Below the pieces are notes generated by a model. That model worked only from the letters and a program-made list of their open reading frames with translations. It did no database searches and had not been told where the DNA came from. Position numbers and translations under genes: made by a program. Shown piece by piece: positions 1 to 64,000 of a DNA stretch of 64,000 bases; within the stretch, counting starts at the first letter, position 1; every line of letters starts with the position of its first letter. The stretch covers positions 989,684 through 1,053,683 of the forward strand of contig NZ_KQ758903.1 in the NCBI RefSeq assembly GCF_001466665.1. Reading direction: 5' to 3'. The DNA comes from Dehalogenimonas alkenigignens. GTDB lineage: Bacteria; Chloroflexota; Dehalococcoidia; Dehalococcoidales; Dehalococcoidaceae.

Positions 1-133
1 CAGTCCGGGACAAAGAGGTCCTGTCAGTTTCATGATAGCCTTTCCGTTCCCTGGTGAATACACCATTTCTTTGAAAAACCTATCGCAAAAGATAGAAGTT
101 CAGGCAAACTAATCTTGAAGTGCAGTCATCCCA

Positions 134-163
134 ATGACAGCCCCTTCCACTCTGCCCTATAAT
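134..163 (+). promoter_or_regulatory. sigma-70-like promoter of the fumarase operon, probably leaderless
   Basis: A perfect -10 box TATAAT (158-163) has an ATGACA -35-like box (134-139) 18 bases upstream. The expected transcription start, 6-8 bases after the -10, falls at the ATG of the fumarase alpha gene at 171. No Shine-Dalgarno sequence fits in between. I infer a leaderless transcript. Confidence 0.55.
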
Positions 164-170
164 ATACCCC

Positions 171-1016
171 ATGCGTGAAATCCAGGCCGTCGCCGTCACC
201 GCCGCCGTCGCCCGCCTTGCCGAGGAAGCCAATTATGAAATGTCGCCCGACGTTTTGGTGGCTCTAACCCGGGCGCATGATGTTGAAAAATCCTCGCTCG
301 GCCGTGAAATGCTGGAAATGATCATTGAAAACGTCCACCAGGCGATGTCGCACCGCAAGCCGCTCTGTCAGGACTGCGGCGTGGCCGTGGTCTTCGTCGA
401 TGTCGGGCAGGAGGTTCACGTCACCGGCGGCGACCTCGAAACGGCGATTGTCGACGGCGTCCGCAAAGGCTACGGTGAAGGTTATCTGCGCAAATCGATG
501 GTCGCCTGCCCCTTCACCGAGCGTACTAATACCGGCGACAACACCCCGCCGGTCATTCATTACCGCGTCGTTCCGGGCGATGAAATTAAGATCAGCCTGA
601 TGGCCAAGGGGTCAGGCGCCGAGAACATGAGCCGCCTCTACATGCTCAAGCCGGCCGAAGGCCGGGGCGGCGTCATCGAGGCCGCCGTACGCGCCGTTGA
701 GGAAGCCGGCGGCAAACCTTGCCCGCCCCTCATTATCGGCATTGGCATCGGCGGCACCGCCGAGGCAGCTATGCTTTTAGCCAAGCGCTCGCTTCTGCGC
801 AAGGTCGGAAAGCCCAGCCCGGAGGCCGACGCCGCCGCGCTCGAGCGGGAAATCCTGGAGAAGGTCAACAGGTTGGGCATCGGGCCGCTGGGGCTGGGCG
901 GCAGCGTTACCGCCATGGCCGTGCATATCGAGAGCATGCCCTGCCACATCGCCAGCCTGCCGGTGGCGGTCAACCTCCAGTGCCACAGCGCCCGCCACAA
1001 GGAGGCGGTGCTGTGA
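171..1016 (+). CDS. class I fumarate hydratase, alpha subunit
   Basis: This is the N-terminal (alpha) half of a two-subunit Fe-S fumarase / L(+)-tartrate dehydratase-type hydro-lyase, which interconverts fumarate and malate in the cytoplasm. The 281 residues show the CQDCG motif (C66, C69), the GSGAEN motif, KPCPPLIIGIGIGG near residue 187 and a late Cys in NLQCHS, which together fit the ligands of the oxygen-sensitive 4Fe-4S cluster. The length is usual for separate alpha subunits. Its stop overlaps the GTG start of the beta subunit by 4 bases (GTGA), indicating translational coupling. The partner could prefer tartrate, but fumarate is the likelier substrate in an anaerobe using a partial TCA route. 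Confidence 0.9.
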   Translation: MREIQAVAVTAAVARLAEEANYEMSPDVLVALTRAHDVEKSSLGREMLEMIIENVHQAMSHRKPLCQDCGVAVVFVDVGQEVHVTGGDLETAIVDGVRKGYGEGYLRKSMVACPFTERTNTGDNTPPVIHYRVVPGDEIKISLMAKGSGAENMSRLYMLKPAEGRGGVIEAAVRAVEEAGGKPCPPLIIGIGIGGTAEAAMLLAKRSLLRKVGKPSPEADAAALEREILEKVNRLGIGPLGLGGSVTAMAVHIESMPCHIASLPVAVNLQCHSARHKEAVL

Positions 1017-1570
1017 ACGAGTGGCGCAGGATAAGACTGCCCATGCCGGCTCAGACTATCGCCGAGCTTAAAGCCGGCGACAGAGTGCTGCTCTCCGGCA
1101 CCATTTACGCCGCCCGCGACGCGGCCCACAAACGCTTCATCGAGGCGCTCGACCGCGGTGAGAGCCTGCCGATTGATCTTGCAACGGCGGTGATTTATTA
1201 CATGGGTCCTTCGCCGGCTCGTCCGAGACAGATCATCGGTTCTTGCGGCCCGACGACGTCGGCCCGCATGGACAAATACACGCCGCGCCTTATTGAAGGG
1301 GGCCTCCGGGTAATGATGGGCAAAGGCGAACGCTCGCCGCAGGTCGCCGAAGCCATTAAACAACACGGCGCCGTATATCTGGCAACCATCGGCGGCGCCG
1401 GGGCGCTGCTCTCCCTGAGAGTGAAATCGGCGGAGGTTGTGGCTTACCATGACCTCGGCGCCGAGGCGGTATTGAAGCTTGAGGTGGAGCATTTTCCGGC
1501 TGTTGTCGCCATTGACGCCCAGGGCAGCGACCAGTTCAAAATCGGGCAGGCTCGTTATCGTTCTAAATAG
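1013..1570 (+). CDS. class I fumarate hydratase, beta subunit
   Basis: This 185-residue protein is the C-terminal (beta) half of the Fe-S fumarase and forms the active heterodimer with the preceding product. Recognisable segments are LLSGTIYAARDAAHKR, YYMGPSP, GSCGPTTSARMD and the GAVYLATIGGAGAL substrate-binding stretch. The frame is open far upstream, but the GTG at 1013 in the GTGA overlap gives the usual family N-terminus (LPMP...L.AGD.V), so I chose it. No separate promoter is visible. The gene is followed by a 69-base gap and the HIT gene in the same direction. Confidence 0.9.
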   Translation: MNEWRRIRLPMPAQTIAELKAGDRVLLSGTIYAARDAAHKRFIEALDRGESLPIDLATAVIYYMGPSPARPRQIIGSCGPTTSARMDKYTPRLIEGGLRVMMGKGERSPQVAEAIKQHGAVYLATIGGAGALLSLRVKSAEVVAYHDLGAEAVLKLEVEHFPAVVAIDAQGSDQFKIGQARYRSK

Positions 1571-1639
1571 CGTGCTATTCTGACATGGGCGATAAGAGTC
1601 GAATCTCAAAGCCCCGCGAATATAGAAGGAGAACCAAAA

Positions 1640-1981
1640 ATGAGCTGTATTTTCTGCCAGATCGCCGCCGGGACTATTCCGGCGGATATTTTACATAAAG
1701 ATGACAAGGTTATTGCTTTCCGTGATATCCGCCCCCAGGCCCCGACACACGTACTGATCGTGCCGGTGAAGCATATTGCCTCTTTGAGCGATATCCGCGG
1801 CGATGATTTCGGCCTGGTCGCTTATGTCTTTGACCTGGCTAATGATCTCGCCCATTCAGAGGGTATCTCTGAAAAAGGGTACCGGGTAACGGTCAACTCC
1901 GGCAAAGAGGGCGGCCAGGTCGTCCAGCACCTCCACTTCCACCTTCTGGGCGGGCGGCAGCTTTCGGGGGAACTTGGATAG
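1640..1981 (+). CDS. HIT (histidine triad) family nucleotide-binding protein
   Basis: This 113-residue cytoplasmic protein is a member of the HINT branch, whose members hydrolyse nucleoside phosphoramidates. The triad H97-x-H99-x-H101 lies in QHLHFHLLGG, and the N-terminal CIFCQIAAG segment is the classical zinc-site start of HINT proteins. Length matches the family. A good ribosome site (AGAAGGAGAA) precedes the ATG. The physiological substrate cannot be told from sequence. Confidence 0.93.
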   Translation: MSCIFCQIAAGTIPADILHKDDKVIAFRDIRPQAPTHVLIVPVKHIASLSDIRGDDFGLVAYVFDLANDLAHSEGISEKGYRVTVNSGKEGGQVVQHLHFHLLGGRQLSGELG

Positions 1982-2001
1982 GGCGGGTTGTCCCGGTAAC
2001 T

Positions 2002-2496
2002 ATGGCTGATTCATCTGCGACTTTCATCGAAGGCTTCCGCCCGGGGTATCTCGGCCGCATGATCCAGATGCAGGGTGAGTATTACGATGTCGTCTGGGCG
2101 CGGCCCGGCGTTTCCTTCGAGGTGATGATGGCCCGCCAGATGTGCGACTTCCACGATACCTACACCGAAGGCCGCGACCTGTTGCTTTCAGCCCACATCG
2201 ATAATCTCCTCGTCGGTTACATCGCCGTCGTCGGCGCCCCGGCGGAGCGTCCCGGCGCCCGGCTGCGCTGGTTCCATGTGGATCCGGCCTGCCAGGGCCG
2301 CGGCATCGGGCGGGAACTGCTGACCCGCGCCCTGGACTTTTGCCGCCGGGCGGGATACCAGACCGCCTGGCTGTGGACTATGGACGGCCTGGATGCCGCC
2401 CGCCGCCTCTATGACAGCTGCGGTTTTAGGCCGGCCGCCGATGTTGCCTCAGCGCTGCCCTTCCACGGCGTTACCTTAGAGCTTTTAATTGACTAG
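2002..2496 (+). CDS. GNAT family N-acetyltransferase
   Basis: This 164-residue acyl-CoA-dependent acetyltransferase has the GNAT core in order: a beta-strand ending in RLRWFHVDP, the pyrophosphate-binding loop CQGRGIGREL (Q/R-x-x-G-x-G/A) near residues 98-107, and the C-terminal ARRLYDSCGFRPA signature. The acceptor substrate is unknown. It sits 20 bases after the HIT gene, and its stop is overlapped by the TTG start of azlC, so it probably shares their transcript. Confidence 0.85.
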   Translation: MADSSATFIEGFRPGYLGRMIQMQGEYYDVVWARPGVSFEVMMARQMCDFHDTYTEGRDLLLSAHIDNLLVGYIAVVGAPAERPGARLRWFHVDPACQGRGIGRELLTRALDFCRRAGYQTAWLWTMDGLDAARRLYDSCGFRPAADVASALPFHGVTLELLID

Positions 2497-3199
2497 AGAC
2501 ATCCGCCAAGGCATCAAGGCCGCCCTGCCTGTCGTTCTGGGCTACCTGCCGGTAGGCATCGCCTACGGCGTGCTGGCCCGCGCCGCCGGGCTGTCGGCGC
2601 TGGAGACCGGGGCGATGAGCTTTTTCGTCTTCGCCGGCGCGTCTCAGTTCATCGCCGTCGGCATGCTGGCTTCCGGCGCCGGTGTGCTGCCGATTATCCT
2701 GACCACCTTCGCCGTCAACCTGCGCCACCTGCTGATGAGCTCGGCCATCGCTCCGTTTTTCAAGGGTCAGTCGATGAACAAACTCGTCCTGCTGTCTGCC
2801 TTCCTCACCGATGAATCCTTCGCCGTGGCCATGCATGACACGTCAAAGATCGCCGGCCGCCCGACATACCTCATCGCCCTTCAGGCGACGGCCTACACCG
2901 CCTGGTTGTCCGGTTCGGTCATCGGCGCCGTGTTCGGCTCGCTCATCGACAGCGCCTCCTTCGGCATCCCTTTCGCCATGACGGCGCTCTTCATCTGCCT
3001 GCTGGTGCTCCAGCTCAAGAGCCGGGCTCATCTGGCTGTGGCTTTGGCCGCCGGGGGGCTAGCGCTCGTCTTCAAGGGTTTCATGCCCAACAATTTGTTT
3101 ATCCTGGCCGCGGCGGCGGCGGCGCCGCTGGCCGGTCTGTGGCTGTCGCCGCGGCAGCCCGCTCCGATCGAGGCGGAGGTGAAAACCGATGCGGCCTGA
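2489..3199 (+). CDS. azlC: AzlC family branched-chain amino acid exporter, large subunit
   Basis: This 236-residue inner-membrane protein has the AzlC start (GIKAALPVVLGYLPVGIAYG), a FVFAGASQF segment and several hydrophobic helices. AzlC/AzlD pairs (BrnFE in Corynebacterium) export branched-chain amino acids. The TTG start at 2489 overlaps the preceding GNAT stop by 8 bases and gives the family N-terminus; no ATG fits better. The stop overlaps azlD by 11 bases. Confidence 0.88.
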   Translation: MTRDIRQGIKAALPVVLGYLPVGIAYGVLARAAGLSALETGAMSFFVFAGASQFIAVGMLASGAGVLPIILTTFAVNLRHLLMSSAIAPFFKGQSMNKLVLLSAFLTDESFAVAMHDTSKIAGRPTYLIALQATAYTAWLSGSVIGAVFGSLIDSASFGIPFAMTALFICLLVLQLKSRAHLAVALAAGGLALVFKGFMPNNLFILAAAAAAPLAGLWLSPRQPAPIEAEVKTDAA

Positions 3200-3515
3200 A
3201 ATGCTGCTGCTGTTTCTGGGAATGGCGGCGGTGACTTTTCTGCCGCGGTTCCTGCCGATGGTCCTGGTCAGCCGTCTGACGATACCGGACCGGGCAAAGG
3301 TCTTCTTAGAGTACGTGCCGGTGGCGGTGCTGTCAGCGCTGGTCTTCCCGGCGGTCTTCGCCGGCGATGGCGGAGCGGTCGGCGCCGAGCCGCGGCTGTT
3401 ACTTTCCGCCGCGGCGGTGCTTTTGTTCGCCTGGAAGGTTAGAAACCTCTTCGGGTCGGTGGTGCTGGGGATGGCGGCCTACTGGGCGCTGGGGCTCTTG
3501 CCCGGGTTATCGTAA
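3189..3515 (+). CDS. azlD: AzlD family branched-chain amino acid exporter, small subunit
   Basis: This 108-residue protein has four hydrophobic segments and the family hallmark FLPRFLPMVL near the N-terminus. It is the obligatory small partner of AzlC and overlaps it by 11 bases. It is the last gene of the plus-strand run; the next gene is convergent 27 bases away. Confidence 0.86.
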   Translation: MRPEMLLLFLGMAAVTFLPRFLPMVLVSRLTIPDRAKVFLEYVPVAVLSALVFPAVFAGDGGAVGAEPRLLLSAAAVLLFAWKVRNLFGSVVLGMAAYWALGLLPGLS

Positions 3516-3542
3516 GAATGACGAAAGATGATTTCGGGGGAG

Positions 3543-4061
3543 CTATCTCAGGTTAAAATAGAACAGCAGCCCGGCGATGCTCTTGCCGTCTATGATTTGT
3601 CCCTCGGCGATAAGCTTGAGCGCTTCTTCCTTTGACACCGGCACCAGGGTGATCTCGCCGCTGTCCTCGGCCGTCAGCCGGTCCTCCACAAGGTCCTTCA
3701 CCAGGTAAAGGTGCAATAGCTCGGTGGAATAACCCGGCGCCGAATAAAAGCTGGTAAGTTTTTCAACGCGCCGCGGCCGGTAGCCTGTCTCTTCCTGCAT
3801 CTCGCGGCAGGCCGCCGCTTCCGGCGTCTCGCCGGGATCGATGCCGCCGGCCGGTATCTCCAGCAATTCGCGCCCGGCGGCATGGCGGTATTGCCGCTCC
3901 AGGATAATCCTGCCGCTGTTATCGACGGCTATCATCGCCACCGCTGAGGGGTATTCGACGATGTCGCGCGTACTTATCCTGGCGCCCGTCCGGATGGTGT
4001 CCTGGCGCACCCGGAAATGCCCGCTGAAAGCCGTGCGGCTGGAGATTATTTTTTCAGGCAT
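3543..4061 (-). CDS. NUDIX hydrolase, ADP-ribose pyrophosphatase type
   Basis: A 172-residue protein with a complete Nudix box at about residues 72-94 (G-x5-E-x7-REMQEETG). The surrounding VDNSGRIILERQYRHA and LLEIPAGGIDPGE segments are typical of ADP-sugar pyrophosphatases, which cleave ADP-ribose to AMP and ribose phosphate. The start overlaps the end of the upstream GNAT gene by 8 bases. It is part of a minus-strand run of NAD kinase, GNAT and NUDIX, a plausible nucleotide/NAD housekeeping group. Confidence 0.9.
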   Translation of the reverse strand: MPEKIISSRTAFSGHFRVRQDTIRTGARISTRDIVEYPSAVAMIAVDNSGRIILERQYRHAAGRELLEIPAGGIDPGETPEAAACREMQEETGYRPRRVEKLTSFYSAPGYSTELLHLYLVKDLVEDRLTAEDSGEITLVPVSKEEALKLIAEGQIIDGKSIAGLLFYFNLR

Positions 4062-4524
4062 TGACCGCCGCCGGGATGCTGAAAGTCATGGCGCTTTCAT
4101 CGCAGTCGGGGAATTTCGGGCAGCGGTAGCACTCGCCCCAGACCTTGTGCGGCAGTTCCTTCTTTTCAACCTCTCTGAAGCCGCAGGTGGAGAAAAACAC
4201 CGGCTGGTAGGTCAGGCAGAACACGGTGCTGATGCCCAGTTCCCGGGCTTCCTTGAGGCAAGCCTTGACCAGGGCGCTGCCGAATTTCTGCCGCTGGTGG
4301 GATGATTCGACCGCCAGCGACTTGACCTCGGCCAGGTCGGCCCAGGAGATGTGCAGCGCGGCGCAGGCCACCACCAGGCCGTTCTCCCGCACCACGAAGA
4401 AATCGCGGATATTTTCGTAGATTTCTGAAAGCGGCCGCGCCAGCATGGCGCCCCTCTCGGCGAAGGAATTGACCAGTTTATGTATCTGGGTTACGTCCTT
4501 GATGGTGGCTTTTTCAACTTTCAT
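4054..4524 (-). CDS. GNAT N-acetyltransferase (amino-acid acetyltransferase-like)
   Basis: A 156-residue protein starting MKVEKATIKDV. It has the ArgA/PA2271-like N-acetyltransferase pattern: YENIRDFFVV, LAEVKSLAVESSHQRQKFGSAL (acetyl-CoA loop) and a C-terminal FFSTCGFREV. Similar short proteins serve as N-acetylglutamate synthases or ornithine-pathway acetyltransferases, but the substrate is not proven here. The late CPKFPDC pair is common in this subgroup. The ATG at 4524 overlaps the NAD kinase stop by 4 bases (ATGA). Confidence 0.8.
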   Translation of the reverse strand: MKVEKATIKDVTQIHKLVNSFAERGAMLARPLSEIYENIRDFFVVRENGLVVACAALHISWADLAEVKSLAVESSHQRQKFGSALVKACLKEARELGISTVFCLTYQPVFFSTCGFREVEKKELPHKVWGECYRCPKFPDCDESAMTFSIPAAVNA

Positions 4525-5363
4525 GTCAGTCTGTTGCCTTTCAATTTGTGGTCCAGTTCGGCGTAGAAGGAGTTTTCCGGCCGCAGCCTGATAAACCGCA
4601 GGCGGCGGCCGCTGGTACGCGCCTGGATGACATCTCCGGTCTTGAGCTCGACGTTGATATGCCCGTCGATGCACAGCGTCGCCTGGTGATTGGTGGACAC
4701 TTTCATCCCGATCGTCTTGTCCCCGGTGACCACCAGGCTGTAGCTTCGCCCCAGGTGGGGCAATATCGGCGTCAGCAGCATATCGGTAGAATCGGGATGC
4801 AGCACCGGGCCGCCGGCGGCGAAGTTGTAGCCGGTGGAGCCGGTGGCCGTCGCCACCAGCGCGCCGTCGCCCTTGAAAGTAGCAAAATGGGCGTCGCCGA
4901 TCCGGCACTCGACGCAAATGATCCGGGCGATGCCGCCCCGCGCCGCCACCACGTCGTTGACCGCCAGGAATTGCTGCTCCGGCCGGCCGCCGGAAGCCAG
5001 GCTGACCTCGAGGACTGACCGGCAGTCATCCCAGCCTTCGCCCCCGAAAATGCGCTGCAGCTGGACCATGGCTTCGTCGGCCGGTATCTCGGTCATGAAA
5101 CCCAGCTTGCCCAGATTGACCGACGCGATGGGGATATCCAGCGGCAGCACCGCCTGGGCGGCGCGGAGGATGGTGCCGTCGCCTCCGGTGGTGATGACCA
5201 GCTCGGTGCCGTCCATCCGCTGTTTAAGCTGGTCGCTCTCCCAGGCGGAGCCCAGCCAGCAGTCGGCGCCGGAACCCTGGAGGTAATCGGAAATCTGTTG
5301 GCCCAGGTCGAAAGCCGCTTTGTTAAGCGGATGATAAATAATGCCGATGCGGTTGAAAATCAT
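4521..5363 (-). CDS. nadK: NAD kinase
   Basis: This 280-residue enzyme phosphorylates NAD to NADP in the cytoplasm. The diacylglycerol-kinase-like fold is shown by GGDGTIL (from residue 60), NLGKLGFMTE (83-92), the AVNDVV region near 134-139 and TATGSTGYN (172-180). The length is typical. It is translationally coupled (ATGA) to the following GNAT gene. Confidence 0.95.
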   Translation of the reverse strand: MIFNRIGIIYHPLNKAAFDLGQQISDYLQGSGADCWLGSAWESDQLKQRMDGTELVITTGGDGTILRAAQAVLPLDIPIASVNLGKLGFMTEIPADEAMVQLQRIFGGEGWDDCRSVLEVSLASGGRPEQQFLAVNDVVAARGGIARIICVECRIGDAHFATFKGDGALVATATGSTGYNFAAGGPVLHPDSTDMLLTPILPHLGRSYSLVVTGDKTIGMKVSTNHQATLCIDGHINVELKTGDVIQARTSGRRLRFIRLRPENSFYAELDHKLKGNRLT

Positions 5364-5402
5364 AGTGTTTGCTCGCGCTCCGGTTTCCCGGCCGGCGGCG
5401 CG

Positions 5403-5723
5403 CTACCGGCGGCGCGCCAGGATGATGAAGGCGATGCCGAAGACCAGGACGGCGATACCCGCCACCGACAGGGTGGAGATGACCCCCTCCTGGAGCAGGT
5501 AGCCGATGGCGGCCATGGCCACGCCTACCAGCATCACCAGGATGCCTAAAAGCTGGAGCTGGGGATACTTGATCGGCGGTTTAGCCGGGACGGCTTTGCG
5601 GGCCGGACGCGCCGCCTCGGTTTCCCTTTTGACGTCCTGGACCGTTTTCTTGGCGCGCGACAGCGCCACCAGAATCACGATGATGAGCACGACCAGGAGG
5701 AGTTCCCCGGCACCGAGTTTCAT
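5403..5723 (-). CDS. small membrane protein with a TatA-like N-terminus
   Basis: A 106-residue protein. The N-terminus (MKLGAGELLLVVLIIVILVA followed by a basic/acidic amphipathic stretch) resembles TatA/TatB, but the usual F-G-x-x-K-L hinge is replaced by SRAKK. Two further membrane helices follow at about residues 57-75 and 82-103, which TatA does not have. I therefore do not call it a Tat subunit. It is 39 bases upstream of nadK on the same strand. The function is unknown. Confidence 0.6.
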   Translation of the reverse strand: MKLGAGELLLVVLIIVILVALSRAKKTVQDVKRETEAARPARKAVPAKPPIKYPQLQLLGILVMLVGVAMAAIGYLLQEGVISTLSVAGIAVLVFGIAFIILARRR

Positions 5724-5899
5724 ATGTTTGCATTCGCCTCGCTAATTTACGTAATGATAGCACAAGCGGCGCGCAAGGTTAAATCAGCCGCCGGCCGCAG
5801 CTAAAAAATAATATGTCAACTGGAAAAATAATTCTTGCCCGGCGGCGGTTTCTGCCATACAATTGGCACAATTTAGTGGGTGTGGTGTGAGGTGTTTTG

Positions 5900-6118
5900 A
5901 TGGTGGATGGTCTGACCGGCGGCTCAGAGATACTCTGCGACGTCTGCAACCGCAACCAGTTCCCCTGCCGCTGCCGCCTGGCCAAGGATGACCTCGTCAT
6001 CGGCTGCCAATACTTCATCCGGGCGCTCAACCCCCGCCGCGCCCGCCGCCCCCGGCCGGAGACCGGCGCGGTGAAATCGGAGGCCCCGGCTGAGCCCGCG
6101 CCGGATGACCTGTTCTAG
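5900..6118 (+). CDS. small cysteine-containing hypothetical protein
   Basis: A 72-residue reading frame (ATG at 5900; a TTG one codon earlier is possible). It has the pattern C-x2-C-x6-C-x-C (CDVC...PCRC) in the first 30 residues, possibly a metal-binding knuckle, then an Arg/Pro-rich tail. No family is recognised. It stands alone between divergent and convergent minus-strand genes. Confidence 0.5.
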   Translation: MVDGLTGGSEILCDVCNRNQFPCRCRLAKDDLVIGCQYFIRALNPRRARRPRPETGAVKSEAPAEPAPDDLF

Positions 6119-6138
6119 CCGCCTGCTTCCGGTCAGCG

Positions 6139-6789
6139 TCAGTACCTGAGGCTGACCAGGGTCATGAATTCCCGCTGCGACTCCGTTTCGGCTTTGTCCT
6201 TTGGAGGGAACCGGGCGTCGAACTTCATAAGTTCAGCTTCATCAATGGCAAACGCGCCGCTCTCGATAAACCGGCCCGGCGCGCCCCTTAGCGCCCCCGG
6301 CCGCAGCTCCAGTGCCAGCAGGGCCGCGGCGAATTTACCGTCGGATGTCCTGATATCGTACTTTTCGGCGCACCTGAAGCCGAAACGGCTGTAATATCTC
6401 GGGTCGCCGTAGATGCAGGCAGCGGTATGACCCATGTCCCGCGCCAGGCTTAGGGCATGCCGTATCAAGGCGCTGCCGACGCCCTGTGTCTGGAATTCCG
6501 GCAGTACGCTCACCGGCCCGAAGCTGATAACTTTTTTTTCCTCGCCCCGGTCGTCTCTGATGGCGCCCCGGCTGAAAGCAATCTGCCCCGCCATCTTCCC
6601 GTCCATTTCGGCGACGAGGTCGAGTTCGGGTATGAAATCGGCGTGTTTCCTGAGGTTATGGAGCACCAGATGCTCGCTGCAGCCCGGGATATAGCGGTTC
6701 CAGAACGCCTCGCGGACCAGGTTTTCGACTGCTCTGAAATCCTTTTTCCGTTCTTTTCTTATTACCAGGCCGCCGGCGCTTGATGTCAT
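6139..6789 (-). CDS. GNAT N-acetyltransferase
   Basis: A 216-residue protein starting at ATG 6789 (MTSSAGG). It matches the YhbS-like GNAT subgroup: VREAFW, HLVLHNLR, GPVSVLPEFQTQGVGSALI (acetyl-CoA loop), VYGDPRYYSRFGF-like CIYGDPRYYSRFGF, and a C-terminal beta-rich tail. The open frame extends upstream, but the extra residues are Arg-rich and look non-coding. The acceptor is unknown. Confidence 0.85.
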   Translation of the reverse strand: MTSSAGGLVIRKERKKDFRAVENLVREAFWNRYIPGCSEHLVLHNLRKHADFIPELDLVAEMDGKMAGQIAFSRGAIRDDRGEEKKVISFGPVSVLPEFQTQGVGSALIRHALSLARDMGHTAACIYGDPRYYSRFGFRCAEKYDIRTSDGKFAAALLALELRPGALRGAPGRFIESGAFAIDEAELMKFDARFPPKDKAETESQREFMTLVSLRY

Positions 6790-6817
6790 GGTGATAGTTT
6801 TTCTTGGGCTTTCGCCG

Positions 6818-7156
6818 TTATTTTTCCGGCGCCGCCGGGCTTTTACTCTCGGCCGCGGCTGGTTTACTGCCACCGGCATCCGGCTCGGTCTTCTTGGCTT
6901 CCGGCTCCGCGGCCGCTTTTTCGGCTTTTTCGGCGGCTTCTTTTTCCTTCTGGCGGTGTTCCAGTTCAGGGTCTTTCTCGGTCCGGCTGTCCGTAACGTA
7001 GAAGCCCGGGCCCTTGAACACCAGGTACGGCGCGCAATACACCCTGCGCCCCTCGCCGCCGCACTTCGGGCAGGTGCCGCCGCCGGTTTCGCTGAATTTG
7101 CGGGTAACTTCGTATTTGGATTGGCAGGTCGGGCAATCGTATTCGTAGGTCGGCAT
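6818..7156 (-). CDS. FmdB-type zinc ribbon protein
   Basis: A 112-residue protein starting MPTYEYDCPTC. The N-terminal zinc ribbon is C-x2-C ... C-x2-C (CPTC, CPKC) as in the FmdB/CxxC_CXXC_SSSS family of putative regulators. A hydrophilic Lys/Glu/Ala-rich tail of about 50 residues follows. It is 2 bases from the RidA gene, so both are probably on one transcript. Confidence 0.8.
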   Translation of the reverse strand: MPTYEYDCPTCQSKYEVTRKFSETGGGTCPKCGGEGRRVYCAPYLVFKGPGFYVTDSRTEKDPELEHRQKEKEAAEKAEKAAAEPEAKKTEPDAGGSKPAAAESKSPAAPEK

Positions 7157-7158
7157 GG

Positions 7159-7548
7159 CTATTCCCTGTCTCCGATAACCGCCACGGCCTCTATCTCCAC
7201 CAGGGCGCCCCTGGCCAGCCCGGAGACCTCGACGGTGCTCCTGGCCGGAGGCCGGTTCGGGAAAAATTCGGCGTAGACCGCGTTCATCGCGGCAAACTCC
7301 TTGAGATCGGTGATGAACACTGTCGCCTTGACCGCGTCCTGAAGCGTCCCGCCCGCCGCCTCGATCACCGCCTTCAGGTTTTCCAGCGTCTGGCGCGTTT
7401 GGGCGGTCATGTCGCCTTTAATCTCCCCGGTCGCCGGGTTGATCGGCAACTGACCGGAGGTGAATACCAGGTTTCCGGCTTTCACCGCCTGGGAATAGGG
7501 GCCGATGGCTTTAGGTGCTTTATCGGTATGAATGATTTCTCTGCTCAA
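7159..7548 (-). CDS. ridA: RidA family reactive imine/enamine deaminase
   Basis: This 129-residue protein hydrolyses reactive 2-aminoacrylate and related imines released by PLP enzymes. The family signature is present: [20 protein letters not shown], the catalytic-pocket Arg in [19 protein letters not shown], and a typical length. It is cytoplasmic and trimeric in the family. Confidence 0.93.
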
Positions 7549-7557
7549 GTCGCCACC

Positions 7558-7908
7558 TCATGATTTAATGCCGGGTGATTGTAGAGCATCCGGGACTCCT
7601 GGTTCAATTATCTCCGCCACTGTCATTGCGAGCGCCGGCAGCGCGTGGCAATTCGCTGAGTCAATGTTGCTGTTTTGCATTACCGTGTTTAATAAGTCAT
7701 ACCCTTCAGGAATATTTGCCGTGAGGATTTCGAATCCCATTTTTACATCTGGAAACCGATAGCTTTCTATAATTCGTTGAAATACTTCCTCGGCTTGATC
7801 GTCTTCTGTGAGCACAACTTGGATACAGGCGAAGCAATAGATAAGCGGCAGCATCTCAGGGGGATAATAGCGGGTTTGAACTTTCGACGCAGGATTGGCT
7901 TGACCCAT
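7558..7908 (-). CDS. hypothetical protein, uncertain
   Basis: A 116-residue open frame with no recognised family. Its C-terminal third reads through the dispersed palindromic repeat at 7617-7653, so the true gene, if any, may be shorter or decayed. The N-terminal two thirds (PPEMLPLIYCFACIQVVL, FQRIIESYRFPDVKMGFE) look protein-like. I keep it at low confidence. Confidence 0.35.
   Translation of the reverse strand: MGQANPASKVQTRYYPPEMLPLIYCFACIQVVLTEDDQAEEVFQRIIESYRFPDVKMGFEILTANIPEGYDLLNTVMQNSNIDSANCHALPALAMTVAEIIEPGVPDALQSPGIKS
7617..7653. repeat. REP-like palindromic repeat, copy 1
   Basis: The motif TGTCATTGCGAGCG followed by a short variable loop and GCGTGGCAAT recurs in the opposite orientation at 16324-16354. 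Such short dispersed palindromes are usual between genes in many bacteria. Confidence 0.65.
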
Positions 7909-7978
7909 GGGGTATAATTTACCATGTGCCTGTTTTCAACGCGAAAATTGCGTTCGTCGAGTACCTCATGGAGGGAAT

Positions 7979-8347
7979 ATGACCACCGTGATTAAATGCG
8001 GAAATTGTGGTGAAATCCTTTATGAGGGAGTTAGGGTGTGTCCAAAATGCGGCTCTTCGAAAAAGGACTATTCTGTTTCAGCAAAGTCTGGGATATCAGT
8101 CAGCACCGACATGAAGATGAAACATAAACGAGTTGGCAAAGGTACAATCCATGAGGAAGTCAATCGACATAAGAAAAGCGCAGATTCAAAACTTACAAAA
8201 GGCGTAAGAGAGATCATCACGATTGATAGAGAAAAGAAACCGAGCACATGGGATCAAACAGTCACAGATGCTGAGAGTGGTGAAATTACCCATGAAGAAC
8301 ATACTACTCTGAAAGAGCATAACGAGAGTAAAAAGCACCGCAATTGA
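7979..8347 (+). CDS. zinc ribbon hypothetical protein
   Basis: A 122-residue hydrophilic protein starting at ATG 7979 after GGAGGG. The N-terminal CGNCGE and CPKCGS pairs form a rubredoxin-type zinc ribbon. The rest is Lys/Glu-rich with no recognised domain. Base composition is A+T-richer than its neighbours, and this run (7.9-9.4 kb) of small genes looks accessory. The function is unknown. Confidence 0.65.
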   Translation: MTTVIKCGNCGEILYEGVRVCPKCGSSKKDYSVSAKSGISVSTDMKMKHKRVGKGTIHEEVNRHKKSADSKLTKGVREIITIDREKKPSTWDQTVTDAESGEITHEEHTTLKEHNESKKHRN

Positions 8348-8403
8348 TGGCTTTCTCATTATTTCGATTTATGATTCGATAATCTAAAACGGAGGCGTGG
8401 AAA

Positions 8404-8544
8404 ATGTCGATCATCGTTCCTTGCAAAGTGTGCAATGGGAGCGGCATGGTACGTGTACCCGATCCCAATATGCCCCGGATCACTGGCGCCACAGTAAAAG
8501 TCCCTTGCAGCAATTGTGGTGGTTCGGGTAAGGTTAGAATTTAA
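8404..8544 (+). CDS. 46-residue DnaJ-type zinc-finger mini-protein
   Basis: A 46-residue frame behind GGAGGCGTGGAAA. It has two C-x2-C-x-G-x-G motifs (CKVCNGSG and CSNCGGSG), the repeat unit of the DnaJ cysteine-rich domain, separated by 24 residues. It is presumably a single zinc-binding unit. A longer four-motif relative is at 15074. Confidence 0.65.
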   Translation: MSIIVPCKVCNGSGMVRVPDPNMPRITGATVKVPCSNCGGSGKVRI

Positions 8545-8636
8545 TCCCTAGAATTATAATCTCATTTTTATTGAGCTTATATATACACCCATGCATTGAA
8601 GGGACGCGATCCCCGCTTTCCTATAAGCTTGAGGAG

Positions 8637-9095
8637 ATGATCATGGAGTGGTGCAAAATTGATTGGAAGGGCTATTATTCAATCGGGGCGGTGAAAACAA
8701 AGGCTGAATCTCTAGATGATTTTGGAATATATGCTATTTATGAGACGACTTCTTCAGCACCCCAAAAACTATTATACATCGGTGAAACTTACTGGCAGAC
8801 CTTCGGGAAACGCTTGAGGCAGCATGAACGGGAATGGCTTGATAAAGTCAAAGGTAAATTGCTTATTGCATTCGGAACCGTAACCCTTCCCGAAGGAAAT
8901 AAAATTTCACAAAGTCGCATTTTCGATGTCGAATGCAGCCTTATTGATGAATATCGTCCCCCATACAACACAATCGGGAAATGCGGATACGACGGCCGTC
9001 ATCTCGTAATTTTCAATTCTGGGAAGATAGGTACGCTTGATAAAATCGTATCTACAGATCGAGAGTTCCTTAAACTACTTAAAAAACATGTTTAA
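8637..9095 (+). CDS. GIY-YIG domain protein
   Basis: A 152-residue protein starting at ATG 8637 (another ATG two codons later). It shows the GIY-YIG nuclease core: GIYAIY at about 31-36, LLYIGETY, an Arg in KRLRQHE, a Glu in DVECSLIDEY and the final Asn in PPYNT. These residues fit a metal-dependent single-strand endonuclease. No other domain is attached, so the target and role (repair, defence, mobile element) are open. Confidence 0.75.
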   Translation: MIMEWCKIDWKGYYSIGAVKTKAESLDDFGIYAIYETTSSAPQKLLYIGETYWQTFGKRLRQHEREWLDKVKGKLLIAFGTVTLPEGNKISQSRIFDVECSLIDEYRPPYNTIGKCGYDGRHLVIFNSGKIGTLDKIVSTDREFLKLLKKHV

Positions 9096-9113
9096 TGAAT
9101 ATGAGTTGAAGAG

Positions 9114-9356
9114 ATGAGCATAGCAGGATTTGTTATCGGCATCCTGGCGTTCCTTGGTTTTCTGTTGGGTTTGATCCCGTTCCTGGGCTGGTTCAACTGG
9201 CTGAACATACCTTTCGCGATCATTGGCTTGATATTCAGCGCAATTGGCTTGAGCAGGAACAAGGACCGTGGGCTAGCAATCGCCGGTATCACACTTTGCA
9301 GCATTGCCATCTTAGTTGGGACTGGAAGACTCAACCTTGGCTGCGGGATTATCTAG
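9114..9356 (+). CDS. small membrane protein (DUF4190-like)
   Basis: An 80-residue, mostly hydrophobic protein. Two or three helices (SIAGFVIGILAFLGFLLGLI, NIPFAIIGLIFSAIGL, GLAIAGITLCSIAILVG) and the internal NKDRGLAIAGI turn are typical of DUF4190-type membrane proteins. The function is unknown. Confidence 0.6.
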   Translation: MSIAGFVIGILAFLGFLLGLIPFLGWFNWLNIPFAIIGLIFSAIGLSRNKDRGLAIAGITLCSIAILVGTGRLNLGCGII

Positions 9357-9478
9357 CCAAAAAATACCCATGGGATGGCAATGATCCCCCTGAACATACG
9401 GACGTTCTGAATTATTTCGTAGTTTAGAAAATATTCTCTTACCTCCTAATGTCCGTCACCAAAAACGACAAAACTCCC

Positions 9479-9800
9479 TTGACAGAATAGGGAACACCCG
9501 TGCTATAATATCCGCCCATGACCCCAAACTATCGCCCCAAAGTCCGCCTTTCCCCGCCGTTTGACGGAGCCGGTTTTTTTGTTTAATGCTGGCACCATGC
9601 TGAATTCGAATGCTCGAAGGGTATTCCGCATCGCAGGAAGGTGTTTGTTTCCAAAACTGACGAATATCGAACCCAATCGTGCGCTGCGGCGGTTTGAACG
9701 CGGTCAGTGGAATCGTCCCGGTGAAAACACATTTTTTGGGTCGGAATCAAAAACAAATCGCCCCCTTCAACTGAAAACTGATGGCTGAAAGTGCTAGAAT
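9479..9800 (+). repeat. 0.3-kb promoter-bearing element upstream of valS (copy 1 of an inverted pair)
   Basis: This element is shared, diverged and inverted, with 15890-16216. Both copies begin with TTGACA and an extended -10 TGCTATAAT (here 9479-9484 and 9501-9509), share blocks such as ATGCTGAATTCGAATGCTCG and CGACGAATATCGAA, and end with a second extended -10, GTGCTAGAATA, just upstream of the next gene. A short frame starting at ATG 9518 resembles a longer frame in copy 2 (shared VRLS-P-DGA) but is cut by a stop, so a decayed coding repeat is also possible. The stretch 9357-9478 holds nothing else that I can see. Confidence 0.65.
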
Positions 9801-9830
9801 ACCAGTCACTATTACTTCAAGGACAACCTG

Positions 9831-12473
9831 ATGACCGATATTCCCTCTCCTGAACTCCCCAAAGCCTATGACCCCTCCCAGGTGGAAGAAAAGTGGTACA
9901 AGTTCTGGATGGAGCAGGGCTACTTCAAGCCCGCCATTGACCGGAACAAGAAACCCTTCGTCATCATCATGCCTCCCCCCAACGTCACCGGCGAACTGCA
10001 CCTGGGCCATGCCCTGACCGCCACTCTTGAGGACATCATGATCCGCTGGCACCGCATGAAGGGCGATCCCGCCCTGTGGCTGCCCGGCGTTGACCATGCC
10101 GGCATCGCCGCCCAGGTGGTGGTGGAGCGCATGCTGGCCAAAGAGAAGAAGACCAAGTACGACCTGGGCCGCGAGGCCTTCACCCGGCGGATGTGGGAGT
10201 GGGCCAACTCCTGCCGCGATACTATCAGAAAGCAGCACATGAAGCTGGGCGCCTCCTGCGACTGGGACCGCGAGGTCTTCACCCTGGACGAAGGTCCCAG
10301 CCTGGCGGTGCGGACGACGTTTAAAAACCTCTATGACAAAGGCCTCATCTATCGCGGCGAGCGCATCATCAACTGGTGCCCCCGCTGCCACACCGCTATC
10401 TCCGACCTCGAGGTTGATCACAAGGATTTAGCCGGCCACCTGTGGCACATCAAGTACCCTCTGGCCGACGACCCGACGCGCTTCGTCACCGTGGCGACGA
10501 CCCGGCCGGAGACAATGCTCGGCGACGTCGCCGTGGCGGTCCACCCGGACGATGAGCGCTACCGGGATCTGGTCGGCAGGACTCTGCTGCTGCCGCTCGT
10601 GGACCGCGAGATCCCCATCGTCGCCGATTCGGTGGTTGACATGACCTTCGGCACCGGCGCGGTCAAGACCACCCCGGCTCATGACCCTACTGACTTCGAT
10701 ATCGCCCAGAGGCACAATCTGCCGCTGCTGAACATCTTCAATGACGATGCGACACTCAACAAGAACGCCGGGCGTTTTGCCGGCATGGACCGCTACGCGG
10801 CGCGCAAAGTCATCGCCGAAGAACTGGCCCGGATGGGATTACTGGCGCTGGTTCAGGATTACAGCCATTCGGTGGGGCATTGCCAGCGCTGCGCCACCGT
10901 GACCGAGCCGCTGGCTTCCCGCCAGTGGTTCGTCAAGATGGAAGGCCTGGCCAAACCCGCCATCGAGGCGGTCACTTCCGGCCGGATAAAGATCCTGCCC
11001 GAAAGATTCATCAAACAATATCTCAACTGGATGGAGAACATCCGTGACTGGTGCATCTCCCGCCAGCTGTGGTGGGGCCACCGCATCCCGGTATGGTACT
11101 GCCGCTCCTGCGGCGAGGTAGTCGTTTCAGTCGATTTTCCAGAAGCATGCACCGGGTGCCGCTCGACGGACATTGAGCAGGACCCGGATGTGCTGGACAC
11201 CTGGTTCTCTTCCGGCCTGTGGCCTCACTCTACCCTCGGCTGGCCGCAGCAGACCGCGGACCTCGAGTATTTCTACCCCACCGCCGTCATGGAGACCGGC
11301 TACGACATTTTAACCTTCTGGGTGTCCCGGATGATCACCATGGGTCTCGAAAATACCGGCAAGATTCCCTTCGACACGGTGTATCTCCACGGCCTCATCC
11401 GCGACGAAAAGGGCGAGAAGATGTCCAAAGTCAAGGGCAACGTGCTGAACCCGCTCGCTTTGATAGATAAATTCGGCACCGACGCCCTCAGATTCGGCAT
11501 CACCACCGGCAATTCGCCCGGCAACGACATCAAACTGTCGGAGAACCGGCTGGAAGCCGGGCGCAACTTCGCCAACAAGCTCCATAACGCCGGGCGCTTC
11601 GTCATCGCCGCCCTGACCAAGGCCGAAGGGGTGCCGCCGGTCTACCCGCGTGACCTACCGGCCGAGGACCGCTGGATACTTTCCCGCCTGTCGCGCACCA
11701 TCTCCCAGGTGGCGGCATACATGGAGGACTTCCAGTTCGGCGAGGCCGAGAGAACCGTCCACGACTTCATCTGGGGCGAGTTCTGCGACTGGTATATAGA
11801 GCTGGCCAAGATCAGGCTGCAAGCCGGGACCTTGCCCTCTCCGCTGCCGGTGCTCTTAAAAGTCCTGGATGAGTCGCTGCGGCTGCTGCATCCCTTCATG
11901 CCTTTCGTCACTGAGGAACTGTGGCAGCACCTGCGGAAGTACTTAACGAACCCGCCCGCATCCATCATGGTCGCTCCCTACCCGAAAGCGGATGAGGCGG
12001 CCGTGGATGCCGCCGCCGAGGCTTTCGTCGAGGGGCTGATCGAGGCTGTCCGGGCTATCCGCAACGTCCGGGCCGAGCACAAGGTGGAAGCCGGGCGGTG
12101 GATCGCTGCGGAGATCCATGCCGGGGAGCAGAAAGCGCCTCTTGACTGCTACAAGGCGGCCATCGAAACGCTGGCCAGGGTGCGACCCTTTGAGATTATT
12201 GCTGACCGCTTCGTCGGCGAGAGCGATACGGCGCGTATTGTGCTGGTACTGAAAGACCTCGAAGTCGTGCTGCCGCTGTCCGGTATGATTGACCAGGAGG
12301 CGGAGTCGAGACGCCAGGCCACAGAACTGGCCGAAACCGAAAGTCAGGTTGCCCGCCTTTCGGCGATGCTGGGTAACCCTGATTTCCTGGCGAAGGCGCC
12401 GCCTCAAGTCGTAGCCAAGGAGAAAGCCAAGCTTGAAGCCCTTGAGGACAAGCTTAAGAGGCTGAAGAGCTAG
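9831..12473 (+). CDS. valS: valyl-tRNA synthetase
   Basis: This 880-residue class Ia synthetase charges tRNA-Val. It has the HIGH-equivalent HLGH in PPPNVTGELHLGHAL (about residues 45-59), a long editing (CP1) domain, the KMSK motif in GEKMSKVKGN, an anticodon-binding domain and the C-terminal coiled coil (ETESQVARL ... KLEALEDKLKRLKS) typical of ValRS. It starts 30 bases after the promoter-bearing element and is convergent with the kinase gene (4-base overlap). Confidence 0.97.
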   Translation: MTDIPSPELPKAYDPSQVEEKWYKFWMEQGYFKPAIDRNKKPFVIIMPPPNVTGELHLGHALTATLEDIMIRWHRMKGDPALWLPGVDHAGIAAQVVVERMLAKEKKTKYDLGREAFTRRMWEWANSCRDTIRKQHMKLGASCDWDREVFTLDEGPSLAVRTTFKNLYDKGLIYRGERIINWCPRCHTAISDLEVDHKDLAGHLWHIKYPLADDPTRFVTVATTRPETMLGDVAVAVHPDDERYRDLVGRTLLLPLVDREIPIVADSVVDMTFGTGAVKTTPAHDPTDFDIAQRHNLPLLNIFNDDATLNKNAGRFAGMDRYAARKVIAEELARMGLLALVQDYSHSVGHCQRCATVTEPLASRQWFVKMEGLAKPAIEAVTSGRIKILPERFIKQYLNWMENIRDWCISRQLWWGHRIPVWYCRSCGEVVVSVDFPEACTGCRSTDIEQDPDVLDTWFSSGLWPHSTLGWPQQTADLEYFYPTAVMETGYDILTFWVSRMITMGLENTGKIPFDTVYLHGLIRDEKGEKMSKVKGNVLNPLALIDKFGTDALRFGITTGNSPGNDIKLSENRLEAGRNFANKLHNAGRFVIAALTKAEGVPPVYPRDLPAEDRWILSRLSRTISQVAAYMEDFQFGEAERTVHDFIWGEFCDWYIELAKIRLQAGTLPSPLPVLLKVLDESLRLLHPFMPFVTEELWQHLRKYLTNPPASIMVAPYPKADEAAVDAAAEAFVEGLIEAVRAIRNVRAEHKVEAGRWIAAEIHAGEQKAPLDCYKAAIETLARVRPFEIIADRFVGESDTARIVLVLKDLEVVLPLSGMIDQEAESRRQATELAETESQVARLSAMLGNPDFLAKAPPQVVAKEKAKLEALEDKLKRLKS

Positions 12474-13579
12474 CTTCTCAGACGGCGCTCCAGCTCTTGA
12501 GACGGCGTCGGCATTTCGCAGCGGTTGCCCTGATTGGGCACTTCGACAGTGACCACCGCACCGTGCCCGGGATCGCTTTTGAGGTCAACATGCCCGCCGA
12601 TCAGCTGGGCGCGTTCCTGCATGCCCGCCAGCCCCAACTTACCGCCGGCAGCCAGGTCGCTGATGCGCAGCGGCACTGAGAAGCCCTTGCCATTGTCGGC
12701 GATAGACACAACGGTTTTCTCTTCCCCGAAAGTGACGGTGATTTCCACCTGGGAAGCGTCCGAATGCTTGCGGACGTTGTTCAGGGCCTCCTGGGCGATG
12801 CGGAAGAGGAGTAGCTGCACCTCCGAGGACAGCGCCTGCTCCCGCCCGACGATGATGACCTTGGCTTCAATACCGTGTTTTTTGATCAGGTTGTCGGCCA
12901 TCCATTCCAACGCGGCAATGAGTCCCAGGTCGTCCAGGATGCGCGGCCGCAGGTCCTGGGCGATGCGCCTGGTGCTCTCCAACGCTTCGACGGTCTGGAC
13001 TCTCAGGTCTTCCATCTTTTGCTTCATCACTTCGGACAGCTTGAGGCGGCTGTTGCTTGAAATGGCGTCTATACGCTGGATGAGAAGCAGCAGGGAAGGC
13101 GATACTTCGTCGTGGAGTTCCCGGGCGACGCGTTTGCGTTCATCCTCCTGAGCGCGGAGGACTTCCTGGACATAGAAACGCATATTGTCCTGGAGCTGCC
13201 GTTCAGCGGTCACATCCCGGGCGATATGCTGGAATCCGGTGACCTCGCCTTCGGTGATCACGAGTGAGCTGGCCATGCGCCAGATCGCCAGCGAACCGTC
13301 CCTGCGGACAATGCGCTGCTCATAAGGCTGGTGAAAGTCTTCTCCTGCCAGCAGTCGGCGGCGGACTTCCCTGGCGATATCATGAGAATGAGCGTCCGGC
13401 AGGAACTTGCCGACATCCTGATCAAGCAGTTCATCCTGATCGTAGCCGGTAAGCCGCTCGGCAGCCCTGTTGGCGTAAAGGATCCGCCCGTCCAGATCTT
13501 GAACCCAGATGGCGTCAGAGGCGTTTTCGAATAAGTAGCGGTAGTCCTGGTCGGGGAGGCTAGATTTTCTCTTTTTCAT
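12470..13579 (-). CDS. PAS-domain sensor histidine kinase, NarX/HisKA_3 type
   Basis: A 369-residue soluble kinase starting at ATG 13579. A PAS domain (YRYLFENASDAIWVQDL ... FQHIARDVTAER, about residues 12-135) is followed by a coiled linker, the HisKA_3 dimerisation domain with the phospho-accepting His in RKRVARELHDE, and a HATPase_c domain (N-box QEALNNVRKHS, late GLAGMQERA). No membrane segment is present, so the signal is cytoplasmic. It overlaps the upstream regulator gene by 20 bases, its evident partner. The frame extends upstream, but that part lies inside the regulator gene. Confidence 0.9.
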   Translation of the reverse strand: MKKRKSSLPDQDYRYLFENASDAIWVQDLDGRILYANRAAERLTGYDQDELLDQDVGKFLPDAHSHDIAREVRRRLLAGEDFHQPYEQRIVRRDGSLAIWRMASSLVITEGEVTGFQHIARDVTAERQLQDNMRFYVQEVLRAQEDERKRVARELHDEVSPSLLLLIQRIDAISSNSRLKLSEVMKQKMEDLRVQTVEALESTRRIAQDLRPRILDDLGLIAALEWMADNLIKKHGIEAKVIIVGREQALSSEVQLLLFRIAQEALNNVRKHSDASQVEITVTFGEEKTVVSIADNGKGFSVPLRISDLAAGGKLGLAGMQERAQLIGGHVDLKSDPGHGAVVTVEVPNQGNRCEMPTPSQELERRLRS

Positions 13580-14258
13580 AGTTCTCGATGCCCTGAGGCA
13601 CGTCGTCAAGGGTGACGTAACCTTCCCGGAAGCCCTTGACGATGGCCTCGGTGCGGCAGCTGCAGCGCATCTTGTTGAAGATATTTGACAGATGCGCTTT
13701 GACGGTACGCATCGACAGTTCCAGCTTTTCAGCAATATCGCGGTTGCTCATACCGCGGGCTGCCAGGCGGAGGATCTCGATTTCCCGGGGAGACAACTGG
13801 CCGCGGCTCTTGTCCTCCGGCGTTTCCTTGGACAAGTTGACGACCCGCTCCAGAAGCTTGCGGGTTGCCATGGAATCAAGCACCGATTCGCCGCTTCGGA
13901 CAGCCCGGATGGCGCCGACAATCTCGTCGGCACGGGCGCTCTTCAAGAGGTAGCCGCTGGCTCCAGCCTCAAGCAGCCCAAGGATATAACGAATGTCAGA
14001 GTAGGCGGTCAGAATGAGGATGCAGGTAGACGGATTGGCTTTTTTTATCAGTTTGGTAGCTTCGACGCCGGTGAGCTTGGGCATCACGATATCCATCAGG
14101 ACAACGTCCGGCTTCATCTCATCTACGAAGCGGACGGCTTCCTCTCCATCGGAGGCTTCGCCGACAACCTCCATGTCCTTCTCCTGCTCCAGCAGGCGGC
14201 GCATGCCCTCGCGGAGCACCGCGTGGTCATCGGCAATCAAGATACGCGTCTTGGCCAT
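13560..14258 (-). CDS. NarL/FixJ family response regulator
   Basis: A 232-residue protein with an N-terminal receiver domain (acidic pocket DDH at 10-12, phospho-acceptor Asp in VVLMDIVMP near 56, Lys in SGYLLKSARAD) and a C-terminal LuxR-type helix-turn-helix (LSPREIEILRLAARGMSNRDIA). It is co-transcribed with, and overlaps, the PAS kinase gene. Its targets are unknown. Confidence 0.93.
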   Translation of the reverse strand: MAKTRILIADDHAVLREGMRRLLEQEKDMEVVGEASDGEEAVRFVDEMKPDVVLMDIVMPKLTGVEATKLIKKANPSTCILILTAYSDIRYILGLLEAGASGYLLKSARADEIVGAIRAVRSGESVLDSMATRKLLERVVNLSKETPEDKSRGQLSPREIEILRLAARGMSNRDIAEKLELSMRTVKAHLSNIFNKMRCSCRTEAIVKGFREGYVTLDDVPQGIENYEKEKI

Positions 14259-14380
14259 ATTATCCTCGCTCTCGCCGGTTATGGTTCTTACCGGCCATTG
14301 TAATATAACTAAAGGCCAATATCAATGAGTCTGACTAGACCCAACGATATAAAACCGGCGCCGGTTTCAGGTTAGATCCG

Positions 14381-14992
14381 TTAAGTGACCGGCTGGCGGA
14401 TAATGGTTTTCATTTTCTCCGGCGCGGTGCGTGCCGGATCCGAAAGATATATCTCATGGTGTTTCCGCTTTTTGCCGTCGAAGGCGTAGCCGGTTTCAGA
14501 AATGAACCGGTGCAGTTTGGCTATATTCGGCCCTTCATCTGCATAGGGGCCGATATGCATCATCTGGGCTGACCGTCCTTCTGCCAGCGCTTCGAACTTG
14601 ACCCGACCGATAGCGGCGGGATTCTTTTTACGCCGGACCTCGGCGACGGCTTTTTCGACCATCTGCCGATTCACTAAACTTGGCTGCATGATCATATAGG
14701 TCCACTGCCAGTCGTCCTTATTGCCGTTGGTGAAGTCAGCCATATCGTCGGACCACCATAAGCCTTCCAGCGGCAGGACTCCGAAATCGAGCAATCCGGC
14801 GTTCTTTACCATGAACTTGATCGTGTAAGCCACGGAGTAGACAGCCCCGATGGCACAAGCGGCATCCGAACTATCCGGCCGGCCGCGGCCGTCGACCATG
14901 AGGTAATTCATTTCAGGGACTTCTACGAAGACCGGCTCCATCGGGGCGTTAAAAAGATACTTCAGAGTTTTTTTAAAATCGATTTTCTCCAT
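14381..14992 (-). CDS. GyrI-like small-molecule-binding protein
   Basis: A 203-residue protein with the GyrI-like fold as seen in stand-alone members of this family: EVPEMNYLMVDGRGRPD near the N-terminus, LEGLWWSDD in the middle, MMHIGPYADEGPNIAKLH, and HHEIYLSDPARTAPEKMKTI at the C-terminus. No DNA-binding domain is present. Relatives bind or hydrolyse hydrophobic small molecules; the ligand here is unknown. Confidence 0.85.
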   Translation of the reverse strand: MEKIDFKKTLKYLFNAPMEPVFVEVPEMNYLMVDGRGRPDSSDAACAIGAVYSVAYTIKFMVKNAGLLDFGVLPLEGLWWSDDMADFTNGNKDDWQWTYMIMQPSLVNRQMVEKAVAEVRRKKNPAAIGRVKFEALAEGRSAQMMHIGPYADEGPNIAKLHRFISETGYAFDGKKRKHHEIYLSDPARTAPEKMKTIIRQPVT

Positions 14993-15073
14993 TGTGCATC
15001 CTTTTAAACATCAGACACGGGCTCGCAAATCGGCTCTCACCCACTGGATCGGGGGAACTTAGAGTCTAAGGGT

Positions 15074-15268
15074 TTAACTGTCGAATTTCACGGTGCCGGT
15101 GCCTGAGCAGGCATGACAGCGGTTTTTACCGGTGCCTTTACAGGCTGGGCAGGTCCGGCGCTCTTCTTCAAAATCACCAGGGTGGGTGATGATCCCGGTT
15201 CCGCGGCAATCCGGGCAGCCGATCTGCCCGGAACCTTCGCAGCGGGCACATATTTCATGATGCGCCAT
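15074..15268 (-). CDS. DnaJ-type cysteine-rich zinc-finger protein
   Basis: A 64-residue protein made almost entirely of four C-x2-C-x-G-x-G repeats (CARCEGSG, CPDCRGTG, CPACKGTG, CHACSGTG), exactly the two-zinc cysteine-rich domain of DnaJ without J or C-terminal domains. It lies 17 bases downstream of ruvA. It could act as a holdase or scaffold; this is not shown. Confidence 0.75.
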   Translation of the reverse strand: MAHHEICARCEGSGQIGCPDCRGTGIITHPGDFEEERRTCPACKGTGKNRCHACSGTGTVKFDS

Positions 15269-15285
15269 TTGGCCTTCCTATCTGG

Positions 15286-15867
15286 CTACGCTGTGCCTAA
15301 ACCAGCCAGGGCGAGCCGTATCTTTTCTTCCACGGACAGGGTGGTGTCCCGGGGCAACCCGACCACCGCCCGAGCTGCTTCAGCCTGGGTGTAGCCCAAA
15401 GCCGCAAGGGCTGATAAAACCTCGGCGTCCTGGGTTCCAGCCAGGGATTGCGGCACGGCCGCCCAGGCGCGCGAAACCTTATCCTTAAGTTCAAGAATAA
15501 TGCGAGACGCCGTTTTCTTGCCGATGCCTGAGACAGTGCAGAGCATGGCCTCGTTGCCGGTGGCAATGATGGCGGCGAGTTCTTCTGCCTTAAATGCCGA
15601 GAGCAAGGACAAAGCCAGCTTGGCGCCGATGCCAGTGACTCCCAGCATAGTCTCGAAAATACTCAGGTCCTCGAAGGTGGTGAAACCGAAAAGGGTCAGG
15701 GCGTCTTCGCGGACCTGGAGGTGGGTGAAGAGCCTTACCTCTTTGGCGTTCTGTATTTGCGACAACGCGGCTGAGGTGAGAAAGACCTTGTAACCGACGC
15801 CGGCGACATCGATCACCGCCCAATCGGCGCCGAGGAGGGCGATTTTACCATTGAGCGAAGCGATCAT
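15286..15867 (-). CDS. ruvA: Holliday junction branch-migration protein RuvA
   Basis: This 193-residue protein binds Holliday junctions as a tetramer and loads the RuvB motor. The OB-fold N-terminus (MIASLNGKIALL...VIDVAGVGYKVFLT), the two helix-hairpin-helix motifs (MLGVTGIGAKLALSLLS and TVSGIGKKTASRIILEL) and the C-terminal three-helix domain (ALAALGYTQAEA) are all present. ATG 15867 gives the family N-terminus; the longer open frame runs into the upstream repeat. ruvB and ruvC are not adjacent. Confidence 0.95.
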   Translation of the reverse strand: MIASLNGKIALLGADWAVIDVAGVGYKVFLTSAALSQIQNAKEVRLFTHLQVREDALTLFGFTTFEDLSIFETMLGVTGIGAKLALSLLSAFKAEELAAIIATGNEAMLCTVSGIGKKTASRIILELKDKVSRAWAAVPQSLAGTQDAEVLSALAALGYTQAEAARAVVGLPRDTTLSVEEKIRLALAGLGTA

Positions 15868-15889
15868 CGATGTTCCTTGCCGGATTTTT

Positions 15890-16216
15890 CCGTATTCTAG
15901 CACGTTTGAGGTGAGCTTTCAGCAGACTAATTTGTTTTTGAATCTTCGCATAATAATATATTTTTGCCCAAACGATTCCGCTGTCCGCGTTCAAACCGCC
16001 GCACCGGCACGATTGGATTCGATATTCGTCGGTTTTGGAAATAAACGCCTCACCTGCGATGCAGACAACCCTTCGAGCATTCGAATTCAGCATGGTATGG
16101 ACACAAAACAATAATACCGCTCCGTCAAGCGGTCGGGAAAGGCGGACTCCGGGTGAAAAGTTGGGGTTCATGGGCGGATATTATAGCACGGGTGTTCATT
16201 GCGGCTGTCAAGCGAC
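15890..16216 (-). repeat. 0.3-kb promoter-bearing element upstream of ruvA (copy 2 of the inverted pair)
   Basis: Read on the minus strand, this copy begins with TTGACA and TGCTATAAT (16182-16190), shares the blocks of copy 1 (9479-9800), and ends with GTGCTAGAATA about 25 bases before the ruvA start. An ATG at 16171 opens a frame with a peptide similar to the first frame of copy 1, read on without a stop. The two copies face each other across the valS-ruvA block. Confidence 0.65.
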
Positions 16217-16271
16217 TTTTGTCGTTTTCGGCACCCTCGGGAAAATATATTTAAGAAGAAAGATTGTCAGC

Positions 16272-16354
16272 TGCGCCCTCACCTTACCCTCTCCCGCCGG
16301 GCGGCGGGCGAGGGGATAATAGATTGCCGCGCGCCTGCGGCGCTCGCAATGACA
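16272..16354. repeat. palindromic extragenic repeats (two kinds)
   Basis: A CCCTC-rich inverted repeat (CCCTCTCCCGCC / GGCGGGCGAGGG, about 16285-16314) is followed at 16324-16354 by the second, inverted copy of the REP-like element seen at 7617. They lie between ruvA and the ABC exporter gene. No coding is seen here. Confidence 0.6.
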
Positions 16355-16445
16355 GCGCTTCGGTGGAGCGGCTCAAGCGGTAATTGTGCTAACATAAAGC
16401 CGTCAAGCCAGTTCCAAATCAACAGATTCCAAAGGTGAACTCATA

Positions 16446-18395
16446 ATGTCAATGGTGCACGGCTTTCCGTGGGCAGGGCATGATAGCCCGGATATCAAAC
16501 CCCGCATTAGTCGCGGCCTGGTGCGGCGGGTACTTGGCTACGCCAGACCGTACCGAGGCCTGATCGCCGGGATGCTTCTCATCACCATGGCGATTTCCGG
16601 CCTTTCGCTCTTGACGCCGCTGATTTTAAAAGATCTGATTGACAATACGCTGCCTGAAGGCAACATGGATCGCCTGTGGCTGCTGGTCGGCGGCCTGGTA
16701 CTGGTGCCGATATTAAGCAGCGGGCTGACGGTATGGCAGCGCCGCCTTAACGCCACTGTCGGCGAAGGCGTGGTTTACGACCTCAGGGTAGCGCTGTTCG
16801 CCCATTTACAGCGGATGGCCCTCAATTTTTTTACCAACACCCGCGTCGGCGAACTGATGAGCCGGCTGAACAACGACGTGGTGGGCGCCCAGACGGCTAT
16901 CTCCAATACTTTCGTCAGCATCGTCGCCAGCTTCATCCAAACGGTGGCCGTACTTTCGGTGATGTTCGTTCTGGAGTGGCGGCTGACATTACTTTCGATT
17001 GTCATCCTGCCGCTGCTGCTGACAGCGGGGCGCAGCCTCGGGCGGCGTCTCCAGCGGGTCGCCCGGGAGCAGATGAGCCTGAACGCCCGGATGAACGCGG
17101 TGATGCACGAACTGCTCAATATCTCCGGTGCCCTGCTGGTTAAACTTTTCGGGCGGGCGGCAAACGAGGACGAACGGTTCAAGGAAAAAGCCGGCGCGGT
17201 GAGGGACGCCGGCGTCCGCCGGGCGGTGACCGGCATGGTCTTCTTTGTCAGCATCGGCCTGATCAGTTCGATCGGCGTCGCCCTGGTTTACGGCGTCGGC
17301 GGCTACCTGGTGATCGAAGGCGCGCTGACCATCGGCACCATCGTGGCCCTGGCGGCTTTACTGGCCAGCCTGTACAACGCGCTGCAGAACCTGACCAACG
17401 CCCCCGTGGATTTTGCGACCTCCATGGTCAGCTTCGAGAGGGTGTTTGAAGTCATCGACCTGCCTCACGAGATCGCCGACCGGCCGCAGGCGGCGGCGCT
17501 GGAGAATGTGCGCGGCGTTCTGGAATTCCAGGATGTGAGCTTCAAGTACAATGTCAACGAAAACAGCCTGCTCAAAGACGTCAGGCGGGTCGGCGACATG
17601 AACGATGTCGGCGCGGTGCTGTCAGGCGCGGTCAAGCCCGGCGGCGAACCGGCGGCGGACGGACGGGAAAAAATCAGCCAGGCCAGGGAACTGGTGCTGG
17701 ACCGGGTGTCCTTCCGCGCCGAGCCCGGGCAGCTGGTGGCGCTGGTAGGCCCGTCGGGCGCCGGTAAAACATCTTTAACCTACCTGATCCCGCGCCTTTA
17801 CGATCCCATCGGCGGCCGGATCCTTATCGACGGGCATGACCTGCGGGACGTGACGCTCGATTCCCTTTCGGCGCAAATCGGCATGGTGACCCAGGAAACA
17901 TACCTTTTTCACGATACCATCCAGGTGAACCTGCTTTATGCGAGGCCCGACGCCACCCAAATCCAGATAGAAGAGGCGGCGCGGGCGGCCAATATCCATG
18001 ATTTCATCATGGGTTTGCCGGCGCGCTACGATACGGTGGTCGGAGAACGCGGCTATCGATTGTCCGGCGGTGAAAAGCAGCGTTTAGCCCTGGCCAGGGT
18101 GATCCTGAAAAATCCCCGCATCCTGGTGCTGGATGAAGCGACCAGTTCCCTCGATTCGGAATCGGAAGCCCTGATCCAGGACGCGCTGAAACGGGTAATG
18201 GCCGGAAGGACCAGCATCGTTATCGCTCACCGGCTGTCGACGATACTGGCCGCGGATCTGATCCTGGTAGTTGACCGCGGCCGCATTGTCGAGCAGGGGA
18301 CACACGACCAGTTGATGGCCAGATGCGGATTATACGCGCGGCTGTATGAAACTCAATTCAGGCACAGGCACGCCGGCCCGGCAGGGGTTGAGTAA
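16446..18395 (+). CDS. ABC exporter, fused membrane and ATPase domains
   Basis: A 649-residue half-transporter. Six membrane helices (about residues 35-325) form an ABC type-1 exporter domain, followed by a nucleotide-binding domain with Walker A GPSGAGKTS, Q-loop VTQETYLF, signature LSGGEKQR, Walker B ILVLDEATSSLD and H-loop AHRLST. It would act as a homodimer or with an unlinked partner. An unusual 40-45 residue hydrophilic insertion lies between the first NBD strand (FQDVSFKYN) and Walker A. The substrate is unknown; lipid or drug export is typical of the family. Confidence 0.92.
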   Translation: MSMVHGFPWAGHDSPDIKPRISRGLVRRVLGYARPYRGLIAGMLLITMAISGLSLLTPLILKDLIDNTLPEGNMDRLWLLVGGLVLVPILSSGLTVWQRRLNATVGEGVVYDLRVALFAHLQRMALNFFTNTRVGELMSRLNNDVVGAQTAISNTFVSIVASFIQTVAVLSVMFVLEWRLTLLSIVILPLLLTAGRSLGRRLQRVAREQMSLNARMNAVMHELLNISGALLVKLFGRAANEDERFKEKAGAVRDAGVRRAVTGMVFFVSIGLISSIGVALVYGVGGYLVIEGALTIGTIVALAALLASLYNALQNLTNAPVDFATSMVSFERVFEVIDLPHEIADRPQAAALENVRGVLEFQDVSFKYNVNENSLLKDVRRVGDMNDVGAVLSGAVKPGGEPAADGREKISQARELVLDRVSFRAEPGQLVALVGPSGAGKTSLTYLIPRLYDPIGGRILIDGHDLRDVTLDSLSAQIGMVTQETYLFHDTIQVNLLYARPDATQIQIEEAARAANIHDFIMGLPARYDTVVGERGYRLSGGEKQRLALARVILKNPRILVLDEATSSLDSESEALIQDALKRVMAGRTSIVIAHRLSTILAADLILVVDRGRIVEQGTHDQLMARCGLYARLYETQFRHRHAGPAGVE

Positions 18396-18465
18396 CCGGA
18401 TTTGCCCGGCGCCCGCGCATTTCAACGGCGCCGAATCACTCAGCCGGGTGACAATTAACCGCTGA

Positions 18466-18678
18466 TTACTTTTGCGGACCGCGGAAATGAACGTTCCAGG
18501 TCACGCACAGGTGGTTGATGAACTCTCTGGTCACCGGATCAGGGGCGTTATTCAATCCAGCCAGAAAGCCGTGAAGCAGTTCGCCGCCGGACATGGACGG
18601 GCTGGGTTCCACCGGCCCCGGCAGATTGATCCAGACGATTTCACTCATCACCTTTTGATAGTCGATTGCTGTCCCCAT
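18466..18678 (-). CDS. small hypothetical protein
   Basis: A 70-residue open frame with no recognised family. It reads as a plausible globular fragment (YQKVMSEIVWINLPGPVEPS, HGFLAGLNNAPDPVTREFIN). It is flanked by the ABC exporter and the APC permease, with no sign of operon structure. Confidence 0.45.
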   Translation of the reverse strand: MGTAIDYQKVMSEIVWINLPGPVEPSPSMSGGELLHGFLAGLNNAPDPVTREFINHLCVTWNVHFRGPQK

Positions 18679-18810
18679 TAGTTCCCCCGTTCAAAACGTT
18701 CCAGAAAAAGTTGCCGCTGATGTTCCTGAGATACTCCTATTGTAAGCGATTTCAATGACGCGAGGCAATTAATCAGGCAGAATCGGGAATGGCGGGACTG
18801 ATACCGGGGG

Positions 18811-20112
18811 CTACGGCGGTGATTCGTCCCGATCCGGACGGCTGCTCCATGCCCGGGCGACAAAGGCCTGGTAATAAACCAGCCCGGCGGCAGCCAGTAT
18901 TCCACCGAATAACAGGGCGGCGGTCCCCGTATTCCATGCCAGCCACAGGCAGGCAGCGATCCCGGCCGCCGGCGTAATCCTCTCCCAGGCCCGCGGTTTC
19001 GAATTAGCTGCCTTGCCAATGGTTTTCGACAGCCGGATGGCCGCGGCGTTGATGCCGGTAAAAGCCAGGAGCACGGCTATATTGGTAAACAAAGCCACAG
19101 TCTCTATGTTTCTTATGAGGATGAATATGATGGAAAATAGACCTACCCCAACGATGGCGACCCAAGGCGTCCGGCGTTGACCGATGGTACAGAACGGCAG
19201 CGGCAGAACGCCGTAACAAGACATCTCCCAGACCGCCCTCGACGCTGAGAGCAGGAGAAAAAAGGCGGTGCTGCCGGTGGCAGCCATAGAGATGATGGTG
19301 ATGGCGCCGGCCGAAGAGGAACCGAGCCCGAGCCTGAAAACATCGGTCATAGGCGCGCTGGACGAACTCAGGGCTTCCCAACCCAGGACGCTGACGGCGG
19401 CCAGGGCGACGAGGACATAAAACACCACGCTGACAGCCAGCACCAGGAGCATGGCTTTGGGCAGGTCCCGGCCGGGATCCTTCATCTCACCGGCCAGGTT
19501 GGCCATGGTTTCAAACCCGAGGTAGGCGAAAAATACCAGGGCGGCGGCGCCGAAAACCCCGGTCAAACCCTTTGGCGCCTCCAGCAGGTCCACCGAGCCG
19601 AGGTGAGGCACCCCGATCACGATCACCGCTACCAGTCCGAACACAGTCACCGCCGTGAGGATGCCCATGAGCGCCATCGATTGGCGGGTGCCGATCAGGA
19701 TGATCAGCGTGGACAGGCCGACCAGTGCCGCGGCGATGGCGGCGGCCGGGAAGTCAATGAACTGTTGAAGGTAGCCCGCGAATCCCAGAGAGACCACCGC
19801 CGCCGAGACGACCATGGACCATAGAATCAGCCAGCCGGCTAAAAAACCCAGCCGCTGGTTGAAGGCTAACTTGACATAATGAAACTCCGGGGCATTGACC
19901 GGCTTGAACCGGGCGAGGCGGGCGTAAGACAGGGCGGTAAAGCCGGAAATCACGGCGGCGATGACGAATGAAAGCCAAACCGCGTTGCCGGCACTGCCGG
20001 CGCCGGCGCCGATCAGGACATATATGCCGGCGCCAATGGTTACGCCCAGACCGCTTAAGACCGCCTGACTGAGACCGATGCGTTTTTCAAGTTTCGGGGG
20101 CACAGATGCCAT
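18811..20112 (-). CDS. APC family amino acid permease
   Basis: A 433-residue membrane protein with about 12 predicted helices. The start (LGVTIGAGIYVLIGAGAG) carries the G-A-G-I substrate-binding break of helix 1 of the APC/LeuT fold, and FFAYLGFETMANLAGEMKDP is the classical helix 6 - loop signature. It probably imports or exchanges an amino acid across the inner membrane; specificity cannot be read. Confidence 0.9.
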   Translation of the reverse strand: MASVPPKLEKRIGLSQAVLSGLGVTIGAGIYVLIGAGAGSAGNAVWLSFVIAAVISGFTALSYARLARFKPVNAPEFHYVKLAFNQRLGFLAGWLILWSMVVSAAVVSLGFAGYLQQFIDFPAAAIAAALVGLSTLIILIGTRQSMALMGILTAVTVFGLVAVIVIGVPHLGSVDLLEAPKGLTGVFGAAALVFFAYLGFETMANLAGEMKDPGRDLPKAMLLVLAVSVVFYVLVALAAVSVLGWEALSSSSAPMTDVFRLGLGSSSAGAITIISMAATGSTAFFLLLSASRAVWEMSCYGVLPLPFCTIGQRRTPWVAIVGVGLFSIIFILIRNIETVALFTNIAVLLAFTGINAAAIRLSKTIGKAANSKPRAWERITPAAGIAACLWLAWNTGTAALLFGGILAAAGLVYYQAFVARAWSSRPDRDESPP

Positions 20113-20211
20113 CAGAACATTATAACTGTTGTTATCGAAATCCGGGAAACATCACGGGCACCCGCGCGACGCCCCGTGAAATCGGCATGGAGCCTGACAA
20201 CCCGGTCAACC

Positions 20212-20901
20212 TCAACTCTTGCCATGGCTGGCATCGGGAGCGATCCGTGAAACGATCGATCCGGAGGAAGTGACATAGGCGAATCCGAAGGCCAGGTTTA
20301 TCAAGCTGGCCAGATGCATATCTTCGTTGATCGAACCATTGGCGTCGGCCGGGAAAAAGACCCGGTAATCTCTGAAGTAGGCATCCCTGGCAGTGGATTC
20401 ACAGCACATATTGGTCATGACGCCGGTAATTACCAGATCCTCAACTTTCAGGCAGCGAAGGACGGTTTCCAGATCGGTGTTGTAAAAAGCTGAGTAGCGG
20501 TGTTTCAGCACTACTTTTTCGTTCGGCAGCGGGGCCAGCTCCGGGTGGATTTCACTCTCCGGGCTGCCTTCAAGGCACATTCCTTCCCACCACCACTGCA
20601 TGATGCCTGAATCCAAATTAGAGGGATGATGAACGTGGCGGGTGAAAATGACCGGGCGGCTGGCGCGGCGGAAGGCCGCTACCAGGCGTTTCACCGCCGG
20701 CAGGATGGCAGTCCCGCCGCAGGTGAAGGAAGGAGACGCCGGATCAAGAAAAAAATTCTGCATGTCGATGACCAAAAGGGCGCTGTCCCCGGGCTTAAGT
20801 TCCATGACGTGGCAGTTGTAGGGGTCAACCCGCTCCAGCCACTTAGCGGCCCTGGATCCGATGTTTTGCTCCGTCACGTATGGTTCGGTCGTTTCGGTCA
20901 T
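20212..20901 (-). CDS. isochorismatase-fold cysteine hydrolase
   Basis: A 229-residue protein with the cysteine hydrolase fold and its catalytic triad: D46 (LLVIDMQNF), K133 (VLKHRYSAF) and C166 or C167 (GVMTNMCCEST). The family includes isochorismatase, nicotinamidase and N-carbamoylsarcosine amidase; no feature singles one out. It lies 36 bases downstream of iscU on the same strand and may be the end of that operon. Confidence 0.87.
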   Translation of the reverse strand: MTETTEPYVTEQNIGSRAAKWLERVDPYNCHVMELKPGDSALLVIDMQNFFLDPASPSFTCGGTAILPAVKRLVAAFRRASRPVIFTRHVHHPSNLDSGIMQWWWEGMCLEGSPESEIHPELAPLPNEKVVLKHRYSAFYNTDLETVLRCLKVEDLVITGVMTNMCCESTARDAYFRDYRVFFPADANGSINEDMHLASLINLAFGFAYVTSSGSIVSRIAPDASHGKS

Positions 20902-20937
20902 ACCGATTTTTCAGACTCCCTTCCGGTTTATCGGCGC

Positions 20938-21369
20938 TTAGTGGTGATGCTCCTTCACCGCCGTCCCAAACGGCGGCTTTTCGCCGCGGCGCTCGTAGTA
21001 GTTTTCGACAGCCTTTTTGAGGGCTTCCTCGGCCAGCACCGAGCAGTGCATCTTGACCGGCGGCAGGCCGCCCAAGGCTTCGGCGACGGCCTTGTTGGAG
21101 ATCTCCAGCGCCTCATCAACGGTTTTGCCTTTGACCATCTCCGTCACCATCGAAGAAGTGGCGATAGCGGCGCCGCAGCCGAAGGTTTTGAAGGAGGCGT
21201 CGGTGATAATCCTGTCCTTGACCCGGATGTAAAGCTCCATGACGTCGCCGCAGACAGGGTTGCCCACCCTGCCGACGCCGTCGGGACGGTCCATTTCGCC
21301 GATATTGCGCGGATTTTTAACGTGGTCGATAACCAGGGGGCTGTAGGCGGCCGGTCCGGAATGGGTCAT
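20938..21369 (-). CDS. iscU: Fe-S cluster assembly scaffold, IscU/NifU N-terminal type
   Basis: A 143-residue scaffold on which Fe-S clusters are built with sulfur from the adjacent cysteine desulfurase. The three conserved cysteines C40, C65 and C109 and D42 are present (GNPVCGD, FGCGAAIA, KMHCSVLA). It lacks the C-terminal Nfu domain of full NifU. It ends in three His residues. The gene is 9 bases from iscS. Dehalogenases carry two 4Fe-4S clusters each, so demand is high in this organism. Confidence 0.93.
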   Translation of the reverse strand: MTHSGPAAYSPLVIDHVKNPRNIGEMDRPDGVGRVGNPVCGDVMELYIRVKDRIITDASFKTFGCGAAIATSSMVTEMVKGKTVDEALEISNKAVAEALGGLPPVKMHCSVLAEEALKKAVENYYERRGEKPPFGTAVKEHHH

Positions 21370-21378
21370 GGAAATCTC

Positions 21379-22551
21379 CTATCGAGCCGCCGCCCTGGGG
21401 GCCAGGGGGGACATGGCTCTAAGTTTTTTCACGATACGGGGCAGGGCTTCGATGACGGCGTCGATATCCGAATCCCGGGTGAACTTGCCCAGGCTGAAGC
21501 GCAGCGAGCCGTGAGCCTCCTCGGCGATCTTGCCGCAGGCCAGGAGGACATGCGACGGTTCCAGGGACGACGAACTGCAGGCCGAGCCGGTGGAGGCGCA
21601 AATGCCCTCGAAGTCCAGATTGAGGACCAGAGATTCACCCTCGACGTAGCTGAACGAGATGTTGACGTTGTTGGGCAGGCGCACGGCAGGGTGGCCGTTA
21701 AGCTGGCTGTCCGGAATACGATCCAGCAGCTCCGACGACAGACGGTCGCGGAGCAGGTACAGTCTTTCGGTCTCGGCGGCCATTTCCGTTCTGGCGATAT
21801 CCGCCGCCTTGCCGAAGCCGACAATACCGGGCACATTCTCCGTGCCAGGGCGCTTGCCCCGCTCCTGACTGCCGCCGGAGAGCAGCGAGTCAATCCTGGT
21901 GCCCTTTCTGATGTAGAGGGCTCCGGTACCCTTGGGCCCGTAGAGCTTGTGGCCGGAAACCGACAGCATATCGGCGTTCAGGCTGTTGACGTTGACCGGC
22001 AGGTGGCCGGCCGTCTGGACGGCATCGACGTGAAATAGGACGCCGCGCTCGCGGGCAATTTTGCCGATCTCAGCCACCGGCTGGATGGTGCCGATCTCAT
22101 TATTGGCGTGCATTACTGATATAAGAATGGTTTTGGGAGTGACGGCTTTACTCACATCCTCGGGGTCGACCATGCCATATCTATCTACCGGCAATAGAGT
22201 GATCTCGAAGCCATGTTTCGAGAGATAGTGGCAGGCCTCGATGACGGCATGGTGCTCAACAGAGGTGGTGATGATGTGATTGCCCTTGTCGGACTTAGCC
22301 CAGGCGGTACCCTTCAAAGCCCAGTTGTCGGCCTCGGTGCCGCCGCTGGTGAAATAGATCTCATCGGCGCGGCCGCCGATGAGGGCGGCGACGCTGCCGC
22401 GGGCCTCCTCCACGGCGTGACGGACGGCTTGCCCGGCGGAGTGGACGGACGACGGGTTGCCGAAATGATCCTCGAGATACGGCAGCATGGCCCCTTTGAC
22501 TCTTGGATCGACCGGCGTGGTGGCGGCGTTATCGAGATAGACGAGTTTCAT
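21379..22551 (-). CDS. iscS: cysteine desulfurase, IscS/NifS type
   Basis: A 390-residue PLP enzyme that removes sulfur from cysteine as an enzyme-bound persulfide. The PLP lysine is K202 (SGHKLYGPKG), the PLP-phosphate site is SGGTEADNW, and the catalytic cysteine is C325 in TGSACSSSS on the long flexible loop of group I enzymes. It is the third gene of the rrf2-cysK-iscS-iscU run. Confidence 0.95.
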   Translation of the reverse strand: MKLVYLDNAATTPVDPRVKGAMLPYLEDHFGNPSSVHSAGQAVRHAVEEARGSVAALIGGRADEIYFTSGGTEADNWALKGTAWAKSDKGNHIITTSVEHHAVIEACHYLSKHGFEITLLPVDRYGMVDPEDVSKAVTPKTILISVMHANNEIGTIQPVAEIGKIARERGVLFHVDAVQTAGHLPVNVNSLNADMLSVSGHKLYGPKGTGALYIRKGTRIDSLLSGGSQERGKRPGTENVPGIVGFGKAADIARTEMAAETERLYLLRDRLSSELLDRIPDSQLNGHPAVRLPNNVNISFSYVEGESLVLNLDFEGICASTGSACSSSSLEPSHVLLACGKIAEEAHGSLRFSLGKFTRDSDIDAVIEALPRIVKKLRAMSPLAPRAAAR

Positions 22552-22563
22552 AGCAGAGCCTCT

Positions 22564-23574
22564 CTAGAGATTCGTTGGAGGGGCGGCAATTGCATCCTGG
22601 AACAGCCAGGTCGACAGGTAACGCTCGCCGGTGTCCGGCAGCACTGCCACGATGAGCTTGCCCTTCATATCCGGCCGTTTGGCTACCTCGGCGGCGGCCC
22701 AGACGGCGGCGCCGGAAGAGATGCCGGCCAGGATACCTTCTTCTTTCGCCAGGCGGCGGGCCATGGCGCCGGCGTTTTCGTTAGTCACCTGAATTATGTC
22801 ATCGATTAGTTCCGTCTTCAAAATCCCGGGGATGAAACCGGCGCCGATGCCCTGAATCTTGTGGGGGCCGGGCTTGCCGCCGGACAGTACCGGAGAAGCG
22901 GCCGGTTCCACGGCGAAGGCTTTGAATGACGGCTTTTTCTTTTTAAGCGCTTCGGCGACGCCGGTGACAGTGCCCCCGGTGCCGACGCCCGCCACCAGGG
23001 CGTCGGCGCGGCCTTCGGTGTCGCGCCAGATCTCCTCGGCGGTGGTCAGGCGGTGAATCTCCGGATTGGCCGGGTTTTGAAACTGCTGAGGCATGAAATA
23101 GCCGTTACTGTCAGCCAGTTCCTGGGCGCGCCGGATGGCGCCGGGCATCCCCTCGGCGCCCGGGGTGAGGATTATTTCGGCGCCCAGTATCGCCAGCAAC
23201 TGCCGCCGCTCTATCGAAAACGTATCCGGCATGGTCAGAATGAGCCGGTAGCCGCGGGCGGCGGCGGCAAAGGCCAGGGCGATGCCGGTGTTGCCGGAGG
23301 TCGGCTCGATGATGGTGACGCCGGGTTTGAGTTTGCCGGAAGCCTCGGCGTCGGCGATCAAGGCCACGCCGATGCGGTCTTTGACCGAATGAAGCGGGTT
23401 AAAGGACTCCAGCTTGGCCACGACGTCGGCGCCGGCGCCCGCCGTGACCCGGTTCAAGCGCACCAGCGGCGTGTTGCCGATGGTCTCGGTGATGTCGGCG
23501 GCGATGCCGCGGGTCAGGGCCGGGAAAGACTTCTTCCGGAAGGTCACTTTTTCGATCTTACGCTCGACGGCCAT
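22564..23574 (-). CDS. cysK: cysteine synthase (O-acetylserine sulfhydrylase)
   Basis: A 336-residue PLP enzyme joining O-acetylserine and sulfide to make cysteine. The PLP lysine is K65 in HSVKDRIG, the phosphate-binding and substrate loop is PTSGNTGIA, and [14 protein letters not shown] is the second PLP site. About 25 extra N-terminal residues precede the usual [11 protein letters not shown] start. Its place between the Rrf2 regulator and iscS ties cysteine supply to Fe-S assembly. Confidence 0.94.
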
Positions 23575-23590
23575 GGCGTTCTCCTCGGGT

Positions 23591-24034
23591 TCAGATGTAG
23601 TACATTTCAGCTTCGGGAGACATTTTGGCCCGCTGTTTAGCCACCAAGTCGGCCAAGGTGGTTTGCTCCAGCACGGAGGTCATCGCCTTACCTACATCGT
23701 CCCAGATATCCCTGGTGGCGCAGAACCGGGAACGGTGGCACTTGTCCGGGCTGTGAACGCAGTCAACCGGCTCGATGGAGCCTTCCAGCAGGCTGACCAC
23801 CTCGCTCAACCTGATGCTTTCGGGGGATTTGGCCAGTTTCAGGCCGCCGCGGGCGCCGCGAACCGATTGGATGAGCCGGGCATCGACCAGCGGTCCCACC
23901 AGATGCTCCAGGTAGGGTAATGAGATCTGCTGGCGGCGGGCGATGTCCTTCAAAGGGATCACTTCCTCGCCGTAGTGCTGCGCCAGGTCGAGCATGGCGC
24001 GGGTGCCGTAGCGGGCGCGGGTGCTGAGTTTCAT
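23591..24034 (-). CDS. Rrf2 family regulator, IscR-like
   Basis: A 147-residue winged-helix repressor. The N-terminal [18 protein letters not shown] and [12 protein letters not shown] segments form the DNA-binding domain. Three cysteines, C92, C99 and C105, match the 2Fe-2S-ligating positions of IscR. As first gene of the cysK-iscS-iscU run it probably senses Fe-S or cysteine status and controls its own operon. Confidence 0.9.
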
Positions 24035-24249
24035 ACTTTTGCTTCCGAATAATAGTTGACTAAAAAGATATACATAGACATATTAACAGTGGGGTGCCGC
24101 AGTGTCAAATCGACCCCCAGTTGCGCCTGTCGCTGCCTGTTTACCCACGGTGACTTGATAAGCCGGTTACCGGTGAAATAATTCCGATCTTCATAAAAAA
24201 CGCATAGTTTCTCTATAGGCGCCATATATTCGTCAATTACAATGAACAT

Positions 24250-25629
24250 ATGCCATTTGCCAGGAGTTTGAAGAGGCTTTCCGTCAGTCTGCTGACCGGA
24301 ATGGCCGCGTTTTTAATTGTTTCATCATCTATTTTGGCCTGTGAGATCACCTTGAAGCCGGATAAAGCATCAGGGAGTGTCGGGGATATTATCAAACTTG
24401 AAGTCACGGTGGCGCTGACTCATCGCAACTGTCCGGTACCCATTGCCGATACTAAATTTAAACTCACCAGCAATATTAAAGTGACCGAACAGACCCAGTG
24501 GGTTTTAACCGGTCGGGATACGTACAAAGCCACCCTCAGCGTTCAACTTATCTCGCCGGGGACCGGGAAACTGGAGGTAATCCGGGATTGCGTTAAAGAA
24601 GGCGGATACGCCTCGATAACCATAACCATCGGCGCCGCCGGCGCGGCAGCGGTTCAACCATCTGAAAGCCAACAATCCTCAGGACTGCCAGCCAGCGAGA
24701 CCGAACCGGCCATCGAACCCTCCGGGCAAGCTGATGATGAACCGGAAATGTCATGGGGTGAAGCCTTCAAAGAAGCTTTTGCCCAACCTTTTATCTGGGC
24801 TTATCTCGGACTGGCGGCTTTCGCTTACGCCGGTTTAATGATGAGGAAGCGCCGCTGGCGTTATATTTCGCTTGCTTTTTCGATGGTGTACCTGGGTTTT
24901 TTCCTTGGGTTGTGTCCCTGCTCTATCGGCGCGATGCAGAACTTCGTTTTGCATCTGGGAGACGCAAAACAGTACCTGGCCCAATTCATTGTGCTGGCGA
25001 TTCCGATTGCTCTCACTCTCTTTTTAGGCAGGCTCTACTGCGGTTGGGTCTGCCCGATGGGCGCGGTGCAGCAATTTCTTTATCGGAAGGATCTGGCGAT
25101 AAAGTTGCCGGATGGGTTAGGAGTCAGGTTAAGGAAACTGCGTTTTGTGGTACTCGGCGGCATATTGATCGCCGCTTTGTATACCGGGACTACCGCTTTT
25201 GCCGAGATTGATCCTTTCAAATCGCTCTTCAACGCGCAGATCGCGCCGGTACCGACCACGCTGCTCGCGCTGCTCATCATAAGTTCAGTGTTCATCTTTA
25301 CGCCGTGGTGCCGTTTCCTGTGCCCGATGGGAGCGGTACTGTCGGTAGTGGCAAAATTGGCCCGGCGCCAGGTCGCTTTCACGGCAGAGTGTAAAAACTG
25401 CGGCGCCTGCGCCAAATCCTTCTGTGATTACAAAGCTATCGTACCCGGGAAACCTCTGCCGGTAATCGCTCAGAATGAATGCGCTCGATGCGGTGAATGC
25501 CTTTCCCGCTGCCCTCGCGGAGCGATGGAATACAACCGGCCTGAAGGAGGCACTTCAAACGCGCCGGCGCCTTCAATTCCGGTTCCGGGACTAGGGGTCG
25601 TTCCGGGTGTTTCACTCGCGAACGAATGA
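24250..25629 (+). CDS. membrane-bound polyferredoxin, NapH/NosR/PceC-like
   Basis: A 459-residue protein. A signal-type N-terminus (about 1-30) is followed by an extracytoplasmic beta-rich domain (about 31-125), a Pro/Ser/Glu linker and five or six membrane helices carrying the family C-x3-CP motifs (LYCGWVCPMGA and PWCRFLCPMGA). Two 4Fe-4S motifs follow at the C-terminus (CKNCGACAKSFC and CARCGECLSRCP). Relatives move electrons across membranes in nitrate and nitrous oxide respiration, and in dehalogenase clusters as PceC/RdhC. Here it stands alone, 2.9 kb before the first rdhA, so a role in organohalide respiration is inference. Confidence 0.82.
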   Translation: MPFARSLKRLSVSLLTGMAAFLIVSSSILACEITLKPDKASGSVGDIIKLEVTVALTHRNCPVPIADTKFKLTSNIKVTEQTQWVLTGRDTYKATLSVQLISPGTGKLEVIRDCVKEGGYASITITIGAAGAAAVQPSESQQSSGLPASETEPAIEPSGQADDEPEMSWGEAFKEAFAQPFIWAYLGLAAFAYAGLMMRKRRWRYISLAFSMVYLGFFLGLCPCSIGAMQNFVLHLGDAKQYLAQFIVLAIPIALTLFLGRLYCGWVCPMGAVQQFLYRKDLAIKLPDGLGVRLRKLRFVVLGGILIAALYTGTTAFAEIDPFKSLFNAQIAPVPTTLLALLIISSVFIFTPWCRFLCPMGAVLSVVAKLARRQVAFTAECKNCGACAKSFCDYKAIVPGKPLPVIAQNECARCGECLSRCPRGAMEYNRPEGGTSNAPAPSIPVPGLGVVPGVSLANE

Positions 25630-25687
25630 ATTGCCCTGGGCCACCAATTAATCTGGCCCGGAGGCGCATCAGCCCGCGCGATCGAAA

Positions 25688-26632
25688 TTATACAGCCTGC
25701 CTATTTTGCGGCGCGGCCGGCTTTATCCGCCTATCACTACTCCAACTGATCCAAATATAGTAGAGGATTCCGCTGATCAGGCCAAGGGTGCTGGGCAAAG
25801 AGGCTGCAGGTCCAAACAGGTTAAGGGCAATTATTCCAGCGCCAGACCAGTTTTTCATAGTACCCAGCAGCTGATAGCTGGCCACCTGCGGGGCGGATAG
25901 CCTGGTCCGGCTGAGGATTGTTTTCACCAGGGTGCCGTACCCAAAAGTCGCCAAAAGGGTAATGCTGAAAATTACCATGACAAAGTCAGGCCGTGAAAAC
26001 ATCACATCATGATTTAACCCGATAATACTGAAGGTGGTCAGAAAGAAGCACCAGTTTATAACCGTGCCGAAATGTTTCTCTGTTCGAGGAACGACCCCCG
26101 AAGACCTGACGATTCGAGACAGAACAAAGGGAACCGCAATCAACACGAACAATGTCCTGAACATCACCCCAAGCTCAATTTCCGTTTGAAAAAACAGACT
26201 CGCGGCTAACGGCATCAGCGCAAAAGTTAACAGGTAACCGCTGAGGGTGCCCAGAATAGAAAGATTGATATTGGCTTTCAGAACGTAGCTGAACGGTATC
26301 ACGGCGACGGCCGGGGGCGCGGCGGCTAAAACGACAAAGCCATAGATGATATTCGGATCGTCAAGCAGCAGTTTGGCCAAGCCTATGAAAACAAACCCTG
26401 CCGCCAGGAAACTCACCAGGAAGGTTCCGCCAAGTGGCAAGAGCGGGTTGGAATTGGTAAATACGGCTTTGAAATCTATACGACTGAGCGAAAGAGTGAT
26501 AGCCAGGATTATGGCGAAATCAACCAGATATCTGGTGTATTCTGCGGCCGGCCAGAGTATCAAGCCGAGAACGACTGCCAGGAAAAGAATGGAATTTCGG
26601 TTTTGAAGAAAACCTTTGACGAAGGCTCTCAA
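25688..26632 (-). CDS. bile acid:sodium symporter (SBF)-fold membrane transporter
   Basis: A 314-residue protein with about nine to ten membrane helices. The layout of the SBF/ArsB-like superfamily is visible: LAITLSLSRIDFKAVF at the domain start, LAAAPPAVAVIPFSYVLKANINLSI in the middle and a late TMKNWSGAGIIALNLFG. The substrate is unknown. It lies between the polyferredoxin and a cluster of very small genes. Confidence 0.7.
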   Translation of the reverse strand: MRAFVKGFLQNRNSILFLAVVLGLILWPAAEYTRYLVDFAIILAITLSLSRIDFKAVFTNSNPLLPLGGTFLVSFLAAGFVFIGLAKLLLDDPNIIYGFVVLAAAPPAVAVIPFSYVLKANINLSILGTLSGYLLTFALMPLAASLFFQTEIELGVMFRTLFVLIAVPFVLSRIVRSSGVVPRTEKHFGTVINWCFFLTTFSIIGLNHDVMFSRPDFVMVIFSITLLATFGYGTLVKTILSRTRLSAPQVASYQLLGTMKNWSGAGIIALNLFGPAASLPSTLGLISGILYYIWISWSSDRRIKPAAPQNRQAV

Positions 26633-26648
26633 TCGTGCTCCAGATATT

Positions 26649-26674
26649 GAGGCAAGCCGCCCGCGGCTTGCCTC
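26649..26674. other. perfect 11-bp inverted repeat upstream of the SBF gene
   Basis: GAGGCAAGCCG and CGGCTTGCCTC (26649-26659 and 26664-26674) surround a 4-base loop. The hairpin sits upstream of the minus-strand SBF gene and of the plus-strand gene at 26816, so it is not an obvious terminator of either. Confidence 0.6.
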
Positions 26675-26815
26675 TGCCGCGGCGTATCTGTAAAAATATC
26701 TGCGAATTCTACTGGTTTAGGTGACAGTCATCAAGAGGCGACGCTCGACTAATGGTTTACTTAAGCGGCTCAGCGCTTCAGAATCAACCAGAAGCGGAGC
26801 ATACGGAGGGAATCT

Positions 26816-27031
26816 ATGTCATGCTACTTTCGGCACCTGCAGGCGGTTTTCAAGGATGCCAATATCACCGTCAGTCCCGATAACAAGAAAATAATAGACC
26901 AAACCATACACGAAATTCTTGGTACTACCTATAAGGATTGCCCTTCCACCTGGAAAGCTTTGAAGCCGATATTGGCGAACGACATCAGAAAGACTGAGTT
27001 AATTGAGAAGCTCAAGTCTATAGCCCAATAG
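26816..27031 (+). CDS. small hypothetical protein
   Basis: A 71-residue protein with a strong ribosome site (ACGGAGGG, 5 bases before ATG). It reads as an all-helical domain (HLQAVFKDANI, NKKIIDQTIHEILG, TWKALKPIL, LIEKLKSIAQ). I do not assign a family. The 183-base gap before it contains the 11-bp inverted repeat. Confidence 0.6.
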   Translation: MSCYFRHLQAVFKDANITVSPDNKKIIDQTIHEILGTTYKDCPSTWKALKPILANDIRKTELIEKLKSIAQ

Positions 27032-27173
27032 AGCCGCAAACCGCCGGAAGACCAAGGCATCGAAAAGAGCCCGATTAAAGCCCGGGGGCTCAGCGGCCGA
27101 CAGGACTGTTAAGTTCTTTTTCGGATTCTTGCCAATCCTTTTAGGACAAGGATAGGGTTAAAAGCCGGACTAT

Positions 27174-27368
27174 TCAGCAGACGTCAACGTGTCTTTCGGT
27201 TTCCAATAGTTCACAGGCCAGCAAAGCTTCGGCCTCTTTTTTTATCGAGTCTATTTCGGTTTCGGAACAGTGATGCTCGGCCTTAACCGTCTTCAAAATC
27301 TCGTCCAGGTGACTGCTTGAATCTCCCTCAAACAGTTCCACTACCTCTTCAACGATACCGTGATCCAC
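27174..27368 (-). CDS. small acidic hypothetical protein
   Basis: A 64-residue, acidic, probably helical protein (VEEVVELFEGDSSSHLDEIL, SIKKEAEALLACELLE) with Cys and His (HHCSE, HVDVC) that might bind metal. A ribosome site AAGGAGAATC precedes the ATG. No family is recognised. Confidence 0.5.
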   Translation of the reverse strand: MDHGIVEEVVELFEGDSSSHLDEILKTVKAEHHCSETEIDSIKKEAEALLACELLETERHVDVC

Positions 27369-27614
27369 TTGATTCTCCTTGTGTTGATACGCTTAATTAT
27401 TACCTAACATAAAATTATATCACGAAACGGCGGCACGTCAACGTACCAAAGGCTTAATCAGGATTGTACTTTATGCGTATTTACTTGCGGGCTGTCTCCG
27501 GTTGACCACCGGTGGGGGAGAGTCTTCTTGCGTTGAAATCACGGCACCCGGCAAGGTTAAGCTCGTTCGAGCGCCGGCAAACTGCCGGCGCCGCCGCGGG
27601 TTAAATTAATCAGA

Positions 27615-27929
27615 TCAGCGAATGAAGCGGTGAGATCTTATGCCCTGAGTCCGGGTTCTTCGACCGTCATGCGCTTCAGGTGAAATGGGCATGGCTTGAA
27701 TTACGTTCATTATCCTGCCCTGCAGACTTTTGCCATTCATGACTGATACAGCCAACTCCCCTTCGTTTTTCGAGGGCATTTCGACATAACAGTAAGCCCG
27801 CGGTTGGCCGCTGCCAAAATGAGTATCATTCATCATGGTCACCGCAGTGACAGTGCCGAAGGCAACGAACTCCTGCCGCAATTCAGCCTCGGTAACAGAT
27901 AATGCGAGGTTGCCTACATAGATATTCAT
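27615..27929 (-). CDS. RRM-type RNA-binding protein
   Basis: A 104-residue single RNA recognition motif protein. RNP2 is IYVGNL at residues 2-7 and RNP1 is the AYCYVEM strand near residue 47. Small bacterial and cyanobacterial RRM proteins of this size bind RNA in cold or stress responses. A palindrome (GCGCCGGCA / TGCCGGCGC at about 27571-27591) lies just downstream. Confidence 0.88.
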   Translation of the reverse strand: MNIYVGNLALSVTEAELRQEFVAFGTVTAVTMMNDTHFGSGQPRAYCYVEMPSKNEGELAVSVMNGKSLQGRIMNVIQAMPISPEAHDGRRTRTQGIRSHRFIR

Positions 27930-27974
27930 GGTTCTCCCGCGTCTCCTGACTGTTTGAACGCCAGGGTAGAAAGT

Positions 27975-28007
27975 AGACAGGCTGGGAATTACCCAGCCTG
28001 TCTACGG
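27975..28007 (-). terminator. intrinsic terminator of the zinc-binding gene
   Basis: An inverted repeat AGACAGGCTGGG / CCCAGCCTGTCT with a short loop is followed on the minus strand by CTTTC. It lies directly downstream of the minus-strand gene ending at 28022. Confidence 0.7.
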
Positions 28008-28021
28008 TGACCGGTATTAGA

Positions 28022-28330
28022 TTACCGGTTCGCGCTTACTTTGCGATAGCAGTCGCTACAATAAACGGGTTTACCGTTACGGGGTTCAAAAGGAACCTGT
28101 GTAGCTTTGCCGCAATCGGAACACGTCGCCGGAAACATCTGGCGGGTGTTGTAGCTGCTGGTGTAGTTCGAAACCCCGGTGCGTTCAGTCTTGCGGGCTG
28201 ACCGACAGGCAGGGCAGCGCTTGGGAGCGTTGGAAAAACCCTTAGTCTGGAAGAACTCCTGATCTTCAACACTAAAGATAAAATTGGAACCACAATCGCA
28301 GCAAGAGATTGTTTTTGCTTCAAAAGCCAT
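28022..28330 (-). CDS. zinc-binding CxxC protein
   Basis: A 102-residue protein with four CxxC pairs (CCDCGS, CPACRS, CSDCGK, CSDCYR) in two zinc ribbons. The first half matches the probable zinc-binding domain with QEFFQTKGF and APKRCPACR. The second half is the CxxC-x17-CxxC domain (TCSDCGKATQVPF ... VYCSDCY). The two often occur together in Chloroflexi and other bacteria, possibly in translation-related roles, but the function is unproven. Confidence 0.82.
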   Translation of the reverse strand: MAFEAKTISCCDCGSNFIFSVEDQEFFQTKGFSNAPKRCPACRSARKTERTGVSNYTSSYNTRQMFPATCSDCGKATQVPFEPRNGKPVYCSDCYRKVSANR

Positions 28331-28696
28331 TTGGATGACCTCCTCTCTTCGTTATTTGTTAGAGCTGGTCACCCAAATGTTGAGAATCGGAGAACGATTC
28401 AGATCAGTGAAATAACCGCGGCTTTAACCTTACCCACTATACACCCATTGGGATTGAATAGCAAATGGACGCGATTGGGAAATAGTAAGTTTCAAATTAG
28501 CTGAGGCCGGCAGGCGGCGTTTCCATGAAGTGAATCTTCGGGAAACAAATATTATTAGGAAATATTGTTACACCTTAACTAAAGATTAACCATAAATACG
28601 CATAGATGCGTATTTACACGGAATATTCCGGATAGTAGCATATACTTCCAAAGATTGAAGCAGGTGTAACCTGGTTCAAACAAGAAAGGAATAAAG
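28331..28696 (+). promoter_or_regulatory. rdhA-1 control region with a 22-bp palindrome
   Basis: The intergenic space before the first rdhA holds a perfect inverted repeat of 10-base arms, AAATACGCAT / ATGCGTATTT (28594-28603 and 28606-28615), separated by AG. The right arm with its flank (ATGCGTATTTAC) recurs at about 27474, and a degenerate version (ACGTATTCAC) lies before the rdhA at 53788. This looks like a dimeric repressor or activator operator. The rest of the gap shows no gene. Confidence 0.6.
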
Positions 28697-30100
28697 ATGA
28701 AGGGTTTCCATTCAACAATCAGCCGCCGGGACTTCATGAAATCGCTCGGAATCGCCGGAGCGGGAATCGGCGCCGCGGCGGCTGCCGGGCCGGCCTTCCA
28801 CGATCTGGATGAAATGGCCAGCGCCGGCAAACAGTCTCATGCCTGGTGGGTTAAAGAGCGCGACTATGAGAATATTACAACTGAGGTTGACTGGCAGACA
28901 TACAAGAACTTCGATGCTGTTGCTCATCCGGCTACCCCTGTTTCCGATGAAGTCAAGGCGGTCACAGCCGCCAGGGTAGCCAAGGATAAGGCCGACGGTC
29001 TGGCCGGTAAGGTTCCCGGCGCCGACCGACGAGGTTTTGCCTGGTACACGGCTGCAGGCCGCGGCGGTACAGCGCCGGCCTGGGATGGCGAGACCTCGTT
29101 CTGGAAACCTTCAGAAGGTGACGTCACTTCCCCTTACAATGAATCGCCCGAATACAACACCCAGGTCATGAGAGCCGCCCTTCACTCTTTCGGCACCCCG
29201 GCGGTGGGGGTCGTCGAACTCACGCCTAACATTAAAAAGTTGTTCAACAAAGATCTTATCTCCTGGGAAGACCGGAACGATGCCGTTCTTGATGGGAAAG
29301 TGTACCGGTTCCCCAACAAGTACAAATACATGCTGGTCTGGGAAACCCAAATGTCTGCTACCCAAGCGACCTATAACTACAAGGCTGACGATTCTAATCC
29401 CTCCGGCTACGGCTCATCGGTTCCTATCGGCCGTATGGATGCTCAAGGCTACAATTACGGCCGCGTGGTGATGGCTCAGGCGACGTCGTTCTTAAAGGGC
29501 CTAGGGTATGCAGCCGTCCGGCCGGGGTCCAGTTTCTTCCTCCAGAACTCCGCCTACGGCATCTTTGCCGGCCTTTCAGAGCAAGCACGCCCTAACTACC
29601 GCATGAGCCCGGGCTACGGCTTGTGCAGCCGGCAGGCTGACATTACCATTACCGATATGCCGCTGGCGCCGACCAAACCGATTGATTTCGGTGGCCATCG
29701 TTTTTGCAACACCTGTAAACGATGCGGCGAGGTCTGCCCCAGCCAGTCCATCGATATGAGGGACGAGCCTTCATGGGATACGGTAGTACCCAAAAACAAT
29801 CCGGGTATCAAGGCATTCTGGATGAACTGGGACACCTGCGCTGGCTTTGGCTCCCCGGTTAACTGCGGCATCTGTCAGCCGACCTGCCCGTTCAACCATC
29901 CGACCGAAGCCATCATCCACCCGGTGGTACGAGCAACCGCGGCAAATACCGGCATTTTCAACAAGTTCTTCGCCGATATGGATAGGGTTTTCGGCTACGG
30001 CAAAGTCCGCTCCGCCGAGGAGATGGAAGCCTGGTGGACCCGCGATCTGGCCACCTATAAGGGTGATACCATCTTAGGCTCCGGCAAATACATCTGGTAA
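28697..30100 (+). CDS. rdhA: reductive dehalogenase catalytic subunit (rdhA-1)
   Basis: A 467-residue corrinoid/Fe-S enzyme that would remove halogen from an organohalide as terminal electron acceptor on the outside of the membrane. The Tat signal has SRRDFMKSLGIAG at about residues 10-22. Two cluster motifs are C-x2-C-x2-C-x3-CP (CNTCKRCGEVCP, about 337) and C-x8-C-x2-C-x3-CP (ending CGICQPTCP). The middle region has the corrinoid-binding dehalogenase fold elements (GTPAVGVVEL, DMPLAPTKPIDFG). No rdhB follows: a terminator comes after 20 bases. Unlike the other four rdhA genes, its leader lacks the GANAGA hairpin. The substrate cannot be predicted. Confidence 0.95.
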   Translation: MKGFHSTISRRDFMKSLGIAGAGIGAAAAAGPAFHDLDEMASAGKQSHAWWVKERDYENITTEVDWQTYKNFDAVAHPATPVSDEVKAVTAARVAKDKADGLAGKVPGADRRGFAWYTAAGRGGTAPAWDGETSFWKPSEGDVTSPYNESPEYNTQVMRAALHSFGTPAVGVVELTPNIKKLFNKDLISWEDRNDAVLDGKVYRFPNKYKYMLVWETQMSATQATYNYKADDSNPSGYGSSVPIGRMDAQGYNYGRVVMAQATSFLKGLGYAAVRPGSSFFLQNSAYGIFAGLSEQARPNYRMSPGYGLCSRQADITITDMPLAPTKPIDFGGHRFCNTCKRCGEVCPSQSIDMRDEPSWDTVVPKNNPGIKAFWMNWDTCAGFGSPVNCGICQPTCPFNHPTEAIIHPVVRATAANTGIFNKFFADMDRVFGYGKVRSAEEMEAWWTRDLATYKGDTILGSGKYIW

Positions 30101-30120
30101 ATCCACCGACAGCAGCTACT

Positions 30121-30156
30121 AGGTGGGGGCAGGCGCAAGCCGCCCCCACCTTTTTA
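30121..30156 (+). terminator. intrinsic terminator of rdhA-1
   Basis: A G+C-rich hairpin (AGGTGGGGGC / GCCCCCACCT with CAGGCGCAAG between) is followed by TTTTTAT. It ends the rdhA-1 transcript and separates it from the methyltransferase gene. Confidence 0.85.
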
Positions 30157-30224
30157 TAATAAGTGGCCTCGCAAACAATGGAGCGATATACTGTGGGATC
30201 CACACTTCTTTTTTAAAAACGCGT

Positions 30225-31256
30225 ATGGAAAACAAGCAGAAACACGATCTATTTAATTTGCCATTTATCACTGAAGCCGGATTGGCCATCGAACTCGGCT
30301 GGGTGTTTCGGAATTCGCGGGTACTTCTGGCAGCCTATCAGGCCGGGTTTTTCGAAGCGCTTCGCCAACCAAAAAGCGCCGGCGAGTTAGCCGCTGAATG
30401 CAGTACCGACGCCGAAGTAAGCGAGAAAGTGTTGATCGCGATGTGTGCCCTTGGCGTCTTGAAACGGACAGGGAGCCTGTTCGATCTGACACCGCTGGGG
30501 CGTGAAATCCTGCTGCCCGAGAGCCTGCGATATATCGGCGGGGCGCTGGACTTCAGCGAGTATATGTGGTGGGAATGGTCGGTTCTACCAGATATGCTTA
30601 AAGGCGGGGAAAAATACGCCCGGCGTTTCCGCCAGATTAAAGAACTCCAGCGGGATGCCGAATATATAATCAAGACCGATTATTTCCCGCTGGCGATGCA
30701 CACCAAAGCGATCAACGGCGGGGTGCAGTTCGTTGCCGCCCATGTCGATCTGAGTAAAAGGCGCCTGCTGCTGGATATCGGCGGCGGCCCTGGGACGTAC
30801 AGTGCCGGGTTGTGCCAGCGCTTCCCCAACTTGAAAGCGATCGTTTGGGATGCGCCCGGCCCACTGGCTGTTGCCAGGCAGGTAATCCGGAATCTGGGTT
30901 TGGAAGATCGGATCAGGCTGGAAACAGGCGACTGGGAAACCGACGAATTCAGCCCCGGATGCGATGTCATACTACTGTCAAATGTGATGCACGGCCCGGA
31001 CAGCGGCGCGGCGGAAAAGCTGGCCAAAGTTTTCCGAGCGCTGGATCCGGGCGGGGTGATTATTGTCCAGGAATTCCTGCTTGATGCCGATAAAAACGGG
31101 CCGCTGGAGGCGGCAGTGTTCAACATCATGGTCGGTGCTTTTTCCGATATCGAACTGATAGGGTTGATCGGAACGGCCGGGTTCAGAGAGGTAGCATTGG
31201 TTGCCCGGAACCCATTGACAGGCAGCGGTCTCATCACCGCCGTCAAGCCAGGTTGA
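30225..31256 (+). CDS. SAM-dependent O-methyltransferase, ASMT/BchU-like
   Basis: A 343-residue protein starting at ATG 30225. An N-terminal winged-helix dimerisation domain (about 20-105: AAYQAGFFEALRQPKSAGEL ... GVLKRTGSLFDLTPLGRE) precedes a Rossmann methyltransferase domain with the SAM loop LLLDIGGGPGTYSAGL (about 182-197), an acidic IVWDAPG and LLSNVMHG, the usual catalytic-His position of plant-type O-methyltransferases. BchU and other small-molecule methyltransferases share this form. It is followed 24 bases later by the U32-like gene, probably one operon. The substrate is unknown. Confidence 0.83.
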   Translation: MENKQKHDLFNLPFITEAGLAIELGWVFRNSRVLLAAYQAGFFEALRQPKSAGELAAECSTDAEVSEKVLIAMCALGVLKRTGSLFDLTPLGREILLPESLRYIGGALDFSEYMWWEWSVLPDMLKGGEKYARRFRQIKELQRDAEYIIKTDYFPLAMHTKAINGGVQFVAAHVDLSKRRLLLDIGGGPGTYSAGLCQRFPNLKAIVWDAPGPLAVARQVIRNLGLEDRIRLETGDWETDEFSPGCDVILLSNVMHGPDSGAAEKLAKVFRALDPGGVIIVQEFLLDADKNGPLEAAVFNIMVGAFSDIELIGLIGTAGFREVALVARNPLTGSGLITAVKPG

Positions 31257-31280
31257 GGAAACTGTTTGGGAGAAGGGTCA

Positions 31281-32495
31281 ATGGAGCTTGAAAAACGATT
31301 CTCGATAGCTCATTTCGACAGTTGGCCTGGGGACCTGACTTATTACGAAGCAATCAGTAATTCATCCCCGGAGTTCCGCCGGGAGATTCATGACATCTAC
31401 TTCGGGAAGATATTCCGCTGCAACTATCGCGAACAGGAACAGTGGGACGACCGCCAGAAGCTGCACGAAGTTACCTACGGCAACGTCATGGGGGTTGAAG
31501 CCACCGATGCGCAGGTCGCCCAGTTATTCCGCATCCAGTCCGAGTTCGGCATCCAGGTGTCGCTGACCATCAACCAGTTGAATGTTCCCGTAGAAATATT
31601 TTATAGCCGCGGCGACCGGGTGGCGCGGGATTTCATCGAGTGGTTGGGCGGCTACTACGATAGGGGCTTACGGAGCTGTACCCTGGCTAACAATCACCTG
31701 ATGCGCACCGGCATGCTCCGGAAAATGTTCCCGGAGATGACCTGGAAAAACACTGTTAACCAGCAGGTGACGACAGCGCAGCAGGTCATTGATTATCTCT
31801 ACCTGGGATATGACACCATTCAACTTGACCGGTCATTGAACCGCAACCTGGGCGAGCTCAGGCGGATCCGCCGGGCGGTCGAAACCTTCAGACTAAAACA
31901 CCCTGAACGAAATGTCCGAACCTGCATGCTGGTGTGGGAGGACTGTCTGCCCTCCTGCCCGTTTAAACGGGAGCATGACGATTTGCAGCCCTATCATCGA
32001 AGGGTCAATTACTGGAAGAGCGGCCCTGGCGCCGGCACATGTTCCCGATGGCGGGACAGCGCAACGGGAAAAAGCCTGTTACCACGCGCCGGCAATAACT
32101 GTTATTGGGTCACGCAGCAGACATTCCAGGAGTACGCAGCGCTGGTGGATGTGTTTAAGTTCAGCGGGCGCCTGACAGAATATACACCGCTGAGCGGCGA
32201 CGGGAAGCTTCAGTTCGGGTGGAGCGCGCGGAACAACGCCGTGTCTTCATTCGGCGAGATCCTTAACCACTCCCTCCTGCCGGTGAGCGCCTGGTCTCTG
32301 GGTGCCTTTAAAATGGCCCCGTTTGAGCGGAATCCCGAGAAAATCAGGCGGGACCTGAGCGGCAGCCTGTGGCTGACGGACGCCGGGTTGAAACTTGAAG
32401 AGAAGCTTACCACCTGCCGCAGCCAGTGCCTTGAGTGTCATCTCTGCGAACGTACTTTCGGGATGCCTGATATAGATTCGCTGGTAGCAATTTAG
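31281..32495 (+). CDS. U32 peptidase-like (UbiU/UbiV/RlhA superfamily) protein
   Basis: A 404-residue protein starting at ATG 31281 after AGAAGGG. It has a TIM-barrel-like layout with the U32-style segment VNQQVTTAQQVIDYLYLGYDTIQLDRSL and a cysteine group EDCLPSCPFKREHDD resembling the Fe-S-ligating CxxxC of U32 proteins. A further cluster, CRSQCLECHLCERTFG, is at the C-terminus. U32 relatives UbiU/UbiV and RlhA carry out oxygen-independent hydroxylations with 4Fe-4S clusters, while others are called collagenase-like peptidases. Pairing with an O-methyltransferase suggests hydroxylation followed by methylation, which is inference. The family call itself rests on motif pattern only. Confidence 0.6.
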   Translation: MELEKRFSIAHFDSWPGDLTYYEAISNSSPEFRREIHDIYFGKIFRCNYREQEQWDDRQKLHEVTYGNVMGVEATDAQVAQLFRIQSEFGIQVSLTINQLNVPVEIFYSRGDRVARDFIEWLGGYYDRGLRSCTLANNHLMRTGMLRKMFPEMTWKNTVNQQVTTAQQVIDYLYLGYDTIQLDRSLNRNLGELRRIRRAVETFRLKHPERNVRTCMLVWEDCLPSCPFKREHDDLQPYHRRVNYWKSGPGAGTCSRWRDSATGKSLLPRAGNNCYWVTQQTFQEYAALVDVFKFSGRLTEYTPLSGDGKLQFGWSARNNAVSSFGEILNHSLLPVSAWSLGAFKMAPFERNPEKIRRDLSGSLWLTDAGLKLEEKLTTCRSQCLECHLCERTFGMPDIDSLVAI

Positions 32496-32525
32496 AACGC
32501 CCCGGCACGGCGATATCGAAAAATA

Positions 32526-32562
32526 AAAAGAGGAGGGGATTAGCCCCTCCTCTTCTTATTAG
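32526..32562. terminator. bidirectional intrinsic terminator
   Basis: The hairpin AAGAGGAGGGG / CCCCTCCTCTT (loop ATTAG) lies between two convergent genes with A-rich and T-rich flanks. It can serve both the U32-like gene and the radical SAM operon. Confidence 0.8.
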
Positions 32563-32572
32563 CCGCTTGGAC

Positions 32573-34060
32573 TCAGGAAATCTTCGGTTTAGGCGCGATG
32601 CCGAGCGGCAGGCTGGAATCCTGGCTGCTCGATGAGAAGCCGGACAGTTTCCGCTGCACCGTCTTGTAGAACTTGTTGACCTGGCCGTGGAACTTGATCA
32701 GCTCCCCGACCTCCCGCAGGAACTTGAGCGGGTTCTTGAAAAGGGTCAGGAAATATTCGGGGTTGTGCTTCAGGGTGAACCTGATGCGCTGGGCGGCGTA
32801 GTTGGCGCGCCAGTTGGCCGCGGCCTCGGTCATCATTTCGGTGGGCACGTGGCTCAAGTTGATTTTATTAGCATACTCGATGAGGAATTCCGGCCAGTCG
32901 TCGAGGCGGGCCGGCGGCGTCACCACGCCCTGCGACACGCAGTAATCATAAAGGGCGCTGCCGGGGAAGGGGACGAAGCGGTTGTACATGTAATAGGGAT
33001 TGTCCAGCCGTTTCAGCATTTCATGAGTGGCGTTGAAGTCCTCGACAGTTTCGGTGGGGTAGCCGTAGATGATATAGACCGAGGTGCGGATCTTATGCTT
33101 GACCAGCGACCAGAAAGTCCGCTCCATCTCCGGTACGGTGATATCCTTCTGCATGAAGTCCAGGCCGCGCTGGCTGCCTGACTCCAGCCCCAGGCCGACG
33201 GCGACGCAGCCGGCTTTGGCCATCAGAGCGACATCGGCATCTGAGAGGTCGGCTCTGGAGTCGCAGTTCCAGGAGATATTAATCTTGCGCTCGATGAGGA
33301 GGTTGCAGAATTCGCGCAGTCTCTTGCGGTTGAAGGTGAAGTTGTCCTCGTCGAAGCGGATATATTTGGCGTCGTAGTGCTGGCGCAGGAATTCGATCTG
33401 GGAGATGATCCGTTCGGCGGAAAGGTAGCCAATGTAACCCTTGTTGTAGGCCTTGTTGTAGCAGAAGGCGCAGCGGTGGACGCAGCCGCGGGAGGTGTTG
33501 ATGCCGATCATGGAGTACTTCTTCACCGGCACCAGATGCCAGGCCGGGTCCGGCAGCGCTTCCAGGTCCTTGATGAACGGGCGGGGCTCGTTAATGACCA
33601 TCTGGCCGTCGATCTTGAAGCCGAGGCCTTTGATGTCGTTGAGTTTCCGATCGCCCTTTTCCAGGTAATCGATCAGTTCGGCCAGGGTGTACTCGCCGGC
33701 GCCGATGACGACGTAGTCGATATACGGCTCGGACAGGGTCTGTTTCGGCAGAACGCTGGTATGGACGTTGCCCCAGACGATCGGCACAGCCGGGAACAAA
33801 GCCCGAAACTGCTTTGACTGGAGAATAGCGCCTTCCAGGTTGGGGCCGGTGATGACCGAGAAGCCGATCAGCTGCGGTTTGAAATCGATGAAATCTTCAG
33901 GCTTACGTTCGTCCACGAAGCCGTCGTAGACCTTGACCTCGTGGCCCAGCTGCTCAAGGTACGAGGCGAGGTAGAGCAGTCCCTTGGGCAGGTTGGTGTA
34001 AGCCTTAGCGTAATACGCGGAATAATTGGGATTGGGTGAAGTCACTAACAGGACTCTCAT
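32573..34060 (-). CDS. B12-binding-domain radical SAM protein (BchE-like class)
   Basis: A 495-residue protein with an N-terminal cobalamin-binding Rossmann domain (MRVLLVTSPNPN ... PQLIGFSVITG ... VVIGAGEYTL, about 1-135) and a radical SAM domain whose cluster cysteines are C193, C197 and C200 (SRGCVHRCAFC). LGLESGSQRGLDFMQKD is the typical later strand. Relatives include BchE cyclase and many B12-dependent methylases. No D-x-H-x-x-G motif is visible in the B12 domain, as in other class B members. It is the last gene of the rdhA-2 operon, overlapping the preceding radical SAM gene by 4 bases. Confidence 0.88.
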   Translation of the reverse strand: MRVLLVTSPNPNYSAYYAKAYTNLPKGLLYLASYLEQLGHEVKVYDGFVDERKPEDFIDFKPQLIGFSVITGPNLEGAILQSKQFRALFPAVPIVWGNVHTSVLPKQTLSEPYIDYVVIGAGEYTLAELIDYLEKGDRKLNDIKGLGFKIDGQMVINEPRPFIKDLEALPDPAWHLVPVKKYSMIGINTSRGCVHRCAFCYNKAYNKGYIGYLSAERIISQIEFLRQHYDAKYIRFDEDNFTFNRKRLREFCNLLIERKINISWNCDSRADLSDADVALMAKAGCVAVGLGLESGSQRGLDFMQKDITVPEMERTFWSLVKHKIRTSVYIIYGYPTETVEDFNATHEMLKRLDNPYYMYNRFVPFPGSALYDYCVSQGVVTPPARLDDWPEFLIEYANKINLSHVPTEMMTEAAANWRANYAAQRIRFTLKHNPEYFLTLFKNPLKFLREVGELIKFHGQVNKFYKTVQRKLSGFSSSSQDSSLPLGIAPKPKIS

Positions 34061-34926
34061 GGGGCGGATACCTCCTCGGGTTCTAGAATTTGATGCAGGA
34101 TTTGGTCCGGACGGCGGTTTAAGCCCTCGGCGGCGGCCAGATATCTGGCTGAATCGGCGCCGGCGCCGGGGCAGGCTTCGGCGGGGAAGACGTTGTAGAT
34201 GGGGTATTTGAGGGCTTCATCGCCTCGGAAGTGAAAAACGCGGGAGAGGTGCTTCCTGACCAGGCCGGCAGCCTGGTCCATCTCTTCAGCAGTAGCCCGG
34301 CGCCACGGGTTGTTGCCGACCGGGAAGTAGGGCAGCAGGATGAAAGGGATGTTTTGATCTCGGGAGGCGACAAACTCGGCGACGCGCTCGACCTCGGCGG
34401 CGTCGATATAGCCCGGGATAAGCACTGTATCCACGACTATTTTTTTAGCCATGGCGATCAGCCGGTCGAAGTTCTCAAGGGTGGGGCGGTTGGAAGCCCC
34501 GGTGTAATCCAGGTGCAGCCGGTCATCCATCGCCTTGAGGCCGACCTCAACGGTGTCGGTGAAATTGAGGTCGGGCAGCATCGCGGCGTTGGTGACCAGG
34601 GTCACCCTGGCGCCGTAGCGGCGGCGCAGCATTTCGGTGAACGCCGGGTAAGCGGGGTCCAGGCCGGCTTCCTGACCTTCGATGACCACCGAATGGAAAT
34701 CGAGCTTATCGAGGATAGCCTCGACTTCAGCCAGCGTCAGGAACTTTTCCGGCGGGCTGGCAAGGACTTCGGGCTGGCGCTTCAGCATGCCGCCGAAGTC
34801 CAGCATCGGGCTGTAGATTTGGGTAGAGCAGTAGCAGCCGCGGCACTGGAAATTGCAGCCCCAGAAATGGACGCAGACATCCTTCTGCTCCGGCGTGTAG
34901 GTGATATGGTAGATGCAGGTCTTCAT
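34057..34926 (-). CDS. radical SAM protein (activase-like), rdh operon
   Basis: A 289-residue radical SAM enzyme with cluster cysteines C24, C28 and C31 in FWGCNFQCRGC. A fourth and further cysteine follow at once (CYC), and the SAM-contact segments are VVIEGQEAGLDP and VTLVTNAAMLPD. It resembles pyruvate-formate-lyase-activase-type proteins without extra ferredoxin domains. It is a clear paralogue of the C-terminal part of the gene at 35105 (shared YTPE, CRGCYC, YSPML, GYIDAAEVERVAEF-like blocks). ATGA overlaps occur at both ends. The substrate is unknown. Confidence 0.87.
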   Translation of the reverse strand: MKTCIYHITYTPEQKDVCVHFWGCNFQCRGCYCSTQIYSPMLDFGGMLKRQPEVLASPPEKFLTLAEVEAILDKLDFHSVVIEGQEAGLDPAYPAFTEMLRRRYGARVTLVTNAAMLPDLNFTDTVEVGLKAMDDRLHLDYTGASNRPTLENFDRLIAMAKKIVVDTVLIPGYIDAAEVERVAEFVASRDQNIPFILLPYFPVGNNPWRRATAEEMDQAAGLVRKHLSRVFHFRGDEALKYPIYNVFPAEACPGAGADSARYLAAAEGLNRRPDQILHQILEPEEVSAP

Positions 34927-35090
34927 GACCGGCGTCCGAAACCGCCTTCAAGGTAAGGTTCTATAGGCGGGCAGGCATCGGGCCAGGGCGGCACGGCGCG
35001 GTTATAGGCGGCAGCCTGGCGTTCCAGCACCAGGTATAACGCCGAGCCGAGGATCGAGGCTATGCACAGTATCCAAAGCAGAATCATCAT
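34923..35090 (-). CDS. 55-residue single-helix membrane peptide in the rdh operon
   Basis: A short gene between the two radical SAM genes, behind GGAGGCG. Residues 1-22 form a membrane helix (MMILLWILCIASILGSAL), followed by a polar, Pro-rich tail ending GGFGRRS. Its stop overlaps the next start by ATGA. It is too short and has too few helices to be a normal RdhB (usually about 90 residues). A 32-residue membrane peptide at 44144 is a possible analogue. A membrane tether or assembly role is inference. Confidence 0.6.
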   Translation of the reverse strand: MMILLWILCIASILGSALYLVLERQAAAYNRAVPPWPDACPPIEPYLEGGFGRRS

Positions 35091-35104
35091 TACGCCGCCT
35101 CCGG

Positions 35105-36238
35105 CTACTTCATTCCTACGGAAGATAAAAGGGCGTTGAGGTTGGGTTCGTACGAAGCGCCGCCGGCACCCTCGGGGAAGGCGGAGAAGACTTCATACTT
35201 AAGTTCTTCGTTGCCGCGGAAGAAGAAGACATTTTTAAGGTGCTTGCGGGCGGCTTCGGCGGCTTTTTCCATTTCCTCGGTGGTCGGCCGCCGCCAGGGG
35301 TTGTCGCCGGCTTTGAAGTACGGCAGAATGACGAACAGCATGTCCTTCTTGACGCCGGCGATGAATTCGGCGATGCGCTCAATCTCATCCACCTCTATAT
35401 AGCCGGGGATGTAAACCGATTCCACGAAGGTATTCTTGCCTGACTGGACGAGTTTCCGGAGGTTATCAAGCACCGGTTTGTTGGAAACGCCGGTGTAATC
35501 GATATTGAGTTCATCGGTCACCGCCTTGATGCCGACTTCGACCCGGTCGATGTGAGACAAATCGGGCAGCTCTATGCCGTTGGTCAGCAGCAGGTTGTGG
35601 CTCTTGTAGCGCTCGTGGAGCAGCCGGGCGATGTTGGGCAGTTCGGGGTCCATGGCGGCCTCCTGGCCTTCGAAGACCACGCTGGTGAATTCATACTGGT
35701 CGAGAATGGCCAGCAGTTCGTCGATAGTCAGGAACTTTTCCGGCGCCGGCGCGATGCCGGACGGCTCTTCGACGTGTTTGCCGAGGAAATCCTTGAGCAT
35801 GGGGCTGTAGACGCGGCGCTTGCAGTAGCAGCCGCGGCATTCGATGTTGCAGCCCCAGAAGAAGAGGCAGATCTCTTTAAGTTCCGGCGTGTAAGCCACG
35901 TGGTAGACGCGAGTCCTGGCCCAGCCGTCGTGGTAGACGCCGAGCTTTTTGAATTCGTTGATGATGATCTCGGCGTTCTGGTTGAAGCTGACCATCGGCT
36001 CGACTTTGAACTCCGAGAGGCAGTACATCGGGAAGTCGATCAGGTGCTTGATGAGCTCCTCGTGCGATTCGACGTTGAAGACGAGGAAGCCGCCGCCCGC
36101 GGTGAAGCTGTAAGCCGATTCGAGGATGCCTTCGGCGATCTTGCGGTCGATCCACTCCTGGCTCTTGCGCAGGAACATCACCTTGGTCTTGTAGTCCGGG
36201 GGGTAAACTATCTGTTTGCCGGTGGCGTAGTATTTCAT
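35105..36238 (-). CDS. fusion of a muconolactone isomerase-like domain to a radical SAM domain
   Basis: A 377-residue protein starting at ATG 36238 (MKYYATGKQIVYPPD). Residues 1-85 read like the ferredoxin-like alpha/beta fold of muconolactone delta-isomerase-type proteins (KSQEWIDRKIAEGILESAYS, GGFLVFNVESHEEL, YCLSEFKVEPM). Residues 105-377 are a radical SAM domain with C130, C134 and C137 (FWGCNIECRGC) and strong similarity to the protein at 34057. The open frame continues upstream, but that part covers a hairpin. It lies 79 bases downstream of rdhB in the same operon. The function is unknown; cofactor or protein modification linked to the dehalogenase is possible. Confidence 0.8.
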   Translation of the reverse strand: MKYYATGKQIVYPPDYKTKVMFLRKSQEWIDRKIAEGILESAYSFTAGGGFLVFNVESHEELIKHLIDFPMYCLSEFKVEPMVSFNQNAEIIINEFKKLGVYHDGWARTRVYHVAYTPELKEICLFFWGCNIECRGCYCKRRVYSPMLKDFLGKHVEEPSGIAPAPEKFLTIDELLAILDQYEFTSVVFEGQEAAMDPELPNIARLLHERYKSHNLLLTNGIELPDLSHIDRVEVGIKAVTDELNIDYTGVSNKPVLDNLRKLVQSGKNTFVESVYIPGYIEVDEIERIAEFIAGVKKDMLFVILPYFKAGDNPWRRPTTEEMEKAAEAARKHLKNVFFFRGNEELKYEVFSAFPEGAGGASYEPNLNALLSSVGMK

Positions 36239-36276
36239 TTTCTTTCCTCTATGCGCGACTGTTGCGTGAACCGGGG

Positions 36277-36308
36277 TCGAGAAGGAGGAGAAGTCTCCTC
36301 CTTCTCGA
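36277..36308 (-). promoter_or_regulatory. perfect 14-bp hairpin between rdhB and the radical SAM genes
   Basis: TCGAGAAGGAGGAG (36277-36290) and CTCCTCCTTCTCGA (36295-36308) are perfect complements around a 4-base loop. On the minus strand no T-run follows, so simple termination is unlikely. It may stabilise or process the mRNA, setting rdhAB expression above that of the downstream genes. Confidence 0.75.
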
Positions 36309-36316
36309 AGGACCAA

Positions 36317-36610
36317 CTAGGCGGTTGCCTTGCGGCGCATGATCAGGGCGGCGGCGACACCCAGCAACAGGAGGGCGGGGATGCCGACGACAACCAGGAA
36401 CAGGGAAGCGGCTTCTTCTTCGAACTCGGAAAGGGAGCCGAAGTAGTTCTGGATGGCGAAGAAGCCCATGAGCAGGGCGATGCCGATGATGACCCAGTCA
36501 TACCACTTGGTCACCTTGCCCTTTTTGCTAAGGAACATGCCCAGAGCAATCAGCAGGCCGACGGCGACGGCGGCCATGAGGAACCAGAAGGGACCCTGAT
36601 AAACAGTCAT
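36317..36610 (-). CDS. rdhB: reductive dehalogenase membrane anchor RdhB
   Basis: A 97-residue membrane protein with three helices (about 8-27, 37-56 and 71-90). It has the RdhB features WYDWVIIGIALLMGFFAIQNYFGS and an acidic FEEEA segment facing the outside before the last helix, then a basic RRK end. It holds RdhA on the outer face of the membrane. It lies 24 bases after rdhA-2 and is the only rdhB in the window. Confidence 0.92.
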   Translation of the reverse strand: MTVYQGPFWFLMAAVAVGLLIALGMFLSKKGKVTKWYDWVIIGIALLMGFFAIQNYFGSLSEFEEEAASLFLVVVGIPALLLLGVAAALIMRRKATA

Positions 36611-36634
36611 TTTGCCATTACTCCTTTCTCTGAC

Positions 36635-38161
36635 CTACCGGCCTTTCCAGGCGGTCTTGACGGTATCGATGCCCATCATTGGCAGGGACATATCCCACCA
36701 CTCTTCAGGGCTGTCCATGTTGCCGTAGCCGAAAACCTCGCCCATGGTGGCGAAGAAGCTGTTGAACAGCGGGGTGACGGAGATAGTCTGCTTGACCAGG
36801 GCATGGACCATGGCGGCCTGATCGACGGAGAAGGTGCAGTAGCCCCAGCACTGGCTGCAGCCGGAGGCCTCGGAGCGGTACTCCTGGCAGAGAATGAAGT
36901 TGTTCCAGAAAGCTTTGATGCCTTTGTTGTGGAAGGTAACTTCCTTGCCTTCATAAGGCGGGATCTCCCAGGTGGGCTCTTTGTGGGACTCGATGCAGCC
37001 GGGCGGGCAGTTGATGGCGCAGAAGCCGCAGGTCTTGCAGAACTTCCACATGCCGGCGTCGACCGGCGGGGTGGGCGCCAGCGGCAGGTTGGTCTGGAAG
37101 GTAGTGGGGTAGGTGGCGTTGCCGTATTCGGCGTTCAGGCCGTAGTTCTGCTGCCGGGACTGCTCATTGATGCCGGTGAGCTGGTTGGCCATGTTCTCGT
37201 TGAACGGCGAACTCTGGTGGCCGGTGTCGGAGTAGCATTCGTAACCCAGAGAACGCAGGAAGCGGAAGGTGCCGCCGTAGACGAACGAGCTCAGCGTGCC
37301 GCCGGTGCCGTTGGGTCCGGGGAAGCTGGAGCCGTATCCGGCTTCGGCATTGGGGGTCTTGAGGAACTGGCTGGCGACGGGGCTGATGGTGGTGATGATC
37401 CACAGGGGCTTGTTGGGGAAGACGTACTTGGAGCCGTCAGAAGTGGCGTAACCCTTGTCGACATTCTCGAACTCATAGCGCAGCGACTCGGCGTCGGACG
37501 GCAGGGCGCCGTTGTTGCTGCTCCATTCCTTGGTGGCGCCACGGGTGGTGTACTTGACGAGGACTTTGTCCTTCCAGGTTTGATCAAACTCAGCATAGCC
37601 GTTAAGGACAGAGCCGTAGTAGCGCATGGCAGCGTTCATCATCTTGGAGGCTTCTTCCGGAGTGCCGGTCCACTTTGGGAGACCGAGCTCTTCCGGCGTC
37701 TTGGACTCAGTGTAGCTGTTGGAGCCGGACTTGACCGGGCCGGTCCAGGTCTTGGACCAGGTGAAGTTGTGGAGGTTGGCGCTATGGAGCATGCGGGTGC
37801 GGAGGGTATAACCGGGGGCCTGTTCAGCCTGGCGCTTGGCCGAAATTGCGGCGCCCTTGGCGGAAGCCGCTTCACGGCGGTTCCAGGTCTCGGTGAAGTA
37901 GGACTTGATGCGGGTGGTCTGCGACTGCCAGCGGCGGTCGTAGCGGTTGATGGCGCTCCAGTCATGCTCGACGGCGGGATCCAGGAAAGCGCGCTCCTTG
38001 ACGAACCAGGGGCGCTTCTGAATGGCGGCGGTGGAGGACATCAGTTCATCCACGTCGTGGAAGTTGGGCGCTACCAGGCTGGCAGCCCCGATGCCCGCAC
38101 CGGCCAAGCCGAGATTTTTCATAAATTCCCGGCGGGATACCGTGCTGTGGAAGATAGACAT
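36635..38161 (-). CDS. rdhA: reductive dehalogenase catalytic subunit (rdhA-2)
   Basis: A 508-residue corrinoid/Fe-S reductive dehalogenase. Tat signal SRREFMKNLGLAGAG (about 9-23), then mature-start HPW-like RPWFVKERAF. Cluster motifs are CKTCGFCAINCP (CxxCxxCxxxCP) and C-x9-C-x2-C-x3-C (ending CSQCWGYC, where the usual final Pro is Thr). GYGSSFPGPNG and LPLAPTPPVDAG lie in the conserved core. It is the first gene of a six-gene operon with rdhB, three radical SAM genes and a membrane peptide. Three tandem leader hairpins precede it. Confidence 0.96.
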   Translation of the reverse strand: MSIFHSTVSRREFMKNLGLAGAGIGAASLVAPNFHDVDELMSSTAAIQKRPWFVKERAFLDPAVEHDWSAINRYDRRWQSQTTRIKSYFTETWNRREAASAKGAAISAKRQAEQAPGYTLRTRMLHSANLHNFTWSKTWTGPVKSGSNSYTESKTPEELGLPKWTGTPEEASKMMNAAMRYYGSVLNGYAEFDQTWKDKVLVKYTTRGATKEWSSNNGALPSDAESLRYEFENVDKGYATSDGSKYVFPNKPLWIITTISPVASQFLKTPNAEAGYGSSFPGPNGTGGTLSSFVYGGTFRFLRSLGYECYSDTGHQSSPFNENMANQLTGINEQSRQQNYGLNAEYGNATYPTTFQTNLPLAPTPPVDAGMWKFCKTCGFCAINCPPGCIESHKEPTWEIPPYEGKEVTFHNKGIKAFWNNFILCQEYRSEASGCSQCWGYCTFSVDQAAMVHALVKQTISVTPLFNSFFATMGEVFGYGNMDSPEEWWDMSLPMMGIDTVKTAWKGR

Positions 38162-38182
38162 AGTGTTCCCCTTTCTTTATAT

Positions 38183-38254
38183 TCATCGGTCTGTCCCGAT
38201 TGTCTTTCCGGTCTTTCCCGGCGCCGTCCGGTCTCTCCCGGACGTCACTGTCAT
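38183..38254 (-). CDS. 23-residue leader reading frame upstream of rdhA-2
   Basis: An ATG at 38254 sits 4 bases after a perfect GGAGG and opens a 23-codon frame ending in TGA 21 bases before the rdhA-2 start. It begins M-T-V-T-S-G-R-D-R. The same S-G-[RK]-D core is read upstream of the rdhA genes at 38335, 42164 and 53788. It could be a leader peptide coupling translation to the hairpins it contains, or a by-product of conserved nucleotides. Confidence 0.5.
   Translation of the reverse strand: MTVTSGRDRTAPGKTGKTIGTDR
38185..38242 (-). promoter_or_regulatory. three tandem GANAGA-loop hairpins in the rdhA-2 leader
   Basis: Read on the minus strand the three units are TCCGG-GAGAGA-CCGGA (38242-38227), CCGG-GAAAGA-CCGG (core 38221-38208) and ATCGG-GACAGA-CCGAT (38200-38185). 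They are spaced about 20-22 bases apart. Stem bases change in pairs while the loop stays GANAGA, always in mRNA sense. Single copies precede three other rdhA genes. Confidence 0.75.
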
Positions 38255-38334
38255 TTTGCCTCCAAAAATACTTTCTTTCAGAACACCCTGTGTAAGCTCA
38301 GAAATCGAGGATACAGGGCGGAGATAGCACCTTT

Positions 38335-39750
38335 TTATCTGTGTTTTAACAGCTCCACATCCACGACGCCGGTGTTGGCCGGGTTGTCCCAGAATTCCTC
38401 CGGATGCCGGGTTCCGAAGCCAAACTGCTCGTGCATGTCCGCGAAAAAGCCATTGAACATCGGTGTGATCGTCGAGGTAATGCGAACCAGATCATGGACC
38501 GACGCATTAGTGAAAGAGTTGAACGGGCAGGTGGTATGGCAGTTCTTGCAGCGCGGACATCTGAAGTTGTACAACCGCCACCCTTTGTAGCCGGGTGTGT
38601 AGTTTTTAGCCGCTTCTTCCTCCGGGTCCTCATGGTCCCAGCGTTTGTCACCAAGGGGCATTGATTCATAAGGGCACATGGTGGCGCAGGTGGCGCAGTT
38701 GACGCAGAAACGAGCGATGCCGGCGTCGAACGGTTTGGTGGGGGCTAGCGGCATATCGGTGATCATGCGGTGCATGCCGCGCTGCATATTGCCGTAGCGG
38801 TAATGGGTGGCAACCATGCTGGCGCGGGAATGTTCACCTAAGCCAGAGAAGGCTGAGAAGGAATCCGAGGCGCTGGCGCCGGCGATTTCCAGGTGCTGGT
38901 AACCCAAGGCGCCGATAAAGTAGTGCGCCAGGTTGATAACCCTGTAGTAAAGATCGTAGCCGTTCCAGTTCGGGGCCGGGGCGCAGCGTGTCTGCGAGGC
39001 TTCCAGAGTGCTGAAGGTGACCACGTATTTGGCTTTGTTGGGGATGGCGAACTCGGATTTGGTGTCTTCGGCAACATCTACATCTTTGAAATTGTATGGT
39101 TTACCCGAGGTGTTGTTGAGATAAATGAGCCTCTTGGTTTTTTCAGTGAGTTCGACGACGCCAACCTCGGAAGCGCCATACATTCGGAGCGCATTCTGCA
39201 GGGTGAGGAAGTTCTCTTCAGGAGTCCCCTGCCACTTGGTCATATTGCGGCTTTCCGGGGTCGGGATAGTCACTGAGGTGGTGACACCGAGGAAGTTGGG
39301 CGTGGGGGTAAACGGATGGCCGATACCGCCTGAAGCAGCGGTGGCGCCGGTAAGCGCATAATCCCGGATAGTCGGGCCTTTGTATGACGGATACAGGTTT
39401 TTCATGTACTGGATATCCCAGCCTTCCGCCTTCATCTTGACGGTTTTGGCAACTTTGGGATTGATGTCAGCATGGGCGGCAACGGTGGCGGTTACCGGGA
39501 AGGTAACGCCAAGCACCTTACGGGTGCGGTCAACCCGCTGGAAGACGTTCCAGTCAATCTCGACGGTGGGATCCTCGAGTTCGCGCTCCTTCACGTACCA
39601 GGGATGGCGCTGCGGGTTGGCGGTTGCGGTCAGTTCATCGATGTCATGAAAAGCCGGAGCGACAGCGGCGGCGGCTCCCAAACCGGCTCCAGCCAGACCG
39701 AGTCCCTTCATGAACTCGCGGCGGCTGAACGTAGTGTGGAATTTGGACAT
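38335..39750 (-). CDS. rdhA: reductive dehalogenase catalytic subunit (rdhA-3)
   Basis: A 471-residue reductive dehalogenase with Tat signal SRREFMKGLGLAGAG and mature start HPWYVKERELEDP. Cluster motifs are CVNCATCATMCP and CPRCKNCHTTCP. It is a close paralogue of rdhA-4 at 42164: long shared blocks include TVEIDWNVFQR, PYNFKDV, and PGYKGWRLYNFRCPRCK. No rdhB adjoins. Its own leader has one GANAGA hairpin. It ends 80 bases before the rdhA-2 leader. The substrate is unknown. Confidence 0.95.
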   Translation of the reverse strand: MSKFHTTFSRREFMKGLGLAGAGLGAAAAVAPAFHDIDELTATANPQRHPWYVKERELEDPTVEIDWNVFQRVDRTRKVLGVTFPVTATVAAHADINPKVAKTVKMKAEGWDIQYMKNLYPSYKGPTIRDYALTGATAASGGIGHPFTPTPNFLGVTTSVTIPTPESRNMTKWQGTPEENFLTLQNALRMYGASEVGVVELTEKTKRLIYLNNTSGKPYNFKDVDVAEDTKSEFAIPNKAKYVVTFSTLEASQTRCAPAPNWNGYDLYYRVINLAHYFIGALGYQHLEIAGASASDSFSAFSGLGEHSRASMVATHYRYGNMQRGMHRMITDMPLAPTKPFDAGIARFCVNCATCATMCPYESMPLGDKRWDHEDPEEEAAKNYTPGYKGWRLYNFRCPRCKNCHTTCPFNSFTNASVHDLVRITSTITPMFNGFFADMHEQFGFGTRHPEEFWDNPANTGVVDVELLKHR

Positions 39751-39774
39751 TAGGCAACTCCTTTTTCGTTTTTT

Positions 39775-39831
39775 TTATTTAGATGCAAGTGGAAACGTTT
39801 CCAACCGGTCTCTCCCGGACGCCATTTTCAT
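39775..39831 (-). CDS. 18-residue leader reading frame upstream of rdhA-3
   Basis: An ATG at 39831, 5 bases after AGGGGG, opens M-K-M-A-S-G-R-D-R and runs to TAA 24 bases before the rdhA-3 start. It corresponds to the leader frame of rdhA-2 around the S-G-R-D-R core, but the rest differs. The same two explanations apply as for 38183. Confidence 0.42.
   Translation of the reverse strand: MKMASGRDRLETFPLASK
39805..39818 (-). promoter_or_regulatory. GANAGA-loop hairpin in the rdhA-3 leader
   Basis: CCGG-GAGAGA-CCGG on the minus strand, 54 bases before the rdhA-3 start codon. The stem here is only 4 bp, because the outer T-T would not pair. Confidence 0.68.
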
Positions 39832-39887
39832 TCGTACCCCCTGATTTAACATAATTTACAGTTGCTTAACCTCGAAGGTTACAAGAG

Positions 39888-39910
39888 AGGCACGCCGCAT
39901 CGGCGTGCCT
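39888..39910 (-). terminator. terminator hairpin after the nrdJ-DUF2795 operon
   Basis: AGGCACGCCG / CGGCGTGCCT with a 3-base loop lies 11 bases after the DUF2795-like gene on the minus strand, followed by a CTCTTGT stretch. It also lies upstream of rdhA-3. Confidence 0.7.
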
Positions 39911-39920
39911 GATTACTGCT

Positions 39921-40181
39921 TCAAACCAGCAAAAACGACCAGGCCATGAAGGCGATGTCATGGAACTGGGGGTATTTGTTTTCCGGCAGCAGGTGAAGGA
40001 AAGCCAGGACATCCGGTTTGGCCTCATTGCGGCGGGCCTGGCACACCAGATCATGCTTGCTGGCAGGGTAGGAGATGCCGTCGAGGCAAGTTTCCAGATC
40101 GGCGACGGACATATCCAGGCAGCGGCGGAATCCGGGCGGGGTGGCGCTTTCCGGTGATTTTCGGTCCAGTGTAATCGTCAT
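39921..40181 (-). CDS. DUF2795-like small protein (downstream of nrdJ)
   Basis: An 86-residue protein; ATG 40181 has GGAGG at the right distance (an ATG two codons earlier is too close). The core LETCLDGISYPASKHDLVCQARRNEAKPDVLAFLHLLPENKYPQF follows the DUF2795 pattern (hydrophobic-G-x-x-Y/F-P-A-x-K-x-[DE]-[LI] ... A ... N/G-A ... L ... LP). The C-terminus IAFMAWSFLLV is hydrophobic. It lies 12 bases after nrdJ. A second, diverged copy is at 43834; both are near rdhA genes. The function is unknown. Confidence 0.65.
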   Translation of the reverse strand: MTITLDRKSPESATPPGFRRCLDMSVADLETCLDGISYPASKHDLVCQARRNEAKPDVLAFLHLLPENKYPQFHDIAFMAWSFLLV

Positions 40182-40193
40182 ATGCATTCCTCC

Positions 40194-41972
40194 TCATGGG
40201 CTTTGAAATAATGCTTTGACCAGTTCCAGCCCGGTCTGGCTGGTGCACAGGGGCTGCAGTTCCCGGCTTTCGTCGCGGTAAACGGTGATGCCCTTGAGGC
40301 CCTGCTCCCAGGCCATCTCGAATACCCTGGCGATATCCTCCCGCCTGGCGTCATGGGGGAAGTTAACCGTCTTGGACACGGCGTTGTCGGTATGACGCTG
40401 GAAGGCGGCCTGAATGCGCACGTGCCACTGCGGCGATACCCGGTGGGCGGTGACGAAAACCTTACGGACATCCTCCGGGACGTCTTTTCTATCCTGGAGG
40501 TGGTTGGAGGTGACCAGCTGCTCGATCAGCTCCGGGGTGAAAAAGCCCCGCTCTCTGGCGACTTCCTCGAAGTAAGAATTGACCTCAAGGAGGTTCTCGC
40601 CGTCGAGGATGTTTCTCACAAACACGGTAGCGAAGATCGGCTCGATGCCCGATGACACCCCGGCGATGATCGACAGGGTGCCGGTGGGGGCGATGGTGGT
40701 GCAGCAGGCGTTGCGCATGGGGAGGTCACTCTTCTCATAGACGCTGCCCTCCCAGGCAGGGAAGGCGCCGCGGGCAAGCGCCAGTTCACGGGAAGCCTCA
40801 TGAGCTTTATCGTTAATGAACTCCATGACCTCTTCGGCCACCGAGATAGCCCGGGTGGAGTTGTAGGGGATGCCCAGGCGGATGAGCATGTCGGCAAAGC
40901 CCATGACCCCCAGGCCGATCTTCCTGGTACGCCTGGTGGCCGCCTCCACAGCGGGCACCGGGAACCTGTTGATATCGATGACGTTGTCGAGGAATCTGAC
41001 GGCGGTTTTAACCACCCGCGCCAGCCGGTCGTAATCTATGGACAGTGTCCCGCTGTCCCGGCCCAGCATGCGGACGAGGTTGATGGAGCCGAGGTTGCAG
41101 GACTCGTAAGGCAGTAATGCCTGCTCGCCGCAGCCGGTGACCGTCTCCATGCGGCCGAGGCAGGGGGTGGGGTTGTCGCGGTTGACCCGGTCGGTGAAGA
41201 CAAGCCCCGGATCGCCGGTGCGCCAGGCCTGGTCGATGATGCGGGCAAATACCGACCGGGCGTTAAGGTTTCCGGTTTCCTCCCCGGTATTGGGGTCGAT
41301 TAATGCGTAATCCGATCCGGCTCTAACCCGGTTCATGAAGTCATCGGTGACCGAGACGGAGTTGTAGAAGTTGGTCAGGACGTTGGGATCGGACTTGGCT
41401 TTGATGAAATGGAGGATGTCCGGGTGGGTGACGCTCATGACCACCGAGTTGCAGCCGCGCCGGACGCCGCCCTGGCGGATGTAATCGGCCGCGCCGGCAA
41501 TAACGTGAATGAGGGCTACCGGGCCGCCGGCGGCATCCAGGTGCTCGCCGACAGCGGCGCCCCTGGGCCGGACTCTGGAGACATCGAAGCCGATGCCGCC
41601 GCCGCTTTTATGGATGAGAGCGGTGTACTTCACCGCGTCGAAGGTCTCTTCAATGGAATCCGGTACCGGCAGGACGAAGCAGGATGACAGCTGGCCGACC
41701 TCGGTGCCGGCGTTAAGGAGGGTGGGGGAGTTGGGCAGGAATTCAAGCGAGGTCATCAGCCGGTAGAACTCGCCGGCCATGATGTCGGTGTCGACCAATG
41801 GGTCATAGATTAGTTCAGCGGAAGCAACGGCCTGGGCGACGCGGCGGAACATCTCTTCCGGCGTTTCTATAAGCTCGCCCCGGCGGTTACGCCGGAGGTA
41901 GCGCTTCTCCAGTACCCTGAGGGCATTGGGAGTAAGCGCCGGGCGGGTTTCTTTAATTATATCGATGACCAT
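40194..41972 (-). CDS. nrdJ: adenosylcobalamin-dependent (class II) ribonucleotide reductase
   Basis: A 592-residue enzyme making deoxyribonucleotides with a B12-derived radical. SLEFLPNSPTLLNAG, GQLSSCFVLP (redox Cys), SGGGIGFDVSRVRPRGA, YESCNLGSINLVRM (active-site Cys region) and APTGTLSIIAGVSSGIEP are all present. No ATP-cone is seen. The C-terminus stops soon after KGITVYRDESRE with a single Cys; the usual C-terminal zinc-ribbon / CxxC redox tail is absent. A perfect 146-bp repeat ends 37 bases upstream of the start. Confidence 0.94.
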   Translation of the reverse strand: MVIDIIKETRPALTPNALRVLEKRYLRRNRRGELIETPEEMFRRVAQAVASAELIYDPLVDTDIMAGEFYRLMTSLEFLPNSPTLLNAGTEVGQLSSCFVLPVPDSIEETFDAVKYTALIHKSGGGIGFDVSRVRPRGAAVGEHLDAAGGPVALIHVIAGAADYIRQGGVRRGCNSVVMSVTHPDILHFIKAKSDPNVLTNFYNSVSVTDDFMNRVRAGSDYALIDPNTGEETGNLNARSVFARIIDQAWRTGDPGLVFTDRVNRDNPTPCLGRMETVTGCGEQALLPYESCNLGSINLVRMLGRDSGTLSIDYDRLARVVKTAVRFLDNVIDINRFPVPAVEAATRRTRKIGLGVMGFADMLIRLGIPYNSTRAISVAEEVMEFINDKAHEASRELALARGAFPAWEGSVYEKSDLPMRNACCTTIAPTGTLSIIAGVSSGIEPIFATVFVRNILDGENLLEVNSYFEEVARERGFFTPELIEQLVTSNHLQDRKDVPEDVRKVFVTAHRVSPQWHVRIQAAFQRHTDNAVSKTVNFPHDARREDIARVFEMAWEQGLKGITVYRDESRELQPLCTSQTGLELVKALFQSP

Positions 41973-42008
41973 TTTCTCTCCTATGAAGGAAAGGCGTTCT
42001 AAAGAGTG

Positions 42009-42154
42009 GGCAAGCCCCGCGGTGAACCCCGATTACACCCAGGGAGCCCACGGGAGGGGTTTCACAGCATATTAAGCAGGCTGGTCGCAACAGCCGGCAC
42101 CCTGGTTTCCCCCACCGTGAGGCTTGCCCGAGAACGACTTATTGAGTTGTTAAG
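42009..42154 (-). repeat. 146-bp perfect direct repeat, copy 1 (after rdhA-4, before nrdJ)
   Basis: Identical over all 146 bases to 43683-43828. Read on the minus strand it can fold: outer stem GGGCAAGCC / GGCTTGCCC, then CGGTG / CACCG, GAAACC / GGGTTC (partial), CCAGGG / CCCTGG, and an inner hairpin GGCTG-ttgcgac-CAGCC. It starts 9 bases after the rdhA-4 stop. It may be a structured leader or non-coding RNA, a recombination site, or both. Confidence 0.85.
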
Positions 42155-42163
42155 CTGCCAGGA

Positions 42164-43564
42164 CTAGTAAAGGTAGGTCGGGTCGAACTGGAAGGTCGGA
42201 ACGTCGTGCTTCCACCATTCGTCCGGGTTGCGGGTGCCGAAGCCGAAGATATCGTGCATATCGGCGAAGAAGCCGTTGAACAGCGGGGTGACGGCCTGGG
42301 TGTTCCGGACGATGGAGTGAATCAGGGCTTCGTCGCCGCCATTGAAGACGCACTGGCCGTGGCAGGACTTGCAGCGCGGGCAGCGGAAGTTGTAAAGGCG
42401 CCAGCCCTTGTAGCCGGGCAGGTAGTTCTTGACCTTCTCTTCTTCCGGGTTCTCATGATCCCAGCGTTTTTCACCCAGGGGCATGGACTCGTAGGGACAG
42501 CCGTGGGCGCAGGTCATGCAGTCAACGCAGAAGCGCTCGATGCCGGCTTCGATCGGCCGGGTCGGGGCCAGCGGCATATCGGTGACGACGCGCCCCATCC
42601 AGCGGAAGAGGTTGCCATGGGAATAGGAAGTGCCGACCATCGCCGAGCGGGAGTGCTCGGTGGCGCCGGCGAAGGAACCCACGCCGGAAGCCGGGGTGAA
42701 GCCGCCGGCTTCGATGTGCATGAAACCCATCGAGCCCAGGAAGTAATGAACGTTGGCCTGGACTTTATGACCGTGACAGTAGCCGGAATATGTCGGCGCC
42801 GGCGCCTGGCGGACGTAGTCGGTAGCTTCAAGGCAGGAATAGAGGATCAAATACTTGGCCTTGTTGGGGATTACGTACTCGGTTTTGGCTATTTCTTCAG
42901 GGGCTTCGACATCCTTGAAGTTGTAAGGCATGCCGCTGGTGGTGTTCTTGTAGAATAGTTTCCTGGACTTGTCGGTGATCTCCATGACGCGGACGCGGGT
43001 GGCGCCGAAGAACTTGAAAGCGTTGGTGATGGTCTGCAGGTTCTCTTCCGGCGTGCCGTTCCATTTGGCCAGGCCGCGGCTTTCCGGGGTGGGAATGGTG
43101 ACGCCGGTGGTGGCGCCGACAAAGTTCGGTGAAGGCAGTTTATCCGAAGCGCTGGAGGCGTTGGCGACCGAGTAATCCCTCAGGGAAGGCCCCTTGTAGG
43201 TGGGGAACTTTTCTTTCATATAATCGATGTCACGGCCGTTGGTCTTCAAATCAATATACTGTTTGATTTCCGGGTGCAGCGCGCCGTGAGCGGAGTTGGT
43301 GGCGGTCAGGGGTAAGGTGCTGCCAAGTACCTTGGTGGTGCGGTCCCAGCGCTGAAAGACGTTCCAGTCAATCTCCACGGTGGGATTGTCGTACTCGCGC
43401 TCTTTGACGTACCAGGGGTGTTTAAATTGCGCTGAAGAAGCGGTTAATTCATCCATGTCGCGAAACGCCGGAGCCAGAGCCGCCACGGCGCCCAGGCCGG
43501 CACCGGCTAGACCGAGACCCTTCATAAAGTCGCGGCGGGATACGGTGGTGTGGAACTTACTCAT
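42164..43564 (-). CDS. rdhA: reductive dehalogenase catalytic subunit (rdhA-4)
   Basis: A 466-residue reductive dehalogenase from ATG 43564 (MSKFHTTVSRRDFMKGLG). Tat motif at about 9-16, then HPWYVKEREYDNP. Cluster motifs are CVDCMTCAHGCP and CPRCKSCHGQC (final Pro replaced by Val). It is the closest paralogue of rdhA-3 in the window. The open frame continues in phase upstream through an S-G-K-D-R leader segment to 43687 without a stop, so an N-terminal extension is possible but unlikely before a Tat signal. The gene is bracketed by the two 146-bp repeats and has no rdhB. Confidence 0.95.
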   Translation of the reverse strand: MSKFHTTVSRRDFMKGLGLAGAGLGAVAALAPAFRDMDELTASSAQFKHPWYVKEREYDNPTVEIDWNVFQRWDRTTKVLGSTLPLTATNSAHGALHPEIKQYIDLKTNGRDIDYMKEKFPTYKGPSLRDYSVANASSASDKLPSPNFVGATTGVTIPTPESRGLAKWNGTPEENLQTITNAFKFFGATRVRVMEITDKSRKLFYKNTTSGMPYNFKDVEAPEEIAKTEYVIPNKAKYLILYSCLEATDYVRQAPAPTYSGYCHGHKVQANVHYFLGSMGFMHIEAGGFTPASGVGSFAGATEHSRSAMVGTSYSHGNLFRWMGRVVTDMPLAPTRPIEAGIERFCVDCMTCAHGCPYESMPLGEKRWDHENPEEEKVKNYLPGYKGWRLYNFRCPRCKSCHGQCVFNGGDEALIHSIVRNTQAVTPLFNGFFADMHDIFGFGTRNPDEWWKHDVPTFQFDPTYLY

Positions 43565-43611
43565 TGGCTGTATTCTCCCTTCGTCGATATGTATTTTTCG
43601 CCAGGCGCTAT

Positions 43612-43627
43612 TCCGGTCTTTCCCGGA
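43612..43627 (-). promoter_or_regulatory. GANAGA-loop hairpin in the rdhA-4 leader
   Basis: TCCGG-GAAAGA-CCGGA on the minus strand, 47 bases before the start codon, downstream of a GGAGGGG. It is in phase with the S-G-K-D-R leader codons, which here continue into rdhA-4 without a stop. Confidence 0.7.
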
Positions 43628-43682
43628 GGTCACTGTTCGAATTTTCCCCTCCTGAATTCGTTTTTGCTTGATCTTTAATAAA

Positions 43683-43828
43683 GGCAAGCCCCGCGGTGAA
43701 CCCCGATTACACCCAGGGAGCCCACGGGAGGGGTTTCACAGCATATTAAGCAGGCTGGTCGCAACAGCCGGCACCCTGGTTTCCCCCACCGTGAGGCTTG
43801 CCCGAGAACGACTTATTGAGTTGTTAAG
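43683..43828 (-). repeat. 146-bp perfect direct repeat, copy 2 (after the DUF2795-like gene, before rdhA-4)
   Basis: Identical to 42009-42154. It begins 5 bases after the stop of the DUF2795-like gene. Removing rdhA-4 plus one repeat would leave DUF2795-repeat-nrdJ, the likely earlier arrangement. Confidence 0.85.
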
Positions 43829-43833
43829 GTGAG

Positions 43834-44112
43834 CTAGTCCTGACCGAACATGTAAGAGCTGACGAAAACAGTGAAACTGATGTCCGCCGCCGACCGGAAT
43901 TGGCGCGACGGCAGGCGGTTGATGAAGAAATCCATGACATAGCCCGGCGCGCCGCCGGCTTCGGCATGGGCGATGATTTCACCTTTTACAGCGGGGTAAT
44001 GAAGGCCACGAAGGTAGTATTCCAGAGTGACCGAGTTCATCTTCGGCGGCTCAAGCAAGGCCTCGGCGGCGCGGGTCTCAACCTTGACGGCCGGCTTTTC
44101 CATAATCATCAT
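43834..44112 (-). CDS. DUF2795-like small protein (upstream of rdhA-4)
   Basis: A 92-residue protein; ATG 44112 lies after GAGGAATAACGCG. The segment LEYYLRGLHYPAVKGEIIAHAEAGGAPGYVMDFFINRLPSRQF follows the DUF2795 spacing (G-x-x-Y-P-A-x-K ... A ... GAP ... LP-x-x-x-F), and the protein ends with a hydrophobic FTVFVSSYMFG. It resembles the protein at 39921 in plan but is well diverged. The function is unknown. Confidence 0.6.
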   Translation of the reverse strand: MMIMEKPAVKVETRAAEALLEPPKMNSVTLEYYLRGLHYPAVKGEIIAHAEAGGAPGYVMDFFINRLPSRQFRSAADISFTVFVSSYMFGQD

Positions 44113-44143
44113 CGCGTTATTCCTCACTGTCTTTTATTTCCGG

Positions 44144-44242
44144 CTAGACGCCGCCGCGGCGGGTGGATTCAGTACGGATGCGGCCGGCGGCCACCATTGA
44201 AACACCGATCATGAAACAGGCCAGTACCATTTCGACTATCAT
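44144..44242 (-). CDS. 32-residue membrane peptide
   Basis: A short gene with an excellent ribosome site (GGAGGCGCCA) encoding a single membrane helix (about residues 3-20) and a basic Arg-rich tail ending TRRGGV. It lies 31 bases before the DUF2795-like gene and 12 bases after the receiver-domain gene on the same strand. It is possibly a mini-anchor or regulator for the dehalogenase; no family is recognised. Confidence 0.5.
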   Translation of the reverse strand: MIVEMVLACFMIGVSMVAAGRIRTESTRRGGV

Positions 44243-44254
44243 TGGCGCCTCCTT

Positions 44255-44635
44255 TTAGCCGCGGGCTGAATGCTTGATGCCCGCGACGGCTTCGATGTGA
44301 AAAATAAGCTCTATGATTTCGACTGGTTTAAAGATGTAATCGTCGGCCCCGTTGGCCAGCGCCCTGGCGGTGACGCCCTGGTCGCCTTTTGAGTTTGAGA
44401 GCGCCAGCACCGGGACCTCGGAGTCCCGGCGGATCTGGTGAATGATTTCGTTGGCATCAACGATATCGAGACAGGTATCAACGATAGCCAGGTCGCACCC
44501 TTTAATCTGACTGGGGGCTTCCTGATCCGATATATCCGGTACGATGAGACTTCCGGAGTTGGGCCAGCGCATCCGGATCGCGGTGTTCAACAGGTCAATG
44601 ACCTGGCTGTCTCTGGTGGCCGCCCATACCTTCAT
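44255..44635 (-). CDS. stand-alone receiver-domain protein
   Basis: A 126-residue single-domain response regulator. The phospho-acceptor position is D53 (LAIVDTCLD), the Thr/Ser switch is in VLALSNSK and the Lys in DDYIFKPVE. The usual paired acidic residues near the start are reduced to one (ATRDSQ). No output domain is present. It stands with two OmpR-type regulators and the five-PAS kinase and may be a phosphate sink or relay. Confidence 0.8.
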   Translation of the reverse strand: MKVWAATRDSQVIDLLNTAIRMRWPNSGSLIVPDISDQEAPSQIKGCDLAIVDTCLDIVDANEIIHQIRRDSEVPVLALSNSKGDQGVTARALANGADDYIFKPVEIIELIFHIEAVAGIKHSARG

Positions 44636-44805
44636 GACGTTATTAGTTTATTTCACGACGGTGACTATTCGACCGGAGGCAGGTTACAATAAGTGATAAA
44701 CACAGATGTCGGCGAGTTACAGTTTCCGGAAAACCGGTGACGAAAAGTTACAGACCTAAAAATGCTTAAAGACCGCGGTCACGACCTGATGTCGAGGGGA
44801 TTACA

Positions 44806-44835
44806 ACAAAGAAGCGCTCCGTCGGAGCGCTTCTT
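44806..44835. terminator. intrinsic terminator after the atypical regulator gene
   Basis: AAAGAAGCGCTCC / GGAGCGCTTCTTT form a perfect 13-bp stem around GTC, with A- and T-tracts on both sides. It lies 21 bases downstream of the minus-strand gene ending at 44856. Confidence 0.88.
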
Positions 44836-44855
44836 TAACAGGGCAGCGTGGAGGC

Positions 44856-45539
44856 TTAAACCGGCTTGACCAGCCGGTAGCCGAGACCGGTTTCATTAAG
44901 GATCATCGAAGGCCGTCGGGAATCATCGCCGAGTTTCTGGCGCAGGCGCTTAATGTAGACTTTGAGGGTCGAGCAGGCGTCGGGGTAATCATCTCCCCAT
45001 ACCTGCTGCGCCAGCGAGGAGTAGGTGACAATGTGCCCGACATTCTCCATCATGTGGCGCAAGATGTTGTTTTCGGTCGGGGTCAGGGAGACTTCTTTAT
45101 CACCGACATACACCCGGTGCAGCAGAGCGTGCAGCCTGAGCAGGCCGACGACCATCGATTCGCCTTCACTCGTACCGGTTGCCCGGCGGACGATGGCCTT
45201 GACGCGCAGCACCAGTTCCAAGGGTTTATAAGGTTTCAAAAAATAATCATCCGCGCCGAGTTCAAACGACCTAACCATGGTGGATTCGTTGGGGTCGTTG
45301 GAGACAACCACCAGCGGCACGGAAGAGAACAGCCGGACATCGCGGATCAGATCAAGACAGTCACTGGACGGCGGGGCCATATTCAGGAGGAGGAAGTCCG
45401 GGCGGCGCTTCTCGACCAGTGACAGGGCTTCCTGGCTGCAGTTAGCCCCCAGCACGGCGGTGCCGGGCCACAGCATTTTGAAAACGGCGGTAAGGGACTC
45501 GATTTCCTCTCGGTTGGACGCGACGGTTAAGAGGTTCAT
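44856..45539 (-). CDS. OmpR/PhoB family regulator with an atypical receiver domain
   Basis: A 227-residue protein with an N-terminal receiver-like domain and a C-terminal winged helix (VSLTPTENNILRHMMENVGH ... DACSTLKVYIKRLRQKLGDD). The expected phospho-acceptor Asp is replaced by Asn (N53 in LLLNMAPP), and the N-terminal acidic pair is missing (MNLLTVASNREE). The Lys is kept (DDYFLKPYK). It therefore probably works without phosphorylation. No kinase gene is adjacent to it. A dehalogenase-region regulator is the natural guess. Confidence 0.9.
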   Translation of the reverse strand: MNLLTVASNREEIESLTAVFKMLWPGTAVLGANCSQEALSLVEKRRPDFLLLNMAPPSSDCLDLIRDVRLFSSVPLVVVSNDPNESTMVRSFELGADDYFLKPYKPLELVLRVKAIVRRATGTSEGESMVVGLLRLHALLHRVYVGDKEVSLTPTENNILRHMMENVGHIVTYSSLAQQVWGDDYPDACSTLKVYIKRLRQKLGDDSRRPSMILNETGLGYRLVKPV

Positions 45540-45727
45540 TCACCTGCCACCCGGTTATTACTTATAACCGGATTATAGCCGGCAACCCGGGGCAGGGGAA
45601 TCCGCCATCGCACGTATTTATAATGACGGTCTATTTACCGAAACAGACAGGATACCTTAACGCCAGACAACGAGCTTAACAAATACATACGCCGGCAATT
45701 TACCGGACGGATAACAAGTGGCGCGGG

Positions 45728-46411
45728 TTACCCGGGTTTTACCAGAAAGTAGCCGACTCCGAAGCGGGTCAGAATGATCCGCGGATTGCCCGGGTTATCT
45801 TCAATCTTCTCTCTCAGGTGCCTGATGTGGACCTTGATGGCATCGGCGGCTTCAGGATAGCTGGCGCCCCAGATCCTTTCAGCAAGCGCGGCATGAGGAA
45901 CGATGACCCCTTCCTTGCTGATGAGGTGTTTGAGGATGATGGCTTCGGTGCTGGTCAGAATCGCTTCCTTAACACCGATTCTGGCGATACGCTTGGTGAA
46001 ATCGAGGCTCAATCTGCCGCAGACCACCGGGGCATCATCCGGCGGAGCCTGGTGACGCCGCATCAGGGCCCGGATGCGGGCGATGAGTTCCATCTGGCCG
46101 AATGGTTTGACGACGTATTCATCGGCGCCGAGTTCCAGACCGCGGACAATATCCCGCTCTTCTCCCCTGACGGTCAAGACGATGATAGGGACCCTGGAAA
46201 AGGTACGGATACTCTTGATCGCCTCGAAACCGTTCATGCCGGGCAGCCCGAGATCGACGGTTACAACATCGGGGTGGTTTTTACCGACCAGCTCCACGCC
46301 CTTTTCACCGGATTCGGCAAGTTCGATTTCAACGCCTGGCCAGCCGATGCCGAGGGCCAGGGTGATGAATTCGGCCACATCCGGATCGTCTTCAATAACC
46401 AGTACTTTCAC
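45728..46411 (-). CDS. OmpR/PhoB family response regulator
   Basis: A 227-residue canonical regulator: acidic pair in VIEDDPDV, phospho-acceptor Asp in VVTVDLGLPGMNG (about 55), Lys in DEYVVKPFG, and a winged-helix output domain (AILTSTEAIILKHLISKEGV ... DAIKVHIRHLREKIED). It overlaps the upstream five-PAS kinase gene by 4 bases, its evident partner. Likely targets are the nearby rdhA genes. Confidence 0.94.
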   Translation of the reverse strand: MKVLVIEDDPDVAEFITLALGIGWPGVEIELAESGEKGVELVGKNHPDVVTVDLGLPGMNGFEAIKSIRTFSRVPIIVLTVRGEERDIVRGLELGADEYVVKPFGQMELIARIRALMRRHQAPPDDAPVVCGRLSLDFTKRIARIGVKEAILTSTEAIILKHLISKEGVIVPHAALAERIWGASYPEAADAIKVHIRHLREKIEDNPGNPRIILTRFGVGYFLVKPG

Positions 46412-49206
46412 GAGCGTGTTTCTCCTTTTTCCTGTTTTGGGTGAATAACCGGTAGCGTGAACCGGACGGTCGTACCTTTGTCTTTTTGGCTTTCAATCCA
46501 GATGCGGCCGCCGTGAAGTTCGATGATATTTTTACATAAAGACAAGCCCAAACCAAGGCCGGCGAATTCGGTATCATCTGACGCGACGCGCGAATACGGG
46601 ACAAACAAGCGCTCCTGTTTCTCCTTGGGAATGCCGATGCCGGTATCGCTCACCCAAACTTCGATCGCGTCACCCGATACAAAGGCTTTAATTGTTACCT
46701 GCCCGCCACTGGAGGTGAATTTCAGCGCGTTGTCCAGCAGGTTCAAAATAACGCGGTAGAGATAATCCCTGTCGCCCTCGATGGGCGGCAGCGACGGCGG
46801 CAAATCCAGCCGGATTGCCAACCCCTTTTTTACCGCTGAAGGCGAAATGAAAGATACCAGTTCTTTAAGGAGATTCCCAAGGTCAACCGGGGCAAACTTC
46901 AGTTTTAACAGGCCGACTTCGCCTTTGGCCAGGTCGAGCAACTGGTCAATACGCTTGCGAAGTTTGACAGCTCCGCTCTGGACGTTGCGGCTGAGGCTGA
47001 TCAAAGGCTCTTCCCGGGCCAGATTGACCAGCATTTCCGATGAACCCAGAAGCGGCGTCAGCGGGGTTTTCAGCTCATGGACCAGGGCCCGGGTAAAGAA
47101 TACGCGTTCATCCATCTGCTTTTTAAGGGCATAACTCAGCGATTTTTCATGCTCGTACAGCCGCTGCAACTCCGCCTCCGCCCGATGCCTTGAGGCGATT
47201 TCTTCGGTCAGAGATCGGGTCCGCTCCTCGACCATCGCCTCCAGCCGATCCTGGTATTTCTCTTTTTCGGCTTCGAGCCTTTTCCTCTCAGAGATGTCAC
47301 GGACTACGGCCAGAATTACAATATCTCCATTCAGTTCGAACTGGTGGCCATATACTTCAACCGGGATAACGACTCCTTTTTTGGTAATATGTTTGAGTTC
47401 GTATGTAGCATATCCGGTGCGTCTCATCTGCTCAATCGCGGGACTTAAAGAAGAATAGGAACCGGGCGCATTGAGCTGTTGCCCGGTAAGCGCAAGCATC
47501 TCATCGCGGGAATAGCCGTAACGCTCGCAGGCAACCCGGTTGGCCTCAATAATCTGCCAGGTGTTGTTACCAATGGATTTCCACAGAATCATGGCGTCGG
47601 AGGCATTGTTGAACAGCATCCGATAGTTGGCTTCACTGATCTCCAATTCACGGGCAATTTTTTTCCGCCTGGAAATATCGATGCCGTAGAGATTCAGGGC
47701 TCCAAGCTCGAAGTTGGGGTAGAGTTTAATATCATATGTCTGCTCGCCGACGGTGACCTCCAGATTCCGGACCAGACCAGAGGAATAGGCTTCAGTTATT
47801 TCTGCCCGCAATTCCTCCGGGAGCAGGCCGCCGATTCTGGCGTGCCAGTGCTCCATCAGCGGGCGGCTGGCGTTATTGGCAAAGAGGAGTTCGCCCTGGG
47901 GAGAAACACGCATTATCGGATTGGGGTTGACAAGGGGGAATGAGGCCAGGCGGTAAATCTCCTGCTCAATGCGACGGCGCTCGGTGATATCGATGATCAG
48001 GCAGTGAGTTTTTCGGACAGCGCCTAAGGTGTCATAATCAATCCTGCCGGTTACTGAGACAAGGGCATGAGAGCCGTTTTTCCGCACCAGGACGAATTCA
48101 GTTTCGACTTCACCGCGCTCCTTGAAACGTTTGAATTTCTCCCGAAAATCACTGGCCTGGTCCCCGGCCAGGAAATCACCGAACCACCTGCCTATGACCT
48201 CTTCTTTGGCATAACCCATGGTCTTGAGCCAGGCCGGATTCACCTCCAGGAAACGAGCCTCGGCATCAAGCGATTGGTAACCTACCGGGAGTTTTTCGTA
48301 TAGAGAACGGAAATGAGACTCGCTCGCCTCTAAGGCTCGTTGGGCAAGGGCACGCTGCTCGATTTCCTGGGTCAGCTTCAGGTTGATGTCGTTGAGCTCC
48401 TGGGTTCTTTCGGCAACCAGCCGCTCCAGCAGCATTCTCTCTTTTTTACGTTCTGCGATGTCCCGGACTATCGAAATCACCATTTTATTCCCGTTGACGT
48501 CGGCTATCCGGCTGCTGATCTCCACGGGTATTCGGGTGCCATTTTTGGCGATATGAAACCGTTCAAAAACCACACTGCCGTCGGACATGAGCCTGTCGAT
48601 CACGGGGATTTCGTCAGGATTTTTCGGCGCGTCAATATCGGCTGGACTCATCTTCAGAAGCTCGGACCTGGAATACCCCAGCATTTGACACGCCGACTCA
48701 TTGACCTCAATAAACGGCTCGGGCTGACCATCGGGAGTCATTCCATGGACCATTATCCCGTCATTGCTTAACGCCAGGAGCAGCCGGGCTTGGGCGTCAC
48801 TGGCGGCAAGGGCTTGTTCAGTGAGTTTACGTCCGGTGATGTTTTCAAAGATGGCCACGAAATGTCCTCTTTTGGGACGATATGCCGAAACGGCAAGCCA
48901 TCTTTTAAGGGGTTTGACATATATTTCGAACTCCGCCGGTTCACCCGTCAATACGACCCGCCCGTAGGTGTCAAAGAGTTCGGGGTTTTCGGTCTTGATG
49001 CCGGGGATGGCATCGGTCACTCTTCTATTGATGATAGCAGCCTGTTTCAGCCCGGTTATTTTTTCGAAAGCAGGATTGACGTACAGGTAAACAAAATCCA
49101 CCGGATTATCCTTTGTATCGAACACCATCCGGCAGTAGGCGACGCCGTTAAGCATGTGCTTAAACAGGTCATGGTACGGAATAACGGGTTGAATGGGTGC
49201 TGACAT
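46408..49206 (-). CDS. sensor histidine kinase with five PAS domains
   Basis: A 932-residue soluble kinase. PAS-type segments are recognisable at about residues 10-130, 140-260 (ACQMLGYSRSELLKM), 300-420 (WLKTMGYAKEEVIG), 425-540 (weaker) and 545-670 (ACERYGYSRDEML). They are followed by a coiled linker, HisKA with the phospho-His in ALVHELKTPLTPLLG, and HATPase_c (NLLDNALKFT, VSDTGIGIPKEKQE, GLGLGLSLCKNI). No membrane helix is seen. Multi-PAS soluble kinases next to rdhA genes are a Dehalococcoidia habit, and the ligand may be an organohalide or redox signal (inference). It is coupled to the regulator gene by ATGA. Confidence 0.93.
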   Translation of the reverse strand: MSAPIQPVIPYHDLFKHMLNGVAYCRMVFDTKDNPVDFVYLYVNPAFEKITGLKQAAIINRRVTDAIPGIKTENPELFDTYGRVVLTGEPAEFEIYVKPLKRWLAVSAYRPKRGHFVAIFENITGRKLTEQALAASDAQARLLLALSNDGIMVHGMTPDGQPEPFIEVNESACQMLGYSRSELLKMSPADIDAPKNPDEIPVIDRLMSDGSVVFERFHIAKNGTRIPVEISSRIADVNGNKMVISIVRDIAERKKERMLLERLVAERTQELNDINLKLTQEIEQRALAQRALEASESHFRSLYEKLPVGYQSLDAEARFLEVNPAWLKTMGYAKEEVIGRWFGDFLAGDQASDFREKFKRFKERGEVETEFVLVRKNGSHALVSVTGRIDYDTLGAVRKTHCLIIDITERRRIEQEIYRLASFPLVNPNPIMRVSPQGELLFANNASRPLMEHWHARIGGLLPEELRAEITEAYSSGLVRNLEVTVGEQTYDIKLYPNFELGALNLYGIDISRRKKIARELEISEANYRMLFNNASDAMILWKSIGNNTWQIIEANRVACERYGYSRDEMLALTGQQLNAPGSYSSLSPAIEQMRRTGYATYELKHITKKGVVIPVEVYGHQFELNGDIVILAVVRDISERKRLEAEKEKYQDRLEAMVEERTRSLTEEIASRHRAEAELQRLYEHEKSLSYALKKQMDERVFFTRALVHELKTPLTPLLGSSEMLVNLAREEPLISLSRNVQSGAVKLRKRIDQLLDLAKGEVGLLKLKFAPVDLGNLLKELVSFISPSAVKKGLAIRLDLPPSLPPIEGDRDYLYRVILNLLDNALKFTSSGGQVTIKAFVSGDAIEVWVSDTGIGIPKEKQERLFVPYSRVASDDTEFAGLGLGLSLCKNIIELHGGRIWIESQKDKGTTVRFTLPVIHPKQEKGETRS

Positions 49207-49467
49207 GTTATCAGTCTTTATTGGATCGAAACCTGGATGATTGTAAGCTTTGAAAAGCGCGATTACAAATAATGAGGCTTATTGTCGAAGGGGTAATTGC
49301 GGTTAAGGACTGTAAACTTTTTAGAATTTACCGGCGGTGGTGTTGGCTTGAAATGGTAAGCAAGGGAAATATGGCAAAAACGTTTCCGGCATCAGAGTCA
49401 GGGTAATATCCACTTGTCTTAAGTCTGATTCCGCAGTATAAAGGACATATACTGGTAAGGAGGAAAG

Positions 49468-49659
49468 ATGATGGAAAAGAATGAAATCAAGGGAAAGGCC
49501 AAGCAGGTAAAGGGGAAGGTGGAGGAGACAGCGGGCAAAGTAACCGGTAAAAAATCTCTCGAAGTAAAAGGAAAAGCTGACCAGGTGGTCGGAAAGGTTC
49601 AGGAAACCGCTGGCAAAGTCCAGGGCACGGTAAAAAAGACGGTTAAGAAGTTGAAATAG
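49468..49659 (+). CDS. CsbD-like stress protein
   Basis: A 63-residue Lys-rich protein with the CsbD repeat pattern (MEKNEIKGKAKQVKGKVEETAGKVTG..., GKADQVVGKVQETAGKVQG). It is abundant under stress in other bacteria, but its molecular role is unknown. A strong GGAGG precedes two adjacent ATG codons (49468, 49471). The upstream gap 49207-49467 shows no gene. Confidence 0.88.
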   Translation: MMEKNEIKGKAKQVKGKVEETAGKVTGKKSLEVKGKADQVVGKVQETAGKVQGTVKKTVKKLK

Positions 49660-49732
49660 CAGCCCCTTGCCAGCCCGAGCCACCGTCTTTCAGGTGGTTC
49701 CAGGCAAAGAGGAATATAAGATCCATTTAATA

Positions 49733-49767
49733 AACGAGCCTCTGGATTCATCGTCCAGAGGCTCGGC
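49733..49767 (+). terminator. intrinsic terminator after the CsbD-like gene
   Basis: CGAGCCTCTGGA / TCCAGAGGCTCG form a 12-bp stem with a TTCATCG-type loop, about 75 bases after the stop codon and between convergent genes. The T-run after it is weak. Confidence 0.65.
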
Positions 49768-49857
49768 TGTGTTATTAAGAGCTGGTTCGATGTGGTGAAA
49801 ACCGGGCTCGGCCAGGGGGTAAGCCACGCATCTGGTAACATCACCCACTCTTCTTTT

Positions 49858-50325
49858 TCAGCGCACCAAAGTCTTCAAAGCTTTACTAGTTGTCTCATGA
49901 ACTTGGCTGCTGGAGTCGTTTAGCATCGTCCGAAGCACTTTTTCGGCCTTTGGTCCGCCAATTTTGCCCAGAGATTCAGCGACCTGGACACGCACACGAA
50001 CCGGCCAATGAGCGCTGTTGCTTGCTAAAGCATCTACCGCCGAGGAGTCCCCGATTTTACCCAGCGCCTCAACCGCCTTTTCCTGGGCACCCATATCTCG
50101 GCTGATTTTAAGGAGATGAACAATCGGTATAATGGCTTCTGATGCTTTAAGTTCACCCAGAATCCAGGCAGCCCTCTCGACGGTCATCGGTTCAGGATGA
50201 GATAACGCCTGGATAAGCTTGGCAATATAAGTCCGATTATCTGCCTCGAGCTTTGATCCGCACCGAGGACATACTTCACTCCCTGCAGGATTGTCTTTCC
50301 AGCATCTAGTGCAGTAGATGACCAC
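49858..50325 (-). CDS. zinc ribbon - HEAT repeat protein
   Basis: A 155-residue protein. The N-terminal zinc ribbon has CTRCWKDN and CPRCGSKLE (about 5-26). It is followed by three to four HEAT-like repeats (MTVERAAWILGELKASEAI, AQEKAVEALGKIGDSSAVDAL, VRVQVAESLGKIGGPKAEKVL, VHETTSKALKTLVR). This is probably a protein-protein scaffold. Partners are unknown. Confidence 0.83.
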   Translation of the reverse strand: MVIYCTRCWKDNPAGSEVCPRCGSKLEADNRTYIAKLIQALSHPEPMTVERAAWILGELKASEAIIPIVHLLKISRDMGAQEKAVEALGKIGDSSAVDALASNSAHWPVRVRVQVAESLGKIGGPKAEKVLRTMLNDSSSQVHETTSKALKTLVR

Positions 50326-50570
50326 TTACAAAACTCCTGCCTTTCTTCGGATTAACAGGGCATAGAGGGTATGTTCCTAAGCCGGGATACCCTAAACCGT
50401 TGGATATACTTTCGGCCAATTGGGATTCCAAAGAGACGGCCGGGTTCTGACAGACTCATCGCAGCATTTGCCAATCGATTCTATGGTAACTCTATATCCA
50501 ACCGTACACCTTAAAGGTATTCTAATTCTATTCCATTCCCTATGTCACGGTGATGGTGACTCTTCAGGTT

Positions 50571-50664
50571 CGTCCTCTTCGAAGAGTCGGACTCTGCTTT
50601 GAACGAAGGATGTCCTGGGATGGATCTCGGCAAGAATGGCCGAGGGACTGATGAAGTCCCTCGG
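50571..50664 (-). repeat. ssrA-3'-end-like repeat, copy A, with hairpin
   Basis: The plus strand reads CGTCCTCTTCGAAGAGTCGG, ACTCTGCTTTGAAC and GGATGTCCTGGGA, then the hairpin CCGAGGGACT / AGTCCCTCGG (50640-50664). On the minus strand the order (hairpin, GGACATCC, T-loop-like GAGTCCGACTC) resembles the end of tmRNA. It is the first of about eleven copies that divide the 50.5-63.3 kb region. The rest of the gap 50326-50691 holds nothing recognisable. Confidence 0.55.
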
Positions 50665-50691
50665 ATGTTTTTAGGGCTTACAAATTCTTAG

Positions 50692-52089
50692 TTATTCAGT
50701 CACAGGAGCTCGGCTTGAAACAAGCTGAGCTCCTGTCTGGTTAAAACCCAGTACGCGGAGAGCAAAAAATACGGTCAGAATCGAATCAACCAGAATGCCA
50801 AGCCCGAAAAGTATCAATATCGAAGTGAAGGTTGAATTCCAGAGGCCTGCCAGATAAGCAATGAACGCCGCAACGTAGACTGTCCCATTGGTGATGGCTG
50901 ACTGATAAGCCTGGTATTGAGTCTTACCGATGCCATAGAAAATAGCATCTGTCACCATATTGAGTGCGAAAAGGATATAAGGCAAGATCAACAACATCAT
51001 TGCATGAACCGAATAATTGACGATTTCCGGATTTGAGTTCAGGAGTCCGGCAAACGGACGCCACAGTGGAAGCAATATCAGCCAGAGTACGATTACACTT
51101 CCCCCTATTGCCATCGACGAGTACCACAATTTACGTACCTTGGTGAGATCAGCAGAGTGATTGGCTATGAGTACCTTGGAGCACTCGGCAAGAGCTAGAA
51201 TCGGGACAAGCAGGAAGCTCCAGAAGATGTGCATTGAGAGGTAATAGCCACCGATATAATCTTCACCAAGAAGGTTCAACAGCCTCAGAATCATGAGGAT
51301 GTAAAAGACATTTCGGATAAGACTATCGAGGCCTGACCAACTGCCGACCTTGAGGTATGTCTTCCAATCGTGGAATGAAAAAAGCGAGGGAAGCGATTTT
51401 ACTTTTGACGAAATATAAGGTCGAAGCAACAAGATCGCGGTGATCAGCAGGGCAAGGCTTGAGACCATGTCTGCCCAGGCGACCCCGAGTACACCAATAT
51501 CCAGGGAGAATGAATAACCACCGTAGAAAACACTGTCAAAGATGAACCGGTAGACAACCTGCATAATCGCCAGGGTCAAGATAAAACGTTTTCGGTTGAC
51601 GGTCTCAACGATCACTATCGAAGCCGCACTTAGCAGGAAAACGGGTATGGCGGCTGTCTTTATTTTCAAAAAGGCCGCTGTCGTTTGCTGCAATGGCTCA
51701 GGAGTGCCGATTACCGAGACGAACTGGGACGAAAAGGTGAACAAAAAGACAGCTAATACCGATGAAATCGCGAGGATCATGGTGAAAGCCGTTCTGATTC
51801 GAGAATCAGGCCCGGCGTCACTCTGCAGCCCTTTACCTATGAAGAAGAACAAAGCCAGGACAAAGGTTTCTTGAATGATTTCAAGGAATAAATCGACGAA
51901 CTGCCATTGAGCTACGATTGATAGTGCGCTTGAATCGGGGATCGCATTCCCGATGAGGTAGACACTGTATGAACGGTAGAACTGTGGCAACGCCATGAAG
52001 AGGAAGATAAGCCCATACAGGCCCCAGTCCCACTGGCGAAAAAGAGGAGCTAGGAAACTTCGTGCAGAGGATAAGGTGTGCAATACCAT
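50692..52089 (-). CDS. MATE-type multidrug/organic cation efflux protein
   Basis: A 465-residue membrane protein with about 12 helices in two similar halves. The pattern ALSIVAQWQFVDLFLEIIQETFVLALFFFIGKGLQ and DIGVLGVAWADMVSSLALLITAI fits the MATE/MOP flippase superfamily, though it is a divergent member. It would use an ion gradient to export small molecules. It lies between ssrA-like copies A and B and is divergent from the SDR gene. Confidence 0.75.
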   Translation of the reverse strand: MVLHTLSSARSFLAPLFRQWDWGLYGLIFLFMALPQFYRSYSVYLIGNAIPDSSALSIVAQWQFVDLFLEIIQETFVLALFFFIGKGLQSDAGPDSRIRTAFTMILAISSVLAVFLFTFSSQFVSVIGTPEPLQQTTAAFLKIKTAAIPVFLLSAASIVIVETVNRKRFILTLAIMQVVYRFIFDSVFYGGYSFSLDIGVLGVAWADMVSSLALLITAILLLRPYISSKVKSLPSLFSFHDWKTYLKVGSWSGLDSLIRNVFYILMILRLLNLLGEDYIGGYYLSMHIFWSFLLVPILALAECSKVLIANHSADLTKVRKLWYSSMAIGGSVIVLWLILLPLWRPFAGLLNSNPEIVNYSVHAMMLLILPYILFALNMVTDAIFYGIGKTQYQAYQSAITNGTVYVAAFIAYLAGLWNSTFTSILILFGLGILVDSILTVFFALRVLGFNQTGAQLVSSRAPVTE

Positions 52090-52306
52090 GGCGGATCCTC
52101 TTTAGTGAGTGGTCAAATTATGGGAATTTTAGCTGGCTTTAAGTGGAAAATCCAGCTTCAGCGCTTTTCGATCTTGGCGGAAAACCGAGGGGTTGATGAG
52201 GCCCCTCGGTTACAATACAACGAATGTATGAAGACTGAAGGTGAATTAGGACCAGAAATTTGTGATAGAGTTTACCCCGAAAGCATTCAAATGAAAGGGC
52301 TCTGGA

Positions 52307-53125
52307 TTGAAGTCACTTAACAGTAAAACAGTAGTTGTCACTGGATCTAGCCGAGGTATTGGACTTGCAATCGCGAAAGCCTGTGCGGTTGCTGGGGCTA
52401 ACGTAGTACTATCATCGCGGAATATCAATAACCTTTGGAAGCCGATTAATGAACTTCGTGGAAGGGGATTCTCAGTTCAAGGGTTTCAAGCAGATGTCAA
52501 AAACGAAGCCGAGATTTCAAGTTTATTTGAAAGTAGCAAGTTAGCATTCGGGAAAATCGATGTATGGATAAACAATGCGGGAGTTGCTGGTGGCTACCGA
52601 ACTCTGCAATCTATGACACCTACCGAAATACAGGAAGTCATCAATACTAATCTAATGGGTACCTTATATGCTTGCAGGCTTATGATACCCTATTTTGTAT
52701 CCATGGGTGGCGGAACAATAATTAACATCGGTGGGCGTGGGGGACATGGGAATCCAAGTCCCTTCCAGGCTCCTTACGCCGCAAGCAAAGCGGCGATTAC
52801 CAGTCTTACGAGGAGCCTAGCTGCTGAGAACAAAGGTAAACCTGTATCGATTAACTGTTTCTTTCCTGGGATGGTTGAGACGGACATCTACAAGGATGTA
52901 ATGACCTGTCCAGAAACTGATTCTAAAATGGGTCTCATGCCGATATTACTCAAGGCATTCGCCACGCCAATAGATCGGGTACAAAAAGTGACTTTAGAAA
53001 TGTGTTGCTTTAGGCCTGGGAAAATTACTGGAAAGTGTTATTCCGCTGAACGTCCAGAGCGTTTCCTTCGAGCCTTGCGGGCTTTGCCGGATTTTTTAAG
53101 TTACTCGAAAACAAAGCCCCGCTAG
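52307..53125 (+). CDS. short-chain dehydrogenase/reductase
   Basis: A 272-residue NAD(P)-dependent SDR with TGSSRGIG (cofactor loop, about 12-19), NNAG (about 89-92), the active-site Tyr-x3-Lys in PYAASKAA (about 161-168), and the PG motif FFPGMVETD. The Ser of the triad is not obvious: INIGGRGG precedes the Tyr, so catalysis may be altered. The start is TTG at 52307. It has an A+T-rich composition and lies in the islet between copies A and B. The substrate is unknown. Confidence 0.85.
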   Translation: MKSLNSKTVVVTGSSRGIGLAIAKACAVAGANVVLSSRNINNLWKPINELRGRGFSVQGFQADVKNEAEISSLFESSKLAFGKIDVWINNAGVAGGYRTLQSMTPTEIQEVINTNLMGTLYACRLMIPYFVSMGGGTIINIGGRGGHGNPSPFQAPYAASKAAITSLTRSLAAENKGKPVSINCFFPGMVETDIYKDVMTCPETDSKMGLMPILLKAFATPIDRVQKVTLEMCCFRPGKITGKCYSAERPERFLRALRALPDFLSYSKTKPR

Positions 53126-53160
53126 TGGAGTCACATAGAGCCCTGCTATTTGTCATAGTC

Positions 53161-53262
53161 TCGTCCTCCTCGGAGAGTCGGACTCTCTCTGAAACAATGG
53201 ATATCCTGGAGTTGTTAAGATCAAGACAGATAGAGAGGCTTTAAGGCCTCTCTATCTGTTAT
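53161..53262 (-). repeat. ssrA-3'-end-like repeat, copy B, with hairpin
   Basis: TCGTCCTCCTCGGAGAGTCG, GACTCTCTCTGAAACAATGG and ATATCCTGGAGTTG are followed by ACAGATAGAGAGGC / GCCTCTCTATCTGT. It is the first of three copies in tandem between the SDR gene and rdhA-5. Confidence 0.6.
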
Positions 53263-53265
53263 TAA

Positions 53266-53367
53266 TCGTCCTCCTCGTAGTGTCGGACTCCATCAGAAAC
53301 GCGGCTTCGATAGTCAGAACGGGGAGTTCGAGGTTGTTCCTAACTCGAACTCCCCGTCCTATTGATT
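53266..53367 (-). repeat. ssrA-3'-end-like repeat, copy C, with hairpin
   Basis: TCGTCCTCCTCGTAGTGTCG, GACTCCATCAGAAAC, then a long hairpin GGGGAGTTCGAG / CTCGAACTCCCC. It follows copy B after three bases. Confidence 0.58.
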
Positions 53368-53423
53368 TTCGAGCAAATTATCTTAAAAAGGCTGGTGATT
53401 TCCCGCCACTAGCCTTATTTTAA

Positions 53424-53533
53424 TCGTGGTGGAGACGGGGGAGAGTCGGACTATACCTGAAACAATGGCGGAGGTTTGTTCGTGGCTGGATAAGACATTA
53501 ACAACCGAGGGGCTGATGAAGCCCCTCGGTTGG
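53424..53533 (-). repeat. ssrA 3'-end fragment, copy D (retains the CCA end), with hairpin
   Basis: On the minus strand this copy ends CCCCCGTCTCCACCA, the hallmark 3' acceptor end of bacterial tmRNA, preceded by the GTCCGACTCT T-loop-like segment and GTTTCAGG. The 5' T-stem strand no longer pairs, and no tag-peptide region lies upstream, so it is a fragment and not a working gene. The hairpin AACCGAGGGGC / GCCCCTCGGTT is at about 53500-53531. Confidence 0.62.
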
Positions 53534-53727
53534 TTATTGGGACTATTATGAAGCCCCTTTAAATAACCTCTCCCAGCATGATGAGATTAAAGTTTATTAA
53601 GGATTAAGTTCACCTTCACATTAACGAAAAAAAATCAGTACAAACACGTATTCACATGGTTTTCTCCCAGTTTTAAGATATCGTTAAAAGCAAATATCTG
53701 ATAGGAGGTGCAGATAACGATTTGACA

Positions 53728-53743
53728 TCTGGGAGAGACCAGA
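53728..53743 (+). promoter_or_regulatory. GANAGA-loop hairpin in the rdhA-5 leader
   Basis: TCTGG-GAGAGA-CCAGA on the plus strand, 45 bases before the start codon. Relative to TCCGG/CCGGA elsewhere, both stem strands changed together (C to T and G to A), which supports a paired structure. The overlapping frame TTG-ACA-TCT-GGG (53722) reads (M)TSGRDQ and continues in phase into rdhA-5. Confidence 0.72.
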
Positions 53744-53787
53744 GTTTTAGAGTCTTTCTCTACCGAAATCGTAACAGGAGGAGACAT

Positions 53788-55362
53788 ATGTCGATTTTCC
53801 ATAGCACGATGAGCCGCAGAGAATACATGAAAAGTCTTGGACTTTTAGGAGCTGGGATAGGTGGCGCCAGCCTGGTAGCGCCGGTATTCCACGATCTAGA
53901 CGAATTGATGGCTTCAGAGTCTGCTCAGATTAAACGAGCCTGGTGGATCCGAAATACTGAACATCCGACTGTAGATATAGATTGGAACCTGATGAAACGA
54001 CATCACGGTTTCCATAGCACCCAATCCGGCGTCATCCTTGCCCGTTATGCCGGCGGTCCAGCGGAGTATCAGGCGATTCTCGCTGCCGGAGATAAAGGGG
54101 TTACTGACGGCATCAAGAACAACACCCCTGGTTTAACGTTGAGGGATAACGCTCTTGGCACTGTCGCGAGGGGCTTGGGTTTCACAGCCGCGCGGACTGA
54201 TAAATTCGCTGACACGCGCCTTGTTGGCGTTAAAACACCGGAGCAATTTGGAGTGCCCAAGTGGCAGGGAACACCGGAGGAGAACTTCCGGATGATGCGA
54301 GCGGCGATGGTATTCTTCGGAGCTTCACATATCGGCGCTTCGGAACTCGATGCCGATCACAAGAAACTAGTCGGTTTGTACGGCGATAACATCGCCGAAT
54401 CATACTGGCCTTTTGGTTCAGCTCCAAAATGGCCGCCGCCGACGACAGTGACACAGCCCATCGAATTCGCTAATCAGTCGACCTTTTCGTTTGATAACGC
54501 TACCGGTTTAACAAAGATTCCTTCTAACATCCCGATCTTCAGTATCAGCTACACGATCCCTCAATCGCATGAGATGTTCCGAACGACGCCGTCTTCGGCG
54601 CTTTTCGCCGCTGCCAATATCACCAGGTACCGCCTGCGCGAGAACATGCGCATCTCCACCCAGGGCTTTGTCCGAATGCTTGGTTATCAAATGATGTATG
54701 ACGAGCCGTACAGAGGCATTCCGAGCATTGCCGGTGCCGCGTTGACCGGCTTGGTGGAAAACTCACGCCACACTATCATGGGTATCAGTCCCGAGCACGG
54801 TAATACCGTCGGTTTGTACGAAGTATTGACCGATCTGCCAATTGCCCACTCTCCAGCGATTGATGCCGGCATTTGGCGCTTCTGCCAGAGCTGCGGTATC
54901 TGCGCCAAGCACTGCCCGCCTGAAGCAATCGAGAAGAAAGGTGAGAGTGAGCCTTCCTGGGAGACCAGGCCTTCCTCGGTAACTCCGAAATTCGGTCAAA
55001 TTCCTGGACTTGGTTTTGACACAGAGCCAGAATTCTTCAAGGCTGGCCGCAAGACATACTGGACGGATATGATCAGCTGCCAGCTGTTTGCCCGCGGTTT
55101 GCCGAACCGCTGCCAGTTATGCTTCGGTGTCTGCGTCTTCAACAACCAGTACGGTGCGATGATCCACGACCTGGTGAGGCAGACGGTTTCGGTAACCCCG
55201 CTGTTCAACGGCGTGTTTGCCACAGCTGGTGAAACCTTCGGTTACGGCCTTAAAGAAGGCGAGAAGAAAGAAGAATGGTGGGATATGGAGCTACCAGCTT
55301 ATGGCTATAGCACTGGCTTCTATTCCAAGCATGGTGGATACAGTAGGGAGCGCCCATCATAA
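53788..55362 (+). CDS. rdhA: reductive dehalogenase catalytic subunit (rdhA-5)
   Basis: A 524-residue reductive dehalogenase from ATG 53788, behind AACAGGAGGAG. Tat signal SRREYMKSLGLLGAG (Tyr in place of the usual Phe), mature start KRAWWIRNTEHPTVDIDW. Cluster motifs are CQSCGICAKHCP and C-x11-C-x2-C-x3-C (ending CQLCFGVC). It is the longest RdhA here and is more like rdhA-2 at its ends (MSIFHST, APVFHDLDELM). It forms its own islet between ssrA-like copies D and E, with no rdhB. Confidence 0.95.
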   Translation: MSIFHSTMSRREYMKSLGLLGAGIGGASLVAPVFHDLDELMASESAQIKRAWWIRNTEHPTVDIDWNLMKRHHGFHSTQSGVILARYAGGPAEYQAILAAGDKGVTDGIKNNTPGLTLRDNALGTVARGLGFTAARTDKFADTRLVGVKTPEQFGVPKWQGTPEENFRMMRAAMVFFGASHIGASELDADHKKLVGLYGDNIAESYWPFGSAPKWPPPTTVTQPIEFANQSTFSFDNATGLTKIPSNIPIFSISYTIPQSHEMFRTTPSSALFAAANITRYRLRENMRISTQGFVRMLGYQMMYDEPYRGIPSIAGAALTGLVENSRHTIMGISPEHGNTVGLYEVLTDLPIAHSPAIDAGIWRFCQSCGICAKHCPPEAIEKKGESEPSWETRPSSVTPKFGQIPGLGFDTEPEFFKAGRKTYWTDMISCQLFARGLPNRCQLCFGVCVFNNQYGAMIHDLVRQTVSVTPLFNGVFATAGETFGYGLKEGEKKEEWWDMELPAYGYSTGFYSKHGGYSRERPS

Positions 55363-55396
55363 TCGGTTAGACACTTTTTCCATATCGAAAAATAGA

Positions 55397-55426
55397 CAAT
55401 TGAGGGGCTTCTGAGCCCCTCAATTG
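55397..55426 (+). terminator. terminator hairpin of rdhA-5
   Basis: CAATTGAGGGGCT / AGCCCCTCAATTG form a 13-bp stem with a 4-base loop, 34 bases after the rdhA-5 stop and directly before repeat copy E. Confidence 0.75.
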
Positions 55427-55444
55427 TTCATAAAATTCCCTTGA

Positions 55445-55487
55445 TCGTCCTCCTCGTAGAGTCGGACTCTCTCTGAAACGCGGGCGG
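55445..55487 (-). repeat. ssrA-3'-end-like repeat, copy E
   Basis: TCGTCCTCCTCGTAGAGTCG, GACTCTCTCTGAAAC. No hairpin of its own follows; the sequence runs at once into the antiporter fragment. Confidence 0.58.
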
Positions 55488-55499
55488 ACACATTTCTAG

Positions 55500-55669
55500 G
55501 GCTTGAGTTCATCATTGTTCTTTTAGCCGCCTATCTCGGCGGTATGATGGCACGCCGCCTAAAACTGCCAATCTTCCTTGGTTATCTAATTGGTGGGATA
55601 TTAATCGGACCGGGTGGATTCGGATTAATCGCCGAAACTTCAGTCATCAATGCACAAGCCTTATTCTAA
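55500..55669 (+). pseudogene. N-terminal fragment of a CPA2 (KefB/NapA-type) cation:proton antiporter
   Basis: The frame reads LEFIIVLLAAYLGGMMARRL, then LPIFLGYLIGGILIGPGGFG and LIAETSVINAQALF, the first two helices of a CPA2 antiporter. It then stops at TAA exactly where repeat copy F begins. The normal protein is about 400 residues or more, so it was cut by recombination at the repeat. Confidence 0.78.
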
Positions 55670-55772
55670 TCGTGGTGGAGACGGGGGGCTCGGGTCTGCC
55701 TGAAACAACGAATATCCTGGGGTAGCTAAACTCCAAACAAACCGAAAGGACCTTTCGCCTCTCGGTTTGTTG
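55670..55772 (-). repeat. ssrA 3'-end fragment, copy F (retains the CCA end), with hairpin
   Basis: On the minus strand it ends GCCCCCCGTCTCCACCA like copy D, and the two share further bases beyond the end (CGATTA-AATAAGGC). The hairpin AACAAACCGA / TCGGTTTGTT lies at about 55737-55772. Confidence 0.62.
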
Positions 55773-55836
55773 TTAGGTATCGTCATATTGAGATTTTTGG
55801 CACTGATCCCGTTTTCAGCCATAACCAACGTCTTCA

Positions 55837-56802
55837 TTAGGTTTCTCGGTTGCCAAACTTAGAGTTGCATGCATGATCGGGTGGCATGTTCGTTCGAGAA
55901 GGGCGCTTAAGGGAGGCAATAATGGCTATGACTAGTATCGAGGTGATGATAAGGAGCGATAAAAATGTTGGGACATGATAGATACCGGACAGGAGCATCT
56001 TAGTACCCAGGAAGACTAATACCGCTGCCAAGCCGTAATGCAGGTAATAGAGCCGGTTAGCGAAGCCTTCAAGAGCAAAGTACATAGAGCGCAAGCCCAT
56101 GATGGCGAACATGTTTGAAGTGTAAACAATGAAAGGATCAGTGGTTATCGCCAGTACCGCCGGAATTGAATCGACAGCAAAAATTATGTCTGTGGTCTCC
56201 ACGGCGACGAGCACAGCTAACAGCGGGGTGGCAATGCGGCGACCTTTCTCCACTATGAAGAACTTGTCACCGTTGTACTGATGGCTCATCGGCAGGAATC
56301 GGCGAAGTAACTTAAGAACGGGATTAGCCTCGGGGTGGGGGTCTTCTTCCTTTTTCATCCCCATGCGAATGCCGGTGAAGATAAGGAAGGCGCCAAAGAC
56401 ATAGATTATCCAACTGAAATTATTAATCAGTGCAATGCCGCCGAAGATGAAAGCGGCGCGCATTAGGATGGCGCCGACGATACCCCAAAAAAGTACCCGA
56501 TGACGGTATTCCCGCGGCACGCAGAAGTAGGTGAAGAGCATTAAAAAGACGAATAGGTTATCAACGGAAAGAGATTCCTCAACGATATAGGCGCTGAAGA
56601 AATCAATGGCATGCGTTGAACCTTCAAGTACCCATATGCCGATGCCGAAGAGCACCGCAAGACTTACCCACAAAGCCACCCAACCGAGGGCTTCCTTCAG
56701 TTTGATGATGTGAGCATGGCGGTGGAAAACAAAAAGATCCAGGCCAAGCATGGTGACTAAGAAAAGGTTGAAAAGTATCCAGGGCCAGATCCCAACGTCC
56801 AA
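55837..56802 (-). CDS. TerC/Alx family membrane protein
   Basis: A 321-residue membrane protein with about nine helices. The TerC core is clear: EESLSVDNLFVFLMLFTYFCVP (acidic and Asn residues in helix), LVAVETTDIIFAVDSIPAVLAIT (the second conserved acidic helix) and NMFAIMGLRSMYFAL. The family members Alx and TerC handle metal ions, especially manganese export. It is in the islet between copies F and G with a LOG gene. Confidence 0.93.
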   Translation of the reverse strand: MDVGIWPWILFNLFLVTMLGLDLFVFHRHAHIIKLKEALGWVALWVSLAVLFGIGIWVLEGSTHAIDFFSAYIVEESLSVDNLFVFLMLFTYFCVPREYRHRVLFWGIVGAILMRAAFIFGGIALINNFSWIIYVFGAFLIFTGIRMGMKKEEDPHPEANPVLKLLRRFLPMSHQYNGDKFFIVEKGRRIATPLLAVLVAVETTDIIFAVDSIPAVLAITTDPFIVYTSNMFAIMGLRSMYFALEGFANRLYYLHYGLAAVLVFLGTKMLLSGIYHVPTFLSLLIITSILVIAIIASLKRPSRTNMPPDHACNSKFGNRET

Positions 56803-56886
56803 CTTAAAATCCTTTGCTACCTATGATGGCTATAAAGTAATCTAAGGATGCTCTTATTTTCTCGTCAAGTGGTCTAGCTTATAAGC

Positions 56887-57561
56887 CTAGAGTGCTCTGT
56901 TTCCGACGCATTCGTGACACTCATGCCATTTATTGATTATTCTCATAATCTCATCTACATCATCAGTAATACGCAGGAGATCGAAATCGCTTTCAGAGAT
57001 ATAAGCAAGAGGATGAACTACATCGCGTAACCATTTCAGCAAGCCTTCCCAGAACGCACTACCGAACAAGATTACCGGGAAGGGTCTTATTTTTTCTGTT
57101 TGCATCAGGGTAAGTAACTCTGTGAGTTCATCCAGGGTTCCAAGCCCGCCTGGCATAATAACGAAGGCAGTCGCATATTTTACCAGCATGACCTTTCTGG
57201 TAAAGAAGTGGTCGAATAGCAAGGATTTGGTAGCATATTCGTTATGTGGTTCCCCAGGTAAGGTAATGCTGATACCTACTGAATTGACTCCAGCTGCTGT
57301 GGCTCCTTTGTTAGCTGCTTCCATTACCCCAGGTCCGCCACCCGTAATGATATTGAAGCCATTTTTGCCAAGATTCAAGGCGATTTCTTCAGCCTGTAAA
57401 TAAATTGGATCATCCGGCTTCACTCTTGCAGAGCCAAAGATGGTCACTGCCGGTTCAATACTGTCAAGCCGATCAAAGCCAGTGACAAATTCGCCAATGA
57501 TTCTGAAAAGACGCCAAGACTCGTCTTTGCTGAGATTATTGATCTCGTAATTGTTGGCCAT
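56887..57561 (-). CDS. LOG-family (TIGR00730-like) nucleoside monophosphate phosphoribohydrolase
   Basis: A 224-residue Rossmann-fold protein with the family signatures GGGPGVMEAANKGA (about 77-90) and MPGGLGTLDELTELLTLMQ (about 137-155), the P-G-G-x-G-T-x-x-E motif of LOG and former lysine-decarboxylase-like proteins. Such enzymes release free bases from nucleotides. It lies 84 bases upstream of the TerC gene on the same strand. Confidence 0.9.
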   Translation of the reverse strand: MANNYEINNLSKDESWRLFRIIGEFVTGFDRLDSIEPAVTIFGSARVKPDDPIYLQAEEIALNLGKNGFNIITGGGPGVMEAANKGATAAGVNSVGISITLPGEPHNEYATKSLLFDHFFTRKVMLVKYATAFVIMPGGLGTLDELTELLTLMQTEKIRPFPVILFGSAFWEGLLKWLRDVVHPLAYISESDFDLLRITDDVDEIMRIINKWHECHECVGNRAL

Positions 57562-57672
57562 CTAGAAAGCTCTCACTTAGGATTCAGGTAGCCAAGCTAA
57601 AAAGAAGCATGTGGAATTCCAACGGGCATTATACAAGAGTCTGTAAAAATTCGTCGACTCGGTTTGTCTCAG

Positions 57673-57777
57673 GTCGTCCCACTCCTAGAGTCGGACTCCA
57701 TCAGAAACAACGGATATCTGGTCGTGGCTGGATGAGACAATGACAACCGAAGGACTGATGATGCCTCTCGGTTGTTA
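57673..57777 (-). repeat. ssrA-3'-end-like repeat, copy G, with hairpin
   Basis: TCGTCCCACTCCTAGAGTCG, GACTCCATCAGAAACAACGG and ATATCTGG are followed by GTGGCTGGATGAGACAATGA as in copy D and the hairpin ACAACCGA / TCGGTTGT. It separates the LOG/TerC islet from the HicAB islet. Confidence 0.58.
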
Positions 57778-57779
57778 AT

Positions 57780-58103
57780 CTAAATTGCTAACTTAGCACT
57801 GATAAGACGATTGACACTGACCTTTTCTTCAGCTGCCTCGATATACAATTTACGATGCAGTTCTGGTGGGATTCTGACCTGAAATTTACCTGAAAACTGC
57901 CTGATAGCAAAAGGCTCTGGTATTTTCTCGCCAGAGGCTTTTAGATCCCTGACAGACTCAGCAACAACAGTTTGAATGCCAGCCAGAGCTTCGGCCTGAT
58001 TCTTAGCCAACCAGCTGAGGCTGGGAAACTCAGCGCACAATCCCACGTACTCATGGTCCTCTTCAGACCAGGTAACCCGATAAGTGTATTTATCCATCTT
58101 CAC
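57780..58103 (-). CDS. hicB: HicB-type antitoxin
   Basis: A 107-residue antitoxin. The N-terminal partial RNase-H-like fold (YRVTWSEEDHEYVGLCAEFPSLSWLAKNQAEALAGI) is followed by a C-terminal ribbon-helix-helix DNA-binding segment (KFQVRIPPELHRKLYIEAAEEKVSVNRLI). It should neutralise the adjacent HicA and repress the operon. It overlaps hicA by one base. Confidence 0.9.
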   Translation of the reverse strand: MKMDKYTYRVTWSEEDHEYVGLCAEFPSLSWLAKNQAEALAGIQTVVAESVRDLKASGEKIPEPFAIRQFSGKFQVRIPPELHRKLYIEAAEEKVSVNRLISAKLAI

Positions 58104-58339
58104 TATCCCAACCTTTCTATGGCTTTAAGAACCTGTTTAACTTGATAGACTTTAGCTTTACCATTATCATCCTGAATATTCACCCTCGGATCTCCCTGCC
58201 ATGGCATTTTGTAAATTCGATGGCTTCCGCCTTTTCGCGGTTCGCCAAAGTAGTGAGTGCACACTCTAGACAACTCATCAAAGCTGATATCGGCAGGGTT
58301 GGATTTCATCTGGCTGACTATTTTCTCTATCGCTTTCAC
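58103..58339 (-). CDS. hicA: HicA-type mRNA interferase toxin
   Basis: A 78-residue toxin of the double-stranded-RNA-binding-like HicA fold with the catalytic His in RKGGSHRIYK and the family start MKAIEKIVSQMKSNPADISFDEL. It cleaves mRNA when free of HicB. Toxin-antitoxin pairs stabilise mobile DNA, which fits its place between repeats G and H. Confidence 0.88.
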   Translation of the reverse strand: MKAIEKIVSQMKSNPADISFDELSRVCTHYFGEPRKGGSHRIYKMPWQGDPRVNIQDDNGKAKVYQVKQVLKAIERLG

Positions 58340-58401
58340 AAAGTAATAGTATCAATAATGATACTGTATGTCAATAGGTTGACAGAACAACATCTCCAAT
58401 C

Positions 58402-58436
58402 GATCTATTCTGCCTGAAACAATTGCGGATGTATCT
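58402..58436 (-). repeat. ssrA-3'-end-like repeat, copy H (partial)
   Basis: Only the inner part remains: TCTGCCTGAAACAATTGCGG. The GTCGTCC arm is missing. Confidence 0.4.
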
Positions 58437-58513
58437 ACCTGTTCAGGCTTTTATCCTATTGTTGGGGGAATTACAAAATATTTTCGGGAAAATATTGCTC
58501 CGGCATATGGGTA

Positions 58514-59839
58514 CTACTGAAGTGATTCGACCAGTTGATCCAGTGTCAATTCTTTGCTGATATAACAGCGATAAGCGCTAACCTGATCAATTGCCCCAGA
58601 TTGACTGAGGCACCCGCCGGCGCAATGGTAACGGCAGAAGCAGTTTCGGCATTCACTGAGACTATCGATGTTTCTTGATCTCAAAATAGATTGTGTTTCA
58701 GAGTTGAAAATAAAGTGCCTCGTGTCGTTCTCATAGCTGCCATGGAAAAACAGTCCATCCTGAGGATTCTGTGGGTTGGTTCTCATATAACAGGCAGTGA
58801 CCATCCCGGAGGGAGTTACGTTAAAGGCCGGATCGGTGGCGTAACAATAGCTTTTTCGAATGGACCCAACTCGTGCACTGCTGAATTCGATTCTAATACC
58901 ATGTTCCTGCCCCAACTTCTTTACTGCTCTGAATGCGACGAGGAAACGATCGGCATCTAAGATATCAAGATCATTTCCCCTGCCTTGTTGATAAAATGGC
59001 TCGAGGTAAATGGCCTCAAAGCCCGATCGACCGGCCAGGATATTTATTATTCCAGGGAAGTATTGAAGGCTGTCTGCGGTAACTGTGGATAAGATCCAAT
59101 ACTTTTTGCCGATTTTATCGAGATAGTTGAAGGTTCTCAGAACATCCTTGTAACTGCCCTGTCCATTGCGCTTCGGCCTATGTTTGTCATGAATTTCTTT
59201 TGGGCCGTCCCAGGAGATACAGAACTCATCAACATGTTCAACCAGCCAGGCTAATCTATTTATTGAAGTTACACCGTTGGTGGTTATGCCGATATACTTT
59301 TCGATGCCTTCCAGTTTCACTCTGGATTCAAAATACTCGACCGTTGTCTGTAACATAGACCAGGCACATATCGGTTCACCTCCGCCATGGAACTGGAGAT
59401 GGGCGATGGAATGATCTTCGGAGGCGTTTTTAATTATTAGGTCAATTGCAGCGCGGGCAACAGGCTCACTCATGGTTTGGGGTACTTTGTTGTTATGGGA
59501 ATAACAGTACACGCAATTTAGATTACAAACATCTGTGAGCAGCAACCCCACTCGTGTAGGACGATAATCTGATGGTTCTTGAACATCAGGACTGTCAAGA
59601 ATGGGCTCGCGGATTAACAAGCCCTTGGTTGACAGCGCATTGATGAATTCTCGGTCCTCAGAAGTCTTGGGAGTAAAACCCTTTTCGTTGAGAGCTTGCA
59701 TAATCGGTATTGCAGCCTGATTCAGGCTTAAGACCTGATGACTCTTAGGAAAATAGGCTATTAGAAGTTCATCATGTTCAACTAGAAAGCACTTCTCAAC
59801 AAAATGCCCCGCATTTTGTCCGGCAGACAAGCTTTTCAT
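58514..59839 (-). CDS. radical SAM/SPASM peptide-modifying enzyme
   Basis: A 441-residue enzyme. The N-terminal 80 residues look like a PqqD/RRE-type peptide-recognition domain (HQVLSLNQAAIPIMQALNEK ... FINALSTKGLLI). The radical SAM core has C105, C109 and C112 (CNLNCVYC) and LQFHGGGEPI. The C-terminal SPASM region has extra Cys (SYCYATDPAFNVTPSGMVTACY, CRNCFCRYHCAGGC) for two auxiliary 4Fe-4S clusters. Such enzymes modify ribosomal peptides, and a 38-residue candidate substrate lies 91 bases upstream. The chemistry (crosslink, epimerisation or other) cannot be told. Confidence 0.9.
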   Translation of the reverse strand: MKSLSAGQNAGHFVEKCFLVEHDELLIAYFPKSHQVLSLNQAAIPIMQALNEKGFTPKTSEDREFINALSTKGLLIREPILDSPDVQEPSDYRPTRVGLLLTDVCNLNCVYCYSHNNKVPQTMSEPVARAAIDLIIKNASEDHSIAHLQFHGGGEPICAWSMLQTTVEYFESRVKLEGIEKYIGITTNGVTSINRLAWLVEHVDEFCISWDGPKEIHDKHRPKRNGQGSYKDVLRTFNYLDKIGKKYWILSTVTADSLQYFPGIINILAGRSGFEAIYLEPFYQQGRGNDLDILDADRFLVAFRAVKKLGQEHGIRIEFSSARVGSIRKSYCYATDPAFNVTPSGMVTACYMRTNPQNPQDGLFFHGSYENDTRHFIFNSETQSILRSRNIDSLSECRNCFCRYHCAGGCLSQSGAIDQVSAYRCYISKELTLDQLVESLQ

Positions 59840-59930
59840 TAAAAGACGTCTAAATTCGATTAGAAATGGCAGCTATATAAAAAAGGTACGCAAACAAATT
59901 TTTCTTGTGGATCTTCATGTCACCTTAAAA

Positions 59931-60047
59931 TCAGGGACCGGCAGTAGCTGCGCCTTTTGGGTTAATCTCGGATTTCTTCACCGGACCAGCCTTTATAACA
60001 GCCGGCTTTACGACTGGTTTGATGGGTTTTACTGGTTTCTTTTCCAT
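59931..60047 (-). CDS. putative RiPP precursor peptide
   Basis: A 38-residue gene with a strong ribosome site (GGAGG, 6 bases before ATG), just upstream of and collinear with the radical SAM/SPASM gene. The first 25 residues are Lys/Pro/Val-rich repeats (KPVKPIKPVVKPAVIKAGP) without Cys. The end is NPKGAATAGP, a small-residue core after Lys/Gly. Absence of Cys rules out a thioether core. Size, position and composition fit a RiPP substrate; this is inference. Confidence 0.62.
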   Translation of the reverse strand: MEKKPVKPIKPVVKPAVIKAGPVKKSEINPKGAATAGP

Positions 60048-60190
60048 ATCAAGCCTCCATATTCGATTAGATGCCAATTATACGCCTCCGATTTAAATGA
60101 TGCTAGATGAATAGAACCATAAGTCGTAGACCGTCATTGATATTGGAACCGCGACAGTACTAGCAGAAACGACTTCGAGTGAGCACAGTT

Positions 60191-60398
60191 TTGCGCTTCA
60201 TCTACGCTTACAGGAGGCAAATGGTTGATCACGATTACTGGTAGTTACTCTGAAGATGGTGGCACTACCATCGCTACCCGCACCTTGACTCTTGATTCTC
60301 CTATCAATATGTCTGGAAATGAGACATGGAGCTGGAGTGGACCTGGAGCCGATTGCACAGGTGGTTTGGCGACAATGACTGCGACTAAGATACCATGA
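60191..60398 (+). pseudogene. 3' fragment of a beta-rich, probably secreted protein
   Basis: A frame bounded upstream by a TGA reads AQFCASSTLTGGKWLITITG, then SYSEDGGTTIATRTLTL and SGNETWSWSGPG before its stop. The alternating Thr/Ser/Gly-rich strands look like the C-terminal end of an extracellular beta-sheet protein. No start codon or ribosome site fits. It is probably debris of island turnover. Confidence 0.5.
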
Positions 60399-60480
60399 TG
60401 CTAAGCCTAGCGAAACATCAGCGGTCACTTTTTTACAACGTATCACAAAAGCCAGGCTAGGATCTTACCTGGCTCTTGTG

Positions 60481-60570
60481 TCGTCCTCCTCGTAGAGTCG
60501 GACTCTGCCTGAAAAAACGTATATCCTGGAGTGGATCTACCGGGAAATGACCGAGGCTGGTGAGCTTCGT
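60481..60570 (-). repeat. ssrA-3'-end-like repeat, copy I
   Basis: TCGTCCTCCTCGTAGAGTCG, GACTCTGCCTGAAAAAACG and TATCCTGGAGTGGATCTACC, the same order as copy A, ending at the 3' end of the UPF0489 gene. A shortened hairpin (GACCGAGGCT / AGCTTCGTTC, imperfect) follows. Confidence 0.58.
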
Positions 60571-60571
60571 T

Positions 60572-61276
60572 CTATAACCCTTGAAGGGTTAGATTATTCA
60601 CATACTGTGAAATAAGCGGAATAAGCTCATCGCTTTTTCGTGGTGTGTACTCGGGCGACTGGCTTAGAAGCACGTAGTCGAAAGGTTCTGTTGCGCGGAA
60701 ATTTTGCCACTGTACGATCTTAAATTCAGCCCCTTTATTAGGTTCCACTGCAAGGCCACATGATGTATTGAAGGGTACTGATTTTTTGCTTACTGGATCA
60801 TACTCTGGTAAATGGCTAGGAACCCAAGTTAATGAAGCGATCCAACCATAAGCGATCGCATAGGTCAAGTAATTGCCGGCGTTAATATATCCCTCTTCTA
60901 AAGGATTAGTCTGTTCTAATTTTTCAAAACACAGTTTACCCGAGATCAAGCGGAGACCGCCGCGAATTGTTAGGTCCGGGTGAGCGTCTACATGGATTAC
61001 ATCAAATGGTGTGTGTAAGGCTCCTGATTCAATCAACTTCCGCCATAATTCCAGCACCTGATGATGGCTCTCGACAATCGTTCCGGGAATTCGGACATAG
61101 CGTGAGAGGCCACATCGGCTTTCAAGGAAATGCCGCACCATGTCCTTCGGCCATGGCTTGTAACTGGAGCCTAAGCGTTTATTTTCGGCTCCAGAATAGT
61201 AGGGGTCTTTGTTCAGAAAAAGTCTAGATCTAGATCCAGAAAACGCATAGTCGTTCCTTTTGGTGACATACTTCAA
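60572..61276 (-). CDS. UPF0489 family protein
   Basis: A 234-residue protein with the UPF0489 hallmark VIHVDAHPDL (about 94-103), preceded by HHQVLELWRKLI and followed by INAGNYLTYAIAYGWI. The D-x-H motif suggests a metal-dependent arginase/deacetylase-like fold. The enzymatic role is unknown. It is coupled by a 4-base overlap to the zinc ribbon gene and is A+T-rich. Confidence 0.78.
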   Translation of the reverse strand: MKYVTKRNDYAFSGSRSRLFLNKDPYYSGAENKRLGSSYKPWPKDMVRHFLESRCGLSRYVRIPGTIVESHHQVLELWRKLIESGALHTPFDVIHVDAHPDLTIRGGLRLISGKLCFEKLEQTNPLEEGYINAGNYLTYAIAYGWIASLTWVPSHLPEYDPVSKKSVPFNTSCGLAVEPNKGAEFKIVQWQNFRATEPFDYVLLSQSPEYTPRKSDELIPLISQYVNNLTLQGL

Positions 61277-61443
61277 TCGATCTTTTTAAGGTAACGCCAG
61301 GTGTATCCCGAAAAAGTCCAGAGAGGTCGTTTACATTTGGGGCAGAGCAGTTTCAGCTGGTTGCCGTTCTTTTCCTGAACCCCCATGACCAGACACTTAC
61401 AATCAGTGCAATATGTCCTGTGAGTTACCAGTTTCATCGCCAT
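61273..61443 (-). CDS. small zinc ribbon protein
   Basis: A 56-residue protein (ATG 61443, or 61437 two codons later) with a strong GGAGGAGG. Two Cys pairs, CTDCKC and CPKCKR, form a zinc ribbon, and the C-terminus is aromatic (WTFSGYTWRYLKK). It overlaps the UPF0489 gene by 4 bases. Confidence 0.62.
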   Translation of the reverse strand: MAMKLVTHRTYCTDCKCLVMGVQEKNGNQLKLLCPKCKRPLWTFSGYTWRYLKKID

Positions 61444-61572
61444 GCACCTCCTCCTTATTATTCTAATCCCTAAAATCAATAGAGGAATGGAATAAAACGG
61501 TTTGAGTAAAGATATTGCAGGGTGAGTCTGGCAGGGCTAAAATCAAACCAGTTAGGAAGGAGGGCGACGATT

Positions 61573-61821
61573 ATGGAAGCCAAGAAAGCCCCGGGTCTAG
61601 TAAGCAGGATGTTTGGTACAGGTGAGGTTAGTCTGCTGGATACCAAAACCGGATACAGATATTCATTGGTTGCATATTGTCCTAAAGATGGTGACTATTC
61701 CTATGTTGACCGGGTTGACCGGTTTGAGAAAGCGGGCAAGTCGCTAAAAACCGTAACTTTCAAATGCCCAACCTGCTCGACCACTTTTGAAGTCCCAAAG
61801 ACCAAGATCATGGTGATTTGA
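61573..61821 (+). CDS. small zinc-binding hypothetical protein
   Basis: An 82-residue protein from ATG 61573 after GGAAGGAGGG. A Cys in VAYCPKDGDYSY and a late CPTCSTTFEVP suggest a three- or four-ligand metal site. The frame extends upstream, but the ribosome site favours this start. No family is recognised. Confidence 0.58.
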   Translation: MEAKKAPGLVSRMFGTGEVSLLDTKTGYRYSLVAYCPKDGDYSYVDRVDRFEKAGKSLKTVTFKCPTCSTTFEVPKTKIMVI

Positions 61822-61879
61822 GTCACATCTCTTACTGGTTGTTAATCACTTTAGCCAATGGTATGATGGCACAACTCCC

Positions 61880-62323
61880 ATGATCAAGTCTAATTCAACA
61901 TCTGTAATAGAAGCTTTGGCCCAGAATGAAGAACTCATAGGCGAACTGTACCAAACTTATGCTGATCGATTGCCAATAAGAAAACAGCTTTGGCAGTCTC
62001 TTGCAGGTGAAGAGAAGATGCACGCGGCTTGGTTGCGCCAATTCGGTCAAATGCAAGGTGATGTCAAGGTAAGTAACAGGTTTTCGATAGCGGCGATATC
62101 AACATATCGTGCTTATGTGCAAAAAGAGATTAAGTCTGCAATTTCAGGGGTGGTTAACGATAGACAAGCTCTGACGACTAGCTTGTACATCGAGGAGAGT
62201 TTGATCGAAAAGAACTTCTTTGAGGCTTTTTCCGGTGAAGGGCAGTCGTTTAAAGCAGTTCTGAAACAGCTTATCGCCGAGACAAATATCCATATCTCGA
62301 AAATCAAAGCACAGCTCAATTGA
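61880..62323 (+). CDS. ferritin-like / rubrerythrin-like diiron protein
   Basis: A 147-residue four-helix protein. Helix motifs NEELIGELYQTYADRLP and SLAGEEKMHAAWLRQF (E-E-x-x-H), and later SLYIEESLIEKNFFEAF and AETNIHISKI, give a set of Glu/His ligands as in rubrerythrin-type ferritin-like proteins. The rubredoxin domain is absent. It is likely to bind a diiron centre for peroxide reduction or iron handling. Confidence 0.75.
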   Translation: MIKSNSTSVIEALAQNEELIGELYQTYADRLPIRKQLWQSLAGEEKMHAAWLRQFGQMQGDVKVSNRFSIAAISTYRAYVQKEIKSAISGVVNDRQALTTSLYIEESLIEKNFFEAFSGEGQSFKAVLKQLIAETNIHISKIKAQLN

Positions 62324-62347
62324 AAGAGCCATGAAAGGATAAATTAG

Positions 62348-62524
62348 ATGAAGAACATCAAGCTTTGGACACTGATCTCGGCAGGCTTGGCAGTAGTGGC
62401 GGTTGGCGGTGGTTTCATGGCCCAGGGAGAAGAGGGCACAATGGTACAGATCCACGCTTTGATAGGGGTAGTGACTCTTGCAGCAACAGTTATTGCCGCC
62501 TATATTGGCGCAAAATCGACTTGA
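62348..62524 (+). CDS. 58-residue two-helix membrane protein
   Basis: A short gene 24 bases after the ferritin-like gene, behind AAAGGAT. Two hydrophobic helices (LWTLISAGLAVVAVGGGFMA and LIGVVTLAATVIAAYIGA) are joined by a polar QGEEGTMVQIH loop. The function is unknown; it is probably co-transcribed with the ferritin-like gene. Confidence 0.6.
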   Translation: MKNIKLWTLISAGLAVVAVGGGFMAQGEEGTMVQIHALIGVVTLAATVIAAYIGAKST

Positions 62525-62640
62525 AGTTGCCCCCATTACCCCAATAAGAAACAGGGTACCGAGAGGCCACTTACAGACAAGGAGAAAAATCTGTATCTGG
62601 CGGATTGGCGGTATCGACTCCATCAACGGGACGTTGATGG

Positions 62641-62693
62641 GGAGCTTGCGGGACTACCTGAAACGCGGGGGGATTTCGGAGTAGTTGGATGCT
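62641..62693 (-). repeat. ssrA-3'-end-like repeat, copy J (degenerate)
   Basis: GGGACTACCTGAAACGCGGG, then GGATTTCGGAGTAGTTGGAT, corresponds to the middle of copies B and D. A small inverted repeat CCATCAACG / CGTTGATGG lies just before it (about 62620-62640). Confidence 0.45.
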
Positions 62694-62703
62694 CAATTCA
62701 GGG

Positions 62704-63162
62704 CTATCTTAGAATAATGCTGCTTAACTGAGCCTCGCTATATGGCGCACTACCTGTTACTGCATTATTTTGGATAAGCAGGTAACAGACTATATCAATG
62801 TGATTCTGCCGCGAAAGGCTACTTGCTGAACCCGGCGGCATCGCGCTCGAGGTGTAGTTAAGCAGTAGTTGAGCATTACCAAGATCAGATAAATGGGAGT
62901 TCGGTCCCCAAAGCGCGGGAGCTCTTACACCTTGTCCATTATCACCGTGGCAACTGGCACATTTGGCGGCATAAATCACTTGCCCACTTTGAGCTAGTTG
63001 AGCAAAAGTGGCAGCTACCGTGGTCGTGGTGGGTTTGGTAGTAGTAGTCGTCGTCGTAGGTGGAGTTGAACCGCAGCCAGAAAATGCCATAAGGAGAGAT
63101 ACTACCGGAACAACTATTAATCCCCGATAAATAAGTGACGGTTGCATAGATGGTGTTCTCAT
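62704..63162 (-). CDS. monohaem cytochrome c lipoprotein
   Basis: A 152-residue protein from ATG 63162 (GAGGAGAGGGG upstream). It has a lipoprotein signal with lipobox Cys C30 (MAFSGC), a Thr/Pro-rich linker (33-52), a class I cytochrome c domain with haem motif CASCH (68-72) and a likely Met ligand in SSAMPPGSA. It should sit on the outer face of the membrane and carry electrons. Dehalococcoidia organohalide respiration is generally described as cytochrome-independent, so its presence in an island is notable. Confidence 0.88.
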   Translation of the reverse strand: MRTPSMQPSLIYRGLIVVPVVSLLMAFSGCGSTPPTTTTTTTKPTTTTVAATFAQLAQSGQVIYAAKCASCHGDNGQGVRAPALWGPNSHLSDLGNAQLLLNYTSSAMPPGSASSLSRQNHIDIVCYLLIQNNAVTGSAPYSEAQLSSIILR

Positions 63163-63278
63163 TTCCCCTCTCCTCAATGATGCGCTATCTAATCCACCAT
63201 TCACATTATAATGGGATTTTTTATTCCGCCAAACTCAGCTTTACCTGGTCCCGCCCTGATCAAAAGATTCATCTTAAT

Positions 63279-63315
63279 AGGAGAGTTGGATTCTACCTGA
63301 AACAATGGGCAGAGA
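63279..63315 (-). repeat. ssrA-3'-end-like repeat, copy K (degenerate)
   Basis: AGGAGAGTTGGATTCTACCT followed by GAAACAATGGGCAGAG matches copy D closely in its middle part but lacks the CCA end. It is the last copy seen in the window. Confidence 0.45.
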
Positions 63316-63377
63316 TTGATAAATGTTTGCGGGAAAAATCATCGAGTGCCCCACCCCCAAACCATAATACCTTATCC

Positions 63378-63758
63378 TTAATGAGTTCTGGTGGACGGAA
63401 AATTTTCCCTTGCTACGCCCAAGATTGCTGGCTGGCAATTGTGCTCGATTAAACGCGGCCGGATGCGAACGAGTTTGACCTCGCCATCCTTTCGGACAAT
63501 CCTGAATTCAGGTTCTTGCGGAAGGTTGTCAAGTTTGCCTGATAGAGCAAGTTTTGTCATCCTTATTACGTCGTCTTTATCCTCAGGATGGATTAAATCG
63601 ATAAATAGCATTTTAGAGATTTCATCACGGCTATACCCCGAAAAATCAACAAAAGCCTGGTTAATAAATTTCAGCTCACCATCCTGAAAAACATATAGGG
63701 GTAAGGGAATTTCATCGACAATCTGACGATAAAAGTACTTATCTTCCATTTCAATCAC
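63378..63758 (-). CDS. stand-alone PAS domain protein
   Basis: A 126-residue protein that is essentially one PAS domain (PLYVFQDGELKFINQAFVDFSGYSRDEISKM ... FRIVRKDGEVKLVRIRPRLIE). No kinase or other output domain follows. Single-PAS proteins can be ligand sensors in trans or remnants of kinases. A weak ribosome site precedes an ATG at 63758 or 63749. Confidence 0.78.
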   Translation of the reverse strand: MIEMEDKYFYRQIVDEIPLPLYVFQDGELKFINQAFVDFSGYSRDEISKMLFIDLIHPEDKDDVIRMTKLALSGKLDNLPQEPEFRIVRKDGEVKLVRIRPRLIEHNCQPAILGVARENFPSTRTH

Positions 63759-63919
63759 CTTGACAAGCAGAGTGAAATTATATCACGAGCTGGTTCTTGG
63801 GGAATATTCCTGGTACACAACAGCAGGCTAGTCCATAAAAACACAGAGATCAGTACCCATATTGCCCTTGTTGTCACTTTAGGTAACGCCTATAATGGTG
63901 CCAATTTTTCCAAGCAATT

Positions 63920-64000
63920 ATGTATTCCGAAAACACCACCATGGAAATTGAGTCGCTCCTGAATTCAGGGCAATTCGCTGAAGCCGCTACCCAGGTAAAA
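63920..64000 (+). CDS. partial gene running off the window
   Basis: An ATG at 63920 opens a frame of 27 codons (MYSENTTMEIESLLNSGQF...) that continues beyond the end. Too short to assign. The C-terminal part is missing because of the window edge. Confidence 0.4.
   Translation, partial: MYSENTTMEIESLLNSGQFAEAATQVK

Follow-up and report, generated by a model that had tools for sequence, protein, structure and literature searches.

A reductive dehalogenase operon of Dehalogenimonas alkenigignens with a possible radical SAM module for corrinoid handling

Introduction

Dehalogenimonas and other organohalide respirers serve in groundwater clean-up and rely on salvaged B12. In a 64,000-nucleotide stretch of the Dehalogenimonas alkenigignens genome (contig NZ_KQ758903.1, positions 989,684 to 1,053,683; the whole stretch is hereafter the window), a reductive dehalogenase gene, rdhA-2, and its partner rdhB are followed by genes for three radical SAM (rSAM) proteins and a small membrane peptide. 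No description of an rdhAB pair with such an rSAM module was found in the literature searched. On what do these enzymes act: the dehalogenase, its corrinoid, or a dedicated cofactor or peptide, as a preliminary description of the locus proposed?

Organization and conservation of the operon

All six genes, from rdhA-2 to the B12-binding rSAM gene (B12-rSAM), lie on the minus strand from 38161 down to 32573 (Table 1), and three rSAM genes are present (rSAM-1, rSAM-2 and B12-rSAM), in agreement with the preliminary description. ATGA overlaps had been reported among the last four genes; they occur at peptide/rSAM-2 and rSAM-2/B12-rSAM (4 nt), but rSAM-1 and the peptide gene are spaced by 14 nt. 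The spacing between rdhB and rSAM-1 is 78 nt. The latter gene is indeed a domain fusion, joining an N-terminal MIase/DUF3303-like region, found as a separate gene at two other loci (G031 L055 and G034 L059), to a radical SAM domain; its start is the ATG at 36238, behind AGAGGAAAG, and not the TTG at 36316. RdhB matches no Pfam family, and by BLAST resembles the RdhBs of other rdhA loci (66% to G031 L054).

Table 1. Features of the rdhA-2 operon and its upstream neighbours, in window coordinates.
Feature	Position	Strand	Description	Basis
NrdJ-like gene	40194..41972	-	ribonucleotide reductase, upstream on same strand	PF02867, PF00317
rdhA-3	38335..39750	-	upstream neighbour, Tyr and Arg kept	
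rdhA-2	36635..38161	-	predicted Tat-exported RdhA homologue	TIGR02486
rdhB	36317..36610	-	97-aa hydrophobic protein, putative membrane anchor	position after rdhA, BLAST
Intercistronic hairpin	36277..36308	-	between rdhB and rSAM-1, 14-bp stem	
rSAM-1, N-terminal region	35924..36238	-	~105 aa, weakly MIase/DUF3303-like	E 0.011, below cut-off
rSAM-1, radical SAM domain	35105..35923	-	CX3CX2CXC	minimal PFL-AE/NifB-like fold
Membrane peptide	34923..35090	-	55 aa, single TM, PPWxDA motif	
rSAM-2	34057..34926	-	paralogue of rSAM-1 radical SAM domain	52% identity
B12-rSAM	32573..34060	-	B12-binding radical SAM protein	PF02310, PF04055 over cut-off
Terminator-like hairpin	32525..32554	-	T tail, ends operon after B12-rSAM	

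Two further Dehalogenimonas genomes carry the same operon. In comparison with one of these (G035), dN/dS is 0.03-0.17 across all six genes, indicating purifying selection, and the gene set is therefore not a chance assembly. Homologues of the 55-aa peptide (dN/dS 0.10 against G035) occur in G035, G031 L054 and, in diverged form, L055, and the peptide is found in four operon copies. The hairpin at 36277 that had been described earlier is real (z -2.74) and has no U-tract; its stems are altered yet still pairing in G035 and both G031 copies, a compensatory change. The site that ends the operon (32554-32525) is terminator-like and U-tailed, though the total of such sites in the region is not above that in shuffled sequence. 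No cobalamin riboswitch was detected in the window, and among seven loci scanned one was found only near the BtuFCD operon L046.

The operon shares with the rdhAB(C/T/K/Z/E) operons of organohalide respirers a predicted Tat-exported RdhA of TIGR02486 and, after it, RdhB as a small putative membrane anchor. In contrast to those operons, the accessory genes encode two rSAM proteins resembling pyruvate formate-lyase-type activating enzymes (PFL-AE), a B12-rSAM and a membrane peptide, and RdhA-2 has no equivalents of Tyr246 and Arg305 of PceA.

RdhA-2 as a putative atypical dehalogenase

RdhA-2 scores 245.8 bits against TIGR02486 (curated cut-off 160.35) and 20.6 bits against the Tat motif TIGR01409 (cut-off 16.7), and its translation contains both Fe-S cluster motifs, FCKTCGFCAINCP and CQEYRSEASGCSQCWGYC. 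The catalytic Tyr (PceA Tyr246) is highly conserved, and NpRdhA is inactive when it is mutated (PMC5500849). RdhA-2 instead has Gly288 at this position and Tyr351 at that of the active-site Arg (PceA Arg305), a site occupied by Gly in many other RdhAs of this comparison. Both assignments are the same whether the alignment to PceA is made with MAFFT or with an HMM of Tyr-bearing RdhAs. RdhA-2 would probably not use PceA-like protonation.

DcpA is the reductive dehalogenase that dihaloeliminates 1,2-dichloropropane. The probable DcpA of our comparison, picked out by position, length and conservation only, is likewise part of an RdhAB pair and lacks both active-site residues (Asn/Asn in the same alignment), so that a dihaloelimination-type or other proton-independent reduction would be the most economical guess for RdhA-2. 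However, the two proteins are distant in the tree, and no rSAM gene was detected beside that of the probable DcpA.

The small radical SAM proteins

Both rSAM-1 and rSAM-2 match PF04055 (56.9 and 51.9 bits; cut-off 29.5), and the CX3CX2C motif is kept in 79/79 aligned small rSAM sequences. These proteins share with the PFL activating enzyme family this motif and a minimal rSAM fold, the best PDB match being 3c8f (E 8e-12); for rSAM-1, only the radical SAM part of the AlphaFold model was used, because pLDDT is below 60 over much of residues 1-110, the N-terminal domain. Unlike that family, they fall far below all NCBIfam activase cut-offs (best scores 42.9 against 430 for rSAM-2 and 37.9 against 250 for rSAM-1), and the genome has no match to the glycyl radical enzyme family PF01228 at E values up to 1. 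Identity as a glycyl radical activase was thus ruled out for want of a partner enzyme. The small rSAMs are an unnamed family.

In 78/82 cases, the small rSAM gene lies in one operon with at least one gene related to corrinoids (rdhA, AdoCbl-dependent NrdJ, BtuFCD, CbiZ, CbiB, CobA, DUF71-B12 or B12-rSAM). In the six genomes counted this holds for all 53 of 53 small rSAMs, compared with 36 of 152 control genes at the same G000 loci. Arrangements within the order include rSAM-BtuFCD-CbiZ-CbiB-CobD, rSAM-CbiZ-CbiB-CobA-nitrilase-NrdJ and rSAM-NrdJ. A single-protein query against genome contigs returned no match, and an alignment query returned six Dehalococcoidia loci; outside the order, the family was found in 2 of 400 genomes of the phylum, arranged BtuF-rSAM-BtuC-BtuD-CobA. 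NrdJ is a recurrent neighbour, as is DUF71, for which a role in B12 salvage has been predicted (PMC3541065).

Small rSAM homologues thus occur inside corrinoid salvage operons (BtuFCD, CbiZ, CbiB, CobA, CobD; DUF71-B12), both of Dehalococcoidia and of two further Chloroflexota, whereas genes for a transporter or an amidohydrolase are missing from the operon of the window; in the literature searched, no salvage step assigned to a small rSAM was found. The salvage neighbourhood across lineages is a property of the family, while the rSAM genes of the window themselves adjoin rdhAB. The context of the family changes to or from rdhA at least 14 times on its tree. Both window proteins fall in a 10-row clade that occurs only with rdhA (support 85/87), and may therefore have specialised. 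After dereplication, distances among rSAMs correlate with those among adjacent RdhAs (Mantel r 0.40, p 0.0004), a co-divergence that also fits a protein substrate.

The B12-binding radical SAM protein

B12-rSAM (PF02310, 66.0 bits; PF04055, 75.7 bits) has the B12-binding and radical SAM architecture of BchE, BzaD, HpnJ, PhpK and the methyl-coenzyme M reductase (MCR) Gln C-methyltransferase, but scores far below all their equivalog cut-offs: its best NCBIfam score is to BchE (171 bits against 481), and it scores 96 against 450 for BzaD and 75.9 bits with the MCR Gln C-methyltransferase model. A lower-ligand (bza) pathway was ruled out from this distance to BzaD and from the sole ThiC-family gene, which passes the ThiC cut-offs and not that of BzaB.

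The family is divided between rdhA and CbiZ contexts, with paralogues adjoining CbiZ in six genomes, as in salvage operons, and with at least 10 changes of rdhA context on its tree. Loci that have no rdhA also retain rSAM/B12-rSAM cassettes, which are under constraint. The three rdhA genes of the syntenic G032 locus are missing from G033, where rSAM-B12rSAM is intact, and L044 and L051 carry rSAM and B12-rSAMs without rdhA (dN/dS 0.03-0.10 for rSAM and the three leading B12-rSAMs). Selenocysteine was considered for the in-frame TGA of an L044 B12-rSAM paralogue and dropped, the alignment running beyond the stop into a tRNA gene.

Candidate function of the module

Of the targets proposed in the preliminary description, gene context favours the corrinoid, because both rSAM families recur with genes for corrinoid uptake, remodelling and corrinoid enzymes, and because the cassettes survive without adjacent rdhA; modification of RdhA stays the main rival. 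The rdhA-free copies with identifiable neighbours adjoin corrinoid genes and not those of an unrelated pathway. At somewhat less than even odds (about 0.45), the locus is an rdhAB operon that acquired a corrinoid-handling module of two PFL-AE-like rSAMs, a B12-rSAM and a small membrane peptide, by which a cobamide is tailored or loaded for RdhA-2. In this model, BtuFCD would salvage the cobamide and CbiZ/DUF71/CbiB would remodel it, after which the rSAM enzymes would tailor it chemically, or prime it in some other way, while it is still in the cytoplasm. RdhA-2 would receive the product together with its Fe-S clusters before Tat export, and RdhB, possibly also the 55-aa peptide, would then hold the enzyme. 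Against this reading, no cobalamin riboswitch was detected in the window, and we know of no described corrinoid tailoring step that needs a PFL-AE-like rSAM. Given that rdhA and nrdJ encode corrinoid proteins, gene context cannot separate the corrinoid from the corrinoid protein as substrate.

Alternatively, the rSAM enzymes may modify the RdhA-2 polypeptide, for example by providing a modified residue in place of the missing active-site Tyr or Arg, whose absence makes this attractive. MCR is modified by B12-rSAM enzymes under a comparable logic, and both the resemblance to the MCR Gln C-methyltransferase model and the co-divergence of rSAM with adjacent RdhA are compatible with it. Tyr-less RdhAs are also more often linked to rSAM (18/29 versus 18/72; Fisher p 0.001), in a sample enriched for linked loci and not phylogenetically independent; however, Tyr loss accounts for no more than about 4 tree events, and an independent-pairs test of Tyr loss against rSAM linkage had 4 pairs and no power. 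Moreover, linked RdhAs of L047, L063 and L115 retain Tyr and Arg, the probable DcpA lacks both with no rSAM detected nearby, the same rSAM families adjoin BtuFCD/CbiZ and NrdJ without RdhA, and cassettes outlast the loss of adjacent rdhA. Polypeptide modification is therefore considered unlikely.

Two further explanations appear improbable, to a similar degree. In the first, the rSAM genes serve to produce or mature the 55-aa membrane peptide, or some other small product (RiPP, lipid), and RdhA-2 belongs to that pathway and not to respiration. Though rSAM genes adjoining a small ORF under purifying selection in four operon copies look like a RiPP locus, a TM helix stands at the start of the peptide, which shows no leader/core arrangement, is poorly conserved at its C-terminus and is missing from most rSAM loci; rSAM-1 and rSAM-2 have no SPASM or RRE match, and the surrounding genes are corrinoid genes. 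A RiPP maturation system is thus not supported. In the second, the upper ligand is the target of the small rSAMs, which would, for example, form adenosylcobamide or strip off other upper ligands during import, and their position near rdhA reflects only that such loci are corrinoid hubs. This accords with their association with BtuFCD, NrdJ and CbiZ, the last two of which use adenosylated corrinoids; against it, the genome encodes CobA, which also occurs in many of the operons concerned, adenosylcobamide is not used by reductive dehalogenases, and to our knowledge there is no precedent for such action by small rSAMs. Chance hitch-hiking of expanded rSAM families near expanded rdhA, conceivable in Dehalogenimonas, where rdhA genes are numerous and B12-rSAMs can number ten or more in one genome, is the least probable explanation given the near-universal corrinoid context, the repeated and independent origin of the rdhA association, rSAM/RdhA co-divergence, and the overlapping-gene operon kept in three genomes under purifying selection.

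Implications

Beyond the corrinoid-handling reading, it is conceivable, if doubtful, that RdhAs without Tyr and Arg dehalogenate, or carry out some new reaction of corrinoids, in a manner unlike that of PceA and NpRdhA, enabled by a non-standard corrinoid from the rSAM pathway (or by a modified RdhA residue); this rSAM family would then be a missing corrinoid salvage step across Dehalococcoidia. The Tyr-less RdhAs, including the probable DcpA, make it testable whether dihaloelimination dispenses with a proton donor. A so far unassigned rSAM family with links to dehalogenases, AdoCbl enzymes and the uptake of corrinoids would fill a gap in corrinoid metabolism, and it could go some way towards accounting for the many rdhA genes that have no known function.

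Operon structure and conservation

All six genes of the preliminary description are present: rdhA-2, rdhB, a radical SAM gene (rSAM-1), a 55-residue membrane peptide, a second radical SAM gene (rSAM-2) and a B12-binding radical SAM gene (B12-rSAM). Profile matches over cut-off were obtained for RdhA-2 (TIGR02486), both smaller radical SAM proteins (PF04055) and B12-rSAM (PF02310 and PF04055). The domain fusion reported among them is rSAM-1, in which an N-terminal domain of ~105 residues, weakly similar to MIase/DUF3303 (below cut-off), is joined to a radical SAM domain 52% identical to rSAM-2. ATGA overlaps among the last four genes number two, not three. B12-rSAM is followed by a terminator-like hairpin. 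The hairpin between rdhB and rSAM-1 (folding z -2.74) seems to serve RNA processing or stability and not to stop transcription, because G035 and the two G031 copies have altered stems that still pair fully, with no U-tract behind them.

The host genome is closed (1.85 Mb). Conservation beside rdhA-2 relatives, a check proposed earlier, was borne out in genomes G035 (rSAM-1 97% identical) and G031 (rSAM-1 and B12-rSAM 80-85%). A second G031 copy (L055) lacks B12-rSAM and encodes the N-terminal domain as a gene of its own, and G034 has the arrangement B12rSAM-domain-rSAM-rdhA. By sequence comparison, the 55-residue peptide is a real gene, with 93% identity in G035, 25/55 identical residues at the same operon position in G031 (L054) and a diverged homologue in L055. 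Between the window and G035, dN/dS is 0.03-0.17 for all six genes.

Features in and beyond the window
Feature	Location	Strand	Observation
Six-gene operon	38161-32573	-	rdhA-2 to B12-rSAM
rSAM-1 start	36238	-	ATG, likely
rdhB/rSAM-1 hairpin	36277-36308
rdhA trio	28697-32495	+	rdhA, BchU-like O-methyltransferase, 409-aa Cys-containing protein without family; conserved in G031 (L063; 84, 66, 72% identity)
DUF2795 genes	39921-40187, 43834-44127	-	two small genes adjoining NrdJ/rdhA genes
Peptide-maturase-like gene	58514-59839	-	SPASM-type radical SAM, PapB/nif11-like, below cut-off
Peptide-arginase-like gene	60572-61276	-	UPF0489; near the preceding gene, possibly forming an ornithine-type RiPP locus
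L076	G036:C2:147001-167000		six small-rSAM paralogues clustered after two rdhAB pairs, running into a corrinoid salvage operon
L080 (Dehalococcoides)	G027:C1:77001-97000		truncated (183-aa) rdhA, then two small rSAM genes
Probable DcpA	L174:3295-4749		Tyr246/Arg305 equivalents replaced (Asn/Asn)
Motif-less B12-rSAM paralogue	L044:14949-16337, L051:7912-9300		RGGLYACTFF in both strains, 88% conserved

Contexts of the radical SAM families

The family of rSAM-1 and rSAM-2 (small rSAMs) has ~8 copies in the window's genome, and both Dehalogenimonas and Dehalococcoides carry expanded sets of it. At least ten related B12-rSAM copies occur in each of several Dehalogenimonas genomes; these genome-search numbers are lower bounds, as some copies may be missed. 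In Dehalococcoides, B12-rSAM found no match better than E 1e-40. Neighbourhoods were selected by rSAM or B12-rSAM matches, not by rdhA; genes outside the window were called with a simple ORF picker, and neighbours were labelled by BLAST, with representatives confirmed by Pfam.

Small rSAMs occur beside rdhA, frequently with B12-rSAM; as the leading gene of BtuFCD-CbiZ-CbiB-CobD operons; in the order rSAM-CbiZ-CbiB-CobA-nitrilase-NrdJ; and as rSAM-NrdJ. A corrinoid-related neighbour lies within five genes on the same strand for 78/82 (at least two of the other four are on short contigs) and for 53/53 in the six genomes counted; for control genes at the same loci in G000 the figure is 36/152. 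A sample of 400 genomes of the phylum contains only two from outside the order that carry the family, both arranged BtuF-rSAM-BtuC-BtuD-CobA. DUF71, another recurrent neighbour, has a predicted role in B12 salvage and five copies in Dehalococcoides CBDB1 (PMC3541065).

Active site of RdhA-2

Residues were placed by alignment to PceA and, with two methods, within a set of 101 RdhAs. RdhA-2 has Gly288 at the position of the PceA catalytic Tyr246 and Tyr351 at that of the active-site Arg305, and retains the Tat signal and both Fe-S motifs. According to PMC5500849, Tyr246 is highly conserved and the equivalent residue of NpRdhA is essential. Among 25 RdhAs collected from the window's genome, changes at both residues are confined to RdhA-2, a Ser/Thr pair (L169) and an RdhAB with Asn/Asn (L174), leaving out those that keep Tyr with Gly or Ser for Arg. 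L174 RdhA is most likely DcpA, because its length (484 aa) matches that of the 1,455-bp dcpA homologue (PMC13274352) and its G031 homologue (94%) lies inside the NSZ-14 dcpA island coordinates (PMC13390414; G031 is putatively NSZ-14). Absence of Tyr/Arg is compatible with dihaloelimination, since this reaction requires no proton and the probable DcpA is without both residues; such absence may be typical of some dihaloeliminating RDases. Tyr was lost at about four places in the RdhA tree, and rSAM linkage is commoner in Tyr-less RdhAs (18/29) than in others (18/72), in a sample that is not independent.

Function of the radical SAM module

The preliminary description offered the dehalogenase, its corrinoid, or a dedicated cofactor or peptide as targets; context favours the corrinoid. 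The main rival is modification of RdhA by the radical SAM enzymes. The window rSAMs fall in a 10-member clade found with rdhA only (support 85/87), and rSAM and adjacent-RdhA distances are correlated (Mantel r 0.40, p 0.0004; 21 pairs after dereplication). Well-supported branches of the rSAM tree show at least 14 changes of rdhA context. The B12-rSAM tree has at least 10, and most members of one 14-member clade in it have the layout B12rSAM(-B12rSAM)-CbiZ. Two loci at which rSAM and B12-rSAM persist without rdhA speak against a maturase serving only the RdhA beside it. G033 is missing three rdhA genes that G032 has between the same flanking genes, but its rSAM and B12-rSAM are intact. L044/L051 have no rdhA, and dN/dS is 0.03-0.10 for their rSAM and the first three B12-rSAMs; the fourth B12-rSAM paralogue at this locus is atypical and no longer has the cluster motif CX3CX2C. 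A peptide target is disfavoured, the operon lacking RiPP features, and glycyl radical activase identity was rejected for the small rSAMs. The bza lower-ligand pathway was not found in the genome.

Searches of open-licence PMC papers turned up no description of this link between radical SAM genes and reductive dehalogenases, in Dehalogenimonas or otherwise, or corrinoid/BtuF genes, and the word 'radical' is absent from the main text of a 2026 Dehalogenimonas comparative-genomics paper. What rdhA, NrdJ, B12-rSAM, BtuFCD, CbiZ, CbiB, CobA and DUF71 most simply share is the corrinoid; on that ground, gene context suggests that the radical SAM module would act on the cobamide, or on cobamide loading.
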